64,000 nt of DNA, from contig NZ_CP060139.1 in assembly GCF_014524565.1 (NCBI RefSeq), positions 3,727,501 to 3,791,500 on the forward strand, read 5' to 3'. The position numbers and the translations under genes are program-made. Origin of the DNA: Croceimicrobium hydrocarbonivorans (GTDB taxonomy: Bacteria; Bacteroidota; Bacteroidia; Flavobacteriales; Schleiferiaceae). Numbering within the stretch: position 1 is the stretch's first letter; each line of letters begins with the position of its first letter. This document shows positions 1 through 64,000 of this stretch, one piece after another. A model generated the notes under the pieces. The model worked only from the letters and a program-made list of their open reading frames with translations. It did not search any database and was not told the DNA's origin.

Positions 1-1020
1 AGTAAGGACACCAAGGATCGCAATGAGTCCTAAAATAGCATAGCCTTGCCTTGCTTTTATTTTAGACCAAAATAGTTGGAAGGGTAGAAGGGCCATTAAC
101 CAAAAGAGAGGGAAGACCATGATAAGTACTCGCTCTAAACCGGCGGAAGCATATAAACCTAAGGCCCAAACCATGGTGTGCGCGGCAAAGAATCCCCAAG
201 CACTGCCAAAAAGCAAGAGAAAGTCTTGGCGCCACCAGTCTTTCTTTTTAAAAAGCCAGTAAATGCTGATGATGGAACCGGCTAGTATAAGCAGGAAATA
301 GAGGGCGCCCATCATTATTCCCATGCGTTCAAAATAATGCGTCCAATCGCCTTTGCCATACACACTGGCCCCGGCTACATAGGCTTTTTGGTAGAACCAC
401 AGCCAATCGCCTTGATGGTAGAAGGAGCCTAAGAAACCATAAATTAAGGATCCAACTAAGATTAATGGCAGATAGCGATACTGCTTATTAAGCAAGCCAT
501 ACACTAAAAAGACCGGAATCAGAACCTGTGCTTCGCCTCTGCAGAAAGGGAGAAAGGAAACTAGGCTATAGGCAGCAATTAAGTACGTCTTATTCGTCTT
601 AGCCAATTCCAAAAAATAGAGACAGAGTATGAGACACAAGGCGGCAAAGGGTTCGGTTAAGCCGCTATTGAGGTAGGAGCTGAATGCCGGACTTAAGAAA
701 GCTAAGATGGGAATAAGCCATAAGGCCTGCCAGCCTTTGCGAGCGGCATAAAGACTTGCGAAAAGTGAGGTGGCTACCCCGCAGAGTATATTAAAGATTT
801 TTATGCCGGTAAAGCCAAAATAGGAGAAGGGGCTAGCGAATAGGGTGAAAAAAGGTTTGGCCCAAGAGTTAAATAAGGCAGCGGGATCTGTCCACACATG
901 CTGCGCCCAAAAGAAATGCATAAGGGTATCGCCCTCACCACCAACCGCCGGACTCTGGATAGCCAGAATGGCTAATATTCCAAAGATGAGGCCGTGTATC
1001 CAATAATATATTTTGGGCAT
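1..1020 (-). CDS. GT-C type membrane glycosyltransferase, 3' end cut by window
   Basis: An open frame of 340 codons starts with ATG at 1020 and runs off the left edge without a stop, so the C-terminus is missing. The protein begins MPKIYYWIHGLIFGILAILA and is almost entirely hydrophobic helices. The first extramembrane loop carries an acidic motif, GGEGDTLMHFFWAQ (about residues 25-38), the place where GT-C glycosyltransferases (ArnT/PMT-like, polyprenyl-phosphate-sugar users) hold their catalytic acid. Its ATG directly abuts the stop of the YciO-family gene, so the two are probably co-transcribed and translationally coupled. The family assignment rests on topology and the loop motif only; donor and acceptor are unknown, and another polytopic membrane enzyme is possible. 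Confidence 0.6.
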   Translation of the reverse strand, partial: MPKIYYWIHGLIFGILAILAIQSPAVGGEGDTLMHFFWAQHVWTDPAALFNSWAKPFFTLFASPFSYFGFTGIKIFNILCGVATSLFASLYAARKGWQALWLIPILAFLSPAFSSYLNSGLTEPFAALCLILCLYFLELAKTNKTYLIAAYSLVSFLPFCRGEAQVLIPVFLVYGLLNKQYRYLPLILVGSLIYGFLGSFYHQGDWLWFYQKAYVAGASVYGKGDWTHYFERMGIMMGALYFLLILAGSIISIYWLFKKKDWWRQDFLLLFGSAWGFFAAHTMVWALGLYASAGLERVLIMVFPLFWLMALLPFQLFWSKIKARQGYAILGLIAILGVLT

Positions 1021-1644
1021 TTACAGCAAGTCGAGGGAACCTTTGCCTTCGCGAATTATTTCCGGATATCCTTCTGTGAGGTCAACTACAGTAGAGGCGA
1101 AGAGATCGCCCATGCCGCCATCTACCACCAAATCTACCTGCTTATCGAATTTCTCCGCGATTAATTCAGGATCAGTAGTATAGTCGATTATTTCATCTTC
1201 ATCGTGAACGGAAGACGCGATAATCGGGCGACCTAATTCCTTTACTATTTCCCTGGGAATGCTATTATCAGGAATCCGAATTCCTACCGTTTTCTTTTTC
1301 TTTTGGAAAATCTTCGGGATGGAACTTCCGGCCTTAAGAATAAAGGTATAGGGGCCGGGCAAGCAGCGATTAAGGATTTTATAGGTAGGAGTGTCTACCG
1401 ATTTGGTATAGGAACTTAAAATGCTGAGATCGGGGAAAACCAGGGCGAACTCTGCTTTTTCAGGCTTTAAGCCTTTTAAACGCGCTACCCTTTCTATGGC
1501 CTTCGGCTTACTGATATCGCAACCGAAAGAGTAAACAGTATCGGTAGGATAAACAATAACACCCCCGCGATCTAATACCTCGACTACACGGGCTATTTCG
1601 CGGGGGTTAGGGTTTTCTGGATAGATCCGAACGATCTCAGCCAT
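1021..1644 (-). CDS. YciO-type Sua5/YrdC family protein
   Basis: This 207-residue protein has the Sua5/YciO/YrdC fold, which in other members makes threonylcarbamoyl-AMP for tRNA t6A. Diagnostic parts are GGVIVYPTDTVYSFGCD (about 27-43), LPGPYTFILKA and GIRIPDN, with VDGGMGDLFASTVVDL and IREG near the end. Spacing and the PENPNP opening match the YciO subgroup more than full-length Sua5, and no extra Sua5 C-terminal domain is present. YciO proteins are weak or uncertain t6A enzymes, so the role is an inference. It lies 5 bases after the aldolase gene and abuts the next membrane-protein gene, suggesting one transcript. Confidence 0.87.
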   Translation of the reverse strand: MAEIVRIYPENPNPREIARVVEVLDRGGVIVYPTDTVYSFGCDISKPKAIERVARLKGLKPEKAEFALVFPDLSILSSYTKSVDTPTYKILNRCLPGPYTFILKAGSSIPKIFQKKKKTVGIRIPDNSIPREIVKELGRPIIASSVHDEDEIIDYTTDPELIAEKFDKQVDLVVDGGMGDLFASTVVDLTEGYPEIIREGKGSLDLL

Positions 1645-1649
1645 TTTTC

Positions 1650-2306
1650 TTATCCGTTTCCTTTACGGTAATCAGCTAAGAATTTCTCTAAGCCAATATC
1701 GGTTAAAGGGTGATTTAATAATCCAGTGATGCTAGACAATGGTCCGGTGATCACATCAGCGCCAATTTTCGCGCATTCTAATACGTGCATGGTATGACGT
1801 ACAGAGGCGGCTAAGATTTCAGTTTCGAAATCGTAGTTATCATAAATCAAGCGAATTTCTTCGATCAATTGTAATCCATCGGTAGAGATATCATCTAAAC
1901 GACCGATAAATGGAGATACATAAGTAGCACCTGCTTTGGCCGCTAATAAAGCTTGACCAGCGCTGAATACTAAAGTGCAATTGGTTTTAATTCCTTGATC
2001 AGAGAAGTATTTAAGCGCTTTAACGCCATCACGAATCATAGGGATTTTCACCACGATTTGTGGATGAAGGGCTGCCAAAGCTTCGCCTTCACGTACCATA
2101 CCTTCGAAGTCGGTGCTAATTACCTCGGCACTAACATCGCCATCTACGATATCGCAAATTGCTTTGTAGTGAGCAGTGATATTCTCTGCTCCAGTGATAC
2201 CTTCCTTGGCCATAAGGGATGGGTTAGTAGTAACCCCGTCTAAAACGCCCAGTTCCTGTGCTTCTTTAATTTGCTCCAGGTTTGCAGTGTCGATGAAAAA
2301 CTTCAT
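1650..2306 (-). CDS. fsa: transaldolase-like fructose-6-phosphate aldolase
   Basis: A 218-residue class I aldolase of the short transaldolase (TalC/FSA) family. The start [16 protein letters not shown] and the motif GVTTNPSL (about 24-31) are family hallmarks. The Schiff-base lysine is K87 in VVKIPM, and the late block VITGPLSSI matches FSA/TalC. It should cleave or form fructose 6-phosphate, or act as a transaldolase between pentose and hexose phosphates in the cytosol; these two activities cannot be separated by eye. The ATG sits about 19 bases after a TACTTTTG promoter element. It heads a leftward run with the YciO-type gene and the GT-C protein. Confidence 0.93.
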
Positions 2307-2325
2307 GCTTAATGTAAAATTTTGG

Positions 2326-2333
2326 CAAAAGTA
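2326..2333 (-). promoter_or_regulatory. Bacteroidota -7 element for the aldolase gene
   Basis: Reads TACTTTTG on the minus strand, a full match to TAnnTTTG, in the 28-base gap between the kinase stop and the aldolase ATG. A good -33 TTG at normal spacing is not obvious because that region lies inside the kinase gene. Confidence 0.5.
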
Positions 2334-2334
2334 A

Positions 2335-4737
2335 CTATTGTTTAGCAGCTCCTTGCGGACAATCCAGACTAAAGTAAAAGACCGTTCCTAAATTTAAGCT
2401 ACTCTCTACCTGTAAGGTACTGCCCATTTTAAAAAGTAGATCCTGACAGAAGTGTAAACCCATACCGGTGCCCTCTTCGCCAATGGTTCCTTTGGTGCTA
2501 TTTAGTTTTTCACCGCCCAGTAAATTGGCAATCTGAACCGGTGTCATTCCCCGGCCATTGTCTACAATCGCAATTTCAATTTTCGCTGAATTAATTCTAC
2601 GGCTTTGAATTTGCACTCTACCAACCTTTGGTTCTACAAATTTGATGGCATTGCCAATCAAGTTTCGCAGAATTACCCGCAAGGCATTAGGATCGGCTAC
2701 GGCTTGCAAATCCTGATCCACCTGATTGAGACATTCTACCGATTTCTGTTTTATGATATCCTCCTTTTCCTTGATGACATCATTTACTAATCGAGCGATG
2801 AAAAATTTGTTTCGTTGCAGTTCCAGGCCATTACTTTGATGCTTAACCCAGTCTAAGGTTTTAAAGAGTAAAGTTTTGGTGCGAGCTAAGCTTTCATAAA
2901 TCAACTGCAAATTGCTATTATGTTCTTTTGGATCTCCATCCAGCGAAAGCTTGGCTAACTCTAAACTGCTTACTACCCCTTCTTTAAGGTCATGGGCAAG
3001 TAAGGAGAGCATTTTTTCTTTGGCCGAATTAGCAATTTCCAATGCCTGTGTTTTCCGACTGAGTTCAAGGCTTCGTTCCTGACTATTGGTTACATCGGTA
3101 ATCACCGCTACCGTGCCTACCATTTGACCTTCGCTGATCATTTCTCGCAGGGAGACTAAATGGTAAAACTTGCGCTCGTCTTTTAAACGAGAGCTCATAT
3201 TTTGGAAACTCTTCTTTTGCTGAACTTCCTGTATTCGCAATTGCCAATCCTCCAGCATGGCCTCCTGATTGATTTGGGAGAGGAAATTTTTACTTTCTTC
3301 CAAATCGAAATTCCCGAAATATCGAAAGTGATCTCGAGCCGCTTGATTGCTGAAAATCAAATCTCCATTAGCGTCCAAAGCAATAATGCCGGAAGTCATT
3401 TGTTCGGCAGCTAGTCGCGAACGCTCATTAATAATTCGAAGGTTTTTACTCAGCTTTCGTACCCGATTATTGATACGGTAATAGAGGATAAAGGCACTTA
3501 GCAGGATTAAGGCCATTATGGTAACCAGAATGATGGTGGTGTTCTGCGAAGCAATTATCCGCTCCTTCTCCTTGTTGGAGGCTTCTAGGTTTTGAAGTCG
3601 GCTTCGATTGACGATAAATTCCCCTTGAACTTCCATCAAATCCTTTTGAACCGTATCCTTTATAATGAGGAGCTTTTGACTTAAGGCCGCAATGCGTACT
3701 AAAATGCTGTCGGCTTTTTTGATTTGGCCTTTTTTACGATAGAGGTTTTCTTTTTGATAAAGTAGGCTGAGTTCGCGATCTAGATTACCAAATTTTTGTG
3801 CAGTAGATATGGCAGAATCTATATAAACGAGCAGACTGTCTTCCAGGCGCAATTCGGTAAAGAGCCTTATTTTAAGATTTAGCCAGTTGAAGTCCTTGAA
3901 AGGACTGCTCATTTCTTTGGCTTTACTTAAATGATAGGATGCACTGATAAGATCGTCATGGTCAAATGCGATTTCTGCCCATTGACAATGGATGTCGCCA
4001 ATAAATTCAAACTCTGTGGACAAGTCATTGTAAAAAGCGGCTTTTTCCAGCGCGGAGTCTGCGCGAGCGCCATTTCCTAATTCGCGATACATCTGAGAGA
4101 TATACAGAAGAGAGTGCGTAAGGAGGAATTTATCATTGAGACCTAAGCGCAATTCGTAGGCTTTATTGAAATAGAATAGGGCAGAGTCGGGCCTTCCGAG
4201 CTGAGAATAACAGAGTCCAATATTATTATAAGCCACTGCTTCTCCGTAGTCATCGCGATTTTTCTCCATCACGAGAGCGCAGTTTCGAAAGATGTCCTGA
4301 GCATCTTCAAAGAGCTTTACTTGAAAAAGTAAATTCCCATAGCCTACTAAAAACCACCCTTCATTGTGGAGCCAATCCGTATTGTTCTTATAGCCTAAGT
4401 AGTGGATGCCTTTGCTAAAGGCTTCCATGGATGCCGCAAATTGACCTTGATCTCGATACATACGTCCGGCTTGGGCGTAGATGGAGAGAATCTCATGGAA
4501 ATCTGTTAATTCCAAAGAGATTTTCTCTGAGATCTCCAAGTATTTAAAGCGGTCTTTTAATGGGAGTTGAAGGTCCTCGGCTAAAAGTCGATAGGCATAA
4601 GTATAGCGTTCGGGACATTTGAGACTATCGCATTCCTGGCGCAATTCAATCAAGCTAGCTTGCTGATAGAAAGTAGAACCGGAACTCAGTAGAGAAAAGG
4701 AAAGGGTACTAAAAAAGAGAATGCTAAGAGCCTTCAA
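2335..4737 (-). CDS. TPR-containing sensor histidine kinase
   Basis: A membrane sensor kinase. With a TTG start at 4737 it has 800 residues and opens [20 protein letters not shown], a good signal peptide. An ATG reading from 4818 adds 27 residues, but that ATG is inside the 3' stem of the SRP RNA and the extra codons are T-rich like a terminator, so I prefer the TTG. Order: TPR-like helices (about 60-280), coiled region, one membrane span (about 401-420), PAS-like domain (about 435-555), HisKA with H582 in LLAHDLKEG, then HATPase with [17 protein letters not shown] and GTGMGL. The H-box lacks the usual proline. There is no receiver domain and no adjacent response regulator, so it is an orphan kinase. 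The signal it senses is unknown. Confidence 0.85.
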
Positions 4738-4800
4738 GTTGTTTTGATTGGGGGTTCCTCTAAAGTACAGAAAAATGGAAAACAAAAAGAAGGGAAGAAA

Positions 4801-4903
4801 ATAAGGCAAGCGATCCATATCACACCGCTACGACCAATTACCCTTGCTGCGTTCCCGCCCTGGGGGAGTTCATCGGGAGCTGGTTGTATGGGACTTGCCT
4901 TAT
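4801..4903 (-). ncRNA. ffs: small bacterial SRP RNA (4.5S type)
   Basis: On the minus strand the transcript begins ATAAGGCAAG and ends CTTGCCTTAT, a perfect 10-base closing stem. CCATA near the 5' side pairs with TATGG near the 3' side. The apical part holds CCAGGGCGGGAACGCAGCAA followed by GGGTA, the conserved Ffh-binding hairpin with its GGAA-type loop and asymmetric bulge in the Bacteroidota form. It is about 103 bases, the length expected for the short SRP RNA that lacks an Alu domain. It has its own promoter just upstream. Its 3' stem overlaps the longest reading of the kinase gene. Confidence 0.93.
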
Positions 4904-4908
4904 GGCGA

Positions 4909-4916
4909 CAAAATTA
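4909..4916 (-). promoter_or_regulatory. -7 element of the SRP RNA promoter
   Basis: Reads TAATTTTG on the minus strand, a full TAnnTTTG match. It ends six bases before the predicted RNA 5' end at 4903, which is the spacing expected for the start of transcription. Confidence 0.7.
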
Positions 4917-4942
4917 AGCTAAATCCGGCGAAGGAAAAAGCC

Positions 4943-4970
4943 TTGAGGGCGCATTATTCAATTATATTTG
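4943..4970 (+). promoter_or_regulatory. promoter of the DUF4199-glycosyltransferase operon
   Basis: TTG at 4943-4945 and TATATTTG at 4963-4970 are separated by 17 bases, a textbook Bacteroidota promoter. The TTG within the -7 element (4968) could be misread as a start codon in frame with the gene. Because it lies before the transcription start, the ATG at 4998 is the start. Confidence 0.75.
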
Positions 4971-4997
4971 CTTTTCGACTTAAAACCTAAAATAGTC

Positions 4998-5543
4998 ATG
5001 AATAGAGCTAATTTTCGAGGCGCTCGAGATTTTGGCATTTATATGCTCATTATCAACCTCCTATATATAATAATTGGGTATACCGTTTCACTTGATCTAT
5101 TAACAAGTTTTTTTGGAGGCTTACTTTTGATGCTAGCAACAGCAATTATGGAGGTCCTTGCCTCTTTGAAAGTAAGGAAGGATAATGGCGGTATTCTTAG
5201 TTTTAAAGATGCTTTTACATCAGTAATTTTAGTTTTTTTAATTGCCGTAATTCCTACGAGCCTTTTAACTTATGTGCTGTTCAATTTTATAGATCCTGAG
5301 ATAACTGAATTGGTAAAGGAACGCTCTATTGAAGCAACCATTTCACTGCTTGAGAAATTTAATACTCCGCAAGAACAGATTGATATAGCTGTTGAAGAGG
5401 CACTTAAACAAGACCAATTTTCCCTGACATCTATCACTAAGTCACTTTTGTACCGCTTTATTGGGGTGTCCCTATTTGGACTAATCGTGGCGGCGATCGT
5501 TAAAAAGAAATCAGAGGAATTAGATATTGCTTCAGAAGGATAA
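4998..5543 (+). CDS. DUF4199 family membrane protein
   Basis: A 181-residue integral membrane protein starting MNRANFRGARDFGIYML. It has four predicted spans: two near the N-terminus (YMLIINLLYIIIGYTV and a following GGLLLMLATAIMEV helix), one at about residue 80-100, and one near the C-terminus (FIGVSLFGLIVAAIV). Between spans 3 and 4 lies a charged helical stretch rich in Glu. This layout and the GGILSFKDAF motif fit the DUF4199 family of Bacteroidota, whose function is unknown. It is the first gene of a unit in which a GT2 transferase follows after two bases, an arrangement that links DUF4199 to lipid-linked sugar transfer by context only. Confidence 0.85.
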   Translation: MNRANFRGARDFGIYMLIINLLYIIIGYTVSLDLLTSFFGGLLLMLATAIMEVLASLKVRKDNGGILSFKDAFTSVILVFLIAVIPTSLLTYVLFNFIDPEITELVKERSIEATISLLEKFNTPQEQIDIAVEEALKQDQFSLTSITKSLLYRFIGVSLFGLIVAAIVKKKSEELDIASEG

Positions 5544-5545
5544 TA

Positions 5546-6505
5546 ATGGATTTATCTCTTGTCATTCCTCTGTTTAATGAGGATGAATCACTTAAAGAAT
5601 TATACAGCTGGATTTGCCGAGTAGGAGAGTCCGAAAAGCTGGATTTTGAGATCATCTTTGTCAATGATGGCTCTACCGATAAAAGTTTGGAAGTTATTCA
5701 TGAGCTTGCTGCTAAAGACAAGCGCGTTCGTTTAATTTCTTTCCGTCGTAATCATGGTAAGTCAGCCGGCCTTAATGTAGGCTTTGCCGCCGCCAGTGGC
5801 GATGTGGTAATTACCATGGATGCCGATCTTCAGGATAGTCCGGATGAAATTCCAGGCTTAATGAAAATGATCCGGGAAGAAGGTTTTGACCTGGTTAGTG
5901 GTTGGAAGAAGAAACGCTATGATCCAATTTCCAAAACCATTCCTACCAAATTCTATAACTGGGCTACGCGACGTATCAGTAAGATTCACTTACATGATTT
6001 CAATTGCGGCTTAAAAGCCTATCGCAATGAGGTAGTAAAAGCGGTGAATGTTCAAGGTGAGATGCATCGCTATATTCCCGTTTTAGCTAAGAATGCCGGC
6101 TTTACCAAGATAGGTGAGAAGGTGGTTCAGCATCAAGCGCGTAAATATGGTACAACCAAATTTGGCTTGAGCCGCTTTATAAATGGTCCTCTGGATCTAT
6201 TAACCCTGGCCTTTGTTTCCAAATTCTCTAAGCGCCCTATGCACTTTTTTGGGCTCTACGGAACCTTAATGATGATCTTTGGTTTTTTAGCGGCCTTATT
6301 CATTGGGGTAGAGAAATTAGTGGCCTTGCAAATGGGGGAAAAGGCCCGTTTGGTAACCGAAAATCCATTTTTCTATTTGGCTTTAGCCACCATGGTAATT
6401 GGCGTACAATTATTTTTGGCGGGCTTTTTAGCGGAATTGGTAATTCGCAACAGCAATAAACCGGTAGAATACACTATCGAAGAGCGTATCAATTTTGAAT
6501 CTTGA
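5546..6505 (+). CDS. GT2 polyprenyl-phosphate glycosyltransferase (GtrB/DPM1-like)
   Basis: A 319-residue membrane-anchored GT2 enzyme. The GT-A domain starts MDLSLVIPLFNEDESL, has VNDGSTD (39-45) and a metal-binding DAD at 92-94 in TMDADLQDSP. It then has the acceptor-side motifs DFNCGLKAYR (151-160) and QARKYGTTKFGLSR (197-210) typical of enzymes that load a sugar on polyprenyl phosphate. Two C-terminal membrane spans (about 233-255 and 275-300) place it in the GtrB/ArnC/DPM1 group. It probably makes a lipid-phosphate sugar on the cytoplasmic face of the inner membrane. It begins two bases after DUF4199 and overlaps the next GT2 gene by 11 bases. Confidence 0.87.
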   Translation: MDLSLVIPLFNEDESLKELYSWICRVGESEKLDFEIIFVNDGSTDKSLEVIHELAAKDKRVRLISFRRNHGKSAGLNVGFAAASGDVVITMDADLQDSPDEIPGLMKMIREEGFDLVSGWKKKRYDPISKTIPTKFYNWATRRISKIHLHDFNCGLKAYRNEVVKAVNVQGEMHRYIPVLAKNAGFTKIGEKVVQHQARKYGTTKFGLSRFINGPLDLLTLAFVSKFSKRPMHFFGLYGTLMMIFGFLAALFIGVEKLVALQMGEKARLVTENPFFYLALATMVIGVQLFLAGFLAELVIRNSNKPVEYTIEERINFES

Positions 6506-7490
6506 GCTAAGCTTAATTATTCCTCTCTACAATCGTCCGGATGAAATCCGCGAATTACTTGAAAGCCTTTGCTTGCAGAGTGATTCGGCATTTGAGGTGA
6601 TTATTGTTGAAGATGGCTCCAGCCTGAAGAGCGATGCTATTGTCGATTCATTCAAAGATCGATTGAAATTGGCTTATTATTTTAAGCCAAACAGTGGACC
6701 GGGTCAGTCTCGAAATTATGGGGCTGAAAGGGCCCAAGGGAACTACTTTATTTTCCTGGATTCGGATTGTATTATTCCCGCAGATTATATCCAATCGGTA
6801 AAAAGCTTTCTAGCGGCAAAGCCCGTAGATGCTTTTGGTGGGCCCGATCGGGCAGATGCCAGTTTTAGTCCTATTCAGAAGGCGATAAACTATTCTATGA
6901 CCGCCCTCTTTACCACTGGTGGCATTCGTGGTGGCAAACATAGCGTAGAGAAATTTCATCCTCGCAGTTTCAATATGGGCTATACCAAAGAAGTTTTTGA
7001 AAGAACCGGAGGCTTCGCGCCGATGCGCTTCGGTGAGGATATTGATATGAGCATCCGCATGATGAAGGAAGGCTTTAGCACTGCCTTAATTCCGGATGCC
7101 TATGTTTACCATAAGCGACGCAGCACTTTCAGGCAGTTTTATAAGCAGGTGCATAATTCGGGGATCGCTCGTATTAACCTATATAAGCGCCATCCAGAAA
7201 GCCTGAAGCTCTTACATTTCTTTCCAGCCAGCTTTAGCCTTTTTGTGATTTTTAGTCTTTTGCTAATGCCCTGGACTTTATTCCCGCTAAGCTTTTTAGG
7301 CTTCTATTTCCTCTTGATATTTTTGGATGCCCTTCGTCAAAATAAGAGCATCTTCGTAGCTATCCTGGCTATGCTGGCTTCCTTTATCCAGCTCTTTTCT
7401 TATGGCTTAGGCTTTATGAAAGCCGTATACCGTCGATTGATTTTAGGTAGAGGTGAATTCGCGGCTTTCGAAAAGAATTTCTACAAATAA
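6495..7490 (+). CDS. GT2 family glycosyltransferase with C-terminal membrane spans
   Basis: A 331-residue GT2 enzyme starting at a TTG that overlaps the previous gene by 11 bases. No ATG lies upstream of the conserved LSLIIPLYNRPDEI block, so TTG is the natural start. Motifs are VEDGSS (38-43), the DSD metal site at 89-91 (FLDSDCIIP), and FNMGYTKEVFERTGGF followed by GEDIDMSIRM, the acceptor-side ED. The last third has about three membrane helices (about 240-320). It transfers an unknown sugar, probably to an envelope lipid or polysaccharide. Its 3' end overlaps the convergent GT-C gene by 10 bases. Confidence 0.87.
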   Translation: MNLELSLIIPLYNRPDEIRELLESLCLQSDSAFEVIIVEDGSSLKSDAIVDSFKDRLKLAYYFKPNSGPGQSRNYGAERAQGNYFIFLDSDCIIPADYIQSVKSFLAAKPVDAFGGPDRADASFSPIQKAINYSMTALFTTGGIRGGKHSVEKFHPRSFNMGYTKEVFERTGGFAPMRFGEDIDMSIRMMKEGFSTALIPDAYVYHKRRSTFRQFYKQVHNSGIARINLYKRHPESLKLLHFFPASFSLFVIFSLLLMPWTLFPLSFLGFYFLLIFLDALRQNKSIFVAILAMLASFIQLFSYGLGFMKAVYRRLILGRGEFAAFEKNFYK

Positions 7491-8941
7491 TCCTCTCGGA
7501 TAAAGAGAACCGCTCCATTATCATAGGTTGCAATTAGGCTATATCCGGAGTTTTCCTGTTCTAGTTTTTGGATGAAATCTGCATCTTTTTCCTTCCAAAG
7601 GTAATAGGCATCGTATTCCTTATCCTGATATCCCTCTCGGCTTAAAGGTGCGAGCCAGCTTAATTCCTCACTTTCACGATAGAAGTTCAAGGCCGGTTCA
7701 AAAAGCCAATTGATTCCTAATTGGAAGGATTCAACATCTATGGCTTTGCTTTCTTCTAAATCAGCAATAGCTTCTTTGTGCGAGGCATCATAGGTCCATT
7801 CCACCGCTTCCTTAAAATTGAGGTACCGGAAATTCAGGGCAGCGCCAATTACCAAAATCAGGCTTAAAGCCAATTGATAATGCTCACCATGGCGATATCG
7901 ATTTAAGCGCTGAAAAAGGAAGATAAAATAGGTGAGAAGCAAAGGAGCGTAAACCATTACGGTACGTCCAATGAGGTATTCGGTACCCAAAATAAAATGC
8001 TGGGCAATTTGAGCTCCGGCGGTAAACAACAACCAGATGAGGAGTTCGGAATAGAAATACCAGCCAATTTGACTTTCCTTACGGAAATGATCCCAGGCAA
8101 AGAATGCTGCACCAGCAATAAGCGTTATAGCGGTAAAACCACTGATCCAAAGGCCGATATCGAAATGCTGTTTATAGGTAAATATCCAGGCTAAGCTATG
8201 CATGCTGCTTTCCCAGAAATTGGAATCGCTGCCAAATAAATCACCCGAAATATTACGCAATGGAATTACTATCAATAGAGCCAGAACGGCTGTAACTATT
8301 CCTACTGGGCGCCATAAAACTCCCAGGCTCTTGGTTTGATTTTTTCCTTCAGACCAGTAAAGGATAAGAATCAATCCCACCAGTGCAACATAGGAATATA
8401 GGAAGGTAAAGTTGGCATATACGGCGAAGGCGGCAAAGAGAAGGGTACGCCAGATATGATGACCATTATTTAAATCCCGGTAACAGTATAAATGATAGAT
8501 AGAAGCCAAGCTTAAAGCCATTCCCATACCATAGCCCCGCGCCATGGCGAAGAAATCGATAAAATAGAGTTGAAAGCAAAGGAGGAGGAAGGCTAAAATT
8601 TGAATTCCGGGGAATCGAAATTTACGGGCTAGTAAAGCAGCATATCGGAAGTAAATTATAGCTGCAATAACATTGGGCAAGCGCAGACTAAAATCACTTA
8701 AACCAAAAATTTGAACACTCAACTTGGCCAACAGGGTGTTTAAAATATGATTATTTGGAATGTGGGGAGGTTTGTAAAGAATGATTCCGGCCCAAGGTTG
8801 GCGTACATAATGTAAATAGGTATAGGCTTCATCGTGTGTGATAGGAACCCATAAGGCTCTGAAAATGACGATGCTAAAAAATACAGCACCCACAGCAAAC
8901 ATGAGCCAAAGAACATAAGGCTTGCGAATCTGTTTCCCCAT
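7481..8941 (-). CDS. GT-C family membrane glycosyltransferase (ArnT/PMT-like)
   Basis: A 486-residue polytopic protein with about ten to twelve membrane spans. After the first helix comes the loop motif THDEAYTYLHYVRQPW (HDE at 36-38), then NNHILNTLLAKLSVQIFGLS and SLRLPN. This is the acidic catalytic loop and substrate loop layout of ArnT/PMT-2 glycosyltransferases. A soluble C-terminal tail of about 100 residues (from about 390) follows the last helix. It likely moves a sugar from polyprenyl phosphate on the periplasmic side, and the neighbouring GtrB-like enzyme could supply the donor. The ATG is 19 bases from a TAAATTTG element. It is convergent and overlapping with the GT2 gene. Confidence 0.8.
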   Translation of the reverse strand: MGKQIRKPYVLWLMFAVGAVFFSIVIFRALWVPITHDEAYTYLHYVRQPWAGIILYKPPHIPNNHILNTLLAKLSVQIFGLSDFSLRLPNVIAAIIYFRYAALLARKFRFPGIQILAFLLLCFQLYFIDFFAMARGYGMGMALSLASIYHLYCYRDLNNGHHIWRTLLFAAFAVYANFTFLYSYVALVGLILILYWSEGKNQTKSLGVLWRPVGIVTAVLALLIVIPLRNISGDLFGSDSNFWESSMHSLAWIFTYKQHFDIGLWISGFTAITLIAGAAFFAWDHFRKESQIGWYFYSELLIWLLFTAGAQIAQHFILGTEYLIGRTVMVYAPLLLTYFIFLFQRLNRYRHGEHYQLALSLILVIGAALNFRYLNFKEAVEWTYDASHKEAIADLEESKAIDVESFQLGINWLFEPALNFYRESEELSWLAPLSREGYQDKEYDAYYLWKEKDADFIQKLEQENSGYSLIATYDNGAVLFIREDYL

Positions 8942-8960
8942 GAATTAAATTTAGACAGCG

Positions 8961-8968
8961 CAAATTTA
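8961..8968 (-). promoter_or_regulatory. -7 element for the GT-C gene
   Basis: TAAATTTG on the minus strand, a full TAnnTTTG match, 19 bases upstream of the ATG at 8941. It is back to back with the rightward promoter of the MORN-like gene. Confidence 0.6.
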
Positions 8969-8973
8969 TCGAT

Positions 8974-8997
8974 AAGCATCGTTTATGCTTTGAAGCA
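8974..8997. repeat. inverted AAGCAT repeat between divergent promoters
   Basis: AAGCAT, five bases, ATGCTT, two bases, AAGCAT (8974-8979, 8985-8990, 8992-8997). The first two copies form a 6-base inverted repeat. It lies between the two divergent -7 elements, where an operator would be placed. It may also be chance. Confidence 0.35.
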
Positions 8998-9021
8998 TCC
9001 CAATTAAAGCTAGTATTTTTG
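8989..9021 (+). promoter_or_regulatory. promoter of the MORN-like gene, possibly leaderless
   Basis: TTTG at 8989-8992 and TATTTTTG at 9014-9021, 21 bases apart. Only four bases separate the -7 element from the ATG at 9026, so transcription should begin at or next to the start codon. Confidence 0.6.
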
Positions 9022-9025
9022 TCCT

Positions 9026-9739
9026 ATGAAGAAAATAGCACTGCTCTGCCTTATCCTTTTCCCCCTGATTATGCCAGGGCAAGAGAATCTTAGTCCTACT
9101 GACGCTCAAGGGCGTAGACATGGACTTTGGCAAAAACTTCACGATAATGGGAAGATTAGATATGTAGGTAGTTTTGATCATGGTACGCCTGTAGATACCT
9201 TCAAATACTATTTTGAAAATGGACAATTGCAAACTCTCAACGTCTTTAGAGGGAAGAGCGGTAATTGCATGAGTTTTCAATATGGTGAAGGAAAGATCTT
9301 GGCGGCTCAGGGATTATATGCCAACAAACAGAAAGACAGTGTTTGGACTTATTTCAATCAAGAAGGAGATGTGATTGCACGAATCACTTTTAAGAATGGA
9401 GTGCAGAATGGTCCAGCGATAAAATATCACACCAACGGTAAGCCAGCGGAAAGCGTTGATTATAAGAATGGCAAGAAATCAGGTCCTTGGGTGCAATATT
9501 ATGAAAGTGGTCATATGATGTCGCAGGGCCAATATGTAGATGATAATCTTGAAGGTGAGGTTACTTATTTCTACTCTAATGGTAAGCCCCGATCGCGAGG
9601 GCATTATAAGGGAGGATTAATGGTTGGAACCTGGTATTTCTTTACCGAAGATTTAAAGTTGGATTACAAGGAGGTCTGGAAAAATGGCCGAAAAGTGGAA
9701 GGTCCTAAAGAGAAAAATAAAGAAGGAGGAGCAAATTAA
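9026..9739 (+). CDS. secreted MORN-variant (YwqK-like) repeat protein
   Basis: A 237-residue exported protein with a signal peptide (MKKIALLCLILFPLIMPGQ). The rest is a chain of repeats built on the pattern NGK...G.Y..G...G.W..Y: for example GRRHGLWQKLHDNGKIRYVG, FKNGVQNGPAIKYHTNGKP, YKNGKKSGPWVQYYESG and NLEGEVTYFYSNGKPRSRG. These are MORN-variant repeats of the YwqK antitoxin-like type, common in Bacteroidota exported proteins and of unknown function. It is not evidence of a toxin-antitoxin pair. Its TAA is followed immediately by the mnmA ATG, so the two are likely co-transcribed. Confidence 0.85.
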   Translation: MKKIALLCLILFPLIMPGQENLSPTDAQGRRHGLWQKLHDNGKIRYVGSFDHGTPVDTFKYYFENGQLQTLNVFRGKSGNCMSFQYGEGKILAAQGLYANKQKDSVWTYFNQEGDVIARITFKNGVQNGPAIKYHTNGKPAESVDYKNGKKSGPWVQYYESGHMMSQGQYVDDNLEGEVTYFYSNGKPRSRGHYKGGLMVGTWYFFTEDLKLDYKEVWKNGRKVEGPKEKNKEGGAN

Positions 9740-10924
9740 ATGGCTCGAGTAGTAGTAGGATTAAGTGGTGGAGTAGATAGCAGCGTAGCGGCTCATTTAC
9801 TGCAAGAAGAAGGGCATGAGGTAATCGCCCTGTTTATGCGTAATTGGCATGACGAAACGGTTACCATTCATGATGAATGCCCCTGGATAGAAGATAGTAA
9901 TGATGCCATGTTGGTGGCAGAAAAATTGGGTATTCCTTTTCAGGTTATTGATTTAAGTGAAGAATATAAGGAGCGCATAGTTGATTATATGTTCTCCGAA
10001 TATGAGCAGGGCCGTACTCCTAATCCGGATGTATTGTGCAACCGGGAAATCAAGTTTGATGTATTCCTAGAGAAAGCGCTAAGCTTAGGCGCTGATTATG
10101 TTGCAACCGGTCATTATTGCCGGCGTGATGAAATTGAAGTAGATGGGAAAACGGTCTATCGACTTTTATCCGGACTGGATAACAACAAAGATCAGAGCTA
10201 TTTCCTTTGTCAGCTTAACCAGGAACAATTAAGCAAAGCATTATTCCCAATTGGTCATTTACAGAAAAGTGAAGTGCGCAGAATTGCCACAGAACTGGAT
10301 TTGGTAACGGCCGATAAAAAGGATTCACAAGGACTTTGTTTCATTGGTAAGGTACGCCTACCGGAATTTCTTCAGCAACAGCTAGCCCCTAAAAAAGGCC
10401 AGGTAATTGAGATTGCTGCGGGAACCGAAATCCCTAAAGATTTTAGCCGCTTACCCGAACAGAATGAATGGTCGGAAAAAGCGGCACCTTTTGCCTTTAG
10501 TGCTGATTTGGGGTCGGTTAAAGGCGAACATAGCGGAGCTCATTATTTTACTATTGGTCAACGCAAAGGATTGGCGATAGGAGGAACTCCGGAGCCCTTA
10601 TTTGTAATAGGTACCGATACTGAGCATAATTTAATTTACGCGGGTCAAGGTGAGTCGCATCCTGGTCTGCGCAAAGAAGCCTTATTTGTAGCGGCCGATG
10701 ATGTACACTGGTTAAGGGAAGATTTAAGCTTAAAATCAGGGGAACAGTCTAGCTACATGGCAAGAATTCGCTACCGTCAATCACTTTTTCCCGTGACCTT
10801 GCATGCCACGGATAAGGGACTGTATGTTTTATTTGAAGAAGCCCAAAAGGCGGTAACTCCCGGACAATTTGTAGCCTGGTATCAAGGTGAAGAATTAGTG
10901 GGTTCCGGTGTAATACAATTTTAA
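9740..10924 (+). CDS. mnmA: tRNA-specific 2-thiouridylase MnmA
   Basis: A 394-residue cytosolic enzyme that adds sulfur to U34 of the Lys, Glu and Gln tRNAs. The ATP PP-loop is SGGVDSS (9-15). The two catalytic cysteines are present: C100 in [14 protein letters not shown] and C200 in [20 protein letters not shown] in the middle domain and a C-terminal beta-barrel complete the family layout, and the length is normal. An insertion of about 30 residues with [15 protein letters not shown] precedes the HYFTIGQ block. It starts at the base after the preceding stop, and a secreted subtilase gene follows three bases on. The partner is a cysteine desulfurase, not seen here. Confidence 0.96.
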
Positions 10925-10927
10925 AGA

Positions 10928-12499
10928 ATGATTCGAAATTTATTCCTGCTACTGGCGATAGTAAGCCTAAGCCCAATAGCCGAGGCTCAGTCCTACAGAG
11001 TGTTTTTTACCGATAAAGGATCCAGTGAGCATTTATTGGAGCATCCCGAATTGCTATTGAGCGAAGCAGCTTTGCTGCGTAGGAGTATGCAAGGCATTGC
11101 AATTGATCACAGCGACTTGCCAGTGGCTCCAGAATACCTTAAGCAGATTCAAAGAATGGGAGGAGAGCTTAAAGCTCATTCTCGTTGGCTTAATTATGCT
11201 TTTGTAGAAGGCTTAAGTGCTCAAGATTTAGAAGCCTTGCCCTTTGTAAAACGCTTAGAATACCCCAAGAAACATCAAAGTTATTTGGCAGGCACACAAG
11301 CCCAGTTCGACTATGGTTTAGGAACCACTCAGGTGGAGCTTTTAAATGGAGATGCTCTTCATCAGGCCGGATATACAGGAAGAGGAGTTACGATTGCCGT
11401 TATTGATGCCGGTTTTACGGGGGCCCTGCAGGCAGCAGTTTTAGATAGTTTGAGGCAAAGCGGTCGTTTAATGGGCTCCTGGAGTTTTATTAATGGTGAT
11501 ACCAATGTTTATTCTGGTCAGGGTGGTCATGGAGCCTCTGTTTTATCAGTAATGGCAGCCTTGGACACCGGTGTATTTGTTGGAACTGCTCCCCACGCCA
11601 ACTATTGGTTGCTGACCTCAGAGAACGTAAGTTCAGAAACTCCGGTAGAAATGGATCATTGGCTGATGGCCGCTGAATTTGCAGATAGCGTTGGTGCGCA
11701 TGTTATTAATACCTCCTTAGGTTATACCACCTTTGATGATACTACCGATAATTTCGATTACAGTGATATGGATGGTAACACAACGGTGGTTACTCGTGCT
11801 GCGGATTGGGCCGCATCTAAAGGAATTGTAGTAGTTGCCAGTGCAGGTAACGAAGGTGCAGGTTCCTGGCAACGAATTGGAGCCCCTGCCGATGGGGATA
11901 GTGTTTTGGCAGTAGGAGCTACTGATGGCATGGGGAATTATGCCAACTTTAGCAGCCGCGGTCCTTCTTATGATTGGCGCGTAAAGCCCGATGTATCGGC
12001 TATGGGAGCAGGAACCACATTGATAAATATTGTGGGTCAGGTTTCCAGTGGATTTGGAACTAGTTTTTCATCCCCCTGTATTGCGGGTATGGCGGCCTGT
12101 TTAGTGCAAGCGAAGCCCAATGTGCATGGGGAGGAAATAGCTTGGAAAATTCGCCGCAGTGGCCATTTATTTTCGACTCCGAATAATACACTGGGATATG
12201 GTATTCCAGATTTTGAATTTGCTTTAAACATTGGTCTGGAAGAGGACCCGATGGCTTTAAAAGCCGAGGTATACCCTAATCCTGTTAATGATAAGGTATA
12301 TATCCAGGGTGATTTTAATCGTGGTCAGAAAATTCAAATAGCTATTTACAATCAAGCCGGCCAACAGTTAATGGCGGTGGAGCGAAATTGGCAGAATCAA
12401 TTGGAAATGCTGGATCTTGCGCAATTAAGTCCTGGAATCTATTTCTTGAATATCCATTCTGATTCCATGTCACATCAGCTTAAGCTTGTGAAGAAATGA
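10928..12499 (+). CDS. secreted S8 subtilisin-like protease with T9SS type A domain
   Basis: A 523-residue exported protease. A signal peptide (about 1-20) is followed by a pro-region and a subtilase domain. The catalytic triad is D160 (AVIDAGF), H201 (GGHGASVLS) and S379 (GTSFSSP), with oxyanion N308 in SAGNEG. The end carries a type A sorting domain, VYPNPVNDKVYI then AGQQLM and LSPGIYFLNI, so it should cross the outer membrane by the T9SS and be anchored or released outside. Its last four bases (ATGA) overlap the nitronate monooxygenase start. The host protein and substrates are unknown. Confidence 0.93.
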   Translation: MIRNLFLLLAIVSLSPIAEAQSYRVFFTDKGSSEHLLEHPELLLSEAALLRRSMQGIAIDHSDLPVAPEYLKQIQRMGGELKAHSRWLNYAFVEGLSAQDLEALPFVKRLEYPKKHQSYLAGTQAQFDYGLGTTQVELLNGDALHQAGYTGRGVTIAVIDAGFTGALQAAVLDSLRQSGRLMGSWSFINGDTNVYSGQGGHGASVLSVMAALDTGVFVGTAPHANYWLLTSENVSSETPVEMDHWLMAAEFADSVGAHVINTSLGYTTFDDTTDNFDYSDMDGNTTVVTRAADWAASKGIVVVASAGNEGAGSWQRIGAPADGDSVLAVGATDGMGNYANFSSRGPSYDWRVKPDVSAMGAGTTLINIVGQVSSGFGTSFSSPCIAGMAACLVQAKPNVHGEEIAWKIRRSGHLFSTPNNTLGYGIPDFEFALNIGLEEDPMALKAEVYPNPVNDKVYIQGDFNRGQKIQIAIYNQAGQQLMAVERNWQNQLEMLDLAQLSPGIYFLNIHSDSMSHQLKLVKK

Positions 12500-13440
12500 A
12501 GAATAGAATAAAGGAATTATTCGGCATTGAAATCCCTATCATTCAAGCTGGAATGATTTGGTGCAGCGGTTGGGAATTAGCCAGTGCGGTATCCAATTCC
12601 GGTGCCTTGGGCATTATAGGAGCGGGATCCATGTATCCGAATATTCTGAGAACGCATATTCAAAAATGTAAAGCAGCAGTAGGAGGAAAGCCCTTCGCGG
12701 TGAATGTGCCTATGCTTTATCCTCAGATTGAGGAATTAATGGCTATCATTATAGAGGAGCAAGTACCGATAGTATTTACTTCTGCGGGTAATCCTAAAAC
12801 TTGGACCGCTCATTTAAAGGAGAAGGGCATTAAGGTGGTGCATGTAGTGAGCTCACTGAAATTTGCCTTAAAAGCTGAAGCAGCGGGTGTGGATGCCGTT
12901 GTTGCCGAAGGCTTTGAAGCAGGAGGACATAATGGTCGCGATGAAACGACCAGTCTTGTTTTGTGGCCTATGGTAAGTCAAGCCTTGCAAATTCCTATGA
13001 TTGCTGCCGGTGGCATAGCAAGTGGACAGCAAATATTAGCTGCTTTTGCTTTAGGAGCAGAGGCAGTTCAAATAGGTTCACGTTTTGTGGCCAGTGAAGA
13101 AAGTTCTGCCCATCAGGCTTTCAAGCAAGCTGTAATTGATGCCGAGGAAGGGGACACTATGCTTACCTTAAAGGAACTTGCTCCCGTTCGTTTGATTAAA
13201 AATGAATTTTTTCAACAGGTGCAACAGGCCTATATCAAGGGAACAACTAAAGATGAACTTCAACAAATCTTGGGAAGAGCCCGAGCAAAAAGAGGAATGT
13301 TCGAAGGTGATTTAATTGAGGGAGAGCTTGAGATTGGCCAGGTAAGTGGTATGATTAAGAATCTAAAACCAGCACGAGAAATCGTAGAAGAACTCTGGCA
13401 AGATTTCGAAAATCATAAACAAGCACTTCGCGAAATCTGA
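12496..13440 (+). CDS. nitronate monooxygenase family FMN enzyme
   Basis: A 314-residue TIM-barrel flavoenzyme of the nitronate monooxygenase (2-nitropropane dioxygenase) family. Visible motifs are PIIQAGM (14-20), SAVSNSGALGIIGAG, a catalytic-type histidine in EGFEAGGHNGRDE (about 140-152), AAGGIASG, and GAEAVQIGSRF for FMN phosphate binding. It should oxidise alkyl nitronates; the family also includes FabK-type enoyl reductases, but the GGHNG block favours the monooxygenase. It overlaps the subtilase by four bases. No terminator was found in the 98 bases before the next gene, which has its own promoter. Confidence 0.88.
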   Translation: MKNRIKELFGIEIPIIQAGMIWCSGWELASAVSNSGALGIIGAGSMYPNILRTHIQKCKAAVGGKPFAVNVPMLYPQIEELMAIIIEEQVPIVFTSAGNPKTWTAHLKEKGIKVVHVVSSLKFALKAEAAGVDAVVAEGFEAGGHNGRDETTSLVLWPMVSQALQIPMIAAGGIASGQQILAAFALGAEAVQIGSRFVASEESSAHQAFKQAVIDAEEGDTMLTLKELAPVRLIKNEFFQQVQQAYIKGTTKDELQQILGRARAKRGMFEGDLIEGELEIGQVSGMIKNLKPAREIVEELWQDFENHKQALREI

Positions 13441-13491
13441 AACTCCTAAATAGCAGAGACTAAGGTAAATCAGGCATTTAATAAGTTATTC

Positions 13492-13522
13492 TTGCCAAGC
13501 CATCCGTTATAGAATATATTTG
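13492..13522 (+). promoter_or_regulatory. promoter of surface-protein copy 1
   Basis: TTG at 13492-13494 and TATATTTG at 13515-13522, 20 bases apart. A related leader, TATTTGAAAAC then TATTTTCG, precedes copy 2 (about 17070-17092), showing the start region was partly shared between copies. Confidence 0.65.
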
Positions 13523-13538
13523 AAACAAATATTTTCGG

Positions 13539-16500
13539 ATGTCTAAGTTTAAATTGTGGTTTATAGCCTTATTGGCAACCGCATCATTTACCAGTCAAGC
13601 TTCGCATTTATTAGGTGGAGAGATTTACTGGGAATGTACGCCCAGTGGACAATACATATTTACGCTAACTCTGTATAGAGACTGTACTGGTATTGCAATT
13701 CCTACTGGTACTCAAACCTTAACGGGGCCAGCTACTATTTCTTGTACTTATATCCCTGCACTTTCTGGTGATGTGTCGCCGGATTGCCCGAACACTGCTT
13801 TGGACTTACAATGTTCTTCCGGTGATGATGGTGCGATTGAAAAAGGGGTGTACCGCAGTTCACCCGTAAGTTTAAATGGTATCCCACCTGCAGGTGGATG
13901 GGAGTTTGCTTGGACCTCCTGTTGTCGCCCTACTTTGGAGAATACCAATGCTTCAGGTTATTATCTACGTTCTAAAATGTATCCTTATACTCCTCCGGGT
14001 TCCAGCCAACCCTTAAACACGAGTACCTGTTATGACAATAGCCCAGTATTTGCACAGGATGCCAATGCGGTAACCTGTCCTAACTTCTTATTTGAGTTTA
14101 ACCACCTTCCTGCGGATAAGGATATTGATAGCTTGGTGTTTGATTGGGGGCATCCTTGGGATGCGGCTAACAGTAATATTATTTTCAGTACTGGATATTC
14201 TCATGTTGCCCCATTCCCTGATGGAACTGAAGACCCTAATAATGGACCTAATACCTTGGACCCTTCTTCTGGAGAGATCACTGCCTTGGCTAATAACCCC
14301 AATGATGGTTGGTATGCTTCCTGTGTGGTAATTAAGGAATACCGTTGTAATCAGTTGATTGGTGAGGTATATCGAGATGTGCCTTTGTATTATCTGGATG
14401 CCGTGGATTGCCCAACCAACCCGAGTACTCCTTCTGCGGAGATCGATACGTCGATTTATCAGAACGTGCAGCGTAGCGGTAATGTGTATCGCATTCGTAC
14501 CTATCCTCAGGATACGGTTCAGTTTAGAGTAGTAGCCCGAGATTTAGATCAGTTTGCCAATGGTTCTTTCCAGCAGATTTGTATGAAAGCGGGCGGACTG
14601 CAATTGAACAGTGATAACTACGCCAGTAACTCTGGCTGTAATGGAGCAGCACCTTGTGCAACCTTAACCTCTTTCAACTCTACCGGAACCTATTGTAGTG
14701 TAATCCAGAACACGGTTGAGTTCTTTTGGGTACCTGATTGTGTGCACTTGAACTTTGGTGGTTGTGGAACGGCATCGAATACCTATTTCTTTACCGTACG
14801 AATGGAGGATGATGGTTGTGCCGCACCGAAAGTAGGTCTTGCGACGATTATCGTAGAAGTAATTGCGGGTGATCCGACCCCTCCGGGACTAAGTTGTACG
14901 GATGTTCAGCAAGATGGCTCGATCCGCTTGGGTTGGAGTCAGCCAGAACTGGATAGTGTTTTAGAGTTCAACTATTATCGTATTTATGGATCCTCCTCTC
15001 CTGGAGGCCCCTGGACAGTAGTAGACAGTATTCCTCATTATGATACCTTGAGCACCGTCGTTGCGTCTCAAGGGAATGTGAGCTACTTCTATATGGAGAT
15101 GAGTACGGGTCCATGTGACTTTATCTCATTACCGAGTCAGGTAGTATCAACGATGACGATGACCATGACGGCGATACCACCCAACAGCCCAGAGATCGCT
15201 CAACTGAGTTGGACACCCTTAAATGGTACGGGCTTAAACCCGATCCGCGGTAATATCTACGAAGTATGGGTAGAAGCCCCGGAGGGTAGTGGCAACTGGC
15301 AAAAGATAGGAGAGACTACCAATACCAGCTTTACGGATACCGTAAGTGTTTGTGATATGTTGGTGTCCTATCAAGTGCGTGTACCAGATACAGTAGTGGG
15401 TTGTTATTCCGGCTCTAGTCAAGATACGGGCCGCTTCCAGGATCGCACGAATGTGTCAAATGTTAGCCTGGGTCGCGTATTGGTAAATCAGAACAACAAA
15501 GCGATGGTAGAGTTTGAGTCTACCCAGTTTGAAGATATCGTAGAGTTCTATTTATTCTATAATGATCCGCAAAATGGCTGGGTGATAGTAGATACGATCG
15601 ATGCGGGAACAGCTATGCCTTACGAATGGGCAGACTCGGATGCGGGTAGCCATTCAGAGCAGTTTAAGATCGTATCGGTAGACAGTTGTGGGAACCAGAG
15701 TGATGATTTAGCGGTAAGTCCTTACAATACAATTTACCTGCGTAACTATCTGAACAAATGTGAGGGTTATTCCCGCATCAGCTGGAATGCCTATAAAGAG
15801 TTCCCTAATGGGGTGCATGAGTACCGCGTATGGGTACAAATTACCGAGCCCGATGGCACAGTGATTCCTCCGACTATCTTATTTACTGCCAGTCCAACGG
15901 ATACGAGCTTCCGTCAGAATGTGATTAGGAAGGATTATGAGTATTGCTATGTGATAGAAGCTCGAGATACGATCGCGAACTTAAGCTCTACTTCGAACAC
16001 AGTATGTGTAGAAGCGGCAGTGCCACAGCAATCGGAGCAGTTGTACATCGCTAAGGTGACCAATGATCCAAGTCGTAACTCCTTAGACATTAGTATTTAC
16101 ATTGATGGTCAGGCGGATGTCCGCAGCTTCCAGATCCAAAGAGCGCCCGAGTACTATGGACCTTATCGTACGATAGCAACAGTAGGTAAGCCAACGGCTC
16201 CTCCTTATATCATCTCTTTCCAAGACTTTGGCGTAGAGCCCAGTAAGTTTAATTACTTCTACCGTGTAACGGCAACCGATAGCTGTGGAGGCTATGATAC
16301 CATTAGTAATATCAGCTCAAACATGAAGTTGGAGGTAAGAGCAGCAGAGGATGTAACCAATCGTTTACGCTGGAACGCCTACTTCGGCTGGGGAGGCTAT
16401 GTAGATCGATATGAGATTTACCGTCGTCCTGCAGATGGCTTTAACTGGGAAAAGGTAGGTGAGAACGTAACCATTAATGGTCGTCAGGATACCACTTGGA

Positions 16501-16940
16501 TCGATTATGATATTGCCGATTTAGTGAAGGCTGATCCTACTGCCGGTGAATACTGTTATTATGTGAAAGCTGTAGAAGGAGGGAACCCACAAGGTATTGT
16601 TGATAATCAGGGTAACCCGATGACAGCGATCTCCAATCAGTCCTGTGCTCAGCAAGAAGCGAAGGTATACTTAGCCACGGCTTTCCGCCCAGGAAGCTCG
16701 ATAGGAGAGAACCAAACCTATGGACCATCCATGCGCTTGAATGAGGTAGAGAACTACCACTTCTATATCATGAACCGTTGGGGAAAGAAGGTATTTGAGA
16801 CCAATAATCCTGAGGAAAGATGGGATGGAAGTTATGAAGGTAATGATGCACCTCAAGGTGTGTATATCTACTATATTAAGTTCCAAACTCCTGGTGGATC
16901 CGAACAAGAAGAACGAGGGAATCTAACCCTGGTTCGATAG
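13539..16940 (+). CDS. giant T9SS type B surface protein, tandem copy 1
   Basis: An 1,133-residue secreted protein. After the signal peptide (about 1-21) comes SHLLGGEIYWECTPSGQY then LTLYRDCTG, an N-terminal block frequent in Bacteroidota proteins of the gliding-motility class. The body holds many paired cysteines and several fibronectin type III-like beta domains (for example GSIRLGWSQPELDSVLEFNY and LRWNAYFGWGGYVDRYEIYR). The last 85 or so residues (YIMNRWGKKVFETNN, RWDGSYEGN, APQGVYIYYIKF) are a type B, CHU_C-like T9SS sorting domain. It should be exported and displayed on the cell surface, probably as an adhesin; the ligand is unknown. It is nearly identical to copy 2 within the mature region. 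Confidence 0.9.
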   Translation: MSKFKLWFIALLATASFTSQASHLLGGEIYWECTPSGQYIFTLTLYRDCTGIAIPTGTQTLTGPATISCTYIPALSGDVSPDCPNTALDLQCSSGDDGAIEKGVYRSSPVSLNGIPPAGGWEFAWTSCCRPTLENTNASGYYLRSKMYPYTPPGSSQPLNTSTCYDNSPVFAQDANAVTCPNFLFEFNHLPADKDIDSLVFDWGHPWDAANSNIIFSTGYSHVAPFPDGTEDPNNGPNTLDPSSGEITALANNPNDGWYASCVVIKEYRCNQLIGEVYRDVPLYYLDAVDCPTNPSTPSAEIDTSIYQNVQRSGNVYRIRTYPQDTVQFRVVARDLDQFANGSFQQICMKAGGLQLNSDNYASNSGCNGAAPCATLTSFNSTGTYCSVIQNTVEFFWVPDCVHLNFGGCGTASNTYFFTVRMEDDGCAAPKVGLATIIVEVIAGDPTPPGLSCTDVQQDGSIRLGWSQPELDSVLEFNYYRIYGSSSPGGPWTVVDSIPHYDTLSTVVASQGNVSYFYMEMSTGPCDFISLPSQVVSTMTMTMTAIPPNSPEIAQLSWTPLNGTGLNPIRGNIYEVWVEAPEGSGNWQKIGETTNTSFTDTVSVCDMLVSYQVRVPDTVVGCYSGSSQDTGRFQDRTNVSNVSLGRVLVNQNNKAMVEFESTQFEDIVEFYLFYNDPQNGWVIVDTIDAGTAMPYEWADSDAGSHSEQFKIVSVDSCGNQSDDLAVSPYNTIYLRNYLNKCEGYSRISWNAYKEFPNGVHEYRVWVQITEPDGTVIPPTILFTASPTDTSFRQNVIRKDYEYCYVIEARDTIANLSSTSNTVCVEAAVPQQSEQLYIAKVTNDPSRNSLDISIYIDGQADVRSFQIQRAPEYYGPYRTIATVGKPTAPPYIISFQDFGVEPSKFNYFYRVTATDSCGGYDTISNISSNMKLEVRAAEDVTNRLRWNAYFGWGGYVDRYEIYRRPADGFNWEKVGENVTINGRQDTTWIDYDIADLVKADPTAGEYCYYVKAVEGGNPQGIVDNQGNPMTAISNQSCAQQEAKVYLATAFRPGSSIGENQTYGPSMRLNEVENYHFYIMNRWGKKVFETNNPEERWDGSYEGNDAPQGVYIYYIKFQTPGGSEQEERGNLTLVR

Positions 16941-16960
16941 TGATCCAAAATATTTGAAAC

Positions 16961-16998
16961 AAGAAAGGCTCCTAATTCAGGAGCCTTTCTTGCTTTTA
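16961..16998 (+). terminator. rho-independent terminator after copy 1
   Basis: A 13-base stem (AAGAAAGGCTCCT against AGGAGCCTTTCTT) with a five-base loop, followed by a T-rich tail. It separates copy 1 from copy 2, so each copy appears to be transcribed separately. Confidence 0.85.
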
Positions 16999-17100
16999 AG
17001 GAATTAGTCAATTTATGCGCTTTAAATGTTTAGAAGGGCACCTTTACTAATCCACCCTTCCATATTAATTATTTGAAAACTATTTTCGAGGAAATTTTTC

Positions 17101-20100
17101 ATGGGCATGAACTGGATCAAATCTATCCTCTTTTCTGTACTAGCAATTTTGTTTGCGGGTAACTTGCAAGCATCGCACCTTTTAGGAGGGGAAATTTACT
17201 GGGAATGTACGCCCAGTGGACAATACATATTTACGCTAACTCTATACAGAGACTGTACGGGAGCTAACATTCCTACTACTCCGCAGTCTCTATCAGGCCC
17301 TGCTAATATTATTTGTAATTATATACCCGCACTTTCTGGTGATGTGTCTCCCGATTGCCCGAACACTGCTTTGGACTTACAATGTTCTTCCGGTGATGAT
17401 GGTGCGATTGAGAAAGGGGTATACCGTAGTGCACCGGTAAGTTTAAATGGTATCCCACCTGCAGGGGGCTGGGAGTTTGCTTGGACTTCCTGTTGTCGTC
17501 CTTCTTTGGAGAATACCAATGCCTCTGGTTATTATCTACGTTCTAAAATGTATCCTTATACTCCTCCGGGTTCGAGCCAACCTTTAAATACGAGTACCTG
17601 TTATGACAATAGCCCAGTATTTGCTCAGGATGCCAATGCAGTAACTTGTCCTAACTTCTTATTTGAGTTTAATCACCTTCCTGCGGATAAGGATATTGAT
17701 AGCTTGGTTTTTGACTGGGGACATCCTTGGGATGCGGCAAATCAAAATATTACTTTTGGGACTGGCTATCAATACACGGCACCCTTCCCTGACGGAAGTG
17801 AAGACCCTAATAATGGACCTAATACCTTGGACCCTTCTTCTGGAGAGATCACTGCCTTGGCTAATAACCCTAATGAAGGCTGGTATGCTTCCTGTGTGGT
17901 AATTAAGGAATACCGTTGTAATCAACTGATTGGTGAGGTATATCGAGATGTACCTATTTATTATCTGGATGCCGTGGATTGCCCAACCAACCCGAGTACT
18001 CCTTCTGCGGAGATCGATACGTCGATTTATCAGAACGTGCAGCGTAGCGGTAATGTGTATCGCATTCGTACCTATCCTCAGGATACGGTTCAGTTTAGGG
18101 TAGTAGCCCGAGATTTAGATCAGTTTGCCAATGGTTCTTTCCAGCAGATTTGTATGAAAGCGGGTGGACTGCAATTGAACAGTAATAATTATGCTTCCCA
18201 AACGGGCTGTAATGGTGCGGCACCTTGTGCGACTTTAACCTCTTTCAACTCTACCGGAACCTATTGTAGTGTAATCCAGAACACCGTTGAGTTCTTCTGG
18301 GTACCTGATTGTGTGCACTTGAACTTTGGTGGTTGTGGAACGGCATCGAATACCTATTTCTTTACCGTACGAATGGAGGATGATGGTTGTGCTGCTCCTA
18401 AGGTAGGTCTGGCTACGATCATTGTAGAAGTAATTGCGGGTGATCCGACCCCTCCGGGACTAAGTTGTACGGATGTTCAGCAAGATGGCTCGATCCGCTT
18501 GGGTTGGAGTCAGCCAGAACTGGATAGTGTTTTAGAGTTCAACTATTATCGTATTTATGGATCCTCCTCTCCTGGAGGCCCCTGGACAGTTGTAGACAGT
18601 ATTCCTCATTATGATACCTTGAGCACCGTCGTTGCGTCTCAAGGGAATGTGAGCTACTTCTATATGGAGATGAGTACGGGTCCATGTGACTTTATCTCAT
18701 TACCGAGTCAGGTAGTATCAACGATGACGATGACCATGACGGCGATACCACCCAACAGCCCAGAGATCGCTCAACTAAGTTGGACGCCTTTAAATGGTAC
18801 GGGCTTAAATCCGATCCGCGGTAATATCTACGAAGTATGGGTAGAAGCCCCGGAGGGTAGTGGCAACTGGCAAAAGATAGGAGAGACTGCCAATACCAGC
18901 TTTACGGATACCGTAAGTGTTTGTGATATGTTGGTGTCCTATCAAGTACGCGTACCAGATACAGTAGTGGGTTGTTATTCTGGCTCTAGTCAAGATACGG
19001 GCCGCTTCCAGGATCGCACGAATGTGTCAAATGTTAGCCTGGGTCGCGTACTGGTAAATCAGAACAACAAAGCGATGGTAGAGTTTGAGTCTACCCAGTT
19101 TGAAGATATCGTAGAGTTCTACTTATTCTATAATGATCCGCAAAATGGCTGGGTGATTGTAGATACGATCGATGCGGGAACAGCCATGCCTTACGAATGG
19201 GCAGACTCGGATGCGGGTAGCCATTCGGAGCAGTTTAAGATCGTATCGGTAGATAGCTGTGGGAACCAGAGTGATGATTTAGCGGTAAGTCCTTACAATA
19301 CAATTTACCTGCGTAACTATCTGAACAAATGTGAGGGTTATTCCCGCATTAGCTGGAATGCCTATAAAGAGTTCCCTAATGGGGTGCATGAGTACCGCGT
19401 ATGGGTACAAATTACCGAGCCCGATGGCACAGTGATTCCTCCGACTATCTTATTTACAGCCAGTCCAACGGATACGAGCTTCCGTCAGAATGTGATTAGG
19501 AAGGATTATGAGTATTGCTATGTGATAGAAGCTCGAGATACGATCGCGAACTTAAGCTCTACTTCGAACACAGTATGTGTAGAAGCGGCAGTGCCACAGC
19601 AATCGGAGCAGCTGTACATCGCTAAGGTGACCAATGATCCAAGTCGTAACTCCTTAGACATTAGTATTTACATTGATGGTCAGGCGGATGTCCGCAGCTT
19701 CCAGATCCAAAGAGCGCCCGAGTACTATGGACCTTATCGTACGATAGCAACAGTAGGTAAGCCAACAGCTCCTCCTTATATCATCTCTTTCCAAGACTTT
19801 GGCGTAGAGCCCAGTAAGTTTAATTACTTCTACCGTGTAACGGCAACGGATAGCTGTGGTGGCTATGATACCATTAGTAATATCAGCTCTAACATGAAGT
19901 TGGAGGTAAGAGCAGCAGAGGATGTAACCAATCGTTTACGCTGGAACGCCTACTTCGGCTGGGGAGGCTATGTAGATCGATATGAGATTTACCGTCGTCC
20001 TGCAGATGGCTTTAACTGGGAGAAGGTAGGTGAGAACGTAACCATTAATGGTCGTCAGGATACCACTTGGATCGATTATGATATTGCCGATTTAGTGAAG

Positions 20101-20511
20101 GCTGATCCTACTGCTGGTGAGTACTGCTATTATGTGAAAGCTGTAGAAGGAGGGAACCCACAAGGTATTGTTGACAATCAGGGTAACCCGATGACAGCCA
20201 TCTCCAATCAGTCCTGTGCTCAGCAAGAAGCGAAGGTATACTTAGCTACGGCCTTCCGCCCAGGAAGCTCGATAGGAGAGAACCAAACTTATGGACCCTC
20301 CATGCGCTTGAATGAGGTAGAGAACTACCACTTCTATATCATGAACCGTTGGGGTAAGAAGGTATTTGAGACCAATAACCCTGAGGAAAGATGGGATGGA
20401 AGTTATGAAGGTAATGATGCACCTCAAGGTGTGTATATCTACTATATTAAGTTCCAAACTCCTGGTGGATCCGAACAAGAAGAACGAGGGAATTTATCCT
20501 TAGTTAGATAA
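17101..20511 (+). CDS. giant T9SS type B surface protein, tandem copy 2
   Basis: An 1,136-residue paralogue of copy 1 with the same order: signal peptide, SHLLGGEIYWECTPSGQY block, cysteine-containing beta domains, Fn3-like repeats and a type B T9SS domain. From about residue 285 to the last few codons only a handful of residues differ from copy 1. The signal peptide (MGMNWIKSILFSVLAILFAG) and both flanks are unrelated to copy 1. Differences cluster at about 50-65 and 180-200. Around nucleotides 18088-18216 its DNA matches copy 3 better than copy 1, a sign of gene conversion. A second ATG at 17107 could also be the start. It is likely an alternative or dose-raising version of the same adhesin. 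Confidence 0.9.
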   Translation: MGMNWIKSILFSVLAILFAGNLQASHLLGGEIYWECTPSGQYIFTLTLYRDCTGANIPTTPQSLSGPANIICNYIPALSGDVSPDCPNTALDLQCSSGDDGAIEKGVYRSAPVSLNGIPPAGGWEFAWTSCCRPSLENTNASGYYLRSKMYPYTPPGSSQPLNTSTCYDNSPVFAQDANAVTCPNFLFEFNHLPADKDIDSLVFDWGHPWDAANQNITFGTGYQYTAPFPDGSEDPNNGPNTLDPSSGEITALANNPNEGWYASCVVIKEYRCNQLIGEVYRDVPIYYLDAVDCPTNPSTPSAEIDTSIYQNVQRSGNVYRIRTYPQDTVQFRVVARDLDQFANGSFQQICMKAGGLQLNSNNYASQTGCNGAAPCATLTSFNSTGTYCSVIQNTVEFFWVPDCVHLNFGGCGTASNTYFFTVRMEDDGCAAPKVGLATIIVEVIAGDPTPPGLSCTDVQQDGSIRLGWSQPELDSVLEFNYYRIYGSSSPGGPWTVVDSIPHYDTLSTVVASQGNVSYFYMEMSTGPCDFISLPSQVVSTMTMTMTAIPPNSPEIAQLSWTPLNGTGLNPIRGNIYEVWVEAPEGSGNWQKIGETANTSFTDTVSVCDMLVSYQVRVPDTVVGCYSGSSQDTGRFQDRTNVSNVSLGRVLVNQNNKAMVEFESTQFEDIVEFYLFYNDPQNGWVIVDTIDAGTAMPYEWADSDAGSHSEQFKIVSVDSCGNQSDDLAVSPYNTIYLRNYLNKCEGYSRISWNAYKEFPNGVHEYRVWVQITEPDGTVIPPTILFTASPTDTSFRQNVIRKDYEYCYVIEARDTIANLSSTSNTVCVEAAVPQQSEQLYIAKVTNDPSRNSLDISIYIDGQADVRSFQIQRAPEYYGPYRTIATVGKPTAPPYIISFQDFGVEPSKFNYFYRVTATDSCGGYDTISNISSNMKLEVRAAEDVTNRLRWNAYFGWGGYVDRYEIYRRPADGFNWEKVGENVTINGRQDTTWIDYDIADLVKADPTAGEYCYYVKAVEGGNPQGIVDNQGNPMTAISNQSCAQQEAKVYLATAFRPGSSIGENQTYGPSMRLNEVENYHFYIMNRWGKKVFETNNPEERWDGSYEGNDAPQGVYIYYIKFQTPGGSEQEERGNLSLVR

Positions 20512-20542
20512 TATTTATTTAGTGCGAATAAATACTGAAATG

Positions 20543-20572
20543 GCTCGCCTTTGTGCGGGCTTTTTCTTTTTT
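20543..20572 (+). terminator. terminator after copy 2
   Basis: GCTCGC (20543-20548) pairs with GCGGGC (20555-20560) including one G-U pair, followed directly by a long T-rich run. Confidence 0.75.
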
Positions 20573-20681
20573 AACGGAGCTGTAAAATGCTTTGATCTTT
20601 AACAACTTCAAATGGGTGTTACACTCATTGGGCTTATGATAATCAACATAGGCCTAATACTTTTAAGGAAAATTATTCCCT

Positions 20682-23600
20682 ATGAAACACCTGAAGATTA
20701 GCCTAATTTTATTTCTGACTTTTATAATAAGTCCGCTTTCCGCGTCTCATTATTTAGGGGGAGAAATATATTGGGAATGCACCCCTAATGGTCAGTATAT
20801 ATTCACTTTAACTTTGTATCGTGATTGTACAGGTTCTACTATTTTAACTAACCCAAAAACCATCGTTGGACCTGTAAATATTGTCTGTAATTATGTAGCC
20901 AGTTTATCCGGTGATGTATCTCCTCAATGTCCGAATACTGCACTGGATTTAAATTGTGCCGATGGAGATCCAGGTTCAATAGAAAAGTATGTTTTTCGTA
21001 GTGGTCAGGTATCTTTAAATGGAATACCGCCTGCTACAGGTTGGGAATTCAGCTGGACAGGCTTTGCTCGTCCATTTTTAGAAAATGCCGGGGGAAATAC
21101 CGGTTATTACCTGCGCTCAAAAATGTTCCCTTATACCGATCCCAATTTAGGGACTTTGAATACCAGTACTTGTTACGATAACAGTCCGGTATTTGCTCAG
21201 GATGCCAATGCGGTAACTTGCCCTAACTTCTTGTTCGAGTTTAACCACCTTCCTGCGGATAAAGATATTGATAGCCTGGTATTTGATTGGGCCATGCCTA
21301 AATTGGGAGCAAATCAAAATATAGCATTTAATAATGGCTACAGTCCTACGGCACCTTTCCCTGATGGAAGTGAGGATCCTAACAATGGACCTAATACTTT
21401 AGATCGTTTTTCTGGAGAGATAACCACTTTAGCAAATAATCCTAGTGATGGCTGGTATGCCTCTTGTGTGGTAATACGCGAATACCGTTGTAATCAGCTG
21501 ATTGGAGAGGTATATCGGGATGTGCCTGTTTATTATTTAAAGGATGAAGATTGTCCTGTAAACCCAAGTACCCCTTCTGCTGAAATTGATACATCGGTTT
21601 ATCCCAATGTAAGTCGCAGTGGTAATATTTATCGAATTCGAACTTACCCCAAAGATACGGTTCAGTTTAGGGTAGTAGCCCGAGATTTAGATCAGTTTGC
21701 CAATGGTTCTTTCCAGCAGATTTGTATGAAAGCAGGAGGACTGCAATTGAACAGTAATAATTATGCTTCCCAAACGGGCTGTAATGGTGCAGCACCCTGT
21801 GCAACCTTAACCTCATTTAATAGCTCCGGAACCTATTGCAGCGTTATTCAAAATACGGTGGAGTTTTTCTGGGTACCTGATTGTGTGCACTTAAACTTTG
21901 GAGGCTGCGGTACCGCTTCGAATACCTATTACTTCACCGTACGAATGGAGGATGATGGTTGTGCTGCTCCTAAAGTTGGTTTGGCGACGATCATTGTTGA
22001 TGTAATCGCGGGTGATCCCACGCCGCCGGATTTAAGTTGCTCCGATGTGCAAGTGGATGGTTCCATAAAACTTAGTTGGAAGCAACCGGAATTGGATAGT
22101 GTACTCGAGTTTAATTACTATCGTATCTATGGTGCATCATCACCTGGCGGACCCTATACGGTGATAGATAGCATTCCCCATTTTGATACTCTTACTACCA
22201 CTGTTCCCTCCCAGGGAAATAGCAGTTACTTCTTTATGGAGATGAGTACCGGTCCATGTGATTTTATCTCGAAACCTAGCGATATCATCAGTCCAATGCA
22301 ATTAACGCTTACTCCTATTCCACCGAATAGCCCGGAGTATGCCCAATTGAATTGGACCGCACATAATGGCTCGGGTCTAAACCCCTTACGCGGAAATATC
22401 TATCAAATTTGGAAAGAAGCACCCGCCGGCAGTGGGGATTGGATTAAAGTAGATTCGACAACCAGTCTCGATTACATTGATACCGTTAGTGTATGTGATA
22501 TGCTGGTGAACTATCAAATTAGAGTTCCCGATACCGTTGTAGATTGCTATTCCGGCTCTAGCCAGGATACCGGTCGATTCCAGGATTTAACCAATGTGGA
22601 AGATGTGGATTTGGTTCGGGTCTTTGTGAATGAGGATAATAAGGCAGCAGTTGAATTTGATTCGGATTCCATTAAAGATATTGTTGAATTCTACTTAATC
22701 TTTAATGATCCATTAAATGGTTGGGTAATCGTAGATACCATTCCTGCCGATGAGCCAATGCCCTATGTTTGGGATGCCTCTATGGCGGATACCCGCTTTG
22801 AGCAATTTAAAATCCTATCGGTAGATAGCTGTGAAAATGCCAGCGATGATTTGGCGGTGAGCACTTTCAATACGGTATATGCACGCAATTATCTGAATAA
22901 ATGTGAGGGTTATTCTCGTATTAGCTGGAATGCCTACAAAGAGTTCCCTAATGGAGTACATGAATACCGCGTATGGGTGCAAATTACCGAGGATGATGGT
23001 ACCCAATTGCCACCTACAATCTATTTCACTGCCAGTCCAACGGATACCAGCTTCCAACAAAATGAATTGAAGAAGGATTATATCTATTGTTATGTGATTG
23101 AAGCCAGAGATACAATTGCAGATCTGAGCTCCACCTCAAATTCGGTTTGTGTAGAAGCGGCTGTACCTCAGCAGTCAGAGCAATTGTATATCTCTAAAGT
23201 AACGAATGACTTCAGCCGCAATGCCTTAGATGTGAGCGTTTATGTTGATGGAGATGCGGATGTTCGCAGCTTCCAGGTACAAAGAGCACCTCAGTTCTAT
23301 GGTCCTTATCAAACCATTGCTACCATGGCTAAGCCACAAGCACCACCTTATATTCTGTCCTTTCAGGATTTTGGAGTTGAGCCCAATCAGTTCAATTATT
23401 ACTACCGTTTAACAGCTATAGATAGCTGTGGTGGTTACGATACCATTAGTAATATCTCCACTAACCTTAGATTGAATGTAAGTGCTGCGGAGGATGTAAC
23501 GAATCGCCTAAGCTGGAATACCTATATCGGCTGGGATGGTTATGTGGAACGCTATGAGATCTACCGCAGACCCGCAGATGGCTTTAATTGGAAGAAAGTG

Positions 23601-24086
23601 GGTGAGAACATTACGGTTGATGGCCGTGAAGACACCACTTGGATTGACTATGAGATTGCTGATTTGGTAGAAGCCAATCCAATTGAAGCAGGAGCCTATT
23701 GCTATTATATTAAAGCCATTGAAGGTGGAAACCCTCAGGGGATAGTAGATAATCAAGGTAACCCGATGAGTGCATTTTCCAACCAGGCCTGTGCACAGCA
23801 AAATGCCAAAATATATATGGCAACAGCTTTCCGTCCGGGTAGTAGTATTGCCGAAAATCAAACTTATGGTCCATCGATGCGCCTAAATGATGTGGATAAC
23901 TATCACTTCTACATTATGAATCGTTGGGGAAAGAAAGTTTTTGAAACCAATGATCCTGATGATCGCTGGGATGGAACCTATGAAGGCAACCAGGTTCCTC
24001 AAGGGGTTTATGTGAGCTATTTAAAGTTCCAAACCATAGGTGATCAGGAAGTTGAGGAACGTCAGTCTTTTACCCTTATCCGCTAG
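20682..24086 (+). CDS. giant T9SS type B surface protein, tandem copy 3
   Basis: An 1,134-residue third paralogue, clearly homologous over its whole length but more diverged than copies 1 and 2. It has a signal peptide, SHYLGGEIYWECTPNGQY, the same cysteine pattern, Fn3-like domains and a type B sorting domain (YIMNRWGKKVFETND, RWDGTYEGN, PQGVYVSYLKF). Differences include SWTGFARPFLENAGG where the others have WTSCCRP, so two adjacent cysteines are lost. DNA identity with copies 1 and 2 rises sharply at about 21660-21800, giving a patchwork. No clean TAnnTTTG element is seen before its ATG. A terminator follows. Confidence 0.9.
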   Translation: MKHLKISLILFLTFIISPLSASHYLGGEIYWECTPNGQYIFTLTLYRDCTGSTILTNPKTIVGPVNIVCNYVASLSGDVSPQCPNTALDLNCADGDPGSIEKYVFRSGQVSLNGIPPATGWEFSWTGFARPFLENAGGNTGYYLRSKMFPYTDPNLGTLNTSTCYDNSPVFAQDANAVTCPNFLFEFNHLPADKDIDSLVFDWAMPKLGANQNIAFNNGYSPTAPFPDGSEDPNNGPNTLDRFSGEITTLANNPSDGWYASCVVIREYRCNQLIGEVYRDVPVYYLKDEDCPVNPSTPSAEIDTSVYPNVSRSGNIYRIRTYPKDTVQFRVVARDLDQFANGSFQQICMKAGGLQLNSNNYASQTGCNGAAPCATLTSFNSSGTYCSVIQNTVEFFWVPDCVHLNFGGCGTASNTYYFTVRMEDDGCAAPKVGLATIIVDVIAGDPTPPDLSCSDVQVDGSIKLSWKQPELDSVLEFNYYRIYGASSPGGPYTVIDSIPHFDTLTTTVPSQGNSSYFFMEMSTGPCDFISKPSDIISPMQLTLTPIPPNSPEYAQLNWTAHNGSGLNPLRGNIYQIWKEAPAGSGDWIKVDSTTSLDYIDTVSVCDMLVNYQIRVPDTVVDCYSGSSQDTGRFQDLTNVEDVDLVRVFVNEDNKAAVEFDSDSIKDIVEFYLIFNDPLNGWVIVDTIPADEPMPYVWDASMADTRFEQFKILSVDSCENASDDLAVSTFNTVYARNYLNKCEGYSRISWNAYKEFPNGVHEYRVWVQITEDDGTQLPPTIYFTASPTDTSFQQNELKKDYIYCYVIEARDTIADLSSTSNSVCVEAAVPQQSEQLYISKVTNDFSRNALDVSVYVDGDADVRSFQVQRAPQFYGPYQTIATMAKPQAPPYILSFQDFGVEPNQFNYYYRLTAIDSCGGYDTISNISTNLRLNVSAAEDVTNRLSWNTYIGWDGYVERYEIYRRPADGFNWKKVGENITVDGREDTTWIDYEIADLVEANPIEAGAYCYYIKAIEGGNPQGIVDNQGNPMSAFSNQACAQQNAKIYMATAFRPGSSIAENQTYGPSMRLNDVDNYHFYIMNRWGKKVFETNDPDDRWDGTYEGNQVPQGVYVSYLKFQTIGDQEVEERQSFTLIR

Positions 24087-24109
24087 AAAGGTTAAGGCGA
24101 TTTCAAGTA

Positions 24110-24140
24110 GCCTCTCCCGAAAGGGAGGGGCTTTTTTATT
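24110..24140 (+). terminator. terminator after copy 3
   Basis: GCCTCTCCC and GGGAGGGGC form a nine-base stem around a GAAA tetraloop (24110-24131), followed by TTTTTT and an AT-rich tail. Confidence 0.88.
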
Positions 24141-24198
24141 TTAAGATAAGCTTAAACAATAAGCTCATTTTGCTAGCGCTAGGTCTGCTTTTAATTGC

Positions 24199-24206
24199 TA
24201 AATTTG
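24199..24206 (+). promoter_or_regulatory. -7 element of guaB
   Basis: TAAATTTG, a full TAnnTTTG match, about 30 bases before the ATG at 24237. The TTTTG at 24168-24172 is too far (26 bases) to be a standard -33 element. Confidence 0.55.
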
Positions 24207-24236
24207 CGCGCAATTTAATTCTAATTGCACCGCTCT

Positions 24237-25712
24237 ATGTCAACTTTCAGTGATAAAATCATGGGTGAAGGTTTAACCTATGATGATGTACTTCTCGTAC
24301 CGGCCTATTCTCAAGTGTTACCACGCGAAGTTGATCTTTCCAGCAAATTCACGCGTAATATCAGTCTTAAAACGCCCATTATCTCTGCGGCGATGGACAC
24401 CGTAACCGAAGCCACTATGGCAATCGCAGTTGCGCAAGATGGAGGTATCGGAGTATTGCATAAAAACATGACCATCGAGCAACAAGCGGTGGAAGTACGC
24501 AATGTAAAGCGTGCCGAAAGTGGAATGATCCTCGATCCGGTAACCTTACATGAAAATGCACTGGTTAGCGATGCCAAGAAAATGATGGCCGATTACCGCA
24601 TTGGAGGTATTCCTATTGTTAATGATCAGAAGAAACTGATTGGTATTATTACCAACCGCGATTTGCGTTTCGAAAAGAATGATCTACGCCCCTTGGCAGA
24701 AATCATGACTAAAGAGGGTTTGGTAACCACCTTTGAGAATACCAGCCTCGCAGAAGCAGAAGTAATTCTGCAAAAGCATAAAATTGAAAAATTACCGGTA
24801 GTAGATAAGGATAATCATCTGATTGGTTTGATTACTTATCGTGATATTACCAAATCTCATATTAAGCCTAATGCCAATAAAGACGATTATGGTCGTTTGC
24901 GGGTTGCAGCAGCAGTAGGAGTTACCCCGGATGTTTTGGATCGCGTAACGGCTTTAGTAGAGTCTAATGTGGATGCCATTATAATTGATACAGCCCATGG
25001 CCACAGTGCCGGGGTAGTAAAAGCCTTAGAAGCGGTTAAAGCTAAATTCCCTAAACTGGATGTGGTAGTAGGTAATGTGGCTACGGCTTCAGCAGCGCGT
25101 TATTTGGCGGATGCCGGTGCCGATGCTATTAAAGTTGGAATTGGCCCTGGTTCTATCTGTACTACTCGTGTGGTAGCAGGAGTAGGGGTGCCTCAACTTA
25201 CCGCGGTAATGGAGGCTCGTAAAGGCCTTGAAGGAACAGATGTTCCCCTTATCGCTGATGGTGGTATTCGCTTTACTGGAGATATCGTAAAGGCCATCGC
25301 CGCTGGTGCCGATACCGTAATGTTGGGATCACTGTTGGCAGGAACTAAAGAAGCTCCGGGTGAAACTATTATCTACGAAGGTCGTCGATATAAGACTTAT
25401 CGCGGAATGGGATCTATCGAGGCCATGCAACAAGGTTCCAAGGATCGTTATTTCCAGGATGTGGAAGACGATATCAAGAAATTAGTTCCGGAAGGTATTG
25501 TTGGCCGAGTTGCTTATAAAGGTGAAGTAGGTGAAGTGATGTACCAATTTATTGGTGGTTTGCGTGCCGGAATGGGATATTGTGGCGCTGCAGACATTGC
25601 TACTTTACAAAAAAATGGCACCTTCGTGCGAATTACGGCCGCAGGCGTACATGAAAGCCATCCACATGATGTGCACATTACCCGCGAATCACCAAACTAT
25701 AGCCGAAAATAA
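24237..25712 (+). CDS. guaB: IMP dehydrogenase GuaB
   Basis: A 491-residue cytosolic enzyme that oxidises IMP to XMP with NAD+, the first step to GMP. The TIM barrel starts [11 protein letters not shown] and is interrupted by two CBS domains (about 96-205) that regulate the enzyme through purine nucleotides. The catalytic cysteine is C308 in [10 protein letters not shown]. The flap/active-site region [10 protein letters not shown] and GVEGRV-like IVGRVAYKG are present. A TTG start 12 bases upstream is possible, but the [12 protein letters not shown] fits the family. It begins the operon-like run guaB, three chaperone genes and moxR, though a promoter between guaB and the next gene was not searched exhaustively. 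Confidence 0.97.
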
Positions 25713-25721
25713 ACTCTGTTT

Positions 25722-27701
25722 ATGATGAAAAACAAGTCCTTAGTAATCCTAAGTCTTGCGCTGCTTTGCGGCGGTCTTAAAGCTCAGTCAGAGCTGAACA
25801 AAAAAGTTCTTTTCACGGTAGAAAATGATACCGTAACCGCCGAAGAGTATATGGCGGTGTACAATAAGAATCGCGACATTGGTCAGGAAATCGATCCTAA
25901 ATCTCCTTCCGAGTATTTGGATTTATACCTCAATTTTAAATTGAAGGTGCATGAGGCCAAAGAAATGGGGAAGGATACCATGCCGGCTTTTTTACGCGAA
26001 TTCCGCAATTATCGTGAGCAATTAACCAAGCCTTATTTATCGGATAAAGATGTTACCAAGGAACTGATTCGTGAGGCTTATAGCCGGATGAAGTTCGATG
26101 TGCGTGCATCGCATATTATGGTGGGCTTGCCTAAGAACCCTACTCCCGAAGATACTTTGGCTGCTTATAACAAGATTATGAGCTTAAAGAAGAAGATCGA
26201 GGATGGTGCTTTGTTCGAAGAAGTAGCTCAAACCAATTCCGATGATACCTATAGCGCTCGTAAGGGTGGTGATTTAGGCTATTTCACCGTTTTTGATATG
26301 GTTTATCCATTCGAGAATGCTGCCTACAACACTCGCATCGGAAAAATTTCGGATCCGGTACGCAGTCAGTTTGGATACCATATCGTTAAAACAACGGATA
26401 AGCGTGATGCTCGTGGTAAAGTTCGCGTAGCTCACTTGATGTTGATCGATAATGATAAAAGCACTTCACAGCAGAAAGAAGATGTGAAGAAAAAGATTGA
26501 TGAGATCTACGCCAAGCTTCAAGCAGGAGAGGACTTCGTAACTCTGGTAAAACAATACTCTGAAGATAAAACTTCCGTTCCACAAGATGGAATCTTAGAA
26601 GCCTTCGGAATCAATAAAATGTATCCTGAATTTGAGGATGCAGCCTTTGCTTTACAAGATAGTGGTGCTTATTCAGAGCCTATTAAAACTCCGGTAGGTT
26701 GGCATATAATTATGCTGGTAGACCATATTGGTGTGCCTGATTTTGAAGAAGCTGAAGGACAAATCCGCAATAAAGTAGAGCGTGATGCCCGTGCCCAACA
26801 GAGTCAGGTTTCGGTAATGAAGCGCATTAAGCAGGATTATAAGTTCAAGGAGTATCCTAAGGCCTTTAATTGGGTGTATCAGCAGGTAGACGAGTCATTT
26901 ATGGAGCGTGGCTATCAAGTACCAAGTAAGCTTAATCATGCAGATCAAACTGTATTTGAGTTTGCCAATTTCAAATACTCCGTAAAAGATATCCTGAACT
27001 TGGTGAAGGAGCGTCAAAGTCGTTATGGTCGCGGTGGAAATCTGCGTTCACAGGTTTATAAGCTCATCAAAGATTATCAGGAAGAAGAATTATTGAACTA
27101 CGAAAAGAGCCGTCTTTCAGAGAAGTATGCCGACTTCAGAATGCTGGAGCGTGAATACTATGAGGGTATTTTGCTTTTTGACTTAACCGAGGAAAAAGTA
27201 TGGCGTCGTGCCATGACCGATACTACAGGTTTAGAAGCATTCTTTGCTAATCATCGTGAAGATTATCAGTGGGATACGCGCTACAATGTTTACCTTATTA
27301 ATGCTGTGGATAAGAAGACGGCTAAAAAGGCAAGTAAAGCTCTTGAAAAAGGAAAGAGTCGCATGGAGGTTATGAAAGACTTAAATATTGAGTCTAAGCT
27401 TAACTTGAATATTGATAGTGCTACTGCTGAGTTGAAGGAATTAGGTGATTGGGCACCTTTGGTAGAAAAGAAAGCTGAGCCAGGTCGTACAGATCTCACT
27501 GAAGTGCACGAACGCTATATGCAAGCCGTGATTATTTCGGTAGAAGCACCACGCAACAAAGAACTCAGTGAAGCAAAAGGCCGAGTAATTAGCGATTACC
27601 AAAGCTATTTGGAAAAAGCCTGGATTGAAGAATTACGAGCTAAGTATACCGTTAAGGTTAATGAAGACGTTCTCAAGGAAGTCATTTCTGAGCTTGAATA
27701 A
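25722..27701 (+). CDS. periplasmic peptidyl-prolyl isomerase with two parvulin domains
   Basis: A 659-residue exported PPIase/chaperone. A signal peptide (about 1-21, ending LKAQ) leads to a SurA-like N-terminal helical region. Two parvulin (PpiC/rotamase) domains follow at about 125-225 (ASHIMV, GGDLGYF, VRSQFGYHIVK) and 233-335 (VAHLML, DGILEAFG, IKTPVGWHIIML). A long helical C-terminal part has no recognised domain. It should help outer-membrane and secreted proteins fold in the periplasm. It is the first of three adjacent PPIase/SurA-like genes; the next starts inside its 3' end. Confidence 0.9.
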   Translation: MMKNKSLVILSLALLCGGLKAQSELNKKVLFTVENDTVTAEEYMAVYNKNRDIGQEIDPKSPSEYLDLYLNFKLKVHEAKEMGKDTMPAFLREFRNYREQLTKPYLSDKDVTKELIREAYSRMKFDVRASHIMVGLPKNPTPEDTLAAYNKIMSLKKKIEDGALFEEVAQTNSDDTYSARKGGDLGYFTVFDMVYPFENAAYNTRIGKISDPVRSQFGYHIVKTTDKRDARGKVRVAHLMLIDNDKSTSQQKEDVKKKIDEIYAKLQAGEDFVTLVKQYSEDKTSVPQDGILEAFGINKMYPEFEDAAFALQDSGAYSEPIKTPVGWHIIMLVDHIGVPDFEEAEGQIRNKVERDARAQQSQVSVMKRIKQDYKFKEYPKAFNWVYQQVDESFMERGYQVPSKLNHADQTVFEFANFKYSVKDILNLVKERQSRYGRGGNLRSQVYKLIKDYQEEELLNYEKSRLSEKYADFRMLEREYYEGILLFDLTEEKVWRRAMTDTTGLEAFFANHREDYQWDTRYNVYLINAVDKKTAKKASKALEKGKSRMEVMKDLNIESKLNLNIDSATAELKELGDWAPLVEKKAEPGRTDLTEVHERYMQAVIISVEAPRNKELSEAKGRVISDYQSYLEKAWIEELRAKYTVKVNEDVLKEVISELE

Positions 27702-28563
27702 TATTTTTAGAATATCATTAATTGCAAGCCTCCTGTTCACCGCAGGAGGCTGCGATTTTTTCCAGGGTCTGGAAGAGGAGGAAAACAAGGGTCCGGTGGT
27801 GGCTCGGGTATACGACTCTTACCTCTATCAAACGGATTTGGAAGACATTATTCCTAAAGGCCTTTCGGCCGATGACAGTACCAGTTTTGTTCAGAACTAC
27901 ATTAATGTTTGGGCTAAGAACGAACTGATGATCTATAAGGCCGAGTTTAATCTTACCGAGGAGCAAAAGCAGTTCGAAGAGCAAATCAAAAACTATCGTA
28001 ATGATTTGTTGAAGTTTGCTTATCAACAGAAATATGTGGATGATCGTTTAGATACGACCATAAGCGATGCTCAGGTAAAAGAATACTACGAAGCCCACCT
28101 CGATAATTTTCAACTGAAGGAGAACATCTTACAGTTACGCTATTTAAGCCTACCTAAGGATGCTCCCGATGTAGATAAGGTTTCAGGGCTGTTTAAAAGC
28201 AATAAGGAAGAAGATCAAAAGGCATTATTGGATTATGCCCTTTCCTTCGCCCGTAGTTTTTCTTTGGAGGACACCAGTTGGATAAGCTTCAATGAATTCC
28301 GCCAATTATTGCCCATTCGCACCTATAACCAGCAAGACTTCCTAGCGCAGAATAAATTCGTGGAAATGGAAGCTGAGGGTTTAGTATATTTCGCTGAAAT
28401 CAAGAATTACAAGATCAAAGACAATCCTTCGCCCTTAATCTATGTGGAGGATATTATCCGTAAAACTTTAGTAAACAAACGCCGTTTGGACTTGATTGCA
28501 GAGTTGGAGAAGAACTTACTAAGTGACGCATTAAAAAAGAAAGAATTTGAAACCTACCCTTAA
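27661..28563 (+). CDS. SurA-like lipoprotein without clear parvulin motif
   Basis: A 300-residue lipoprotein starting at ATG 27661 and overlapping the preceding gene by 41 bases. The lipobox FTAGGC puts the lipidated cysteine at C31. A TTG at 27694 would give a shorter signal peptide (MNNIFRISLIASLLFTAGGC) and only eight bases of overlap, so the start is uncertain. The mature part is helical, like SurA N- and C-domains: TEEQKQFEEQIKNYRNDLLK and ISDAQVKEYYEAHLDNFQLK. The expected parvulin signatures (GG.LG, GYHIV) are not seen. Position between two PPIases suggests a membrane-anchored chaperone partner lacking isomerase activity; this is inference. Confidence 0.75.
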   Translation: MKTFSRKSFLSLNNIFRISLIASLLFTAGGCDFFQGLEEEENKGPVVARVYDSYLYQTDLEDIIPKGLSADDSTSFVQNYINVWAKNELMIYKAEFNLTEEQKQFEEQIKNYRNDLLKFAYQQKYVDDRLDTTISDAQVKEYYEAHLDNFQLKENILQLRYLSLPKDAPDVDKVSGLFKSNKEEDQKALLDYALSFARSFSLEDTSWISFNEFRQLLPIRTYNQQDFLAQNKFVEMEAEGLVYFAEIKNYKIKDNPSPLIYVEDIIRKTLVNKRRLDLIAELEKNLLSDALKKKEFETYP

Positions 28564-29908
28564 ATTCTACCTCGTTCTGGCAGGCTTAGGCCTCAATTTG
28601 GCCCTTTCAGCTCAACCCAAATTAGTGGATGGAGTATTGGCTGTTGTCGGAAAAGAGATTGTACTCAAAAGTGATTTAGATCAAACAGCCGAAGCTCAGG
28701 TTCGTCAGAATCCCGGCCTGAAGGTGAACAACTGCCAGGTATTCGAAGATCTCTTAATGGAGAAACTACTTCTTCATCAAGCAGCATTGGATTCGGTAGA
28801 AGTAGGTGAGGATGAAGTACAAGCGAATATTGATCGTCGTATTGGCGTTTTCATCCAACAGATTGGTAGTGAAGCCAAATTAGAGCAGTACTACGGAAAG
28901 TCAATTTTGGAGATTAAGGAAGAAATGGCCCCTTTAATCCAAAATCAATTGACCGCCCAAAGAATGCTTCAGGAAATTAATGGCGATGTAGAAATCACCC
29001 CTTCCGAAGTGCGGGAGTTTTACGAGAGCATTCCCAAAGACAGTTTACCGCTGATCAATGCTGAAGTTGAGTATTCTGAAATTTCCATTTTCCCTGAAAT
29101 TACCGATCAGGCCAAGCAAGAGGCCATTGATAAATTGAAGGAAATTAAAGATCGTATAGAGAACGGCTCTTCCTTTAGTACCATGGCGGTGCTTTATTCG
29201 GAAGATCCCGGTAGCTCCCGTAATGGTGGAGAGTATAAGGGAATTAAGCGCGGTCAATTCGTAAAAGAATTCGAAGCGGTGGCCTTTAACCTAAAGCTCA
29301 ACGAGATTTCGGAGCCATTCCGCACCGAGTACGGCTATCATATTGTACAAATCCAAAAGAAGATTGGTCAGGAATTGGATTTACGTCACATCCTTATCAA
29401 ACCTAAAATTTCGGGCGAAGATTTAGAAAAAGCACGTTCAAAAGCAGATAGCATCCGAACTTTGATCTTAAATTCTAAAATCAGCTTTGAAGATGCCGCT
29501 CAGAAGTTTTCTGGCAGTGAGGATTCTCGCCTAAATGGTGGTCGGGTTATGAACCAACAAACCGGTGATAGTCGCTGGGAAATAGGACAGCTGGATAAAA
29601 CGGTATTCTATACCCTTGAGGGCATTGAAGAAGGAACTATTTCGCAACCCGTATTATTCCGCACTCGTGATGAAAAAGAGGGCTATAAAATTGTAAAGCT
29701 GATTGATCGTAGTGAGGCTCATGTGGCAAATATGGCTACCGATTATCAGCGGATAAAGCAGGTCGCCCTAGCTAAAAAGAAGCAAGAAGTTTTGGAGGAA
29801 TGGGTAAATGATAAAATTTTGGATACCTACGTTCGGGTAAACAATGATTACTTACAATGCACTTTTGAGCGCCAGTGGCTAAACAATTCCTCGTATGCAG
29901 AACAATAG
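28547..29908 (+). CDS. surA: SurA-type periplasmic chaperone/PPIase
   Basis: A 453-residue exported chaperone. The start is TTG at 28547, overlapping the lipoprotein gene by 17 bases; it gives the signal peptide MKPTLKFYLVLAGLGLNLAL. The SurA N-domain (VDGVLAVVGKEIVLKSDL, about 27-160) precedes parvulin 1 (about 172-272, GGEYKGIKRG, FRTEYGYHIVQI) and parvulin 2 (about 277-385, LRHILIKPK, LNGGRV). This is the classical SurA order, acting on outer-membrane proteins in the periplasm. It overlaps the MoxR gene by 14 bases, so the group is translated as a coupled unit. Confidence 0.88.
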   Translation: MKPTLKFYLVLAGLGLNLALSAQPKLVDGVLAVVGKEIVLKSDLDQTAEAQVRQNPGLKVNNCQVFEDLLMEKLLLHQAALDSVEVGEDEVQANIDRRIGVFIQQIGSEAKLEQYYGKSILEIKEEMAPLIQNQLTAQRMLQEINGDVEITPSEVREFYESIPKDSLPLINAEVEYSEISIFPEITDQAKQEAIDKLKEIKDRIENGSSFSTMAVLYSEDPGSSRNGGEYKGIKRGQFVKEFEAVAFNLKLNEISEPFRTEYGYHIVQIQKKIGQELDLRHILIKPKISGEDLEKARSKADSIRTLILNSKISFEDAAQKFSGSEDSRLNGGRVMNQQTGDSRWEIGQLDKTVFYTLEGIEEGTISQPVLFRTRDEKEGYKIVKLIDRSEAHVANMATDYQRIKQVALAKKKQEVLEEWVNDKILDTYVRVNNDYLQCTFERQWLNNSSYAEQ

Positions 29909-30860
29909 CGGAGACGTAGAAATGGTTAAGGATTTAGGTATTAAGTACCGACTCCTTAAAGATGAAATTGGCAAAGTAATTATTGGTCAGGATGAAGTAA
30001 TTCATCTGCTCTTGCTTTCAATCTTCTGCAAGGGCCACTCCCTTTTAGTTGGTGTTCCAGGCTTGGCCAAAACCTTATTAGTAAATACGGTAGCTCAATC
30101 CTTAGGTTTAAGCTTTCGCAGAATTCAGTTTACTCCGGATTTAATGCCCTCTGATATCGTTGGAGCGGAAATTCTGGATGAAAATCGTCAGTTTAAATTT
30201 GTGAAAGGACCATTATTCGCCAATATTATTTTGGCGGATGAGATTAACCGTACTCCTCCTAAAACGCAGTCGGCATTATTGGAAGCCATGCAGGAGCGTT
30301 CGGTTACTGCTGGTGGACATACCTATAAAATGGCGAATCCCTTTTTTGTATTGGCCACGCAAAACCCAATAGAGCAGGAGGGAACTTATCCTTTACCTGA
30401 GGCGCAATTAGACCGCTTCATGTTTAATATCGAAGTGGGATATCCCAGCTTTGAAGAAGAGGTGAGTATCGTAAAGAACACCACCATCGGAGTGGAAGCG
30501 GAGGTAAATGAAGTGCTCAGTGTTGATGAGATATTAAAATATCAACAATTGGTACGCAAAATTCCGGTGAGTGATCACCTCTATGAATATGCCATCCGAT
30601 TGGTACAGGCAACACGTCCGGATACCCCTAATGCTAAGGAGGTTACCCGCGAATATCTTTCTTGGGGAGCTGGTCCACGTGCCTCACAAAACTTAATCTT
30701 AGCCGCTAAGGCACATGCTGCTTTACAAGGTAAGTTTAGCCCTGATACCGAAGATGTTATGGCCGTAGCTAAGCCTATTCTACGTCACCGTATCGTTAAA
30801 AACTACCGTGCAGAGGCCGAAGGCATCAGTATTGAAAAGATCATTGAAGGCTTAGTCTGA
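29895..30860 (+). CDS. MoxR-type AAA+ ATPase
   Basis: A 321-residue AAA+ ATPase of the MoxR family. Walker A is GVPGLAKT (53-60), Walker B IILADEINRTPP (111-122), with sensor 1 region LATQNPIEQEGTYPLPEAQLDRF and the lid domain with GAGPRAS. MoxR proteins act as chaperones for complexes, usually with DUF58 and VWA partners, but none follows here; pyrG comes next. It begins inside the surA 3' end. ATG at 29895 or the in-frame ATG at 29922 could be the start. It may work with the adjacent folding factors, but nothing in the sequence proves it. Confidence 0.92.
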   Translation: MQNNSGDVEMVKDLGIKYRLLKDEIGKVIIGQDEVIHLLLLSIFCKGHSLLVGVPGLAKTLLVNTVAQSLGLSFRRIQFTPDLMPSDIVGAEILDENRQFKFVKGPLFANIILADEINRTPPKTQSALLEAMQERSVTAGGHTYKMANPFFVLATQNPIEQEGTYPLPEAQLDRFMFNIEVGYPSFEEEVSIVKNTTIGVEAEVNEVLSVDEILKYQQLVRKIPVSDHLYEYAIRLVQATRPDTPNAKEVTREYLSWGAGPRASQNLILAAKAHAALQGKFSPDTEDVMAVAKPILRHRIVKNYRAEAEGISIEKIIEGLV

Positions 30861-30888
30861 AAGGGCTCGGTATACTTGGGATAATTAG

Positions 30889-30896
30889 TAGCTTTG
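30889..30896 (+). promoter_or_regulatory. -7 element of pyrG
   Basis: TAGCTTTG, a full TAnnTTTG match, 32 bases before the pyrG ATG. A TTG at 30876-30878 is too close to be the -33 element. Confidence 0.5.
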
Positions 30897-30907
30897 CACC
30901 CCAGTAG

Positions 30908-32548
<1,641 letters not shown>

Positions 32549-32549
32549 A

Positions 32550-34409
32550 ATGAAAAGTAAGCTGGATTTAAACAGCATCGTTGGCTTCCTGCTAATTGGT
32601 GCTATTGTTCTTTATTTTACCGTATTCTTCGATAATGGAGATGCTACTGCGGATGCGGCCTTAGCCAATTCTACTGATAGCACTCAGGTTGAAGAAGCGG
32701 CCATTGACGGCACTGCAATAGCAGCAGCGGTGGAACCCGAAATGACATTATCTAATGATACTCTTCAAAGCGATAGCCTAGAGTATTTAAAAGCGGTAAG
32801 TCTCTACGGACCTTTCGCCAAGCACATGATGAGTCATTCCGGTACCGAGTTTTTTGTGCTGGAGAATGAATTGCTTAAAGTTAAGATCTCAAGTCTTGGC
32901 GGTCAGTTGGTTGAAGCGGAACTCAAGAAGTATCGTACTTACGATTCACTGCCGCTTTATCTCTTAAAGGAGAACAGCAATTTTGGATTTAATATTCAGG
33001 CTGGTCAATTGCGCAGCAGCTCTCAATTGCAATTTAAATTAGCCAAGCAAGGTGACAACTTTGTGGAATTGGTGGCTCAAACCGATGAAGGTGGTCAATT
33101 GCGCTATAGTTATACCATTAAGGATAATGACTATCGCTTGGATTTTGATGTTCAAAGTCAAGGTTTAAGCAATTTATTGGCTAATGTAGATCAGAACTTG
33201 CTTTGGGAAATGAAAGCTCGTCGTCATGAGAAAAACAAAGACAACGAGATTACCCGCTCTGAAATGCAGTACCGCCTGGTTAAAGATCAGGATGTGGAAA
33301 GCTTTAATACCACTTCTCGTGATCAGGAAGTAGCTGAAGGTTCTTTAGACTGGGTGGCCTATCGCCAGCAGTTTTTCTGTACCATTTTACAATCCAGAGG
33401 GGAACCTTTCGCAACTGGTGATTTTGAAGTTGCCAGTTTGGATGAAGAAGGCTACACTAAGTATTATGCTTCTAGCTTACAGTATCCAAAAGCCAGCAAT
33501 GGAGATTTACATTTGCCATTGTCTATTTACCTAGGACCTAACAAATTCGAGATTCTGGATTCTTACGATGCCGGATTTGAGAAGTTAATTCCCTTAGGTT
33601 GGGGTATCCTCGGTTGGATTAACCGTGGTATCGTATTAAACGTATTTAACTGGCTAGAAGCTTACGGTATTAATTACGGTTTGATTATTCTGATCATCGC
33701 CGTATTGATCAAAATGATTTTATTCCCCTTAACCTATCAATCCTATCGCTCTATGGCGAAGATGCGGGTATTGAAACCGGAGATTGATGAGTTAAACGAG
33801 AAATACGATGATGCAGCCAAGAAGCAGCAGGCCCAATTGGAATTGTACAATAAGGCGGGGGTAAGTCCTTTAGGTGGATGTTTACCGATGCTATTGCAGT
33901 TCCCAATTTTAATTGCGCTTTTCCAATTCTTCCCGGCTTCGATCGAATTGCGCCAACAGCCTTTCTTATGGGCTACGGATTTAAGTACCTACGATTCAAT
34001 TTACCAATTGCCTTTTACTATTCCGGTATATGGTAATCACGTAAGTTTATTTACCCTTTTAATGACCGTTTCAACCCTGATTTACACCTATATGAATCAG
34101 CAGTTAACCGGTTCGGCGCAAAATCAGCAATTCCCACAGATGAAATACATTATTTATCTGATGCCGATTATGTTCCTTGGGGTATTTAATAATTATGCAG
34201 CAGGCTTGAGCTATTACTATTTTGTAGCGAACATGATCACCTTTGGTCAGCAGTTTGCTATTCGTTCCTTTATTGATGAGGATAAGATTAAAGCGAAAAT
34301 TGCCAAGCGTAAAGAAGGCCCACAAAAGGAGAACCGTTTGATGCGTCGTATGCGTGAAGTGCAAGAACAGCAGCAAAATCAAAGTCGTCAGCAACGTCGT
34401 AAAAAGTAA
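32550..34409 (+). CDS. yidC: membrane protein insertase YidC
   Basis: A 619-residue inner-membrane insertase. It has an N-terminal span (about 8-26), an Ala/Asp-rich linker, the large periplasmic beta domain (about 95-350), and the conserved insertase core: FNWLEAYGINYGLIILIIAV, LFPLTYQSYRSMAKM, then the coiled hairpin, SPLGGCLPMLLQFPILIALF and further helices with MPIMFLGVFNNYAAGLSYYY. The C-terminal tail is very basic and Gln-rich (MRRMREVQEQQQNQ), as expected for ribosome contact. It begins one base after pyrG and is followed after three bases by a small lipoprotein gene. Confidence 0.97.
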   Translation: MKSKLDLNSIVGFLLIGAIVLYFTVFFDNGDATADAALANSTDSTQVEEAAIDGTAIAAAVEPEMTLSNDTLQSDSLEYLKAVSLYGPFAKHMMSHSGTEFFVLENELLKVKISSLGGQLVEAELKKYRTYDSLPLYLLKENSNFGFNIQAGQLRSSSQLQFKLAKQGDNFVELVAQTDEGGQLRYSYTIKDNDYRLDFDVQSQGLSNLLANVDQNLLWEMKARRHEKNKDNEITRSEMQYRLVKDQDVESFNTTSRDQEVAEGSLDWVAYRQQFFCTILQSRGEPFATGDFEVASLDEEGYTKYYASSLQYPKASNGDLHLPLSIYLGPNKFEILDSYDAGFEKLIPLGWGILGWINRGIVLNVFNWLEAYGINYGLIILIIAVLIKMILFPLTYQSYRSMAKMRVLKPEIDELNEKYDDAAKKQQAQLELYNKAGVSPLGGCLPMLLQFPILIALFQFFPASIELRQQPFLWATDLSTYDSIYQLPFTIPVYGNHVSLFTLLMTVSTLIYTYMNQQLTGSAQNQQFPQMKYIIYLMPIMFLGVFNNYAAGLSYYYFVANMITFGQQFAIRSFIDEDKIKAKIAKRKEGPQKENRLMRRMREVQEQQQNQSRQQRRKK

Positions 34410-34412
34410 TTT

Positions 34413-34883
34413 ATGAAGCGTTTAATTCCCTTCAGTTTCCTTCTGCTTTCATTAGGAGCTTGTTCTCCTCCTACAGAGATGTACAATTACATTTCAGAGG
34501 ATAATGAATCCTGGTCCTTCGATTGGGAAAGTAAAGGCTGTATGGGAACTTGCGCCATTTACCGTGCGCGCATGGATGGAAATATCTTGCGCTTTCGTGG
34601 AATGCGAAACACCCAATTTCAAGGCGATACCTTGATTGCGAATCAAAAGGCTTTTAATGATAGCCTGGCAATGCAATTACAGCAATTGAAATTTATGGGA
34701 TTAGATAGTTTGTACCAGGTAGATGAATCTGCCGACGGGCCACAGTATGTCTATCGATTCCAGTATAGAGGTAAAGACGGGAACTTTGATAAGAAGGTTC
34801 GTTCTATTCAAAATGAACCCAAAGAATTAGTCGAATTAAGACGTTGGTTGAATAAACAACTTCAAAAAAAGGGCCTTTTATAG
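34413..34883 (+). CDS. DUF6438-like lipoprotein
   Basis: A 156-residue lipoprotein: MKRLIPFSFLLLSLGAC gives a lipobox with C17. The mature part contains SKGCMGTCAIYRARM (about 41-55), the CxGxC pattern that marks the DUF6438 family, and ends in a charged helix (LVELRRWLNKQLQKK). Its function is unknown; it should sit in the periplasm or outer membrane. It is the last gene after pyrG-yidC, and the terminator hairpin overlaps its stop region. Confidence 0.75.
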   Translation: MKRLIPFSFLLLSLGACSPPTEMYNYISEDNESWSFDWESKGCMGTCAIYRARMDGNILRFRGMRNTQFQGDTLIANQKAFNDSLAMQLQQLKFMGLDSLYQVDESADGPQYVYRFQYRGKDGNFDKKVRSIQNEPKELVELRRWLNKQLQKKGLL

Positions 34884-34894
34884 GCCCTTTTTTT
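34865..34894 (+). terminator. terminator of the pyrG-yidC unit
   Basis: AAAGGGCCT pairs with AGGCCCTTT around TTTTAT, followed by a T run. The stem overlaps the last codons and stop of the lipoprotein gene. The A run on the other side means it could act in both directions. Confidence 0.85.
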
Positions 34895-34917
34895 ATGCTG
34901 ATATGTTGGTCTTACTT

Positions 34918-36675
34918 TTATTTCAAAACCTTGAAGCTAGCTTTTTCACCTTTTAGGTTTTGTACTTCCAGGAAGTAAAGTCCGGTGCTAATGCTGAAAT
35001 TTAATTCCGCCGACCGGCCTTCCAAGCTACCATCCTGAACTAACCTTCCTTGTACATCACGCAGGGTATAATGACTTAAGGAATCATCACTTTCTAAAGT
35101 CAAAGATTCTCCCTTAACAAAGCCCAGTGTATTGAATAAACGAATTCCATAGGGATTTCCGGGCTCTTCGAGGCTAAAGTCGGAGCTCAGCACATTTCGA
35201 CGCACAAAAGCGGTTTTAATAACCTGAAAATGGCTACCACCATAGAGGTTGGCATCAGCTTGAATTACCATGCGGGCAAAATCAGGATAAGTACTATTAT
35301 TCTGTAATGTGAATAAGGCTTCCAGAATGATTTTATCAGCAATTTGGCGGCTGGTATTATCTCTTATCTCCAAAAGGCAGGATGCCATTAAATCGGTATG
35401 CTGATAAATATTGGAATTGAAAGTAAGGGTCTGATAATCCTTAGTGCTGCTTGCTGATCGTCCTGGCCAGAAGGAATTATGTCCGTCCCAGTTAAAAACC
35501 CGATCTCTTTGATTGGGGCTGAATACCAATGACCAGCTAATGGCGAAGTAATCACAAATAGCTTCCTCCATACCCGATCTTTCACTAATGCGATTGGTGT
35601 TGGCGGCAGCACCACTAATTAAGGAGTGGCCGTATTCATGAATAACTACATCGGCATCTTCTGCATCATCAACACCACCTTCACCCATGTAAATGCGGCT
35701 CTCTGCCGGACTGAAATAACTCTGATCTGCATCACTCAATGCGTGCACATCAATGGAAATTTGAGATCCCGGAATTGAAGTGAAACCCAAACTGTCGATA
35801 TAGTTTTTATAATGGCTTAAATGGAAAAAAGCATTTACATCCTCAAATTCATCATCTGCACGGGTGTAGTTAAATACTGGAATTGTGCTGGTAGCGGGGG
35901 CAACCGATGGAGCACTAAAGTCATCAATCTTAATGTCGGCATTTTCGAGCTTAAAGACCCCATTATCAAAGCTTGTGGTGAAATTACGCAGGAAGCGTTG
36001 CGCGTTTAAGCTGGAATTAGTAGCGTCATTATTATCGCTGTAATTACCACCATAATTTACATTGGCAGTACTGAGCGGATCCGGTAAAAAGATATTGGCC
36101 GTACAGGTAGAGTCTGAGGCATAGCGACGATTATCCGCCAGATTAAAGATCTCCGCACCAGCTACGAAAGCTTGATAGTGGGCACCTTCGGCTCCAAAGA
36201 AATCCAGACTAAATCCTGGCATTAATACATCTTGTAAGGCGATGATACCGGCCTCACTATTCATCCTATCGCAATCTAATTCCAGACGCATGGCAGTGGT
36301 ATCTATCTTCAACTCTTCCAAATTGCTTAATTGCTTAGGTAGATCCGGATATTGAATTAGCAGACTACCATTCTGATAATAATGAAGGGATAAAGCTTGA
36401 AATGCCAGTTTACGACCTTCTAATAATAAATCGTAATGTTCGTGTTGACCAGCAGGACTTTGAACGCTCTTGTTTAATTCAAGGGTCCAATTCGCATCAG
36501 GCAATAAGCCTAAAGCGAGGTTTAAAGCGCTTTCTCCCGAGAAATGATCCTGACGGTATTCGAGCATCGGACTGCCATAAGCCTGGCTGTTATGAAGCGG
36601 TGTTTTATTACCGTGGGCCGAAAGAAGGGCCGGACTTAACAGGAGCAGGTACAGGGCTTTTTTAAACATCTTCAT
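34918..36675 (-). CDS. secreted gluzincin metalloprotease with T9SS type A domain
   Basis: A 585-residue exported protein with a signal peptide (about 1-21, ending LLSAHG). The metalloprotease motif HEYGH is at 346-350, followed by the third-ligand region GMEEAICDYFA with E371 about 21 residues later and D375, as in thermolysin- and fungalysin-type gluzincins (M4/M36). The N-terminal 200 residues resemble a pro-region. The last 75 residues form a type A T9SS domain (SLSHYTLRDVQGRLVQDG, STGLYFLEVQN). It should act outside the cell. It overlaps the upstream YigZ gene by 14 bases and is the last gene of a leftward run starting at ribD. Confidence 0.85.
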   Translation of the reverse strand: MKMFKKALYLLLLSPALLSAHGNKTPLHNSQAYGSPMLEYRQDHFSGESALNLALGLLPDANWTLELNKSVQSPAGQHEHYDLLLEGRKLAFQALSLHYYQNGSLLIQYPDLPKQLSNLEELKIDTTAMRLELDCDRMNSEAGIIALQDVLMPGFSLDFFGAEGAHYQAFVAGAEIFNLADNRRYASDSTCTANIFLPDPLSTANVNYGGNYSDNNDATNSSLNAQRFLRNFTTSFDNGVFKLENADIKIDDFSAPSVAPATSTIPVFNYTRADDEFEDVNAFFHLSHYKNYIDSLGFTSIPGSQISIDVHALSDADQSYFSPAESRIYMGEGGVDDAEDADVVIHEYGHSLISGAAANTNRISERSGMEEAICDYFAISWSLVFSPNQRDRVFNWDGHNSFWPGRSASSTKDYQTLTFNSNIYQHTDLMASCLLEIRDNTSRQIADKIILEALFTLQNNSTYPDFARMVIQADANLYGGSHFQVIKTAFVRRNVLSSDFSLEEPGNPYGIRLFNTLGFVKGESLTLESDDSLSHYTLRDVQGRLVQDGSLEGRSAELNFSISTGLYFLEVQNLKGEKASFKVLK

Positions 36676-37291
36676 CCAGTTCTTTGATCTTAATTTGATA
36701 TAATTCTTTCAATTGATCCAGGGCTAAATCGGTTTTGGACTTTCGCACTTTCAGCTGATAGCCAGCATCTTTATCCATGGATTCACCTACAATTTCAAAT
36801 TCGCTTTGGGGTAAAACCCGCATCACATCATCCATTGCCGAATATGGGAAGCGCACTTCAAATTGCCGATATAAATATACGTCCAAAGGCCGGGCATTTT
36901 GCAAAGCCTCTTCTGCGGAGTTGCGATAAGCATTAATTAATCCGCCAACTCCCAATTTAGTTCCGCCAAAATAACGCACTACGATTACCGCAACATCCCA
37001 AAGTTCTTGCGACTGAATGGCGTGGTAAATTGGAGTGCCGGCAGAATGGGCGGGTTCACCATCATCATTAAAACGCCATTGGGGCTGAGTAGGTTGGCAA
37101 CGATAAGCATAGCAGTGGTGGCGAGCATCGTAGTACTGCTTTTTCACCTGCTCCAGAATGGCAGGGAAGTCACTTTCATCCTTTAAGGGAAAAGCCAAGG
37201 CTATAAATTTCGAACCACGGTCTTTAAAAAGCGCTTCTGATTTTTCCTTTATGCTTTGGTAATGGTCGGCGGTTAGGGCCTCTTGCATCAT
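36662..37291 (-). CDS. YigZ/IMPACT family protein
   Basis: A 209-residue protein of the YigZ (UPF0029, IMPACT) family. The core has SKFIALAFPLKDESDFPAIL, the block ARHHCYAYR, NDDGEPAHSAGTPIYHAIQS and VVRYFGGTKLGVGGLINAYR, all near-invariant in the family. A ferredoxin-like C-terminal domain follows. The molecular role is not settled; family members relate to translation control in eukaryotes. It overlaps the EamA transporter gene by four bases and the metalloprotease gene by 14 bases. Confidence 0.94.
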   Translation of the reverse strand: MMQEALTADHYQSIKEKSEALFKDRGSKFIALAFPLKDESDFPAILEQVKKQYYDARHHCYAYRCQPTQPQWRFNDDGEPAHSAGTPIYHAIQSQELWDVAVIVVRYFGGTKLGVGGLINAYRNSAEEALQNARPLDVYLYRQFEVRFPYSAMDDVMRVLPQSEFEIVGESMDKDAGYQLKVRKSKTDLALDQLKELYQIKIKELDEDV

Positions 37292-38154
37292 AGGGCTAAA
37301 GCTATCAAAACAATGGAAACTATAGCCAGGCCTATACCCGCGAGATTTAAACGACTCAATTTTTCCTTGAAAAAGAAATAACCCAAAAGCGCGCTTAAGA
37401 ATACAATTCCCACATTATTAAGAGCAAAAATGCTGGAGCTTTCCAAACCGCGCATACTCAAGGAGCGGAGTAAAAAATAGATACTGCCATAATTGGGAAT
37501 ACCTAATGCCAGTCCAGCTATAACCGATTTAAGCTCAAACTTTTGCTTTTGCATGATTCTTTGGTAAGCGACAAAGAACAACCCGAAAATAGCGGCCATC
37601 CCAAAAATGCTGGAAGCAAACCAGGATTGATCCACAGCGGGAACCAATTCGGCTTCATTGTATTTTAAAAAGGCATCCAGAAAGCCAGAACCCAGGAACA
37701 GAATAATGGGAAACCAAAAATTGGCAGCAGAGCCCTTCATTTTTTTAGGCTGGTAGCTAGTCATATAAACTGCCACCAGTGCCAGTAGAATTCCCCCCAA
37801 TTTAATGGCACCCAGCGATTCGCCAAAATAGAGCACCCCAAAACTAACCGGAACTATAACAGCCATTTTCACCGCAACCGAAACGGTGGCCATGCCGTAA
37901 TTCTGACTAACCCAGGCCATTAATCGAAAGAGGGTAATAAATAGTAAGCCTAAGATTAAAACAGAGGAGAACCAGGGCTGCTCTGCTAAATTCAGGGGAT
38001 GTTGCTCGCCATCACTAAGAGCTAAACCAATTCCAAAAGCCACAAAGTAATTGACCAAGATGGCTTGCAGATTGTCAACCGAATAAGTCTTAAACAGCTT
38101 AAATACGATGAAGATAAGTACCGAACAACTTATGCTCAGGAGCAACCAAATCAT
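37288..38154 (-). CDS. EamA/DMT family transporter
   Basis: A 288-residue integral membrane protein with about ten helices arranged as two repeated halves, ending in a lysine-containing loop (FFFKEKLSRLNLAGIGLA) typical of EamA domain proteins of the drug/metabolite transporter superfamily. The first half has the matching LYFGESLGAIKLGGILLALV. The substrate cannot be read from the sequence. It overlaps ribD and YigZ by four bases each, so all three are translated as a coupled unit. Confidence 0.88.
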   Translation of the reverse strand: MIWLLLSISCSVLIFIVFKLFKTYSVDNLQAILVNYFVAFGIGLALSDGEQHPLNLAEQPWFSSVLILGLLFITLFRLMAWVSQNYGMATVSVAVKMAVIVPVSFGVLYFGESLGAIKLGGILLALVAVYMTSYQPKKMKGSAANFWFPIILFLGSGFLDAFLKYNEAELVPAVDQSWFASSIFGMAAIFGLFFVAYQRIMQKQKFELKSVIAGLALGIPNYGSIYFLLRSLSMRGLESSSIFALNNVGIVFLSALLGYFFFKEKLSRLNLAGIGLAIVSIVLIALAL

Positions 38155-39176
38155 AGGGGACGGAGGTTTTGAATGAGGTCTTTACCTAATTTGAATTCAT
38201 CGTAAATCTGTCCGCTAATTTTGGGAGCAGGCAAACCGGATTTTAAATTATGACTGGCCTTAATAATCCATGCTTCATCCCAAAGACCTGCATCAATAAA
38301 GGATTGCAGAGTATGGGCACCGCCTTCAATCAAAAGGCTTTGAATGCCTTCATCATACAAGGTTTTGATCAGGGAGGACAAAGAATCAGAATTGGACTCT
38401 AATAATCGATCTCTTTCATTTTCTGCCTTTCGGCTGAAACGCAGGTAATTTTGATCTCGGAACACCCGATATTCAGATCCTAATTGATAAGAAGGATCCA
38501 AGACAATTCGCAATGGATCGGATCCTTCAAAAGCCCGGCAATCCAAGGAGGGATTATCAATCTCCACGGTTTTACGACCTACCAGAATAGCTTGGTTCTC
38601 CGCTCTTAATCTATGCGTGAAAACCTGAGTTTCGGGCTGACTAATCCAATGAATCCCTTTTTCTTGTGCTTCACGATCCGGGTCCATAATACTATCTGCA
38701 CTTTGGGCCCATTTCAGGCTAATGTAGGGGCGATTTTCGCGGTGAAAAGTGAAAAAGCGTCGGTTTAATTCCAGAGCCTCTGCTTCTAAAATTCCTTCGC
38801 GAACTTTAATTCCAGCCGCTTGCAATTTGGCAATGCCCTTGCCATTCACTTCGGCATTATAATCTCGAGAAGCGATTACCACTTCTGGAATTCCTTTCTC
38901 GATGATGAGATCAGAACAGGGGGGAGTCTTACCAAAATGAGAGCAGGGTTCTAAGCTCACATAGATGCAGGACTCTTTGAGTAGTTCCGGGTTCTTCACC
39001 CGAGAAATGGCCACCACTTCTGCATGGGGTCCACCGGGGTGATGATGATACCCTTCAGCGATTATTTTTCCTTGATGCACAATTACCGCTCCTACCATGG
39101 GATTGGGTGCAACGGTGTATCGGCCTTTTTCCGCCAGCTCTAAACAGCGTTGGATATAGAGTTCATCCTGCGACAT
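38151..39176 (-). CDS. ribD: bifunctional riboflavin deaminase/reductase RibD
   Basis: A 341-residue cytosolic enzyme for two consecutive steps of riboflavin synthesis. The N-terminal deaminase has the zinc ligands H51 in GPHAEVVAI and C78 and C87 in SLEPCSHFGKTPPCSDLII. The C-terminal reductase has RPYISLKWAQSADSIMD, ILVGRKTVEIDNPSL and LLIEGGAHTLQSFIDAGLWDE. No FMN riboswitch is visible upstream: the -7 element lies five bases before the ATG, leaving no room for a leader. It heads the leftward run ribD-EamA-YigZ-metalloprotease. Confidence 0.96.
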   Translation of the reverse strand: MSQDELYIQRCLELAEKGRYTVAPNPMVGAVIVHQGKIIAEGYHHHPGGPHAEVVAISRVKNPELLKESCIYVSLEPCSHFGKTPPCSDLIIEKGIPEVVIASRDYNAEVNGKGIAKLQAAGIKVREGILEAEALELNRRFFTFHRENRPYISLKWAQSADSIMDPDREAQEKGIHWISQPETQVFTHRLRAENQAILVGRKTVEIDNPSLDCRAFEGSDPLRIVLDPSYQLGSEYRVFRDQNYLRFSRKAENERDRLLESNSDSLSSLIKTLYDEGIQSLLIEGGAHTLQSFIDAGLWDEAWIIKASHNLKSGLPAPKISGQIYDEFKLGKDLIQNLRPL

Positions 39177-39181
39177 GAGCG

Positions 39182-39189
39182 CAAAAATA
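39182..39189 (-). promoter_or_regulatory. -7 element of ribD, leaderless arrangement
   Basis: TATTTTTG on the minus strand, ending five bases before the ATG at 39176. Transcription would begin at or beside the start codon. Confidence 0.55.
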
Positions 39190-39244
39190 CTATTCCCGAT
39201 TTGCTAATAGTTCATTGAATAGAGCCTTTTAATAAATTAGCTCC

Positions 39245-39781
39245 ATGAACCAACCCAGCCTTAATGAGTATCAAATGCGTCCTCGTTACAAGTTTAGTAA
39301 TGAGCGTACTGCAGCTGAATTACGGAGCTCCTTAAAACAGGCCTTGAGCAGTGATGCTAATTGGCCTTTGCAGTATAAGGATACGCACGGACATTTAATT
39401 TTCTCCTACAAGAAAAAAGATCGTCATACCTGGTCGCCAGAAATGGATTTAAACTTGGAAGAACAAGCGGAAGGAGGTACGCTGATTCGCGTTTTAATTG
39501 GACCTGCAGCCGGTATTTGGACCTTTTTCATGTTCCTCTATACCATCTGTATTTTAATTGCCGCAGGAAGCTTTGTTTTAAGCTATTCCCAGTATGTGCT
39601 CAATAAAACCATTTGGGGTTTTTGGTTATTGCCCATAGCAGTCCTGGGAGCGGTAGCGGTATACCTGGCCGGACTTTATGGAAAGAGTAGGGCCATTCCT
39701 CAAATGATATTTCTCAAGAAATTTTTTGATGCTGCCTTGCCTAAAAGCGTCTTGCTGGAAGGAGATCTTAGGAAGGTATAA
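39245..39781 (+). CDS. hypothetical two-span membrane protein
   Basis: A 178-residue protein that I do not recognise with certainty. The first 90 residues look soluble and beta-rich (MRPRYKFSNERTAAELRSSL, HLIFSYKKKDRHTWSPEM, LNLEEQAEGGTLIRVLIGP), like a small START/SRPBCC-like fold. Two hydrophobic helices follow (about 93-118 and 124-146: WTFFMFLYTICILIAAGSFV and FWLLPIAVLGAVAVYLAGLY) and a basic tail. It stands alone, divergent from ribD, with a tRNA-derived terminator downstream. Function unknown. Confidence 0.7.
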   Translation: MNQPSLNEYQMRPRYKFSNERTAAELRSSLKQALSSDANWPLQYKDTHGHLIFSYKKKDRHTWSPEMDLNLEEQAEGGTLIRVLIGPAAGIWTFFMFLYTICILIAAGSFVLSYSQYVLNKTIWGFWLLPIAVLGAVAVYLAGLYGKSRAIPQMIFLKKFFDAALPKSVLLEGDLRKV

Positions 39782-39814
39782 ATGGCTTGAAATAGCTACA
39801 AGAATCGTATAACG

Positions 39815-39846
39815 AAAAAAGGCCCTGAAAATCAGAGCCTTTTTCT
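39815..39846. terminator. duplicated tRNA terminator, shared with the membrane protein gene
   Basis: AAAAAGGCCCTGA and TCAGAGCCTTTTT form a long stem with one mismatch around AAA. T runs exist on both sides, so it can end the rightward membrane-protein transcript and leftward transcription. Confidence 0.75.
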
Positions 39847-39851
39847 ATTTG

Positions 39852-39905
39852 TAGCGAGGACGAGGATTGAACCCGTGTCCGCCTCTGGCGGATAAGAATC
39901 CTCCG
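39852..39905 (-). pseudogene. truncated tRNA copy (3' half only)
   Basis: The minus strand has an intact T arm (ACGGGTTCAATCCTCGT, one G-U pair) and the acceptor 3' strand CCTCGCTA, matching the Met-CAT tRNA nearby. No D arm or 5' acceptor strand exists upstream, so it cannot fold as a tRNA. Where the anticodon arm should be there is a perfect hairpin, TCCGCC-AGA-GGCGGA. Confidence 0.75.
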
Positions 39906-40023
39906 AAATTTCTTTTAAAATAGATTGAGAAAATGGACGGCATCTCAAATAAAAAATGCTCCTTCACGAATTGAAATGCAGCCCACTTTGAATACAAGCG
40001 AACTGATCCAAAATCACTAAACG

Positions 40024-40053
40024 AAAAAAGGCCCTGAAAATCAGAGCCTTTTT
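40024..40053 (-). terminator. terminator of tRNA-Met
   Basis: Same hairpin as at 39815: AAAAAGGCCCTGA and TCAGAGCCTTTTT with one mismatch, lying just after the tRNA 3' end on the minus strand. Confidence 0.8.
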
Positions 40054-40060
40054 CTTTTTG

Positions 40061-40134
40061 TAGCGAGGACGGGAGTTGAACCCGTGACCTCCGGGTTATG
40101 AATCCGACGCTCTAACCAACTGAGCTACCTCGCC
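40061..40134 (-). tRNA. tRNA with CAT anticodon (elongator Met likely)
   Basis: A complete cloverleaf of 74 bases on the minus strand: acceptor GGCGAGG with CCTCGCT, D arm GCTC-AGTTGGTTA-GAGC, anticodon loop TTCATAA, variable AGGTC and T arm ACGGGTTCAACTCCCGT. CCA is not encoded. The lack of a mismatched 1-72 initiator pair and initiator GGG/CCC anticodon stem points to elongator Met; an Ile tRNA needing lysidine is a less likely reading. Confidence 0.95.
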
Positions 40135-40146
40135 GTTTTCGGGCGG

Positions 40147-40175
40147 CAAATATACTGACATTTCTAAATTCACAA
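40147..40175 (-). promoter_or_regulatory. promoter of tRNA-Met
   Basis: On the minus strand TTG (40173-40175) and TATATTTG (40147-40154) are 18 bases apart. The -7 element is 12 bases before the mature tRNA 5' end. Confidence 0.7.
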
Positions 40176-40246
40176 AGATTTGTGGCAAGGTTTTTCACTG
40201 CTACTTTTTTATATATTGCGCCCTTCTCAATAGTTAATGATCTAAG

Positions 40247-40636
40247 ATGTCCGATAAAACAAAATTCGAGCTTGAATTCCCGGTAAAAGCTTCCCCTTCA
40301 ATGTTATTCCCTTATTTGTCCACTCCCAGCGGTTTGTCTGAGTGGTTTTCGGACGATGTAAATTCTCGTGGTGAGAAGTATACTTTTATCTGGGAAGGAG
40401 AGGAGCGCGACGCTTTTCGTATCGCTCGAAAAAAAGATCAGTTCATTCGCTTTCGTTGGGAAGAGGATGAGGATGAAGGCAACAAGTACTTTTTCGAATT
40501 CCGTATTGAAGTAGATGAGCTAACCAATGATACCTCCTTAATCATCGTAGATTATAGTGAGGAGGATGAAATCGAAGAAGACAAACTTCTTTGGGATAGC
40601 CAGGTTCACCAATTACTGCACACGATCGGATCCTAA
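40247..40636 (+). CDS. START-like domain protein (AHSA1/SRPBCC type)
   Basis: A 129-residue acidic soluble protein. MSDKTKFELEFPVKASPSML then LFPYLSTPSGLSEWFSDDV is typical of the small START-like/AHSA1 proteins of Bacteroidota, and the ending LLWDSQVHQLLHTIGS forms the long C-terminal helix over the cavity. The ligand and role are unknown. Runs of Glu and Asp (EEDEDEG, EEDEIEED) are notable. It is three bases ahead of the PAP2 gene, so it may be co-transcribed with the envelope-lipid group. Confidence 0.82.
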   Translation: MSDKTKFELEFPVKASPSMLFPYLSTPSGLSEWFSDDVNSRGEKYTFIWEGEERDAFRIARKKDQFIRFRWEEDEDEGNKYFFEFRIEVDELTNDTSLIIVDYSEEDEIEEDKLLWDSQVHQLLHTIGS

Positions 40637-40639
40637 ATT

Positions 40640-41284
40640 ATGCGAATCAACCAAATCATTCGGTCGCTAAGATGGTTTCTGGCACCGACCCTGATCTTTG
40701 GTTTACTTGCTCTGTTTTTTACCGCCCGCAATGGCTTGGCGGAAACACAGATATGGTTTAATCAGTACTATTCTAATTTTTTAGATTCAGCCATGCCCTG
40801 GTATACCTACCTAGGGGATGGCTTAGTTTTTTTAATGCTGATTGTTCCTTTTCTGTTCTTGAAAAGACGAGCGATGTTAGCGCTGATTTTTTCAGCTGTG
40901 CTCACCTTGCTTTTCACTTCAGCATTAAAATCTTATTTTAACGAACCCAGACCCATGCGCTATTTTGAGCAGCTGGATTATGATCTACGGGAAGTACCAG
41001 GCGTAAAAGCCCATTACAATCATTCCTTTCCCAGTGGTCATACTACCGCAGCCTTTGCCGCTTGGGGAGTACTGGCATTTTTCCTTCGTAAAAAGGGCTG
41101 GCAATTACTTTGTTTCAGCATTGCATTAGGAGTGGCTTATTCTAGAATTTACCTCTCCATGCATTTTTTACGAGATGTGGGTGCCGGTGCTATTTTAGGT
41201 GCATTTATTGCTATAAATGCTTTGTATTTGGCTTTCAAAATAAATAAGGATTGGGTACAAGCCTACTGGTTTAAACGCCAATGA
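40640..41284 (+). CDS. PAP2-family membrane phosphatase
   Basis: A 214-residue membrane phosphatase with about six spans. All three PAP2 motifs are present: K97 to R104-P105 (KSYFNEPRP), PSGH (131-134) and S168-R169, H175, D179 in SRIYLSMHFLRD. It should remove phosphate from lipid phosphates at the outer face of the inner membrane, for example undecaprenyl diphosphate or lipid A. The overlap ATGA with the following ArnT-like gene suggests joint action in lipid or lipid-A modification, which is inference. Confidence 0.92.
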   Translation: MRINQIIRSLRWFLAPTLIFGLLALFFTARNGLAETQIWFNQYYSNFLDSAMPWYTYLGDGLVFLMLIVPFLFLKRRAMLALIFSAVLTLLFTSALKSYFNEPRPMRYFEQLDYDLREVPGVKAHYNHSFPSGHTTAAFAAWGVLAFFLRKKGWQLLCFSIALGVAYSRIYLSMHFLRDVGAGAILGAFIAINALYLAFKINKDWVQAYWFKRQ

Positions 41285-42945
41285 AGTACTTCGATAAAAA
41301 TACCTGGTTTTGGATTCTCATAGGGGCCCTCTTTTTCTTGCCTTTCTTAGGCGGAGTGCACCTTTTTGATTGGGATGAAGTCAATTTTGCGGAGCTCGCA
41401 CGTGAAATGGTGATGAGCGGAGATTGGTTACATATGACCATTAACTTCGAAACCTTTACCGAAAAACCGCCTTTGTTCTTTTGGTTGCAAGCTAGCTCTA
41501 TGGAGCTCTTTGGGATTGGCGAATACGCAGCGCGATTCCCTAATGCCTTATTAGGAATCCTTGTTTTACCGTTTCTCTACATCAGTGGTAAGTTTTTGGT
41601 AGATCGCAAATTTGGATTCTTCTGGGCCTTAAGTTGGTTTGGTGCCACCTTGCCCTTCCTTTATTTCAAATCCGGGATTATCGATCCCTATTTCAACTTC
41701 TTTATATTTAATGGCCTCTTTTTCCTGATTCACTTTTTATGGAAGCGCAATCAGGTAAACTTCATTTTCCTTTCTAAATCGGCTCGCTTTTACCTGGTTG
41801 TAGGAGGAATTTTTATCGGCTTGGCCATTTTAACCAAAGGTCCGGTAGCTTATCTAATCATCTTCCTCACCTTGGTAGCTTATGCTATTTCCAAGTCACT
41901 GCGATTTGGAATGAAGATTTCCGATTTTCTCATTTACTCCTTAGTAGCGCTAGGGGTCTTCTTGCTCTGGTTTTTAGTAGAATACAGCTTTAATGGCCCC
42001 GACTTTATTGTAGATTTCACCATTCGACAGTGGGAGTTGCTCACTACTAATGACGCGGGGCATGGTGGATTTCCGGCCTATCATTTTGTAGTGCTTTTAC
42101 TGGGCTGTTTTCCCGCTAGTATTTTCGCTTTACGCGGATTAGGCAAAATAGAAGGCCTGCATCCGCATGTGGCCGATTTCCAGCGTTGGATGATTATCCT
42201 CCTTTCGGTGGTGCTAGTATTATTCTCCCTCGTTGGAACTAAGATTATTCACTATAGTTCCATGGCCTATTATCCGATTAGTTTCCTATCGGCCTTAAGC
42301 CTCTGGCAAATCAGTGAGTTTCCGCGCAAGCATAAAATTTGGATTGCCATCAGCTTAAGCTTTATTGCCTTTATAGCGATTGCAGTCTCAATAGCTTTGC
42401 CTTGGGCGGGCATGCATGTGGACGAGATTATTCATCTTTTTGATAAAGATCCCTTTGCCAAAGCCAATATGGATGCTGAAGTGCCCTGGTCCGCATGGGA
42501 TTATATTCCCGCAATCATCTTGCTATTTACCATTATTGGTTATTGGATTTACCGCAAGCGCAATCCGGGCTTTTCCTTCCGACTTTTATTTTTCGGAAAT
42601 GCTGTTTGGGTATTTGCCGCTTTGATCTTCTTTATCGGCAAGGTGGAGCGCATTTCACAAAGAGCAGCGGTGGAGTTTTTCGAATCCTATGCTCAGGAAG
42701 AAGTTTACTTTGTGAATTATGGCTATAAAAGCTATGTGCCCTGGTTCTATGGGGAAGTACAACCCTATGTAGATCCCAAGGCCTATAAACGCGAATGGTT
42801 ATACCACGGACAGGTAGATCGCGATGTGCTTATCGCCACCAAAGTAAATAAGGTAGGACAAATGATTCGAGAAATTCCCGATGCTCAATTGCTCTACCAT
42901 AAGAATGGATTTTACTTCTATCGCCGAAAGGCTTATTCTAGATAA
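41281..42945 (+). CDS. ArnT-like GT-C glycosyltransferase
   Basis: A 554-residue polytopic membrane enzyme. The first loop has FDWDEVNFAELAREM with D30 and D32-E33, then FTEKPPLFFWLQASSMELFG and ARFPNALLG, closely matching the ArnT/PMT-2 family that transfers sugars from undecaprenyl phosphate. About eleven helices are followed by a C-terminal soluble domain (about 455-554). The acceptor is probably lipid A or another envelope glycan. It overlaps the PAP2 gene by four bases and its 3' end overlaps the convergent GT2 gene by 13 bases. Confidence 0.88.
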   Translation: MKYFDKNTWFWILIGALFFLPFLGGVHLFDWDEVNFAELAREMVMSGDWLHMTINFETFTEKPPLFFWLQASSMELFGIGEYAARFPNALLGILVLPFLYISGKFLVDRKFGFFWALSWFGATLPFLYFKSGIIDPYFNFFIFNGLFFLIHFLWKRNQVNFIFLSKSARFYLVVGGIFIGLAILTKGPVAYLIIFLTLVAYAISKSLRFGMKISDFLIYSLVALGVFLLWFLVEYSFNGPDFIVDFTIRQWELLTTNDAGHGGFPAYHFVVLLLGCFPASIFALRGLGKIEGLHPHVADFQRWMIILLSVVLVLFSLVGTKIIHYSSMAYYPISFLSALSLWQISEFPRKHKIWIAISLSFIAFIAIAVSIALPWAGMHVDEIIHLFDKDPFAKANMDAEVPWSAWDYIPAIILLFTIIGYWIYRKRNPGFSFRLLFFGNAVWVFAALIFFIGKVERISQRAAVEFFESYAQEEVYFVNYGYKSYVPWFYGEVQPYVDPKAYKREWLYHGQVDRDVLIATKVNKVGQMIREIPDAQLLYHKNGFYFYRRKAYSR

Positions 42946-43673
42946 GCAGGCTTAATTAAGCCCCATTTGGCAAATCGGTATTGCAAGGAAACCTTTAATA
43001 CTCCCAATCCATAGATGGCCGAGCGCTTAAAGTTGATCGAAGATGCCTCTTCAAAATACTTGGTTGGGCAAGTGATCTCTGCAATATCAAATCCTTTGTA
43101 GAAAATCTGAGCCAGCATCTGATTATCAAAGACAAAGTCGTCTGAATTGCTGTTATAAGCAGTGGCTTCCAAAACTTCTTTCGAAAAAGCCCGGTATCCA
43201 GTATGATATTCAGAAAGCTTTTGGCTCATTAGAATATTCTGACTCAAGGTAAGAATGCGATTGGCCACATATTTATACCAAGGCATGCCACCTCTAAGGG
43301 CACCTTTACCTAAAATACGAGAACCTAAAACCACCGGGTAAACGTCGTTGGCAATTAAATAAGCCATAGACTCAATCAGCTTTGGGGTATACTGATAGTC
43401 GGGGTGAAGCATAATAACGATATCACCACCAAGCTCCAGTGCTTTATTGTAGCAAGATTTCTGGTTTCCGCCGTATCCCTTATTCTTTTCATGAGGGATA
43501 ATGTGCTTTATACCTAAGGATTTTCCCACCTCAATGGTGTTGTCAGTAGAGTTATCATCAACTAAAACTACTTCATCTACAATGGAACCTGGAATTTCAT
43601 TGTAGGTGCGCTCCAGGGTTTTAGCAGCATTATAAGCTGGCAAAACCACTACTATTTTTTTATTGCCGATCAT
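42933..43673 (-). CDS. GT2 polyprenyl-phosphate-type glycosyltransferase, no membrane spans
   Basis: A 246-residue GT2 enzyme starting at the ATG at 43673 (MIGNKKIVVVLPAYNAAKTL); an in-frame TTG at 43697 lies before the promoter element and is rejected. Motifs: VDDNSTDNT, HEKNKGYGGNQK, and MLHPDYQYTP, where the metal-binding position reads HPD rather than the usual DAD. EYHTGYRAFS and the basic C-terminus match dolichol-phosphate-mannose-synthase-like enzymes, but the usual C-terminal spans are absent, so it would be cytosolic or peripheral. It may load the lipid donor used by the neighbouring ArnT-like enzyme. Confidence 0.86.
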   Translation of the reverse strand: MIGNKKIVVVLPAYNAAKTLERTYNEIPGSIVDEVVLVDDNSTDNTIEVGKSLGIKHIIPHEKNKGYGGNQKSCYNKALELGGDIVIMLHPDYQYTPKLIESMAYLIANDVYPVVLGSRILGKGALRGGMPWYKYVANRILTLSQNILMSQKLSEYHTGYRAFSKEVLEATAYNSNSDDFVFDNQMLAQIFYKGFDIAEITCPTKYFEEASSINFKRSAIYGLGVLKVSLQYRFAKWGLIKPAYLE

Positions 43674-43679
43674 GGCCTG

Positions 43680-43687
43680 CAAAATTA
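43680..43687 (-). promoter_or_regulatory. -7 element of the GT2 gene, leaderless arrangement
   Basis: TAATTTTG on the minus strand, ending six bases before the ATG at 43673, so transcription would start at or next to the start codon. Confidence 0.55.
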
Positions 43688-43766
43688 GAATTTTCAAAAG
43701 CTCCTGAAAGCGTCTATTCGCAAAGAATTAATTAGTTTGCTAGACAATATATAACAGCAGTACACA

Positions 43767-46646
43767 GTGAGGAGAATTATTATTGGGCTACTTTGCTTAT
43801 TGATGGTGCAGTCGGTTGCGGCTCAGGTAATTAAAGGAAAGGTCATTGATGCGAAAACCGAGGAACCGGTGATCATGGCCAATGTGGTAATTAAGGGTAC
43901 AAGCATCGGAACTTCCACAGATTTGGATGGAAATTTCAGTTTAGACGCAAAAAAAACCGCTTTCCCGCTGAAAATTATTGTCTCTTTTATCGGATATCAA
44001 GATTTAGAAGTAGAAGTGAAATCTACCGATCAAGAATTTATAATCCGATTAAAAGAAGACAGCGAAATGCTCGAAGCGGTGGATATTATCGAGCAAAGGC
44101 TCAGTAAAAAACAAAGAGAATCAGCCTTAACGGTTGAAGCTTTGGATGGCCGGGCTATTCGAGAAACTCCAGCACCCAACTTTTATGAAGCCTTGGGTAA
44201 TCTAAAAGGGGTGGACTTAACTTCAGCCAGTATCGGTTTCAAAATCATTAATACCCGCGGTTTTAATTCCACATCCCCCGTGCGAAGTCTCCAATTGATT
44301 GATGGGGTAGACAATCAGGCTCCGGGTCTTAACTTCTCTCTGGGGAACTTTCTTGGAGCCAATGAATTGGATATTACCACAGTTGATATCATCGCCGGTG
44401 CTTCTACCGCCTTTTATGGACCGGGAGCATTTAATGGCGTAATCTCCATGACCACCAAAGATCCTTTCCTTTATCAGGGATTATCATTTTCGCAAAAAGT
44501 AGGGGAGCGGGCCTTATCGGAAACCGCGGTGCGTTATGCCGAGTCTTTCAAACTATTTAGTGAAAGTCGAGATGATTTCGCTTTTAAGATTAATTTATTC
44601 TACCTCCGTGCCGATGACTGGGAAGCGGATAATTACGATCCGGTAGATGATTCGAAAGTGGATCGCACCAATCCGGGGCGCTATGATGCCGTGAATATCT
44701 ATGGCGATGAAAGTTTGGCCTCTAATAATGAGCGAGAGTCTTTTGAGGATGTGAAGTTCAATAACCGTCCGGGTTTAGGCATCTTCTATCGTCCGGGATA
44801 CCAGGAAATAGATTTGGTAGATTATGATACCCGCAATTTTAAAGGGAATATCAACTTGGCTTATCGTACTGATAAAGACCTGCGTTTTGATTATACCTTA
44901 AACTATGGTACCGGTACTACAGTGTATCAAGGTGAAAACCGCTTCAGTCTGAAGGGTATCCAGTTTATGCAAAACATTGTAGAAGTTTCTAAGAAGGATA
45001 AATTCTTTGTACGAGCTTATGCCACAGTGGAAGATGCAGGCCAGAGTTACGATGCGGTATTAACTGCCTTCAAAATGAATGATGCGGTTTTAGGAGATGA
45101 AGCCACTTGGAATCAAACTTATAGTTCTGCCTGGTCTGGCGCACCTTTCCGTTTTGCCAATGCCTTTCAGAATGCCGCCAATTTTAATGTAGCTAGCCCT
45201 AGCTTCGATTCGGCTTTTTATGCCAATGAGTATCAAGATATTTTAAGAGAATACAATGAGTTGCTGAGCAATTTCCATGATTCCTTATTAGGAATTATTT
45301 CCGGAGGTCGTCCATTGCCTGGTTCTGCCACTTATGATTCCATTTTCAATGATGTAACCTCCCGAACCTTTACCGATGGAGGTTCTCGTTTTTATGATCG
45401 CTCGGCCTTATATCATGTAATGGGCGAATATAAATTTGAACCCTTCGAAGGCTATAAAATGAGAGTGGGTGGCAATTTCCGTTTGTATCGTCCCAATTCG
45501 CGCGGTAATATTTTTGATGAAGTAATTGCCTCTTCCATTAAAACCGATAGCGTTGGTAATGTAATTTCTCAGGAATACCGCCAGATATCCAATTCCGAAT
45601 TCGGTTTTTATTACGGTGCTGAGAAGTTCTTTTTAGGAGAGGTATTAAAAGCCAGCTTCACCTTGAGGATGGATAAAAATCAAAACTTTGATTACCTCTT
45701 TTCTCCGGCAGCATCCCTGGTTTATAATTTAGGAGCAAATCACACCTTCCGCGGATCTTTAGGGAGGGCCATTCGTAATCCAACTTTACAAGATCAATAC
45801 CTGCGTTATGATGTAGGTAGGGCTGTATTATTAGGAAATATCGAAGGCTATGATTCTTTGATCACCTTTGATTCCTTTGACTATTACCGTTCTCAAGAGA
45901 ATTTAGATCGCGATAATCTCGATTTCTTTAATGTGGCACCCATTCAGCCAGAGCGGGTTACTACTGCCGAAATTGGTTATCGCGGAACTTGGTTTAAAAG
46001 GGTATTTGTGGATTTCAATTATTTCCACTCCTGGTATACCAGCTTTATTGGATATCAATTCGGGCTTGACCCACGCTTTGATCCGGTATTCACGGACCGT
46101 ATTCGCAGTTTAAGAGCTTATCGTGTGGCGGCCAATGCAGAAGGATTGGTAATTACCCAAGGCTTTAATGCCGGTGTGAATTATTATTTGGATGATCATT
46201 TAAGCGTGAGTGGAAACTATAGCTACAATTCCATTGATCTAACTCCTAAATCAAACTTTATCACCGAGACTTTTTATAAGGATGAATTGGAAAAATCCAG
46301 CTCCGAAGATCCCATTGTACCAGCCTTTAATACTCCTAAGCACAAATACAATTTGAGCTTCTCTGGTCGTGATTATAAGCCCTGGAAAGGCAAAGATCAT
46401 AACTTGGGATTCGCGGTAACCTACAAATGGATTCAAGGATTTACCTTCGAAGGATCCCCTCAATTTACCGGCTTTATCGACACCTATGATTTGGTAGATG
46501 CCCAAGTAAGTTATGTTGTAAAGCCTTGGAACAGTACCTTTAAGCTTGGTGCCTCCAATATCTTAAACAATAAAGTATTTCAGGTTTACGGTGGACCAAG
46601 GGTAGGCCGATTAGCGTACTTTTCAGTATTGGTCGAGCTTGACTGA
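43767..46646 (+). CDS. TonB-dependent outer-membrane receptor
   Basis: A 959-residue outer-membrane protein with a GTG start at 43767; the resulting MRRIIIGLLCLLMVQSVAAQ is a good signal peptide. A carboxypeptidase-regulatory-like domain (about 20-105, VIKGKVIDAKTEEPVIMANV) precedes the plug (about 113-230, NTRGFNSTSPVRSLQLIDGV and ASTAFYGPGAFNGVI). The beta-barrel with many aromatic strands follows and ends in LAYFSVLVELD. A SusD partner is absent. It probably imports a ligand together with the secreted protein that follows 49 bases later. Confidence 0.93.
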   Translation: MRRIIIGLLCLLMVQSVAAQVIKGKVIDAKTEEPVIMANVVIKGTSIGTSTDLDGNFSLDAKKTAFPLKIIVSFIGYQDLEVEVKSTDQEFIIRLKEDSEMLEAVDIIEQRLSKKQRESALTVEALDGRAIRETPAPNFYEALGNLKGVDLTSASIGFKIINTRGFNSTSPVRSLQLIDGVDNQAPGLNFSLGNFLGANELDITTVDIIAGASTAFYGPGAFNGVISMTTKDPFLYQGLSFSQKVGERALSETAVRYAESFKLFSESRDDFAFKINLFYLRADDWEADNYDPVDDSKVDRTNPGRYDAVNIYGDESLASNNERESFEDVKFNNRPGLGIFYRPGYQEIDLVDYDTRNFKGNINLAYRTDKDLRFDYTLNYGTGTTVYQGENRFSLKGIQFMQNIVEVSKKDKFFVRAYATVEDAGQSYDAVLTAFKMNDAVLGDEATWNQTYSSAWSGAPFRFANAFQNAANFNVASPSFDSAFYANEYQDILREYNELLSNFHDSLLGIISGGRPLPGSATYDSIFNDVTSRTFTDGGSRFYDRSALYHVMGEYKFEPFEGYKMRVGGNFRLYRPNSRGNIFDEVIASSIKTDSVGNVISQEYRQISNSEFGFYYGAEKFFLGEVLKASFTLRMDKNQNFDYLFSPAASLVYNLGANHTFRGSLGRAIRNPTLQDQYLRYDVGRAVLLGNIEGYDSLITFDSFDYYRSQENLDRDNLDFFNVAPIQPERVTTAEIGYRGTWFKRVFVDFNYFHSWYTSFIGYQFGLDPRFDPVFTDRIRSLRAYRVAANAEGLVITQGFNAGVNYYLDDHLSVSGNYSYNSIDLTPKSNFITETFYKDELEKSSSEDPIVPAFNTPKHKYNLSFSGRDYKPWKGKDHNLGFAVTYKWIQGFTFEGSPQFTGFIDTYDLVDAQVSYVVKPWNSTFKLGASNILNNKVFQVYGGPRVGRLAYFSVLVELD

Positions 46647-46695
46647 TTTTCCAGATAAAAATTTCCTTAAATTCGAAACAACAAATAAATAGCAG

Positions 46696-48336
46696 ATGAA
46701 AAAAACATTACTACTTCTTTTGGCCTTCAGTGGTGTGGCTTCAGCCCAGCGATACACTACCGAAGTATTTAGCCAGGTAACCGTTACTCCTGATCAACGG
46801 TATGCCACAAATATCGACTTCCTTACCTCAGACTTTAGCGATCAAACTCAGGTTGTAGCTGATGTTACCGCTCTAAAAACTGCCTTGGCAACCGGGCAGC
46901 CTATTCCTGCAGCCTTTTATAATCCTGCAGATCCAAGCACGGATGTTAAAGTAACTGATCTGAATGCTGATGTTTATATGCCAGTTGGTGATACTGTTAC
47001 TGATCGTCCTCTTGCTATTTATATTCACACCGGTAACTTCCTGCCTCCCGGCTTGAACGGCAGTATTAATGGTTCTAGAAAAGATAGTGCTGCTATTGTA
47101 ATGTGTGAGAAATTAGCCAAGCGCGGTTTTGTTGCATTTTCTGTTGATTATCGTTTAGGCTGGAACCCTTTAGATCCTAACCAATTTGTACGTCGTGCCC
47201 AATTATTGAACGCTGTATATCGTTCTATTCACGATATCAAAGAATTGGTTCGTATAACTAAATACAATGCCAGTGTATTTGGAATCGACACTAACCGCAT
47301 TGTTCTTTTTGGTGAAGGCTCTGGAGGTTATGTAGCCTTGGCTTATGCTACTTTGGACAAATGGGCCGAGGTAGAAATTGCCAAGTTTATCAATCCTGCC
47401 ACTTCTCAATCATTTGTAGATTCTAACCTGGTAGGTAACCTCGAAGGTTTAGGGGGGAACTTGAACCTCTATAGAGACAATGGTTATTCTACTGATGTGA
47501 GCATGTGTGTGAACATGGGCGGAGCTTTGGCTGATATCTCCTGGTTGGAAGCTGGTGATCCTTCTATGATTTCTATTCAGTGTGTGCGCGATCCATTTGC
47601 ACCTTTCGGAAATGGTACCGTAGTAGTGCCCACCACTCAAGATGATGTGGTAGATGTTTCTGGAGCTAATATATTCCAGCTTAAAGCCAATAGCTTAGGT
47701 AACAACAATGCCTGGATTAACAATACCTATAATGATCCGATCACTTTAGCTGCTCGTGCTCGTTACGGAGTAACTTATCCTTATATTTTCCCCGCTCCAT
47801 TTGATACTATTACTGTAGCGAATGCAGAAGGATTATATCCAGTGATTCGTCCTTTAGCTGGAAGCTTGTTTAACAACAACGGTTCTCCATGGCAATGGTG
47901 GGATCCAAATGGTCCTATCGCTTCTGATACTTTAATTGCTGGTCCTCCCGTAATTACCTATCACATGGCTGGTTTAGCTAGTAACCCTAATATGTCACCA
48001 GCATTCGGTCGTGCTTACCAGGACACTATCTTAGGATATGTAACTCCTCGTTTGATCTATCAAATGAATTTGATCGGAACTGAAGAGTTCAACTTCAATA
48101 AGTCTATCTCCATGTATCCTAATCCTGCTCAGCACACTCTTTCCTTAGAGTTGATGGATGCTGATCTTGATTTAAGCAGCTATGAGATTATGGATAATAC
48201 CGGTCGCATGGTTAGCGCTGGTAGCTTAGAAGGAATGAAAAATGATATCTCTATCGAAAGCTTAAAGCCTGGGGTGTACTTTATTAGTGTACAAACCAAT
48301 CGTGGATCGGCAACTAGCCGTTTCATTAAGCAATAA
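46696..48336 (+). CDS. secreted alpha/beta-hydrolase-fold protein with T9SS domain
   Basis: A 546-residue exported protein (signal peptide about 1-18). The middle looks like an alpha/beta hydrolase of the carboxylesterase/feruloyl esterase type: LAIYIHTGNFLPPG with a HTG oxyanion motif, SVDYRLGWNP, and FGEGSGGYVALAYAT. The nucleophile elbow GESAGG of such enzymes reads GEGSGG here, so the usual serine is replaced by glycine and a serine is one position later. Activity is doubtful. A type A T9SS domain (MYPNPAQHTLSL, LKPGVYFISV) ends the protein. It is probably in one unit with the TonB-dependent receptor; a terminator follows. Confidence 0.75.
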   Translation: MKKTLLLLLAFSGVASAQRYTTEVFSQVTVTPDQRYATNIDFLTSDFSDQTQVVADVTALKTALATGQPIPAAFYNPADPSTDVKVTDLNADVYMPVGDTVTDRPLAIYIHTGNFLPPGLNGSINGSRKDSAAIVMCEKLAKRGFVAFSVDYRLGWNPLDPNQFVRRAQLLNAVYRSIHDIKELVRITKYNASVFGIDTNRIVLFGEGSGGYVALAYATLDKWAEVEIAKFINPATSQSFVDSNLVGNLEGLGGNLNLYRDNGYSTDVSMCVNMGGALADISWLEAGDPSMISIQCVRDPFAPFGNGTVVVPTTQDDVVDVSGANIFQLKANSLGNNNAWINNTYNDPITLAARARYGVTYPYIFPAPFDTITVANAEGLYPVIRPLAGSLFNNNGSPWQWWDPNGPIASDTLIAGPPVITYHMAGLASNPNMSPAFGRAYQDTILGYVTPRLIYQMNLIGTEEFNFNKSISMYPNPAQHTLSLELMDADLDLSSYEIMDNTGRMVSAGSLEGMKNDISIESLKPGVYFISVQTNRGSATSRFIKQ

Positions 48337-48356
48337 GATTTAAAAAGCTTATCATA

Positions 48357-48392
48357 CAAAAGCCCTGAACCACTGGTTCGGGGCTTTTTGCT
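48357..48392 (+). terminator. terminator after the hydrolase-like gene
   Basis: AAAAGCCCTGAACCA pairs with TGGTTCGGGGCTTTTT around a short CTloop (48357-48388), with T residues after the stem. Confidence 0.85.
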
Positions 48393-48395
48393 TTA

Positions 48396-48403
48396 TACCT
48401 TTG
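48396..48403 (+). promoter_or_regulatory. -7 element of the aminotransferase gene
   Basis: TACCTTTG, a full TAnnTTTG match 18 bases before the ATG at 48422. A TTG at 48401 overlaps this element and is not the start. Confidence 0.6.
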
Positions 48404-48421
48404 TCGGCCAATTTGGGGAGC

Positions 48422-49273
48422 ATGAACTACAATCTCAACGGTTATATAATTCGCAATAAGCATCTCAACATTCAGCTCAATAATCGGGGCTTGAATTATG
48501 GGGATGGCATTTTTGAAAGCCTTAAATACAGCCGTAATCGTCTCAATTTCTTTGAGGATCATTATTTCCGTTTAATGGCGAGTATGCGAATTGTACGAAT
48601 GGAGATTCCCATGAACTTTTCGCCAGAGTATCTCGAGGAGCAGATTCGTAAAACTTTGAAGGCAAATCAGCTTGAAGATCAAAGTGCGAGAGTCCGTTTA
48701 TTGGTGGTTCGAAAGGCCGGAGGATTGTATAGTCCGGAAAGCAATGAAATTGATTTCCTCATTACAGTTAAACCTTGGGAGCACGATGCCTATGTGCTCA
48801 ATGAAAGAGGAATGGAGGTAGACCTCTTTAAAGACTACTATAAATTAAGTGGCCTTTTAGGGAATATCAAGAGTACTTCAGCGCAGTTGTATGCGATTGC
48901 CAGTGTATTTGCGAAGGAGAATAATCTGGATGATGTATTGCTACTCAATGAGAAGAAGGAAGTAATTGAATCTACCAATGCCAATATCTTCATGTTGAAA
49001 GGTAAGGAGCTGATTACTCCACCTTTGAGCAGTGGATGTTTAAAAGGGCTAATGCGGAAGCAGATTATGGAATTAGCTCCGCAATTGGACCTAGACTTGA
49101 AGGAAGAGAATTTCTCACCCTTTGCCTTGCAAAAAGCTGATGAAGTATGGCTTAGCAATAGCATGCATGGATTGAGATGGGTAGAAAAATACCGTCGTAA
49201 AACCTATGCTTCTGAAAAAGCCGCTGAAATGCTGAAAAAGCTGAATGTGAAAGTGGCGCTTAGTTTAGACTAG
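48422..49273 (+). CDS. PLP-dependent class IV aminotransferase
   Basis: A 283-residue fold-type IV PLP enzyme starting MNYNLNGYIIRNKHLNIQLN. Conserved parts: LNNRGLNYGDGIFESL (about 19-34), the Schiff-base lysine K150 in LLGNIKSTSAQLYA, and E183 in EVIESTNANIF for the pyridine nitrogen. The family includes branched-chain aminotransferase, D-amino-acid transaminase and aminodeoxychorismate lyase; which of these it is cannot be decided by eye. The cofactor neighbour pdxH (PLP synthesis) is two genes on. Its 3' end overlaps the convergent yqgE-type gene by 14 bases. Confidence 0.9.
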   Translation: MNYNLNGYIIRNKHLNIQLNNRGLNYGDGIFESLKYSRNRLNFFEDHYFRLMASMRIVRMEIPMNFSPEYLEEQIRKTLKANQLEDQSARVRLLVVRKAGGLYSPESNEIDFLITVKPWEHDAYVLNERGMEVDLFKDYYKLSGLLGNIKSTSAQLYAIASVFAKENNLDDVLLLNEKKEVIESTNANIFMLKGKELITPPLSSGCLKGLMRKQIMELAPQLDLDLKEENFSPFALQKADEVWLSNSMHGLRWVEKYRRKTYASEKAAEMLKKLNVKVALSLD

Positions 49274-49823
49274 GATCCATGGGTGCATTATGCCACAAAG
49301 CATAATCTCCGCCCATTTGTTTCATAATGGTTGACCAGAGTCCGTCTATTTCAGTTTCAAAGATCAAATCGGCGGTACTGTCCGCAACTAACCATGATTT
49401 TTGGCTAAGCTCATCATTAAGCTGACCGGAAGACCAACCGCTGTATCCCAGGAAAAATCGGATATCGGAAGGCAATACCATTTCAAGGGCAATCATCTCT
49501 TTAAGGATATCTAAATCACCTCCCCAAAAAACTCCCTCCATAATTTCTTCACTGCCGGGAATTAAGTCGCCTTTGCGATGTAAGAAGAATAGGTTATCAC
49601 CCTGAACAGGGCCGCCCTCAAATATCTCAGCATCAAAGGAAGGGAAGTCTAGGACCAGATCATCAAAATCTACATCCACCTTTCGGTTCAGAACAAAACC
49701 CACCGTTCCTTCCTCATTGTGATCGGCTAATAAAACTACCGTCCGATCAAAATTGGGATCACCCAACATTGGTTCGGCAATCAAGATTTTTCCTTTATCC
49801 GGGATGCTCAAATTTAGACTCAT
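49260..49823 (-). CDS. YqgE/AlgH family protein
   Basis: A 187-residue protein of the YqgE/AlgH family starting MSLNLSIPDKGKILIAEPML. Family blocks are DPNFDRTVVLLADHNEEGTV, GFVLNRK, and FEGGPVQGDNLFFLHRKGDL, then RFFLGYSGWSSGQLNDEL. The function is not settled. A longer reading up to 50036 would run through the start of pdxH and adds nothing family-like, so the ATG at 49823 is used. It faces the aminotransferase gene tail to tail and is divergent from pdxH. Confidence 0.93.
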   Translation of the reverse strand: MSLNLSIPDKGKILIAEPMLGDPNFDRTVVLLADHNEEGTVGFVLNRKVDVDFDDLVLDFPSFDAEIFEGGPVQGDNLFFLHRKGDLIPGSEEIMEGVFWGGDLDILKEMIALEMVLPSDIRFFLGYSGWSSGQLNDELSQKSWLVADSTADLIFETEIDGLWSTIMKQMGGDYALWHNAPMDPSLN

Positions 49824-49830
49824 CGTAGAT

Positions 49831-49838
49831 CGAAGATA
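49831..49838 (-). promoter_or_regulatory. possible -7 element of the YqgE-type gene
   Basis: TATCTTCG on the minus strand, one mismatch to TAnnTTTG, seven bases before the ATG. Weak on its own. Confidence 0.3.
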
Positions 49839-49850
49839 GTGGCTTATGGG

Positions 49851-49858
49851 TACTTTTG
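49851..49858 (+). promoter_or_regulatory. -7 element of pdxH
   Basis: TACTTTTG, a full TAnnTTTG match, 42 bases before the pdxH ATG, with no strong -33 element. Confidence 0.5.
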
Positions 49859-49900
49859 CAAAGAGAATTATCAACGAATTCTTAATAAAAAACGCAGGCC

Positions 49901-50542
49901 ATGAAAGAGAAATTGCAAGACCAAAGAGTCGATTATCAAAAAGGAACTTTAAACCTGAATGAAGTTGCTGAGAATCCACTATCGCAATTTCAAAACTGGT
50001 ATCAAGAATATGAGGCCTCGAAGCCAAAGGATCCAAATGCCTTTGTATTGGCCACGGTAGATTCCAAGGGAATGCCCCATAGTAGAGTATTATTGTTAAA
50101 GGGTATTGATCAAGGTGGTTTCGAATTTTACACGAATTATCAGAGCGCTAAGGGTCAGGAGCTTGCGGCCAATCCTAAAGCCAGCATGTGCTTTTTCTGG
50201 CCCGAGCTGGAAAGACAGATCAGGGTAGAGGGTGAAGTACAGAAATTAAGCGCTGAAGAATCCACCACCTATTTTAAAAGTCGTCCTCATGGATCTCAGG
50301 TTGGAGCCTGGGTTTCGCCTCAAAGCACGGTAATTGAATCTCGGCAGATATTAGAAGATCGATTGGCAGAATTTAGCACTAAGTACCAGGACGATGTACC
50401 ACGACCTGAACATTGGGGCGGCTATCGATTGATGCCTAAGCGAATTGAGTTTTGGCAGGGTAGAAGTTCCAGATTACACGATCGGGTTCTGTATACGAAA
50501 TCAGAAAATCAAGATTGGAAGCTCCAGCGATTGGCGCCTTAA
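49901..50542 (+). CDS. pdxH: pyridoxamine 5'-phosphate oxidase
   Basis: A 213-residue FMN enzyme making pyridoxal 5'-phosphate from pyridoxine/pyridoxamine phosphate in the cytosol. Motifs: MPHSRVLLLKGIDQGGFEFYTNYQSAKGQEL, here split as PHSRVLLLKG and FYTNYQSAKG; CFFWPELERQIRVEG; SRPHGSQVGAWVSPQS; and the C-terminal WGGYRLMPKRIEFWQGRSSR then LHDR. Length and order are normal for PdxH. It is divergent from the YqgE-type gene. Confidence 0.97.
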   Translation: MKEKLQDQRVDYQKGTLNLNEVAENPLSQFQNWYQEYEASKPKDPNAFVLATVDSKGMPHSRVLLLKGIDQGGFEFYTNYQSAKGQELAANPKASMCFFWPELERQIRVEGEVQKLSAEESTTYFKSRPHGSQVGAWVSPQSTVIESRQILEDRLAEFSTKYQDDVPRPEHWGGYRLMPKRIEFWQGRSSRLHDRVLYTKSENQDWKLQRLAP

Positions 50543-50902
50543 TTGAATATGAATAATTCAATTATTAGTGTGAATTATACCTTTTGCTTGTTAAGGCAGT
50601 ATGAAGCCAAAAGGGTTGGGTTTTTAAGGTGAAGGCTAAGTTAAGTTTGGAGTCTTAAAAAAGATAGTGTAGAAACGTGAGATATTGCTAATCTTCAAAT
50701 AGATATAATAGGCTATATTCTTTTAGGTTATTTAGTGATATTCCTTTTTCATGCTAAAATTAGCTTTCCTTAACAGCTAGGTAAAAAGCTTAACATCTGC
50801 TTGAAAAACGCTTAAACCTGCTTTGAATTACTTATAACTTTAATCGAAATTTTCAGGGCTTTTTGGCCTCTAGTTTTGTGGCATTAATCAAAATTCTGGA
50901 TT
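50543..50902. other. AT-rich intergenic region before the giant adhesin
   Basis: No gene or RNA was found in these 360 bases. No clear terminator follows pdxH. The right end carries the promoter of the 1,917-residue gene. The left part contains many short stops and no coding bias. Confidence 0.6.
50871..50878 (+). promoter_or_regulatory. -7 element of the giant adhesin gene
   Basis: TAGTTTTG, a full TAnnTTTG match, 24 bases before the ATG at 50903. Confidence 0.6.
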
Positions 50903-53900
50903 ATGCTGCAAAAATTAAAGTTCGTGGGATTGTTCCTTTTTCTAGGTACAATTCTCTATGGTCAAACTACTATCTATTCGGAGGATTTTACCGGACAGAA
51001 CGGAAAAGGTGCGGTGGGCCCAGCCCCAACCATCGACGTATCTGGGGTAAGCTGGACAGTAGATGTTAGTTCGGCTTCCTTAACAGCTACCACCGACTGG
51101 TTTCAAGTAGTGAGCGAAGTATTCGAAGCTCGCGATATTGATGGTGATGCTTACTGGTTAAGTCCTTCAATTGACATCTCTGCCTATGCTAATGTAAGTA
51201 TCAGTCTTGATGCAGCAGAAGATGGAACCATGGAAGCTTCGGACATCTTTGTTACCGAATATCGTATTGACGGTGGTGCCTGGACCCAAGCTAGCACCAA
51301 TGGTTCTTTAAATGATGATTTTACCTCCGCTGTCGTAAGCGAAAGTGGATTAAACGGAGGGACTCTAGAAATTAGAGTAACCATGAATAATGGGGCCGGA
51401 ACTGAATACCACAAATTAGACAATGTGTTGGTACAAGGAACGATTGCTACTTCTGATACTCGTGTAAATTTTGCCAGCTCTTCAGCTACCGTAAATGAAG
51501 GAGATGGCACTTATGATCTTACTTTATCCATTACGAATGAAGATGCGACCAATGCTACTACCTGCTCTGTAGCTATTATAGCAGGCGGTACGGGTACAGC
51601 CGCTGATGTAAATAACTATCCTAGTCCAGCTGCCCAGGCAAATGTTACTTTCCCAGCGGGAAGTGCGGCCGACCAAACTATCACCTTAACTATTACTGAT
51701 GATGCATCTTATGAAGGTACCGAAAACCTGATTTTCGAGATTCAATCAGTAGCCGGGGGTTCTAATGCCGCCGTTGGTTCTGCCAATCAATTGGATTTAA
51801 GCATCATCGATAACGAGAATGCCCCTTTACCTTATAGCCAGGACTTTGCTAATTCTACAGTGCCCACAGGATGGACCTTTACGGATTTCACCGTGGCCAA
51901 TAGCGCCAATGCCGGAGGTTCAGCCTATGAAGCAGAATTAACGTATAGCAATGATAATGCTGGTACCAGTGCAATTACTTCGGAGGCAATTGACGCTTCC
52001 GGTGCTAACCTTATTGACTTAAGCTGGAAGCAGAACCTGGATTATTATGAAGGTGGTACTGGTGCTGATTTTGTAATTAAAGTTCAAACCAGTACCGACG
52101 GTTCCACTTTTAATGATGTATATACTAAAACAGTATCTGCAGATGAAACCGGAACTGAAACGGTACAAATCAGTACTAGCAATGGAGCTGGAAATAGCAG
52201 TTTTTATGTTCGTTGGTTATATGCTTCTAATGGTGATCGCTTCTCTTATTGGAGAATTGATGATATCAGCCTAAGTACTGCCACTGTACCTAGCATCACT
52301 GTTGAAGACAATTCTCAACCTTCAGCCGCTAATGTTTCTCAAGGAGCCTTAAATCATATTTTGGCGGCAGTTTCGGCTGCTGTTGCTGATAACGATGCCA
52401 CTATCAGTGATTTTGATGTAACCGTTAATGGTAGTTTTGATTCTGATGATATCGATAATTTCCAACTATTCTACGCCAGCAGCAATAGCTTTGGCTCGGC
52501 TAGTCAAATTGGTTCTGATATTGCAGGCAATGGAAACGGAACTTCTCAGAGCTTAAGCTTTAGTGGTTTATCAACTACTATTACTTCTGGGACCTCCGGA
52601 TATTTCTGGTTAGTGGCTGATGTAAATGCTTCTGCCACTGCGTCCAATACCTTAACCGCGCAAATTCCTAGCCTTAGCTTTAATGCTGGTAATGTGACCA
52701 ATAACTCCAGTGCTGCCGGAACTCAAACCATTGTATCTGCAACTCCTCGCGCAGTATTAGCCGATAATGGTACTCAGATTGCCGCTGCCAATGTACCAGG
52801 CGATAGTGCTAATCATGTGATTTCCAGTTTTCAGATTGCAATTAGCGATGCTAATGCCGACTTAAATGGATTGGATATCACTACATCAGGAACTTACCAA
52901 GCTTCTGATATTAGCAATCTTAAACTGTGGTATTCTACTGACAATAGCTTCGATGCTGGTTCAGATCAGATTTTGGCAACTATTGCCAGTCCAACTGCCG
53001 CAGGTGTACAATCTTTTAGCTCCTTTAATCAGATCCTTACCAATGGCTCAACCGGCTATTTCTTTATAAGTGTAGATTTCCCTTGTGCTGCTACTGCCAC
53101 TAACACCATTGCAGTTACATTAATTGAAGATGCTGATCTTGGATTTAATGGAAGTACCAATACTTCTGGAACAGCCAGTGGTGCAGGAACTCAAACTATA
53201 ATTAATACCAATCCAGCCGATGCTAGCTCATTTAGTGCTGGTGCTGGAAGTTCAGAAGCGAATTTAAGCTGGACTAATCCTTCTTGTTTTGATGAAGTAA
53301 TTGTAGTAGCTCATACGGCAACTATTTCTGGAACTCCAAGCGGTAGTGGATATACTGCCAATTCTCAGGATTATTCGGATGCCAATAATCCAAGTTTCCC
53401 AACTGCTGGATCCGTAGTTTACAATGGCACCGGCACCAGTACCACTATCACCGGTTTAAGTAATGGAACTCAGTACTTCTTCAAGGTTTTTGCCCGTAAA
53501 GGATCAAACTGGAGTACCGGTGTGGAAGATAATGCTACTCCTAGTTCAGGAATTGCAGTATTCATTAATGAAATGTCTCAAGGTTCAGGTGGATCTAAAG
53601 AATGGATTGAAATCGTGGTTACTGAAAATGGAACTGACCTTCGTGGTTGGGATATCGGTGATAATGATGATGGTTCCTATTCTGAATTCTTAGAATTTAG
53701 TTCAGATAATGCCTGGTCGAATGTTGATGCCGGTACTGTGATTGCCATTTATAATAGTGCCGATGTAGACGCAACCATTACAGATAATACTGATTTTAGC
53801 GATCATCAAGTAACTATCGCTTCAAACAACAGTACCTATTTCTCAGGTACCTGGGGATCCTTCGGAAACTCTGATGGTGATGACCTTGCCGCAATTCGTG

Positions 53901-56656
53901 ATGCCAGCAATGTGATTGTTCACGATATAGCGGTTACGCATCCATCTTCAACCATTAGTGGACCAGGTTCAGGTCAGGTTACTTATTATACCGGATCTTC
54001 CAGTGCAAACTCCGCTTTAAGCAATCCTTCAAACTGGACTACCGATGCTTCTACCAGTGGTACTCCTGGTGCTCCAAACGGAGGGGCCAACACTACCTGG
54101 ATTCAAGGAATTCGCCCTGCAGCTGGTGCGGTGCCTACACCAATTGGTTTAAGTATTGGAACTTTCACTACCACTACTATGGATATTAGCTGGACTAAGC
54201 CCAGTGGTGTTTACGGAACAGATTGGGATGGTGTTTTAATCTTTGTTTCGGATGGTTCAAATGGTATCGATTTAAGTGCTAGCGGTCAGGATGGTATTGA
54301 CTATACGGCCAATTTAGCTTATGCTAGTGGCACCTTTGCTACTGACGCTGGTATTAATGACAATGCCTATTGTGTGGCCAATCAAACCACCGATGCCAAT
54401 GGTAGTATTACCGTTACAGGTTTAACCACCGGAACCACCTATTATGTATATGGATACACTTATAAAGTAGTAAGTGGAAACGCCGATGATGATGAATTCT
54501 CTAGTGAAGTTAGTGGAGGTAATGCTACCCCTGCAGCCCTTCCTTCCGCCGGTGACTTAGTGATCAGCGAAATCATGTACAATTCCAGCAGTACCGATGA
54601 TGAGTGGATTGAAATCTACAATGCTTCGGGTTCCGCTATTAGCTTCGACGGTTCTTGGAGATTAAGCTATTCTGGAAACAACTTTGATTTAAATGGTTTC
54701 ACCCTTAATGATGGTGCTTATTTAACTATTGCGTTAGGAAGTAATGGCGATGGTACTTTCAATAATGACAATGCCTTCACTCCAGACACCAACAGCTTAA
54801 ATGTTCTGAATGCCAATGTGGCTTCTACCAACAATAGCAACAATTTGGGTAATGCCAGCGAAACGGTAGCTATTATATACGACCCAAGTGGTGCAAATCT
54901 TACTATCGACGAAGTAACTTATGATGATGCTTCTCCTTGGCCAAGTTCTGCGGATGGCAATGGTCCAAGTTTAACCTTAATGGATTTAGCTTCTGATAAT
55001 ACCCAAGCGGCCAATTGGAGAGCTTCTTATGCTAATGGTGGTACACCTGGAACAGCAGCTATCACTGAGCTTATCTATACCAGCTCTGCCTGGAATACTA
55101 CTCCTAACAGTAGTACAGATTCAGCCAATGCTACTGTGAAAACCGGCGAAAGCTATTCATTTATAGCTGATGCAGCGGTGAAAGATTTGAGCATAGAGTC
55201 TGGAGCAACTTTAACCATTAGCTCGGGTAATGTATTAACCGTTCATGGTGATATCGCCAACAATGGCAGTATTGTAGTAGAAAGCGGTGCCAGCCTGGTA
55301 CAAACCAAGGCTAGTGATGCGAACACAGGCAGTGGAAGCTATAGCGTAAGCCGTGCCTTTACACCTTTTAACCAAACCCGTTTTAGTTACTGGTCTTCAC
55401 CGGTTAGCAATGCCAATATTGCTACCGTATTTAGTGCTTCTAACCCCAATGACCTGTATCAATATATCACCGGTACCGGTTGGTCATCTTATTCCAGCGG
55501 AACCATGAATCCTGGTCAGGGATATGCCGCTACACCTAGCTTAAATGGAGGAGTAAACTTCAATGATAGCAAGACCTTTAGTGGGGACATCAATAATGGG
55601 GATGTAAGTATTACCGTGAATAGTGTTAGCGCTGGAGACTATATCCTTTTAGGTAACCCTTATCCATCTGCTATTGACTTCACCGCCTTTGCTTCAGCTC
55701 ATAGCGATATCGTTGCTACTGCTTATTATTGGGATGCTAGTCCATCAAATGCTGGTGATGCACAATATGCAAGTTGGAATGCTTCCGGTCATGTGGCTGC
55801 ACCTAATTCTAACCGCAATAGCCCAAGTAGCAGTACTCGTGCGATGCAAGGTTTCTTTGTACAGGTAGCACCTGGCTATGCCGGTGGAAATTTAAGCTTC
55901 ACTTTCACCAATGCCATGCGTGATGTGAGCGGCAATACCAGTGCTGGATTCTTCAAAACCGAGACTCGCGAGAGAGCCTGGTTTAATCTAAGCACAGATT
56001 CTGCGGCAAACCAAATCTTGATCATGTTGGATAATCGCGCCAGTGATGCTTACGATAACCTTTTCGATGCTCCTATCTACAAGGCCAATCAATACCATTC
56101 TTTCTATTCTATGCAGGATAGCTTAGAGTACAGTATTCAAGGTTTGCCTTATGTACAAAGCGGCATGGTGAAGAGCATTCCATTAGGTGTGGATGCATGG
56201 TACAAAGGAATGTATACCATCTCTTTGGATTCTCTGAATACCTGGGATGCAACTAATGCCATCATCTTAGTAGACAGCTTAAATGGTACCAAAACCGATT
56301 TAAGTCTGAATGACTATCAGTTTAGCGTAAATCAAACTGGAATCATCCACAATCGCTTTTACTTATTGTTGGGAACAGATCAGAGTATTGGCTTAGAAGA
56401 AAACTTCAGCAATGGCTTGAGCTGGTATCAAGATGCCAATGGAAATCTGGTGATCAATGATGATTTCAAAGCAGGCTTCCAAGAAATTGAAGTACGCGAT
56501 ATGCGCGGTCAATTGATTTACCAAGGTCAATTAGACGCCCAAAACATCCAACACCATATCGGAACTGAATCTTTCAGTGCCGGAGTATACTTGATCCATA
56601 TGCTGGATCGTGAGCAAGTAAGCCACAGCAGCAAGGTGATGATCAAGAAGTTTTAA
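50903..56656 (+). CDS. giant multidomain T9SS adhesin with Calx-beta and lamin-tail domains
   Basis: A 1,917-residue secreted protein. Signal peptide (about 1-20); jelly-roll-like domain (about 20-180); Calx-beta (about 185-303, SSATVNEGDGTYDLTLSI); a second jelly-roll domain (about 306-460); two tandem repeats of about 145 residues each (about 467-615 and 617-768) that begin NSQPSAANVSQG and NGTQIAAANVPG; Fn3-like domains; lamin-tail domains at about 883-1010 (VFINEMSQG, EWIEIVV) and about 1215-1370 (LVISEIMYNS, DEWIEIYNAS); a beta-helix-like stretch; and a type A T9SS domain at the end (SFSAGVYLIHMLDRE). It is almost all Ser, Thr, Asn, Gly and Asp, with few Cys, as expected for an extracellular calcium-binding adhesin. 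The ligand is unknown. Confidence 0.88.
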   Translation: MLQKLKFVGLFLFLGTILYGQTTIYSEDFTGQNGKGAVGPAPTIDVSGVSWTVDVSSASLTATTDWFQVVSEVFEARDIDGDAYWLSPSIDISAYANVSISLDAAEDGTMEASDIFVTEYRIDGGAWTQASTNGSLNDDFTSAVVSESGLNGGTLEIRVTMNNGAGTEYHKLDNVLVQGTIATSDTRVNFASSSATVNEGDGTYDLTLSITNEDATNATTCSVAIIAGGTGTAADVNNYPSPAAQANVTFPAGSAADQTITLTITDDASYEGTENLIFEIQSVAGGSNAAVGSANQLDLSIIDNENAPLPYSQDFANSTVPTGWTFTDFTVANSANAGGSAYEAELTYSNDNAGTSAITSEAIDASGANLIDLSWKQNLDYYEGGTGADFVIKVQTSTDGSTFNDVYTKTVSADETGTETVQISTSNGAGNSSFYVRWLYASNGDRFSYWRIDDISLSTATVPSITVEDNSQPSAANVSQGALNHILAAVSAAVADNDATISDFDVTVNGSFDSDDIDNFQLFYASSNSFGSASQIGSDIAGNGNGTSQSLSFSGLSTTITSGTSGYFWLVADVNASATASNTLTAQIPSLSFNAGNVTNNSSAAGTQTIVSATPRAVLADNGTQIAAANVPGDSANHVISSFQIAISDANADLNGLDITTSGTYQASDISNLKLWYSTDNSFDAGSDQILATIASPTAAGVQSFSSFNQILTNGSTGYFFISVDFPCAATATNTIAVTLIEDADLGFNGSTNTSGTASGAGTQTIINTNPADASSFSAGAGSSEANLSWTNPSCFDEVIVVAHTATISGTPSGSGYTANSQDYSDANNPSFPTAGSVVYNGTGTSTTITGLSNGTQYFFKVFARKGSNWSTGVEDNATPSSGIAVFINEMSQGSGGSKEWIEIVVTENGTDLRGWDIGDNDDGSYSEFLEFSSDNAWSNVDAGTVIAIYNSADVDATITDNTDFSDHQVTIASNNSTYFSGTWGSFGNSDGDDLAAIRDASNVIVHDIAVTHPSSTISGPGSGQVTYYTGSSSANSALSNPSNWTTDASTSGTPGAPNGGANTTWIQGIRPAAGAVPTPIGLSIGTFTTTTMDISWTKPSGVYGTDWDGVLIFVSDGSNGIDLSASGQDGIDYTANLAYASGTFATDAGINDNAYCVANQTTDANGSITVTGLTTGTTYYVYGYTYKVVSGNADDDEFSSEVSGGNATPAALPSAGDLVISEIMYNSSSTDDEWIEIYNASGSAISFDGSWRLSYSGNNFDLNGFTLNDGAYLTIALGSNGDGTFNNDNAFTPDTNSLNVLNANVASTNNSNNLGNASETVAIIYDPSGANLTIDEVTYDDASPWPSSADGNGPSLTLMDLASDNTQAANWRASYANGGTPGTAAITELIYTSSAWNTTPNSSTDSANATVKTGESYSFIADAAVKDLSIESGATLTISSGNVLTVHGDIANNGSIVVESGASLVQTKASDANTGSGSYSVSRAFTPFNQTRFSYWSSPVSNANIATVFSASNPNDLYQYITGTGWSSYSSGTMNPGQGYAATPSLNGGVNFNDSKTFSGDINNGDVSITVNSVSAGDYILLGNPYPSAIDFTAFASAHSDIVATAYYWDASPSNAGDAQYASWNASGHVAAPNSNRNSPSSSTRAMQGFFVQVAPGYAGGNLSFTFTNAMRDVSGNTSAGFFKTETRERAWFNLSTDSAANQILIMLDNRASDAYDNLFDAPIYKANQYHSFYSMQDSLEYSIQGLPYVQSGMVKSIPLGVDAWYKGMYTISLDSLNTWDATNAIILVDSLNGTKTDLSLNDYQFSVNQTGIIHNRFYLLLGTDQSIGLEENFSNGLSWYQDANGNLVINDDFKAGFQEIEVRDMRGQLIYQGQLDAQNIQHHIGTESFSAGVYLIHMLDREQVSHSSKVMIKKF

Positions 56657-56673
56657 TTAAAACCTAAGAGAAC

Positions 56674-56853
56674 ATGAAAACAATGAAAGTACTAGGCTTA
56701 GGGCTATTCTTAATGCTCGGTCTTCAAATGAGTGCACAGCCTGCACCGCCTTCTTCCGATAATACCGCGCCCATTCCTGGCTTAGCCATTTTGGCTGCCG
56801 CTGGTGCCGCCTTAGGAATCAAGAAGGTTCACGATAGTAAAAAGGACGCTTAA
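56674..56853 (+). CDS. 59-residue PID-CTERM-like small exported protein
   Basis: An ATG 17 bases after the adhesin stop opens a 59-codon gene. The product is a signal peptide (MKTMKVLGLGLFLMLGLQMS, cut after SAQ), a Pro/Ser-rich linker (PAPPSSDNTAP), PIPGLAILAAAGAALG as one short membrane helix, and a basic end (IKKVHDSKKDA). This is the layout of Bacteroidota PID-CTERM proteins (PIDGG, helix, KK tail); here the motif reads PIPG. The function is unknown. It may be co-transcribed with the adhesin, and a strong terminator follows. Confidence 0.75.
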   Translation: MKTMKVLGLGLFLMLGLQMSAQPAPPSSDNTAPIPGLAILAAAGAALGIKKVHDSKKDA

Positions 56854-56884
56854 GCGCAGCTCCAATTTACTGGTTGTCCAAACC

Positions 56885-56922
56885 AAAGCCGTCTCGGTTA
56901 TACCGAGACGGCTTTTTATTTT
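56885..56922 (+). terminator. strong terminator after the small gene
   Basis: AAAGCCGTCTCGGT pairs perfectly with ACCGAGACGGCTTT around a short loop, followed by T-rich sequence. It ends the adhesin/small-protein unit. Confidence 0.92.
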
Positions 56923-57042
56923 TATTGAGTATTTTGAAGGGCATGATGTTTAAGTTTTTGAAGATGAAATTTGGACCTTAGTTTTTACTAATCGGTTTAC
57001 TGCAAGTTTTCTTGGGATTGGCAGTTCTCTTTATCAAGTTTT

Positions 57043-58560
57043 ATGAAGCGTACTTTTTGTATAGTTTTCTTTTTCCAATTCATGGTAGCTCCCAGCTATG
57101 CTCAAACTTTTAACTTAAAGAGTTACGCAAATCGGCTGGATATTTTTGGTTCACCGGCTATGCTAGTTGAGGATAGCGTGCTGTACAGCTTTTCTATGAT
57201 AGATGGTAGTCATACAGCTTTCACCTATAAGAAGTTTTCACGTCAAGGGCAACTTTTAGATTCTAATTACTACGATGTACAGGAAAAGGGAATTAGCCTT
57301 ATTGGGATGAGGCGAAACATGCTACAGCGAATCAGTGGTTCCTCACTTTTATGCGTTCAGGATTTTTTTAATTCGGCTCGTGATACGACATTTCCCAGAT
57401 TATATAAGATAAATAATGATTTAGATACGCTTTATTCTGTGAAATTGGATTTACCCGGAACTACTGAGGTTAACTCCTTTGATGTTTTAGTGGATTCCAA
57501 TCAAATCGTCCTGCTTGGGCATTATGCTAATATAGATCTGCAACTGGGCTTGTATATAGCCCGCTATGATACTGCCCTTAACTTGTTGGGCTATTCAACT
57601 ATACGCGACTTCAGACCCATCTATACTCCTGGTTATGGCCATGCCTACTTTCCATACCGATTAAGGAGAATGGCGGATAACTACTACATCACTGGGCGTT
57701 GTTTTTATGTCCATAAGTTTGTAGAGAGTTTTTTAGTTAAAACGGACTTACTAGGAAATAAAATTTGGGATAAGCGCTACAAGTATCTAGACTCTAATAC
57801 GGTTAGTTTTGAAATTCTTCCAATAGGCCAAGACAGTTTGTTTCAGGCATCAATTTATCGAAGTAAATATATAAATGGGAATGGCTATAATAGGGCCATT
57901 TTTAGAGTTTTGGATTCAAATTGCAATGTATGGGATTCGATTGTTTACCCTGCGGAAGAAACGCAGTTTGAGTTTACCAATGCAATACGTTCGGCGGATG
58001 GTGCTATTCTTTTAACAGGCTTTTATTACCTGGACGGTACAAAAGGTTTTATTTGGAAACTAGATAAAAATTTGAATACTATTTGGCGGCGCGTCTATTA
58101 CCATGGAGATTGGGAAGATAGTAGCTGGCTTTATAATATTGATCAGTGGAATGATGATGGAATTATTACAACCGGAACTTATTTCGATCGGTACTTAAAC
58201 CCGAGCCCTTACAGTGTATATGTTTGGCTATTAAGCCTTGATGACTCTGGTTGTTTAGGAGCTGGAGATTGTGGCTCTGATATAAGCTTTGTGGAATGGG
58301 TTTTACCCGAACAGGGTTTGAGCGTGTATCCAAATCCGGCACATGATTACCTGAACCTTGAAATGGGACTTCCTGAATGTCAAAATATGCAGGGAACTGC
58401 TCACATTTTTAGTTTGGATGGTGAGCTTGTTTTAGAGGAAAAAGTTCAATTCTTCCAAGGGAAATTACGATTGGATGTAAGTAAGCTTAATCAAGGTCAG
58501 TATGTTTTGGAGCTGAAAACTAATACAAGCTTGTTTATGGTTAGGGTTCTAATTCACTAA
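57043..58560 (+). CDS. secreted T9SS protein, mosaic tandem copy A
   Basis: A 505-residue exported protein I do not recognise. Signal peptide about 1-20 (PSYAQ), then beta-strand-rich sequence with evenly spaced YDTAL, WKLDKNLNTIWRR and similar blade-like repeats, suggesting a beta-propeller. A type A T9SS domain ends it (VYPNPAHDYLNLEMGL, LNQGQYVLELKT). Residues about 28-248 are almost identical to copy B, residues about 250-330 are diverged, then YHGDWEDSSW to CGSDISFVEW is again near-identical, and the sorting domain differs. The start region has no clear promoter. Confidence 0.8.
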   Translation: MKRTFCIVFFFQFMVAPSYAQTFNLKSYANRLDIFGSPAMLVEDSVLYSFSMIDGSHTAFTYKKFSRQGQLLDSNYYDVQEKGISLIGMRRNMLQRISGSSLLCVQDFFNSARDTTFPRLYKINNDLDTLYSVKLDLPGTTEVNSFDVLVDSNQIVLLGHYANIDLQLGLYIARYDTALNLLGYSTIRDFRPIYTPGYGHAYFPYRLRRMADNYYITGRCFYVHKFVESFLVKTDLLGNKIWDKRYKYLDSNTVSFEILPIGQDSLFQASIYRSKYINGNGYNRAIFRVLDSNCNVWDSIVYPAEETQFEFTNAIRSADGAILLTGFYYLDGTKGFIWKLDKNLNTIWRRVYYHGDWEDSSWLYNIDQWNDDGIITTGTYFDRYLNPSPYSVYVWLLSLDDSGCLGAGDCGSDISFVEWVLPEQGLSVYPNPAHDYLNLEMGLPECQNMQGTAHIFSLDGELVLEEKVQFFQGKLRLDVSKLNQGQYVLELKTNTSLFMVRVLIH

Positions 58561-58609
58561 TACCAATTAGAAGAGCCGTCTGTAAGCTCGCCGCCTTTTA
58601 ACTCTTTTA

Positions 58610-60124
58610 ATGAAATATTTCTCATACATATTAATATTTCTCTTTTTAACAGGAGGCTCCAGCTATGCCCAGACCTTTGACATAAAGAGCTACTCAAATC
58701 GGCTTTCAACTACTGGTTCACCCGCAATGTTAGTTGAGGATAGCGTGCTGTACAGCTTTTCTGTGGTAGAAGGTAATCGCACGGCTTTCACCTATAAGAA
58801 GTTTTCGCGCCAAGGGCAACTTTTAGATTCTAATTACTACGATGTACAGGAAAAGGGAATTAGCCTTATTGGGATGAGGCGAAACATGTTACAGCGAATC
58901 AGTGGTTCCTCACTTTTATGCGTTCAGGATTTTTTCAATCCGACTCATGATACGGCATATCCTAGATTATATAAGATAAACAACGATTTAGATACACTCT
59001 ATTCTGTAAAATTAGATTTACCTGGAACCACCACTATAAACTCCTTTGATGTTTTAGTGGATTCCAATCAAATCGTCCTGCTTGGGCATTATGCTAATAT
59101 AGATCTGCAACTAGGCTTGTATATAGCCCGCTATGATACTGCCCTTAACTTTTTGGGCTATTCAACTATTCGCGACTTCAGGCCCATCTATACTCCTGGT
59201 TATGGCCATGCCTACTTTCCATACCGATTAAGGAGAATGGCGGACAACTACTACATAACTGGTCGTTGTTTTTATGTCCATAAGTTTGTAGAGGGCTTTT
59301 TGGTTAAAACGGATTTGCAGGGAAATAAAATTTGGGATAAGCGCTACCAGTACATGGGCTTAAATGGACTGGATGCAAGTGTGGTTCCCATTGGGCATGA
59401 TAGTTTATTTATTCCTCACTATTTTCTATCATCTCAAGATAGTGGAGTAGATAAAGGAAAGGCAATTTTCAGGATAGTTGACACATCAGGTGTAGTCCTT
59501 AATGACAGTGCTTATTCTGATGAAGAAGCCTATTTTACAATAGAGTGCGCATGGCAAAAAGGTGGGTTTATTTATGTGATAGGGAATTATTATCTGGAAG
59601 GGGAAAAAGGTTTTGTCTGGAAGCTAGATAAGGGCTTAAATACCATTTGGCGACGTGTTTATTATCATGGTGATTGGGAAGATAATAGTTCGCTCTATAG
59701 TGCAGATCATTGGGGGGATAAGGGTATCATAGCAACCGGAACCTATTTCGATCGATACTTAAATCCGAGCCCTTACAGTGTATATGTTTGGCTATTAAGC
59801 CTTGATGACTCTGGTTGTTTAGGATCTGGAGATTGTGGCTCTGATATAAGTTTTGTGGAATGGGAGCTACCCAATCAGCAACTTAATCTCTACCCAAATC
59901 CAACGCAGGGTCTTATTAATCTAGAGATTTCTAATTCTGAATTGAAGGATGGTCTTGCGCACATCAGAATTTTTGAGCTTTCCGGGAAGAAGGTTTATGA
60001 TACTGATGTTCTTTTTCTTGCTAATCAGTTCCATTTAAATTTAGGCTCATTGCATCCCGGTCAATACATTATTGAAGTGAAAACTGATAGTCGTTTATTC
60101 TTAGAAAGGCTAGTGGTGAATTAA
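58610..60124 (+). CDS. secreted T9SS protein, mosaic tandem copy B
   Basis: A 504-residue paralogue of copy A, 49 bases downstream, with its own signal peptide (MKYFSYILIFLFLTGGSSYA). The first half is nearly identical to copy A down to the DNA. Residues about 250-330 (YMGLNGLDASVVPIGHDSLF and following) are very different from A, and the sorting domain (LYPNPTQGLINLEI, LHPGQYIIEV) also differs. The product should be exported by the T9SS. No terminator is visible after the stop; the next gene is convergent 67 bases on. Confidence 0.8.
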   Translation: MKYFSYILIFLFLTGGSSYAQTFDIKSYSNRLSTTGSPAMLVEDSVLYSFSVVEGNRTAFTYKKFSRQGQLLDSNYYDVQEKGISLIGMRRNMLQRISGSSLLCVQDFFNPTHDTAYPRLYKINNDLDTLYSVKLDLPGTTTINSFDVLVDSNQIVLLGHYANIDLQLGLYIARYDTALNFLGYSTIRDFRPIYTPGYGHAYFPYRLRRMADNYYITGRCFYVHKFVEGFLVKTDLQGNKIWDKRYQYMGLNGLDASVVPIGHDSLFIPHYFLSSQDSGVDKGKAIFRIVDTSGVVLNDSAYSDEEAYFTIECAWQKGGFIYVIGNYYLEGEKGFVWKLDKGLNTIWRRVYYHGDWEDNSSLYSADHWGDKGIIATGTYFDRYLNPSPYSVYVWLLSLDDSGCLGSGDCGSDISFVEWELPNQQLNLYPNPTQGLINLEISNSELKDGLAHIRIFELSGKKVYDTDVLFLANQFHLNLGSLHPGQYIIEVKTDSRLFLERLVVN

Positions 60125-60191
60125 CGAATATTGATCTTGAAAACCGTCTTAATAAAATCTAAAGGACAATAGCACATCAAGGGGAAAACCA

Positions 60192-63100
60192 CTACCGCAT
60201 CAGCTTTAAAAGCTTCTCCTCATTAGGGTATTCAATTTGCAAAAGCAGTACTCCCGCATGTTCCTTAAGTGCTAATAGTGCTTGCGGACTGTATTCCTCT
60301 GTTTCATAAATAACCTGACCTTGCACATTCAGCACGCGAATGGATTTCCATTCTTTAAAAGAGTTGAGGTAAATGTCCCCAGCATCCAAATACCAAAACA
60401 CTTCTTTGAAATGCACTTCGCTAAGTCGATGTTTTGATACTACTAATTGTAGTCCCTGACCTAAGCTTTGCGCTTCCAATTCCTGTTCTGGCTGAATGTC
60501 GATCAAATTGTTATTCGCATCTAGGAAATAATAGAAATAATCTTCAGGAGCATCCTTCAATTGAATATAGCCTTGAGCAAGAGCTTTACTTCCCAATTGC
60601 AAGGGATAAAGCTTAAATCCTTCCAAAGGCGCATCATGACGGATGATTAGTGCCTTATCCGCATCTAATTGGAAATAGAAAGATTGTTCATCCAAACCTC
60701 CGGCCAAAAGGGCATCTTCGCTAGCATTATAATCATCTTCAGCTCCTAGCTGATAACGCAATGCAATCTCAGAAAAGAAATTAGTGTCAATTCGCAAACC
60801 CAAGCGGATGGCTTTTTCCTCATTCATTTTATGTCTACCGCGATTATTTGCTGCGCGCATAGATTGACCGAGTCCAAAACTGCGGGTATTCATGCCGGCG
60901 CCAGTTTGAGCATGGGATGAATGCACGAAGAAGGCTTGTCCGGCCGGAATATAACCATTGGCATTATTCACACCCGTGCCATTCACATAGGCAGCGTAGG
61001 CACTGCCATTGTAGATCCAATAGCTTTGATCAAAACCTTCACTGTTAAAATCACTCTTGGCGCTCCAATCCAAAGCCGTAGGGAAGGGGTTGGGCAATAA
61101 ATTCCAACCTCCGTTTCCATCCTGGGTGTTCATGCTTTGGTTTGCCGACCTTGTAGTGCCACTTAAGCTGATAATTAAAGGAACCGTTCCAAAATTGGGT
61201 GGACCAACAAAGAGATAATATCCTTTGTCCTGCGATACGATCGCATTGGAATCGTGCACTCCAATCCAGGTTCCGTAGGCTGTACTGCCATTAGTACCAA
61301 TGTTTTGACCATTATTCAGATCCGGATCGTAATAAAACAAATTGCAGGAGTCGCAAGTACTGGAGCCCGCAGTAGCTGCATAGTTTAGCTTGGCGCCATT
61401 GCTCCATTCGATATCCTTAAAGCGAGCATCCGAAAAGGGAAAAGCAATCGGTTGCCAACCAGCGCGATCGATATAGTATTGCAAATTCAGGTAAACCGAT
61501 GGACCCACATAAGAGCCCGTACCCAAATTATCGGCTTCCAGTATCAAGGAACCCGCCGCACTCACGATAGTATTTAAACTCAGCTTACCATTGCTAGCAA
61601 CCAATAAGACCGCATTGCTGCGTAGATCCAGAGAGTTTACTTGAGCCAAGCCATCAATTTCAGCATCTTCACCAGGATAAATGATCAAATTTCGGTTTTG
61701 AGTGCTGCTGCTTGGTGCCTCATTATTTTTCCAAATACTACCATTCCAAACCAATGCATTGGAATGTCGACTCAAGCTGATATCATCAATACTCCAAACT
61801 TCGTTGGTCGAATTATTAGAAGCTTCAATCTTGATAGCCAGGGAGCTTACTGATTTTAAACCGAAAATTATCTGATGGTAGGCATCTGCTTCACGATAAC
61901 CTCCGCCGGCAGGGCTGTAGCTGAGGTTTTGTCCGGAACTGCTAATAATTTGTCCACTGGAGGTATTGCTGCCACTACCGCTGGAATAGCTTCCATAACC
62001 CCATTTAGCATTGTTATTGCCATTAATAGTAAGGTCTGGGCTTGCGCCGAATCCGCCTCCATTTATATCCAGGTAAATTTTAATGTAATCCGCTCCGTCA
62101 GCTCCGTTTCCGGATGTTAAGGCTGTAGAACTTAAATTGATAACCAGACTTAAACTATCGGCCGATGAAGTGTTTACCCTTGCCAACACTAAGCTTTGAC
62201 TGCTATTGTTTACCTGCCAGGAATTGGATCCACTTAAAATACGTTCATTCGGAGGATAGTCCAAAGCACCAAGATCACTGCTGATAGCTCCATTACCGGA
62301 ATTTAAGGTCCAATTATCGGAGGCATCTCCTTCGAAACCTTGAAAATAAAGTTGAGCACTACCACTGCCTTCAGCATCAGGAAGGCTAAGAGCTGCACTT
62401 ACTGGACTACTATAGGAATTCCCATCAAAACTATAGGCCGCAAAACTATAGTGGGCCCCCTCATTTAGTCGAGTAATAGGAGCGAGGTTGGCTGCAGGAC
62501 CGAAATAGGCCACTTCAGCAATTCCTTGAAAGCTTTGCCCAACACTGTACAAACCGCTGGCGGTGCCAAAATTTAAATTGGCGCCTTCGCCGTAAACCAG
62601 CAAGATGGAATCCCCATTACTATTTGCCGTTAACTGTACTTGGGCGGCAGTAGGACTGTAAGCTGTTACTGCTAGCTGAGGGGCCGTCAAAGCGGATTCC
62701 AGCACTATATGATCAAAACCCCCAAAATCGGATCCACCATCTTGCTTGGCTCTTAAACGCAATTGAATTTGATTAACCGCATCGGGAATGGATAGGCTAA
62801 TGCTTTGCCATCCACCACTGGATATACCGCCAGTAGCACCTTGAAAGAGAGTTACTACTCCTTGACTGACATTATCATAGAGAAGCTCATATTCTAAAAG
62901 GTCACTGCTTTCAAAGGCTTCTGCATAATAGTCGAAGCTCAATTCAACATTGCTTTGAGCACTGATATCAATGGTTTGGAACTCGAGGATGTGGTAAAAA
63001 TTTCCACCGCCATTGCTATTATTCAAATCACGAATTCCCCAGAATTGATTGCCATCACTGGCATTGGCTACTCCGCCATTGGAGCTTACCACATCCCAGA

Positions 63101-64000
63101 TATCATCATTTAAATTATAGGCAGTAGGGTTGGCGGTATAATTCCAAGTATCGCTGGCTGTGCCTTCAAAACTGTTTTGGTATAGAGAAATTAGGGAACC
63201 ACCAGTAGTGCTGATCGACTTTTCAATACCGGTGCTGTAGGTATTAGAGCTGCCAACTGACCATAATTTGTATTTGTAAACCGTGCCAGAATTTAAACCA
63301 GTATGATCCGGAATATTGGCAGCAGGACCTTTATACAAAACCGTACCTCCACCACTAATGCTACTTCCAGCGCTTAAGCTTCCACTGGGTGCACCAAAGC
63401 TTCCATTGGCAGAAGTAAAGGCCAATAATACGTCGTCACTGGATGAATTGGCAGTAGCACTAAAACTAATACTGCTTGCAGCGGCGGTCAGACTAAAGTT
63501 TTGTGGATCTGCAATGGCATTGGTAAAACGGTCTTGAGCAGTTGGACCACCCCAAATGCGAGTAGCAAAAATGGGATTATCAATAAAGGGATTACGGTTC
63601 CCCTGAGCCTGATAAACTTCATCATTGCGTTGATCTTCTAATGCCGAAACTGGATCAATCGCATTCCATTGGAGAAGTAAAGTCATGGTGGCTACATCGC
63701 TTGCCTCGCATTGACTGCTGTAGCGCAAGTCCATATAAAAGATGGCTCTGGCTACATCACCACGCCAATCATCGCCAGGGTAAAAACCAGTGCTACTTAC
63801 GGAACCATAGGATCCTGAACCGCTTTCGTAACGCTTATTTCCTCGGGAACCATTAATACTATTGGTACAGGGTGCCAAATTATGGGCATCGGCCCCAGAG
63901 CCAGTGGTGCCTAAACTAGGATTGGCTAAAGATTTTGGGAAAATGTGCTCACGCGTCCAGCCTGTACTGGCAGTTCCGGTACCACCGCCACCATAACTAT
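60192..64000 (-). CDS. secreted endonuclease I family protein with T9SS domain, 5' end cut
   Basis: An open frame enters from the right edge with no stop, so the N-terminus and start are missing; 1,268 residues are visible. The first visible part is the endonuclease I (EndA/NucM) domain: WTREHIFPKSLANPSLG, DAHNLAPCTNSINGSRGNKR, PGDDWRGDVARAIFYMDLRY and GNRNPFIDNPIF, including the catalytic histidine and conserved HN/N positions. Afterwards come Fn3-like and jelly-roll domains (SLYQNSFEGTASDTWNY), a beta-helix-like stretch and a C-terminal type A sorting domain (IRVLNVQGQVIYET). An extracellular DNA/RNA-degrading enzyme, probably for nutrient use, is the best reading. The rest of its gene lies outside the window. 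Confidence 0.88.
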   Translation of the reverse strand, partial: SYGGGGTGTASTGWTREHIFPKSLANPSLGTTGSGADAHNLAPCTNSINGSRGNKRYESGSGSYGSVSSTGFYPGDDWRGDVARAIFYMDLRYSSQCEASDVATMTLLLQWNAIDPVSALEDQRNDEVYQAQGNRNPFIDNPIFATRIWGGPTAQDRFTNAIADPQNFSLTAAASSISFSATANSSSDDVLLAFTSANGSFGAPSGSLSAGSSISGGGTVLYKGPAANIPDHTGLNSGTVYKYKLWSVGSSNTYSTGIEKSISTTGGSLISLYQNSFEGTASDTWNYTANPTAYNLNDDIWDVVSSNGGVANASDGNQFWGIRDLNNSNGGGNFYHILEFQTIDISAQSNVELSFDYYAEAFESSDLLEYELLYDNVSQGVVTLFQGATGGISSGGWQSISLSIPDAVNQIQLRLRAKQDGGSDFGGFDHIVLESALTAPQLAVTAYSPTAAQVQLTANSNGDSILLVYGEGANLNFGTASGLYSVGQSFQGIAEVAYFGPAANLAPITRLNEGAHYSFAAYSFDGNSYSSPVSAALSLPDAEGSGSAQLYFQGFEGDASDNWTLNSGNGAISSDLGALDYPPNERILSGSNSWQVNNSSQSLVLARVNTSSADSLSLVINLSSTALTSGNGADGADYIKIYLDINGGGFGASPDLTINGNNNAKWGYGSYSSGSGSNTSSGQIISSSGQNLSYSPAGGGYREADAYHQIIFGLKSVSSLAIKIEASNNSTNEVWSIDDISLSRHSNALVWNGSIWKNNEAPSSSTQNRNLIIYPGEDAEIDGLAQVNSLDLRSNAVLLVASNGKLSLNTIVSAAGSLILEADNLGTGSYVGPSVYLNLQYYIDRAGWQPIAFPFSDARFKDIEWSNGAKLNYAATAGSSTCDSCNLFYYDPDLNNGQNIGTNGSTAYGTWIGVHDSNAIVSQDKGYYLFVGPPNFGTVPLIISLSGTTRSANQSMNTQDGNGGWNLLPNPFPTALDWSAKSDFNSEGFDQSYWIYNGSAYAAYVNGTGVNNANGYIPAGQAFFVHSSHAQTGAGMNTRSFGLGQSMRAANNRGRHKMNEEKAIRLGLRIDTNFFSEIALRYQLGAEDDYNASEDALLAGGLDEQSFYFQLDADKALIIRHDAPLEGFKLYPLQLGSKALAQGYIQLKDAPEDYFYYFLDANNNLIDIQPEQELEAQSLGQGLQLVVSKHRLSEVHFKEVFWYLDAGDIYLNSFKEWKSIRVLNVQGQVIYETEEYSPQALLALKEHAGVLLLQIEYPNEEKLLKLMR

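Follow-up and report, generated by a model that had tools for sequence, protein, structure and literature searches.

Two neighbouring genes in a tandem array of long T9SS cargo genes of Croceimicrobium hydrocarbonivorans have nearly identical bodies inside unrelated putative signal peptides and flanks. Comparison with relatives indicates that this pattern very probably arose by recurrent concerted evolution, through gene conversion, of an old tandem pair.

Three tandem T9SS type B cargo genes lie between fabK and guaB

We analysed a window of 64,000 nucleotides from the host genome, which is a single contig of 4,035,598 bases. The three tandem open reading frames, c1, c2 and c3, were found where the original prediction had placed them, with the following neighbours and domains (G001-G006 are relatives of the same genus).

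12496..13440, + strand: fabK-like enoyl reductase, conserved upstream neighbour (305 bits, under the equivalog cut-off of 453)
13539..16940, + strand: copy 1 (c1, class a), T9SS type B cargo of 1133 aa; 5' flank like those of the first copies of G001-G006
16707..16937, + strand: T9SS type B sorting domain of c1 (TIGR04131, residues 1057-1133)
17101..20511, + strand: copy 2 (c2), 1136 aa; probably the product of an unequal crossover, with a 5' flank like class b and a 3' flank like class a
20278..20508, + strand: T9SS type B sorting domain of c2 (TIGR04131, residues 1060-1136)
20682..24086, + strand: copy 3 (c3, class b), 1134 aa; in the N-terminal tree it groups with G001_z, G002_b and G004_b at 100/100
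23883..24083, + strand: T9SS type B sorting domain of c3, above the Pfam and below the NCBIfam cut-off
24225..25712, + strand: guaB (IMP dehydrogenase), conserved downstream neighbour

Each protein consists of a leader, a long beta-rich body and the C-terminal sorting domain. The leader is hydrophobic, precedes a conserved A-SH motif and forms a helix at residues 5-21 in the model. Pfam CHU_C scored above its cut-off in all three copies and TIGR04131 in c1 and c2, with c3 reaching 30.5 bits against a cut-off of 35. By this domain the proteins are T9SS type B cargo, and export to the surface is predicted. c3 is 78% identical to c2 at the protein level; in general it is about 75% alike to c1/c2.

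The predicted structure is a string of Ig/FN3-like domains (pLDDT 83.5; pTM 0.46, so that the overall arrangement is unsure). Single model domains match known structures (for example 6mfa, Z 12.0, rmsd 2.4 over 92 residues), and the family profile matches titin and FN3 chains; Pfam fn3 gave no match at E 0.01 in the three proteins. Judged by this modelled fold, the proteins would work like such repeat proteins, and we do not file them as members of that family. The N-terminal domain alone had no Foldseek match at E 0.001, and its best VIA-align row was cadherin-23 (Z 6.4, rmsd 2.2 over 95 residues), which at this level may reflect no more than a common arrangement. An adhesin-like surface fibre would be the natural reading of function.

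c1 and c2 share a homogenised block with sharp edges

In 60-column sliding windows, identity between c1 and c2 was 0.92-1.00 over 13632-16925, with the exception of three windows (0.65 at 13692, 0.65 at 14169 and 0.77 at 14589), and 0.43-0.67 in the leaders and flanks; divergence is thus not uniform along the copies. The c1/c3 and c2/c3 comparisons gave 0.52-0.95, with a single window at 1.00. These profiles and the block edges bear out the prediction of near-identical bodies inside unrelated signal peptides and flanks. The predicted density of one difference per 50-100 bases holds for the last two thirds (14859-16898), which have 35 differences over 2040 positions, and fails in the first third (13599-14858; 114 over about 1260 positions), where differences cluster at 13659-13778, 14139-14258 and 14619-14678. 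Among positions that align across the three copies, 192 show a difference.

13623..16922, + strand: homogenised block in c1, from junction sequences and sliding identity
17194..20493, + strand: homogenised block in c2, the same 3,300 nt, from junction sequences
13659..13778, + strand: island 1 in c1, which escaped homogenisation and holds alignment column 56 (Ile/Ala site); 28 c1/c2 differences in two 60-nt bins; recurs in other genomes
14139..14258, + strand: second escaped island of c1 (island 2), inside columns of about 205-245 of the alignment; two bins hold 24 differences; recurs in other genomes
14514..14588, + strand: 75-nt stretch in which c2 equals c3, c1 is one base off and G001_z differs at 4-5 of 75
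14619..14678, + strand: stretch in which c2 resembles c3, c2 being equal to c3 at 10 of 13 c1/c2 differences

In c1 the block begins at codon 29 and finishes at codon 1128. Just outside it lie the motifs SHLLGGE and L(T/S)LVR, which c1 and c2 share exactly or almost exactly as protein but encode with different synonymous codons. Since the amino acids are approximately kept at the edges and the synonymous codons have diverged, recombination fits and protein constraint does not. Between c1 and c2 the longest stretch of variable third positions without a difference was 96, and 2 of 5000 shuffles attained this length; for comparison, c3 (W_3) and its positional ortholog G001_z gave a longest run of 21 (shuffle fraction 0.029).

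Bodies are homogenised within genomes across the genus

The gene order mnmA, T9SS subtilase, fabK, giants, guaB, PPIase is whole, on a single contig, in the host and in G003-G006; the same synteny is found in pieces in G001, where contigs end inside the locus, and in G002, where copy b is split over two contigs. A first contig scan with one protein returned no relative, and an alignment-based scan returned at least 76 loci; among the matches listed, guaB lay within the stretch of 36 of the 76, many loci being cut by contig ends. A family search matched at 1e-60 in 84 of 88 genomes, most rows with one match, and the loci compared hold one to three copies each. The genus is represented by seven genomes, one for each species in the collection; every one carries two copies or parts of two, and the host carries three. 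The six relatives are apparently metagenome-assembled, and small between-copy differences could have been merged in them.

Six of these genomes could be compared, and in five of them (the host and G003-G006, each with two whole copies on one contig) the bodies are homogenised within the genome. Per 30-codon window, identity was 92-100% over columns 570-1109 in the G003 pair, 89-100% over columns 630-1109 in G004, 100% over columns 450-1139 in G005 and 100% over columns 150-1109 in G006; between-species positional comparisons in those windows gave mostly 60-88%. In the C-part tree, c1/c2, the G003 pair and the G004 pair are each supported at 100/100, the G005 and G006 pairs are identical rows, and c3 joins G001_z, not c1/c2. 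Constraining five first copies to one clade was rejected (p-AU 1.8e-46, with no constraint on identical rows). In the N-terminal third, too, large parts group by genome (G003, G005, G006 and c1/c2). The signal-peptide tree was mostly without resolution, with one of 12 inner branches starred.

Some observations run against conversion as the main explanation: G002 lacks homogenisation, with 57-88% identity per window past the leader, G004 is homogenised only in its C half, and c3 stays mostly outside the exchange.

Fourfold sites speak to both the mechanism and its age. In the C part, within-genome differences number 21 of 299 for c1/c2 (7%), 3 of 314 in G005, 2 of 295 in G006, 44 of 295 in G003 and 86 of 295 in G004, whereas eight positional pairs between species differ at 129-152 of 203-257 (53-71%). 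Strong protein constraint that holds the mature parts alike as signal peptides drift could point to the many residues invariant across the family. It is virtually impossible to reconcile with the fourfold sites of G005 set against those between species, or with the recoded block edges, and we rejected it as refuted by synonymous sites. Between c3 and its ortholog in G001, the nearest relative, 131 of 267 fourfold sites differ (49%), so the homogenisation of c1 and c2, at 7%, looks younger than that split.

It is scarcely plausible that assembly merged the reads of two copies. The blocks of G005 and G006, 100% identical in apparently metagenome-assembled genomes, and the G001 contigs that end inside the locus would suit such an artefact, but the host and G003 copies lie on single contigs and differ at many sites.

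5' flanks and promoters follow position

Upstream of the genes the order of divergence is opposite to that of the bodies. With 100 shuffles per comparison, the 5' flank of c1 aligned with that of G001_a at z 30.9, with those of G002_a, G003_a and G004_a at z 9.0-10.3, and with those of G005_a and G006_a at z 4.6 and 5.3; the c3 flank aligned with that of G001_z at z 34.8. Matches amounted to 109/120 for c1/G001_a and 108/120 for c3/G001_z, whereas c1 and c2 hardly align here (z 2.4). Among b copies the likeness is weaker, and barely visible for G006_b. Orthology of the b leaders across all genomes is weak for G006_b.

13492..13522, + strand: sigmaA-type promoter TTG-N20-TATATTTG of c1, its spacing equal in all seven first copies of the genus
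16957..16995, strand undefined: strong inverted repeat after c1, possible terminator; listed on the - strand, with CTTTT following the hairpin on the + strand
20542..20561, + strand: terminator-like hairpin after c2
24109..24132, + strand: terminator-like hairpin after c3

The full pattern TTG-N20-TATATTTG, with the box 24-29 bases before the start, occurs in all seven first copies of the genus and in none of the eight later ones. TANNTTTG is absent from all eight later copies (in shuffles, 7%); for the looser TTG-spacer-TANNTTT the shuffle figure is 3.5%. Looser -7-like boxes (TAnnTTT or TAnTTTA near -22 to -27) are found in several later copies, for which we make no claim of "no promoter". 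Of 22 copies examined outside the genus, 2 have the full pattern: G023_a and the copy of G015, which is the closest genome with a single copy. Another 3 copies were not placeable. TAnnTTTG is described, in the part of PMC9723704 drawn on here, as the sigmaA -7 box of flavobacteria. The first copies of the genus thus carry a predicted canonical sigmaA-type promoter class of their own, a new point here.

These flanks bear on how the bodies came to be alike. Simple duplication within each species, recent and followed by replacement or fast divergence of leaders and flanks, would also make within-genome pairs cluster in the body, and fresh duplication does occur in the family, given that both leaders of G050 are nearly the same as well. 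Comparison with the orthologous locus in relatives nonetheless makes it very improbable: the array is syntenic, the first-copy 5' flanks and promoter are common by position to seven genomes, and the c1/c2 flanks are unlike where those of c1/G001_a and c3/G001_z match, with the bodies reversed. Homogenisation by repeated unequal crossover, through expansion and contraction of the array, would accord with the range of copy numbers per locus and with the appearance of c2 as a crossover product. Such crossover would, however, bring spacer and leader along, yet the spacers of c1 and c2 differ although the bodies they flank are alike, and in all seven genomes the class a promoter has remained at the first copy, which leaves this route improbable. 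Repeated gene conversion, as originally predicted, is well supported by the within-genome bodies, the positional flanks and the relatives.

The prediction had further given each copy its own terminator and, as a possibility, separate expression. A hairpin does follow each copy, and first copies have their own promoter class; hairpins are, though, no commoner than in shuffles (8 in the whole region against 8.9), so we describe them and do not claim them as proven. A sigma70-type promoter scan of the whole region likewise gave no excess (22 against 24.2). From the sequence, separate expression of the copies is plausible.

The third copy probably arose between classes a and b

The 5' flank of c2 aligned with G003_b, G004_b and G002_b at z 6.7, 5.3 and 4.2, with G005_b and G006_b at z 1.4 and 0.7, and also with G002_a and G004_a at z 4.1 and 3.1. 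CTAAW stands at -54 in c2 and at -55 to -61 in all five b copies of G002-G006, a motif that 19% of shuffles have somewhere in -95 to -45. The upstream likeness of c2 to class b is moderate. Its 3' flank resembles those of G003_a (z 6.9), G004_a (5.2) and G002_a (3.8), and also that of G006_b (3.5), and the 3' flank of c3 is b-like (z 10.6 to G003_b). A b-like 5' and an a-like 3' flank on c2, with a b-like 3' flank on c3, are what would be expected after an unequal crossover of a with b, and c2 was probably added in this way. The spacers have since diverged, so the crossover would be old.

Mosaic tracts show that exchange touched class b too. The run test gave 0 of 5000 shuffles for c2/c3 and 0.0016 for c1/c3, and at columns 330-340, adjoining the 75-nt stretch, G001_z is closer to c1/c2 (2 of 30 differ) than to c3 (8 of 30).

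Two N-terminal stretches tend to escape homogenisation

Amino-acid differences between homogenised copies recur at columns 55-75 and 214-244, both mainly between strands of the predicted N-terminal domain (pLDDT 87.4; strand list read by eye). Column 56 is Ile in all six first copies and Ala in all six second copies, c2 being counted as second, and Ser in c3 and G001_z; in the mature N part it alone separates all six pairs. In a label test over the 32 assignments of labels a and b (smallest possible p about 0.03; eight segments tried), columns 50-85 ranked 1, 205-245 ranked 2, the leader 3, 245-450 ranked 4, 85-205 ranked 6, 25-50 and 800-1110 each 8, and 450-800 ranked 16. It is suggestive that two N-terminal stretches stay copy-specific at recurrent places, although the column-56 signal is statistically weak. 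Selection for copy-specific tips would fit, on the same statistically weak footing, and escape may partly reflect closeness to the 5' edge, an effect that could explain island 1 in G006.

Conversion was predicted to be restricted to the exported part, and this is only roughly so: the block starts 7 codons inside the presumed mature protein and stops 5 codons before the stop codon, inner stretches escape, and so, for the most part, does c3. That the copies are interchangeable, as had also been proposed, is doubtful. As two N-terminal stretches tend to be copy-specific across genomes, the proteins are probably, by their sequences, not fully interchangeable despite the common body.

Tandem layout alone does not force homogenisation

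Ten other tandem loci outside the genus were compared: G009 is clearly homogenised, G052 partly, and eight are not (G008, G014, G021 with a partial copy, G023, G036, G040, G051 and L103). In the G009 first copy, the first piece shows 95-100% identity from about codon 450, with the frame broken near residue 720, and the second piece 89-100%; G052 reaches up to 91% in mid-gene. In genus g9, the first copies of G014 and G051 are closer to each other than to their own neighbours in nearly every window, behaving like ordinary old paralogs, as G052 does in its first half. With eight of ten loci not homogenised, tandem layout alone does not force homogenisation. The scarcity of such loci, one clear and one partial among ten, counts against the main explanation.

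Discussion

We propose that an old tandem pair of about 1130-residue T9SS cargo genes, class a adjoining fabK and class b adjoining guaB, undergoes recurrent ectopic gene conversion, a more likely event than a series of double crossovers. The direct repeats would recombine by homology, presumably through recombination enzymes, and the body would thereby be copied from gene to gene. Because conversion needs homology, it would stop where diverged leaders and flanks begin, so that promoters, signal peptides and spacers would descend by position. In the host lineage, an older a x b unequal crossover would have produced a third copy with a b-type 5' end and an a-type 3' end, the c2 body being later homogenised with c1. 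Selection would guard two N-terminal stretches, with the common Ig/FN3-like stalk and anchor tolerated or favoured.

In cassette-type antigenic variation, conversion runs between related surface-protein genes, with silent donors and one expressed locus. The present array is unlike this: no partial silent donors were seen, and all three copies are full-length reading frames with a leader, a sorting domain and their own upstream regions.

The process is the known one of recurrent concerted evolution; distinctive here are the promoter classes by position and the recurrent copy-specific islands. As in the cases set out in the consulted part of PMC6053082, paralogs are closer within species than positional orthologs are across species (in five of six genomes), synteny makes the duplication older than the species, and at least five species are involved, here five genomes of the genus plus G009 from another genus. 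Tables 1 and 2 of that paper hold 26 genes, T9SS cargo being absent from them, and its median duration of concerted evolution is 496 Ma. Unlike in those cases, as far as that part describes them, conversion here covers only part of the gene, leaves divergent islands that recur and goes with promoter classes set by position. Surface proteins of Porphyromonas gingivalis, some of them T9SS-exported, are similarly reshaped by recombination and gene conversion; there, in the portion of PMC5266723 used, the exchange is allelic and the stress is on between-strain diversity, whereas here tandem copies within a genome are homogenised. Copepod GOT1 paralogs are likewise a mosaic of homogenised and divergent regions whose islands persist despite conversion, but that case, in the extract of PMC3728101 considered, concerns a eukaryote, an enzyme and population data. 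Literature searches, mostly by title and in open PMC papers only, found no conversion between tandem T9SS cargo genes.

One tentative reading, which we consider rather unlikely, is a constant-body, variable-tip system in which conversion would keep the stalk and secretion anchor common, with the promoter and two N-terminal stretches copy-specific under selection. If it were true, the cell would swap the fibre tip through which promoter fires and leave the export-competent body unchanged.

The array offers a replicated case in which bacterial surface proteins evolve in concert, and its controls come built in: one genus has the tandem locus homogenised, and most of the others compared do not. 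It also carries a warning that trees of T9SS cargo of this kind show species-specific "duplications" that are unreal. The locus lets one test whether conversion-resistant stretches mark functionally distinct residues and promoters, and as a natural experiment it bears on how gene duplicates can remain alike and still differ.

A second tandem pair of T9SS genes

Patchwork likeness, as in the giants (tandem genes for T9SS type B cargo proteins of about 1130 residues), is also seen in a second tandem pair within the window.

57043-58560, T9SS (type A) gene, first of the pair
58610-60124, T9SS (type A) gene, second of the pair
60192-63878 (-), large ORF whose very beginning carries a partial Endonuclease I domain

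The two type A proteins share 68% identity. At the DNA level, identity is 87-98% across 57163-57762 and 93-97% across 58183-58302, with 43-80% between these blocks and 38-57% downstream of the second. The congeneric genome G001 carries an adjacent pair related to the 57043-58560 gene, with 92% and 67% identity to it. The true start of the large minus-strand ORF probably lies outside the window.

Relatives of the giant genes in other genomes

24225-25712, guaB (IMP dehydrogenase)
G005:C1:1511994-1515401, example of half-length relatives of the giant

Among the 76 giant-gene loci listed, which come from many Bacteroidota, at least 36 have guaB near the giant gene, a long-standing association. 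Elsewhere in their genomes, five relatives of the same genus (G001-G005) encode related proteins of 616-696 aa whose likeness to the giant (36-43% identity) is confined to its first half; G005 has a tandem pair of them.

In G009, outside the genus (L051 4524-7986), a frame change near residue 720 splits the first tandem copy of the giant, within a stretch otherwise near-identical to the second. In G050 (L149 and L148), the likeness of the two copies extends into the leader, at 84-93% over the compared part; in contrast to the remaining loci, these copies resemble a fresh whole-gene duplication.
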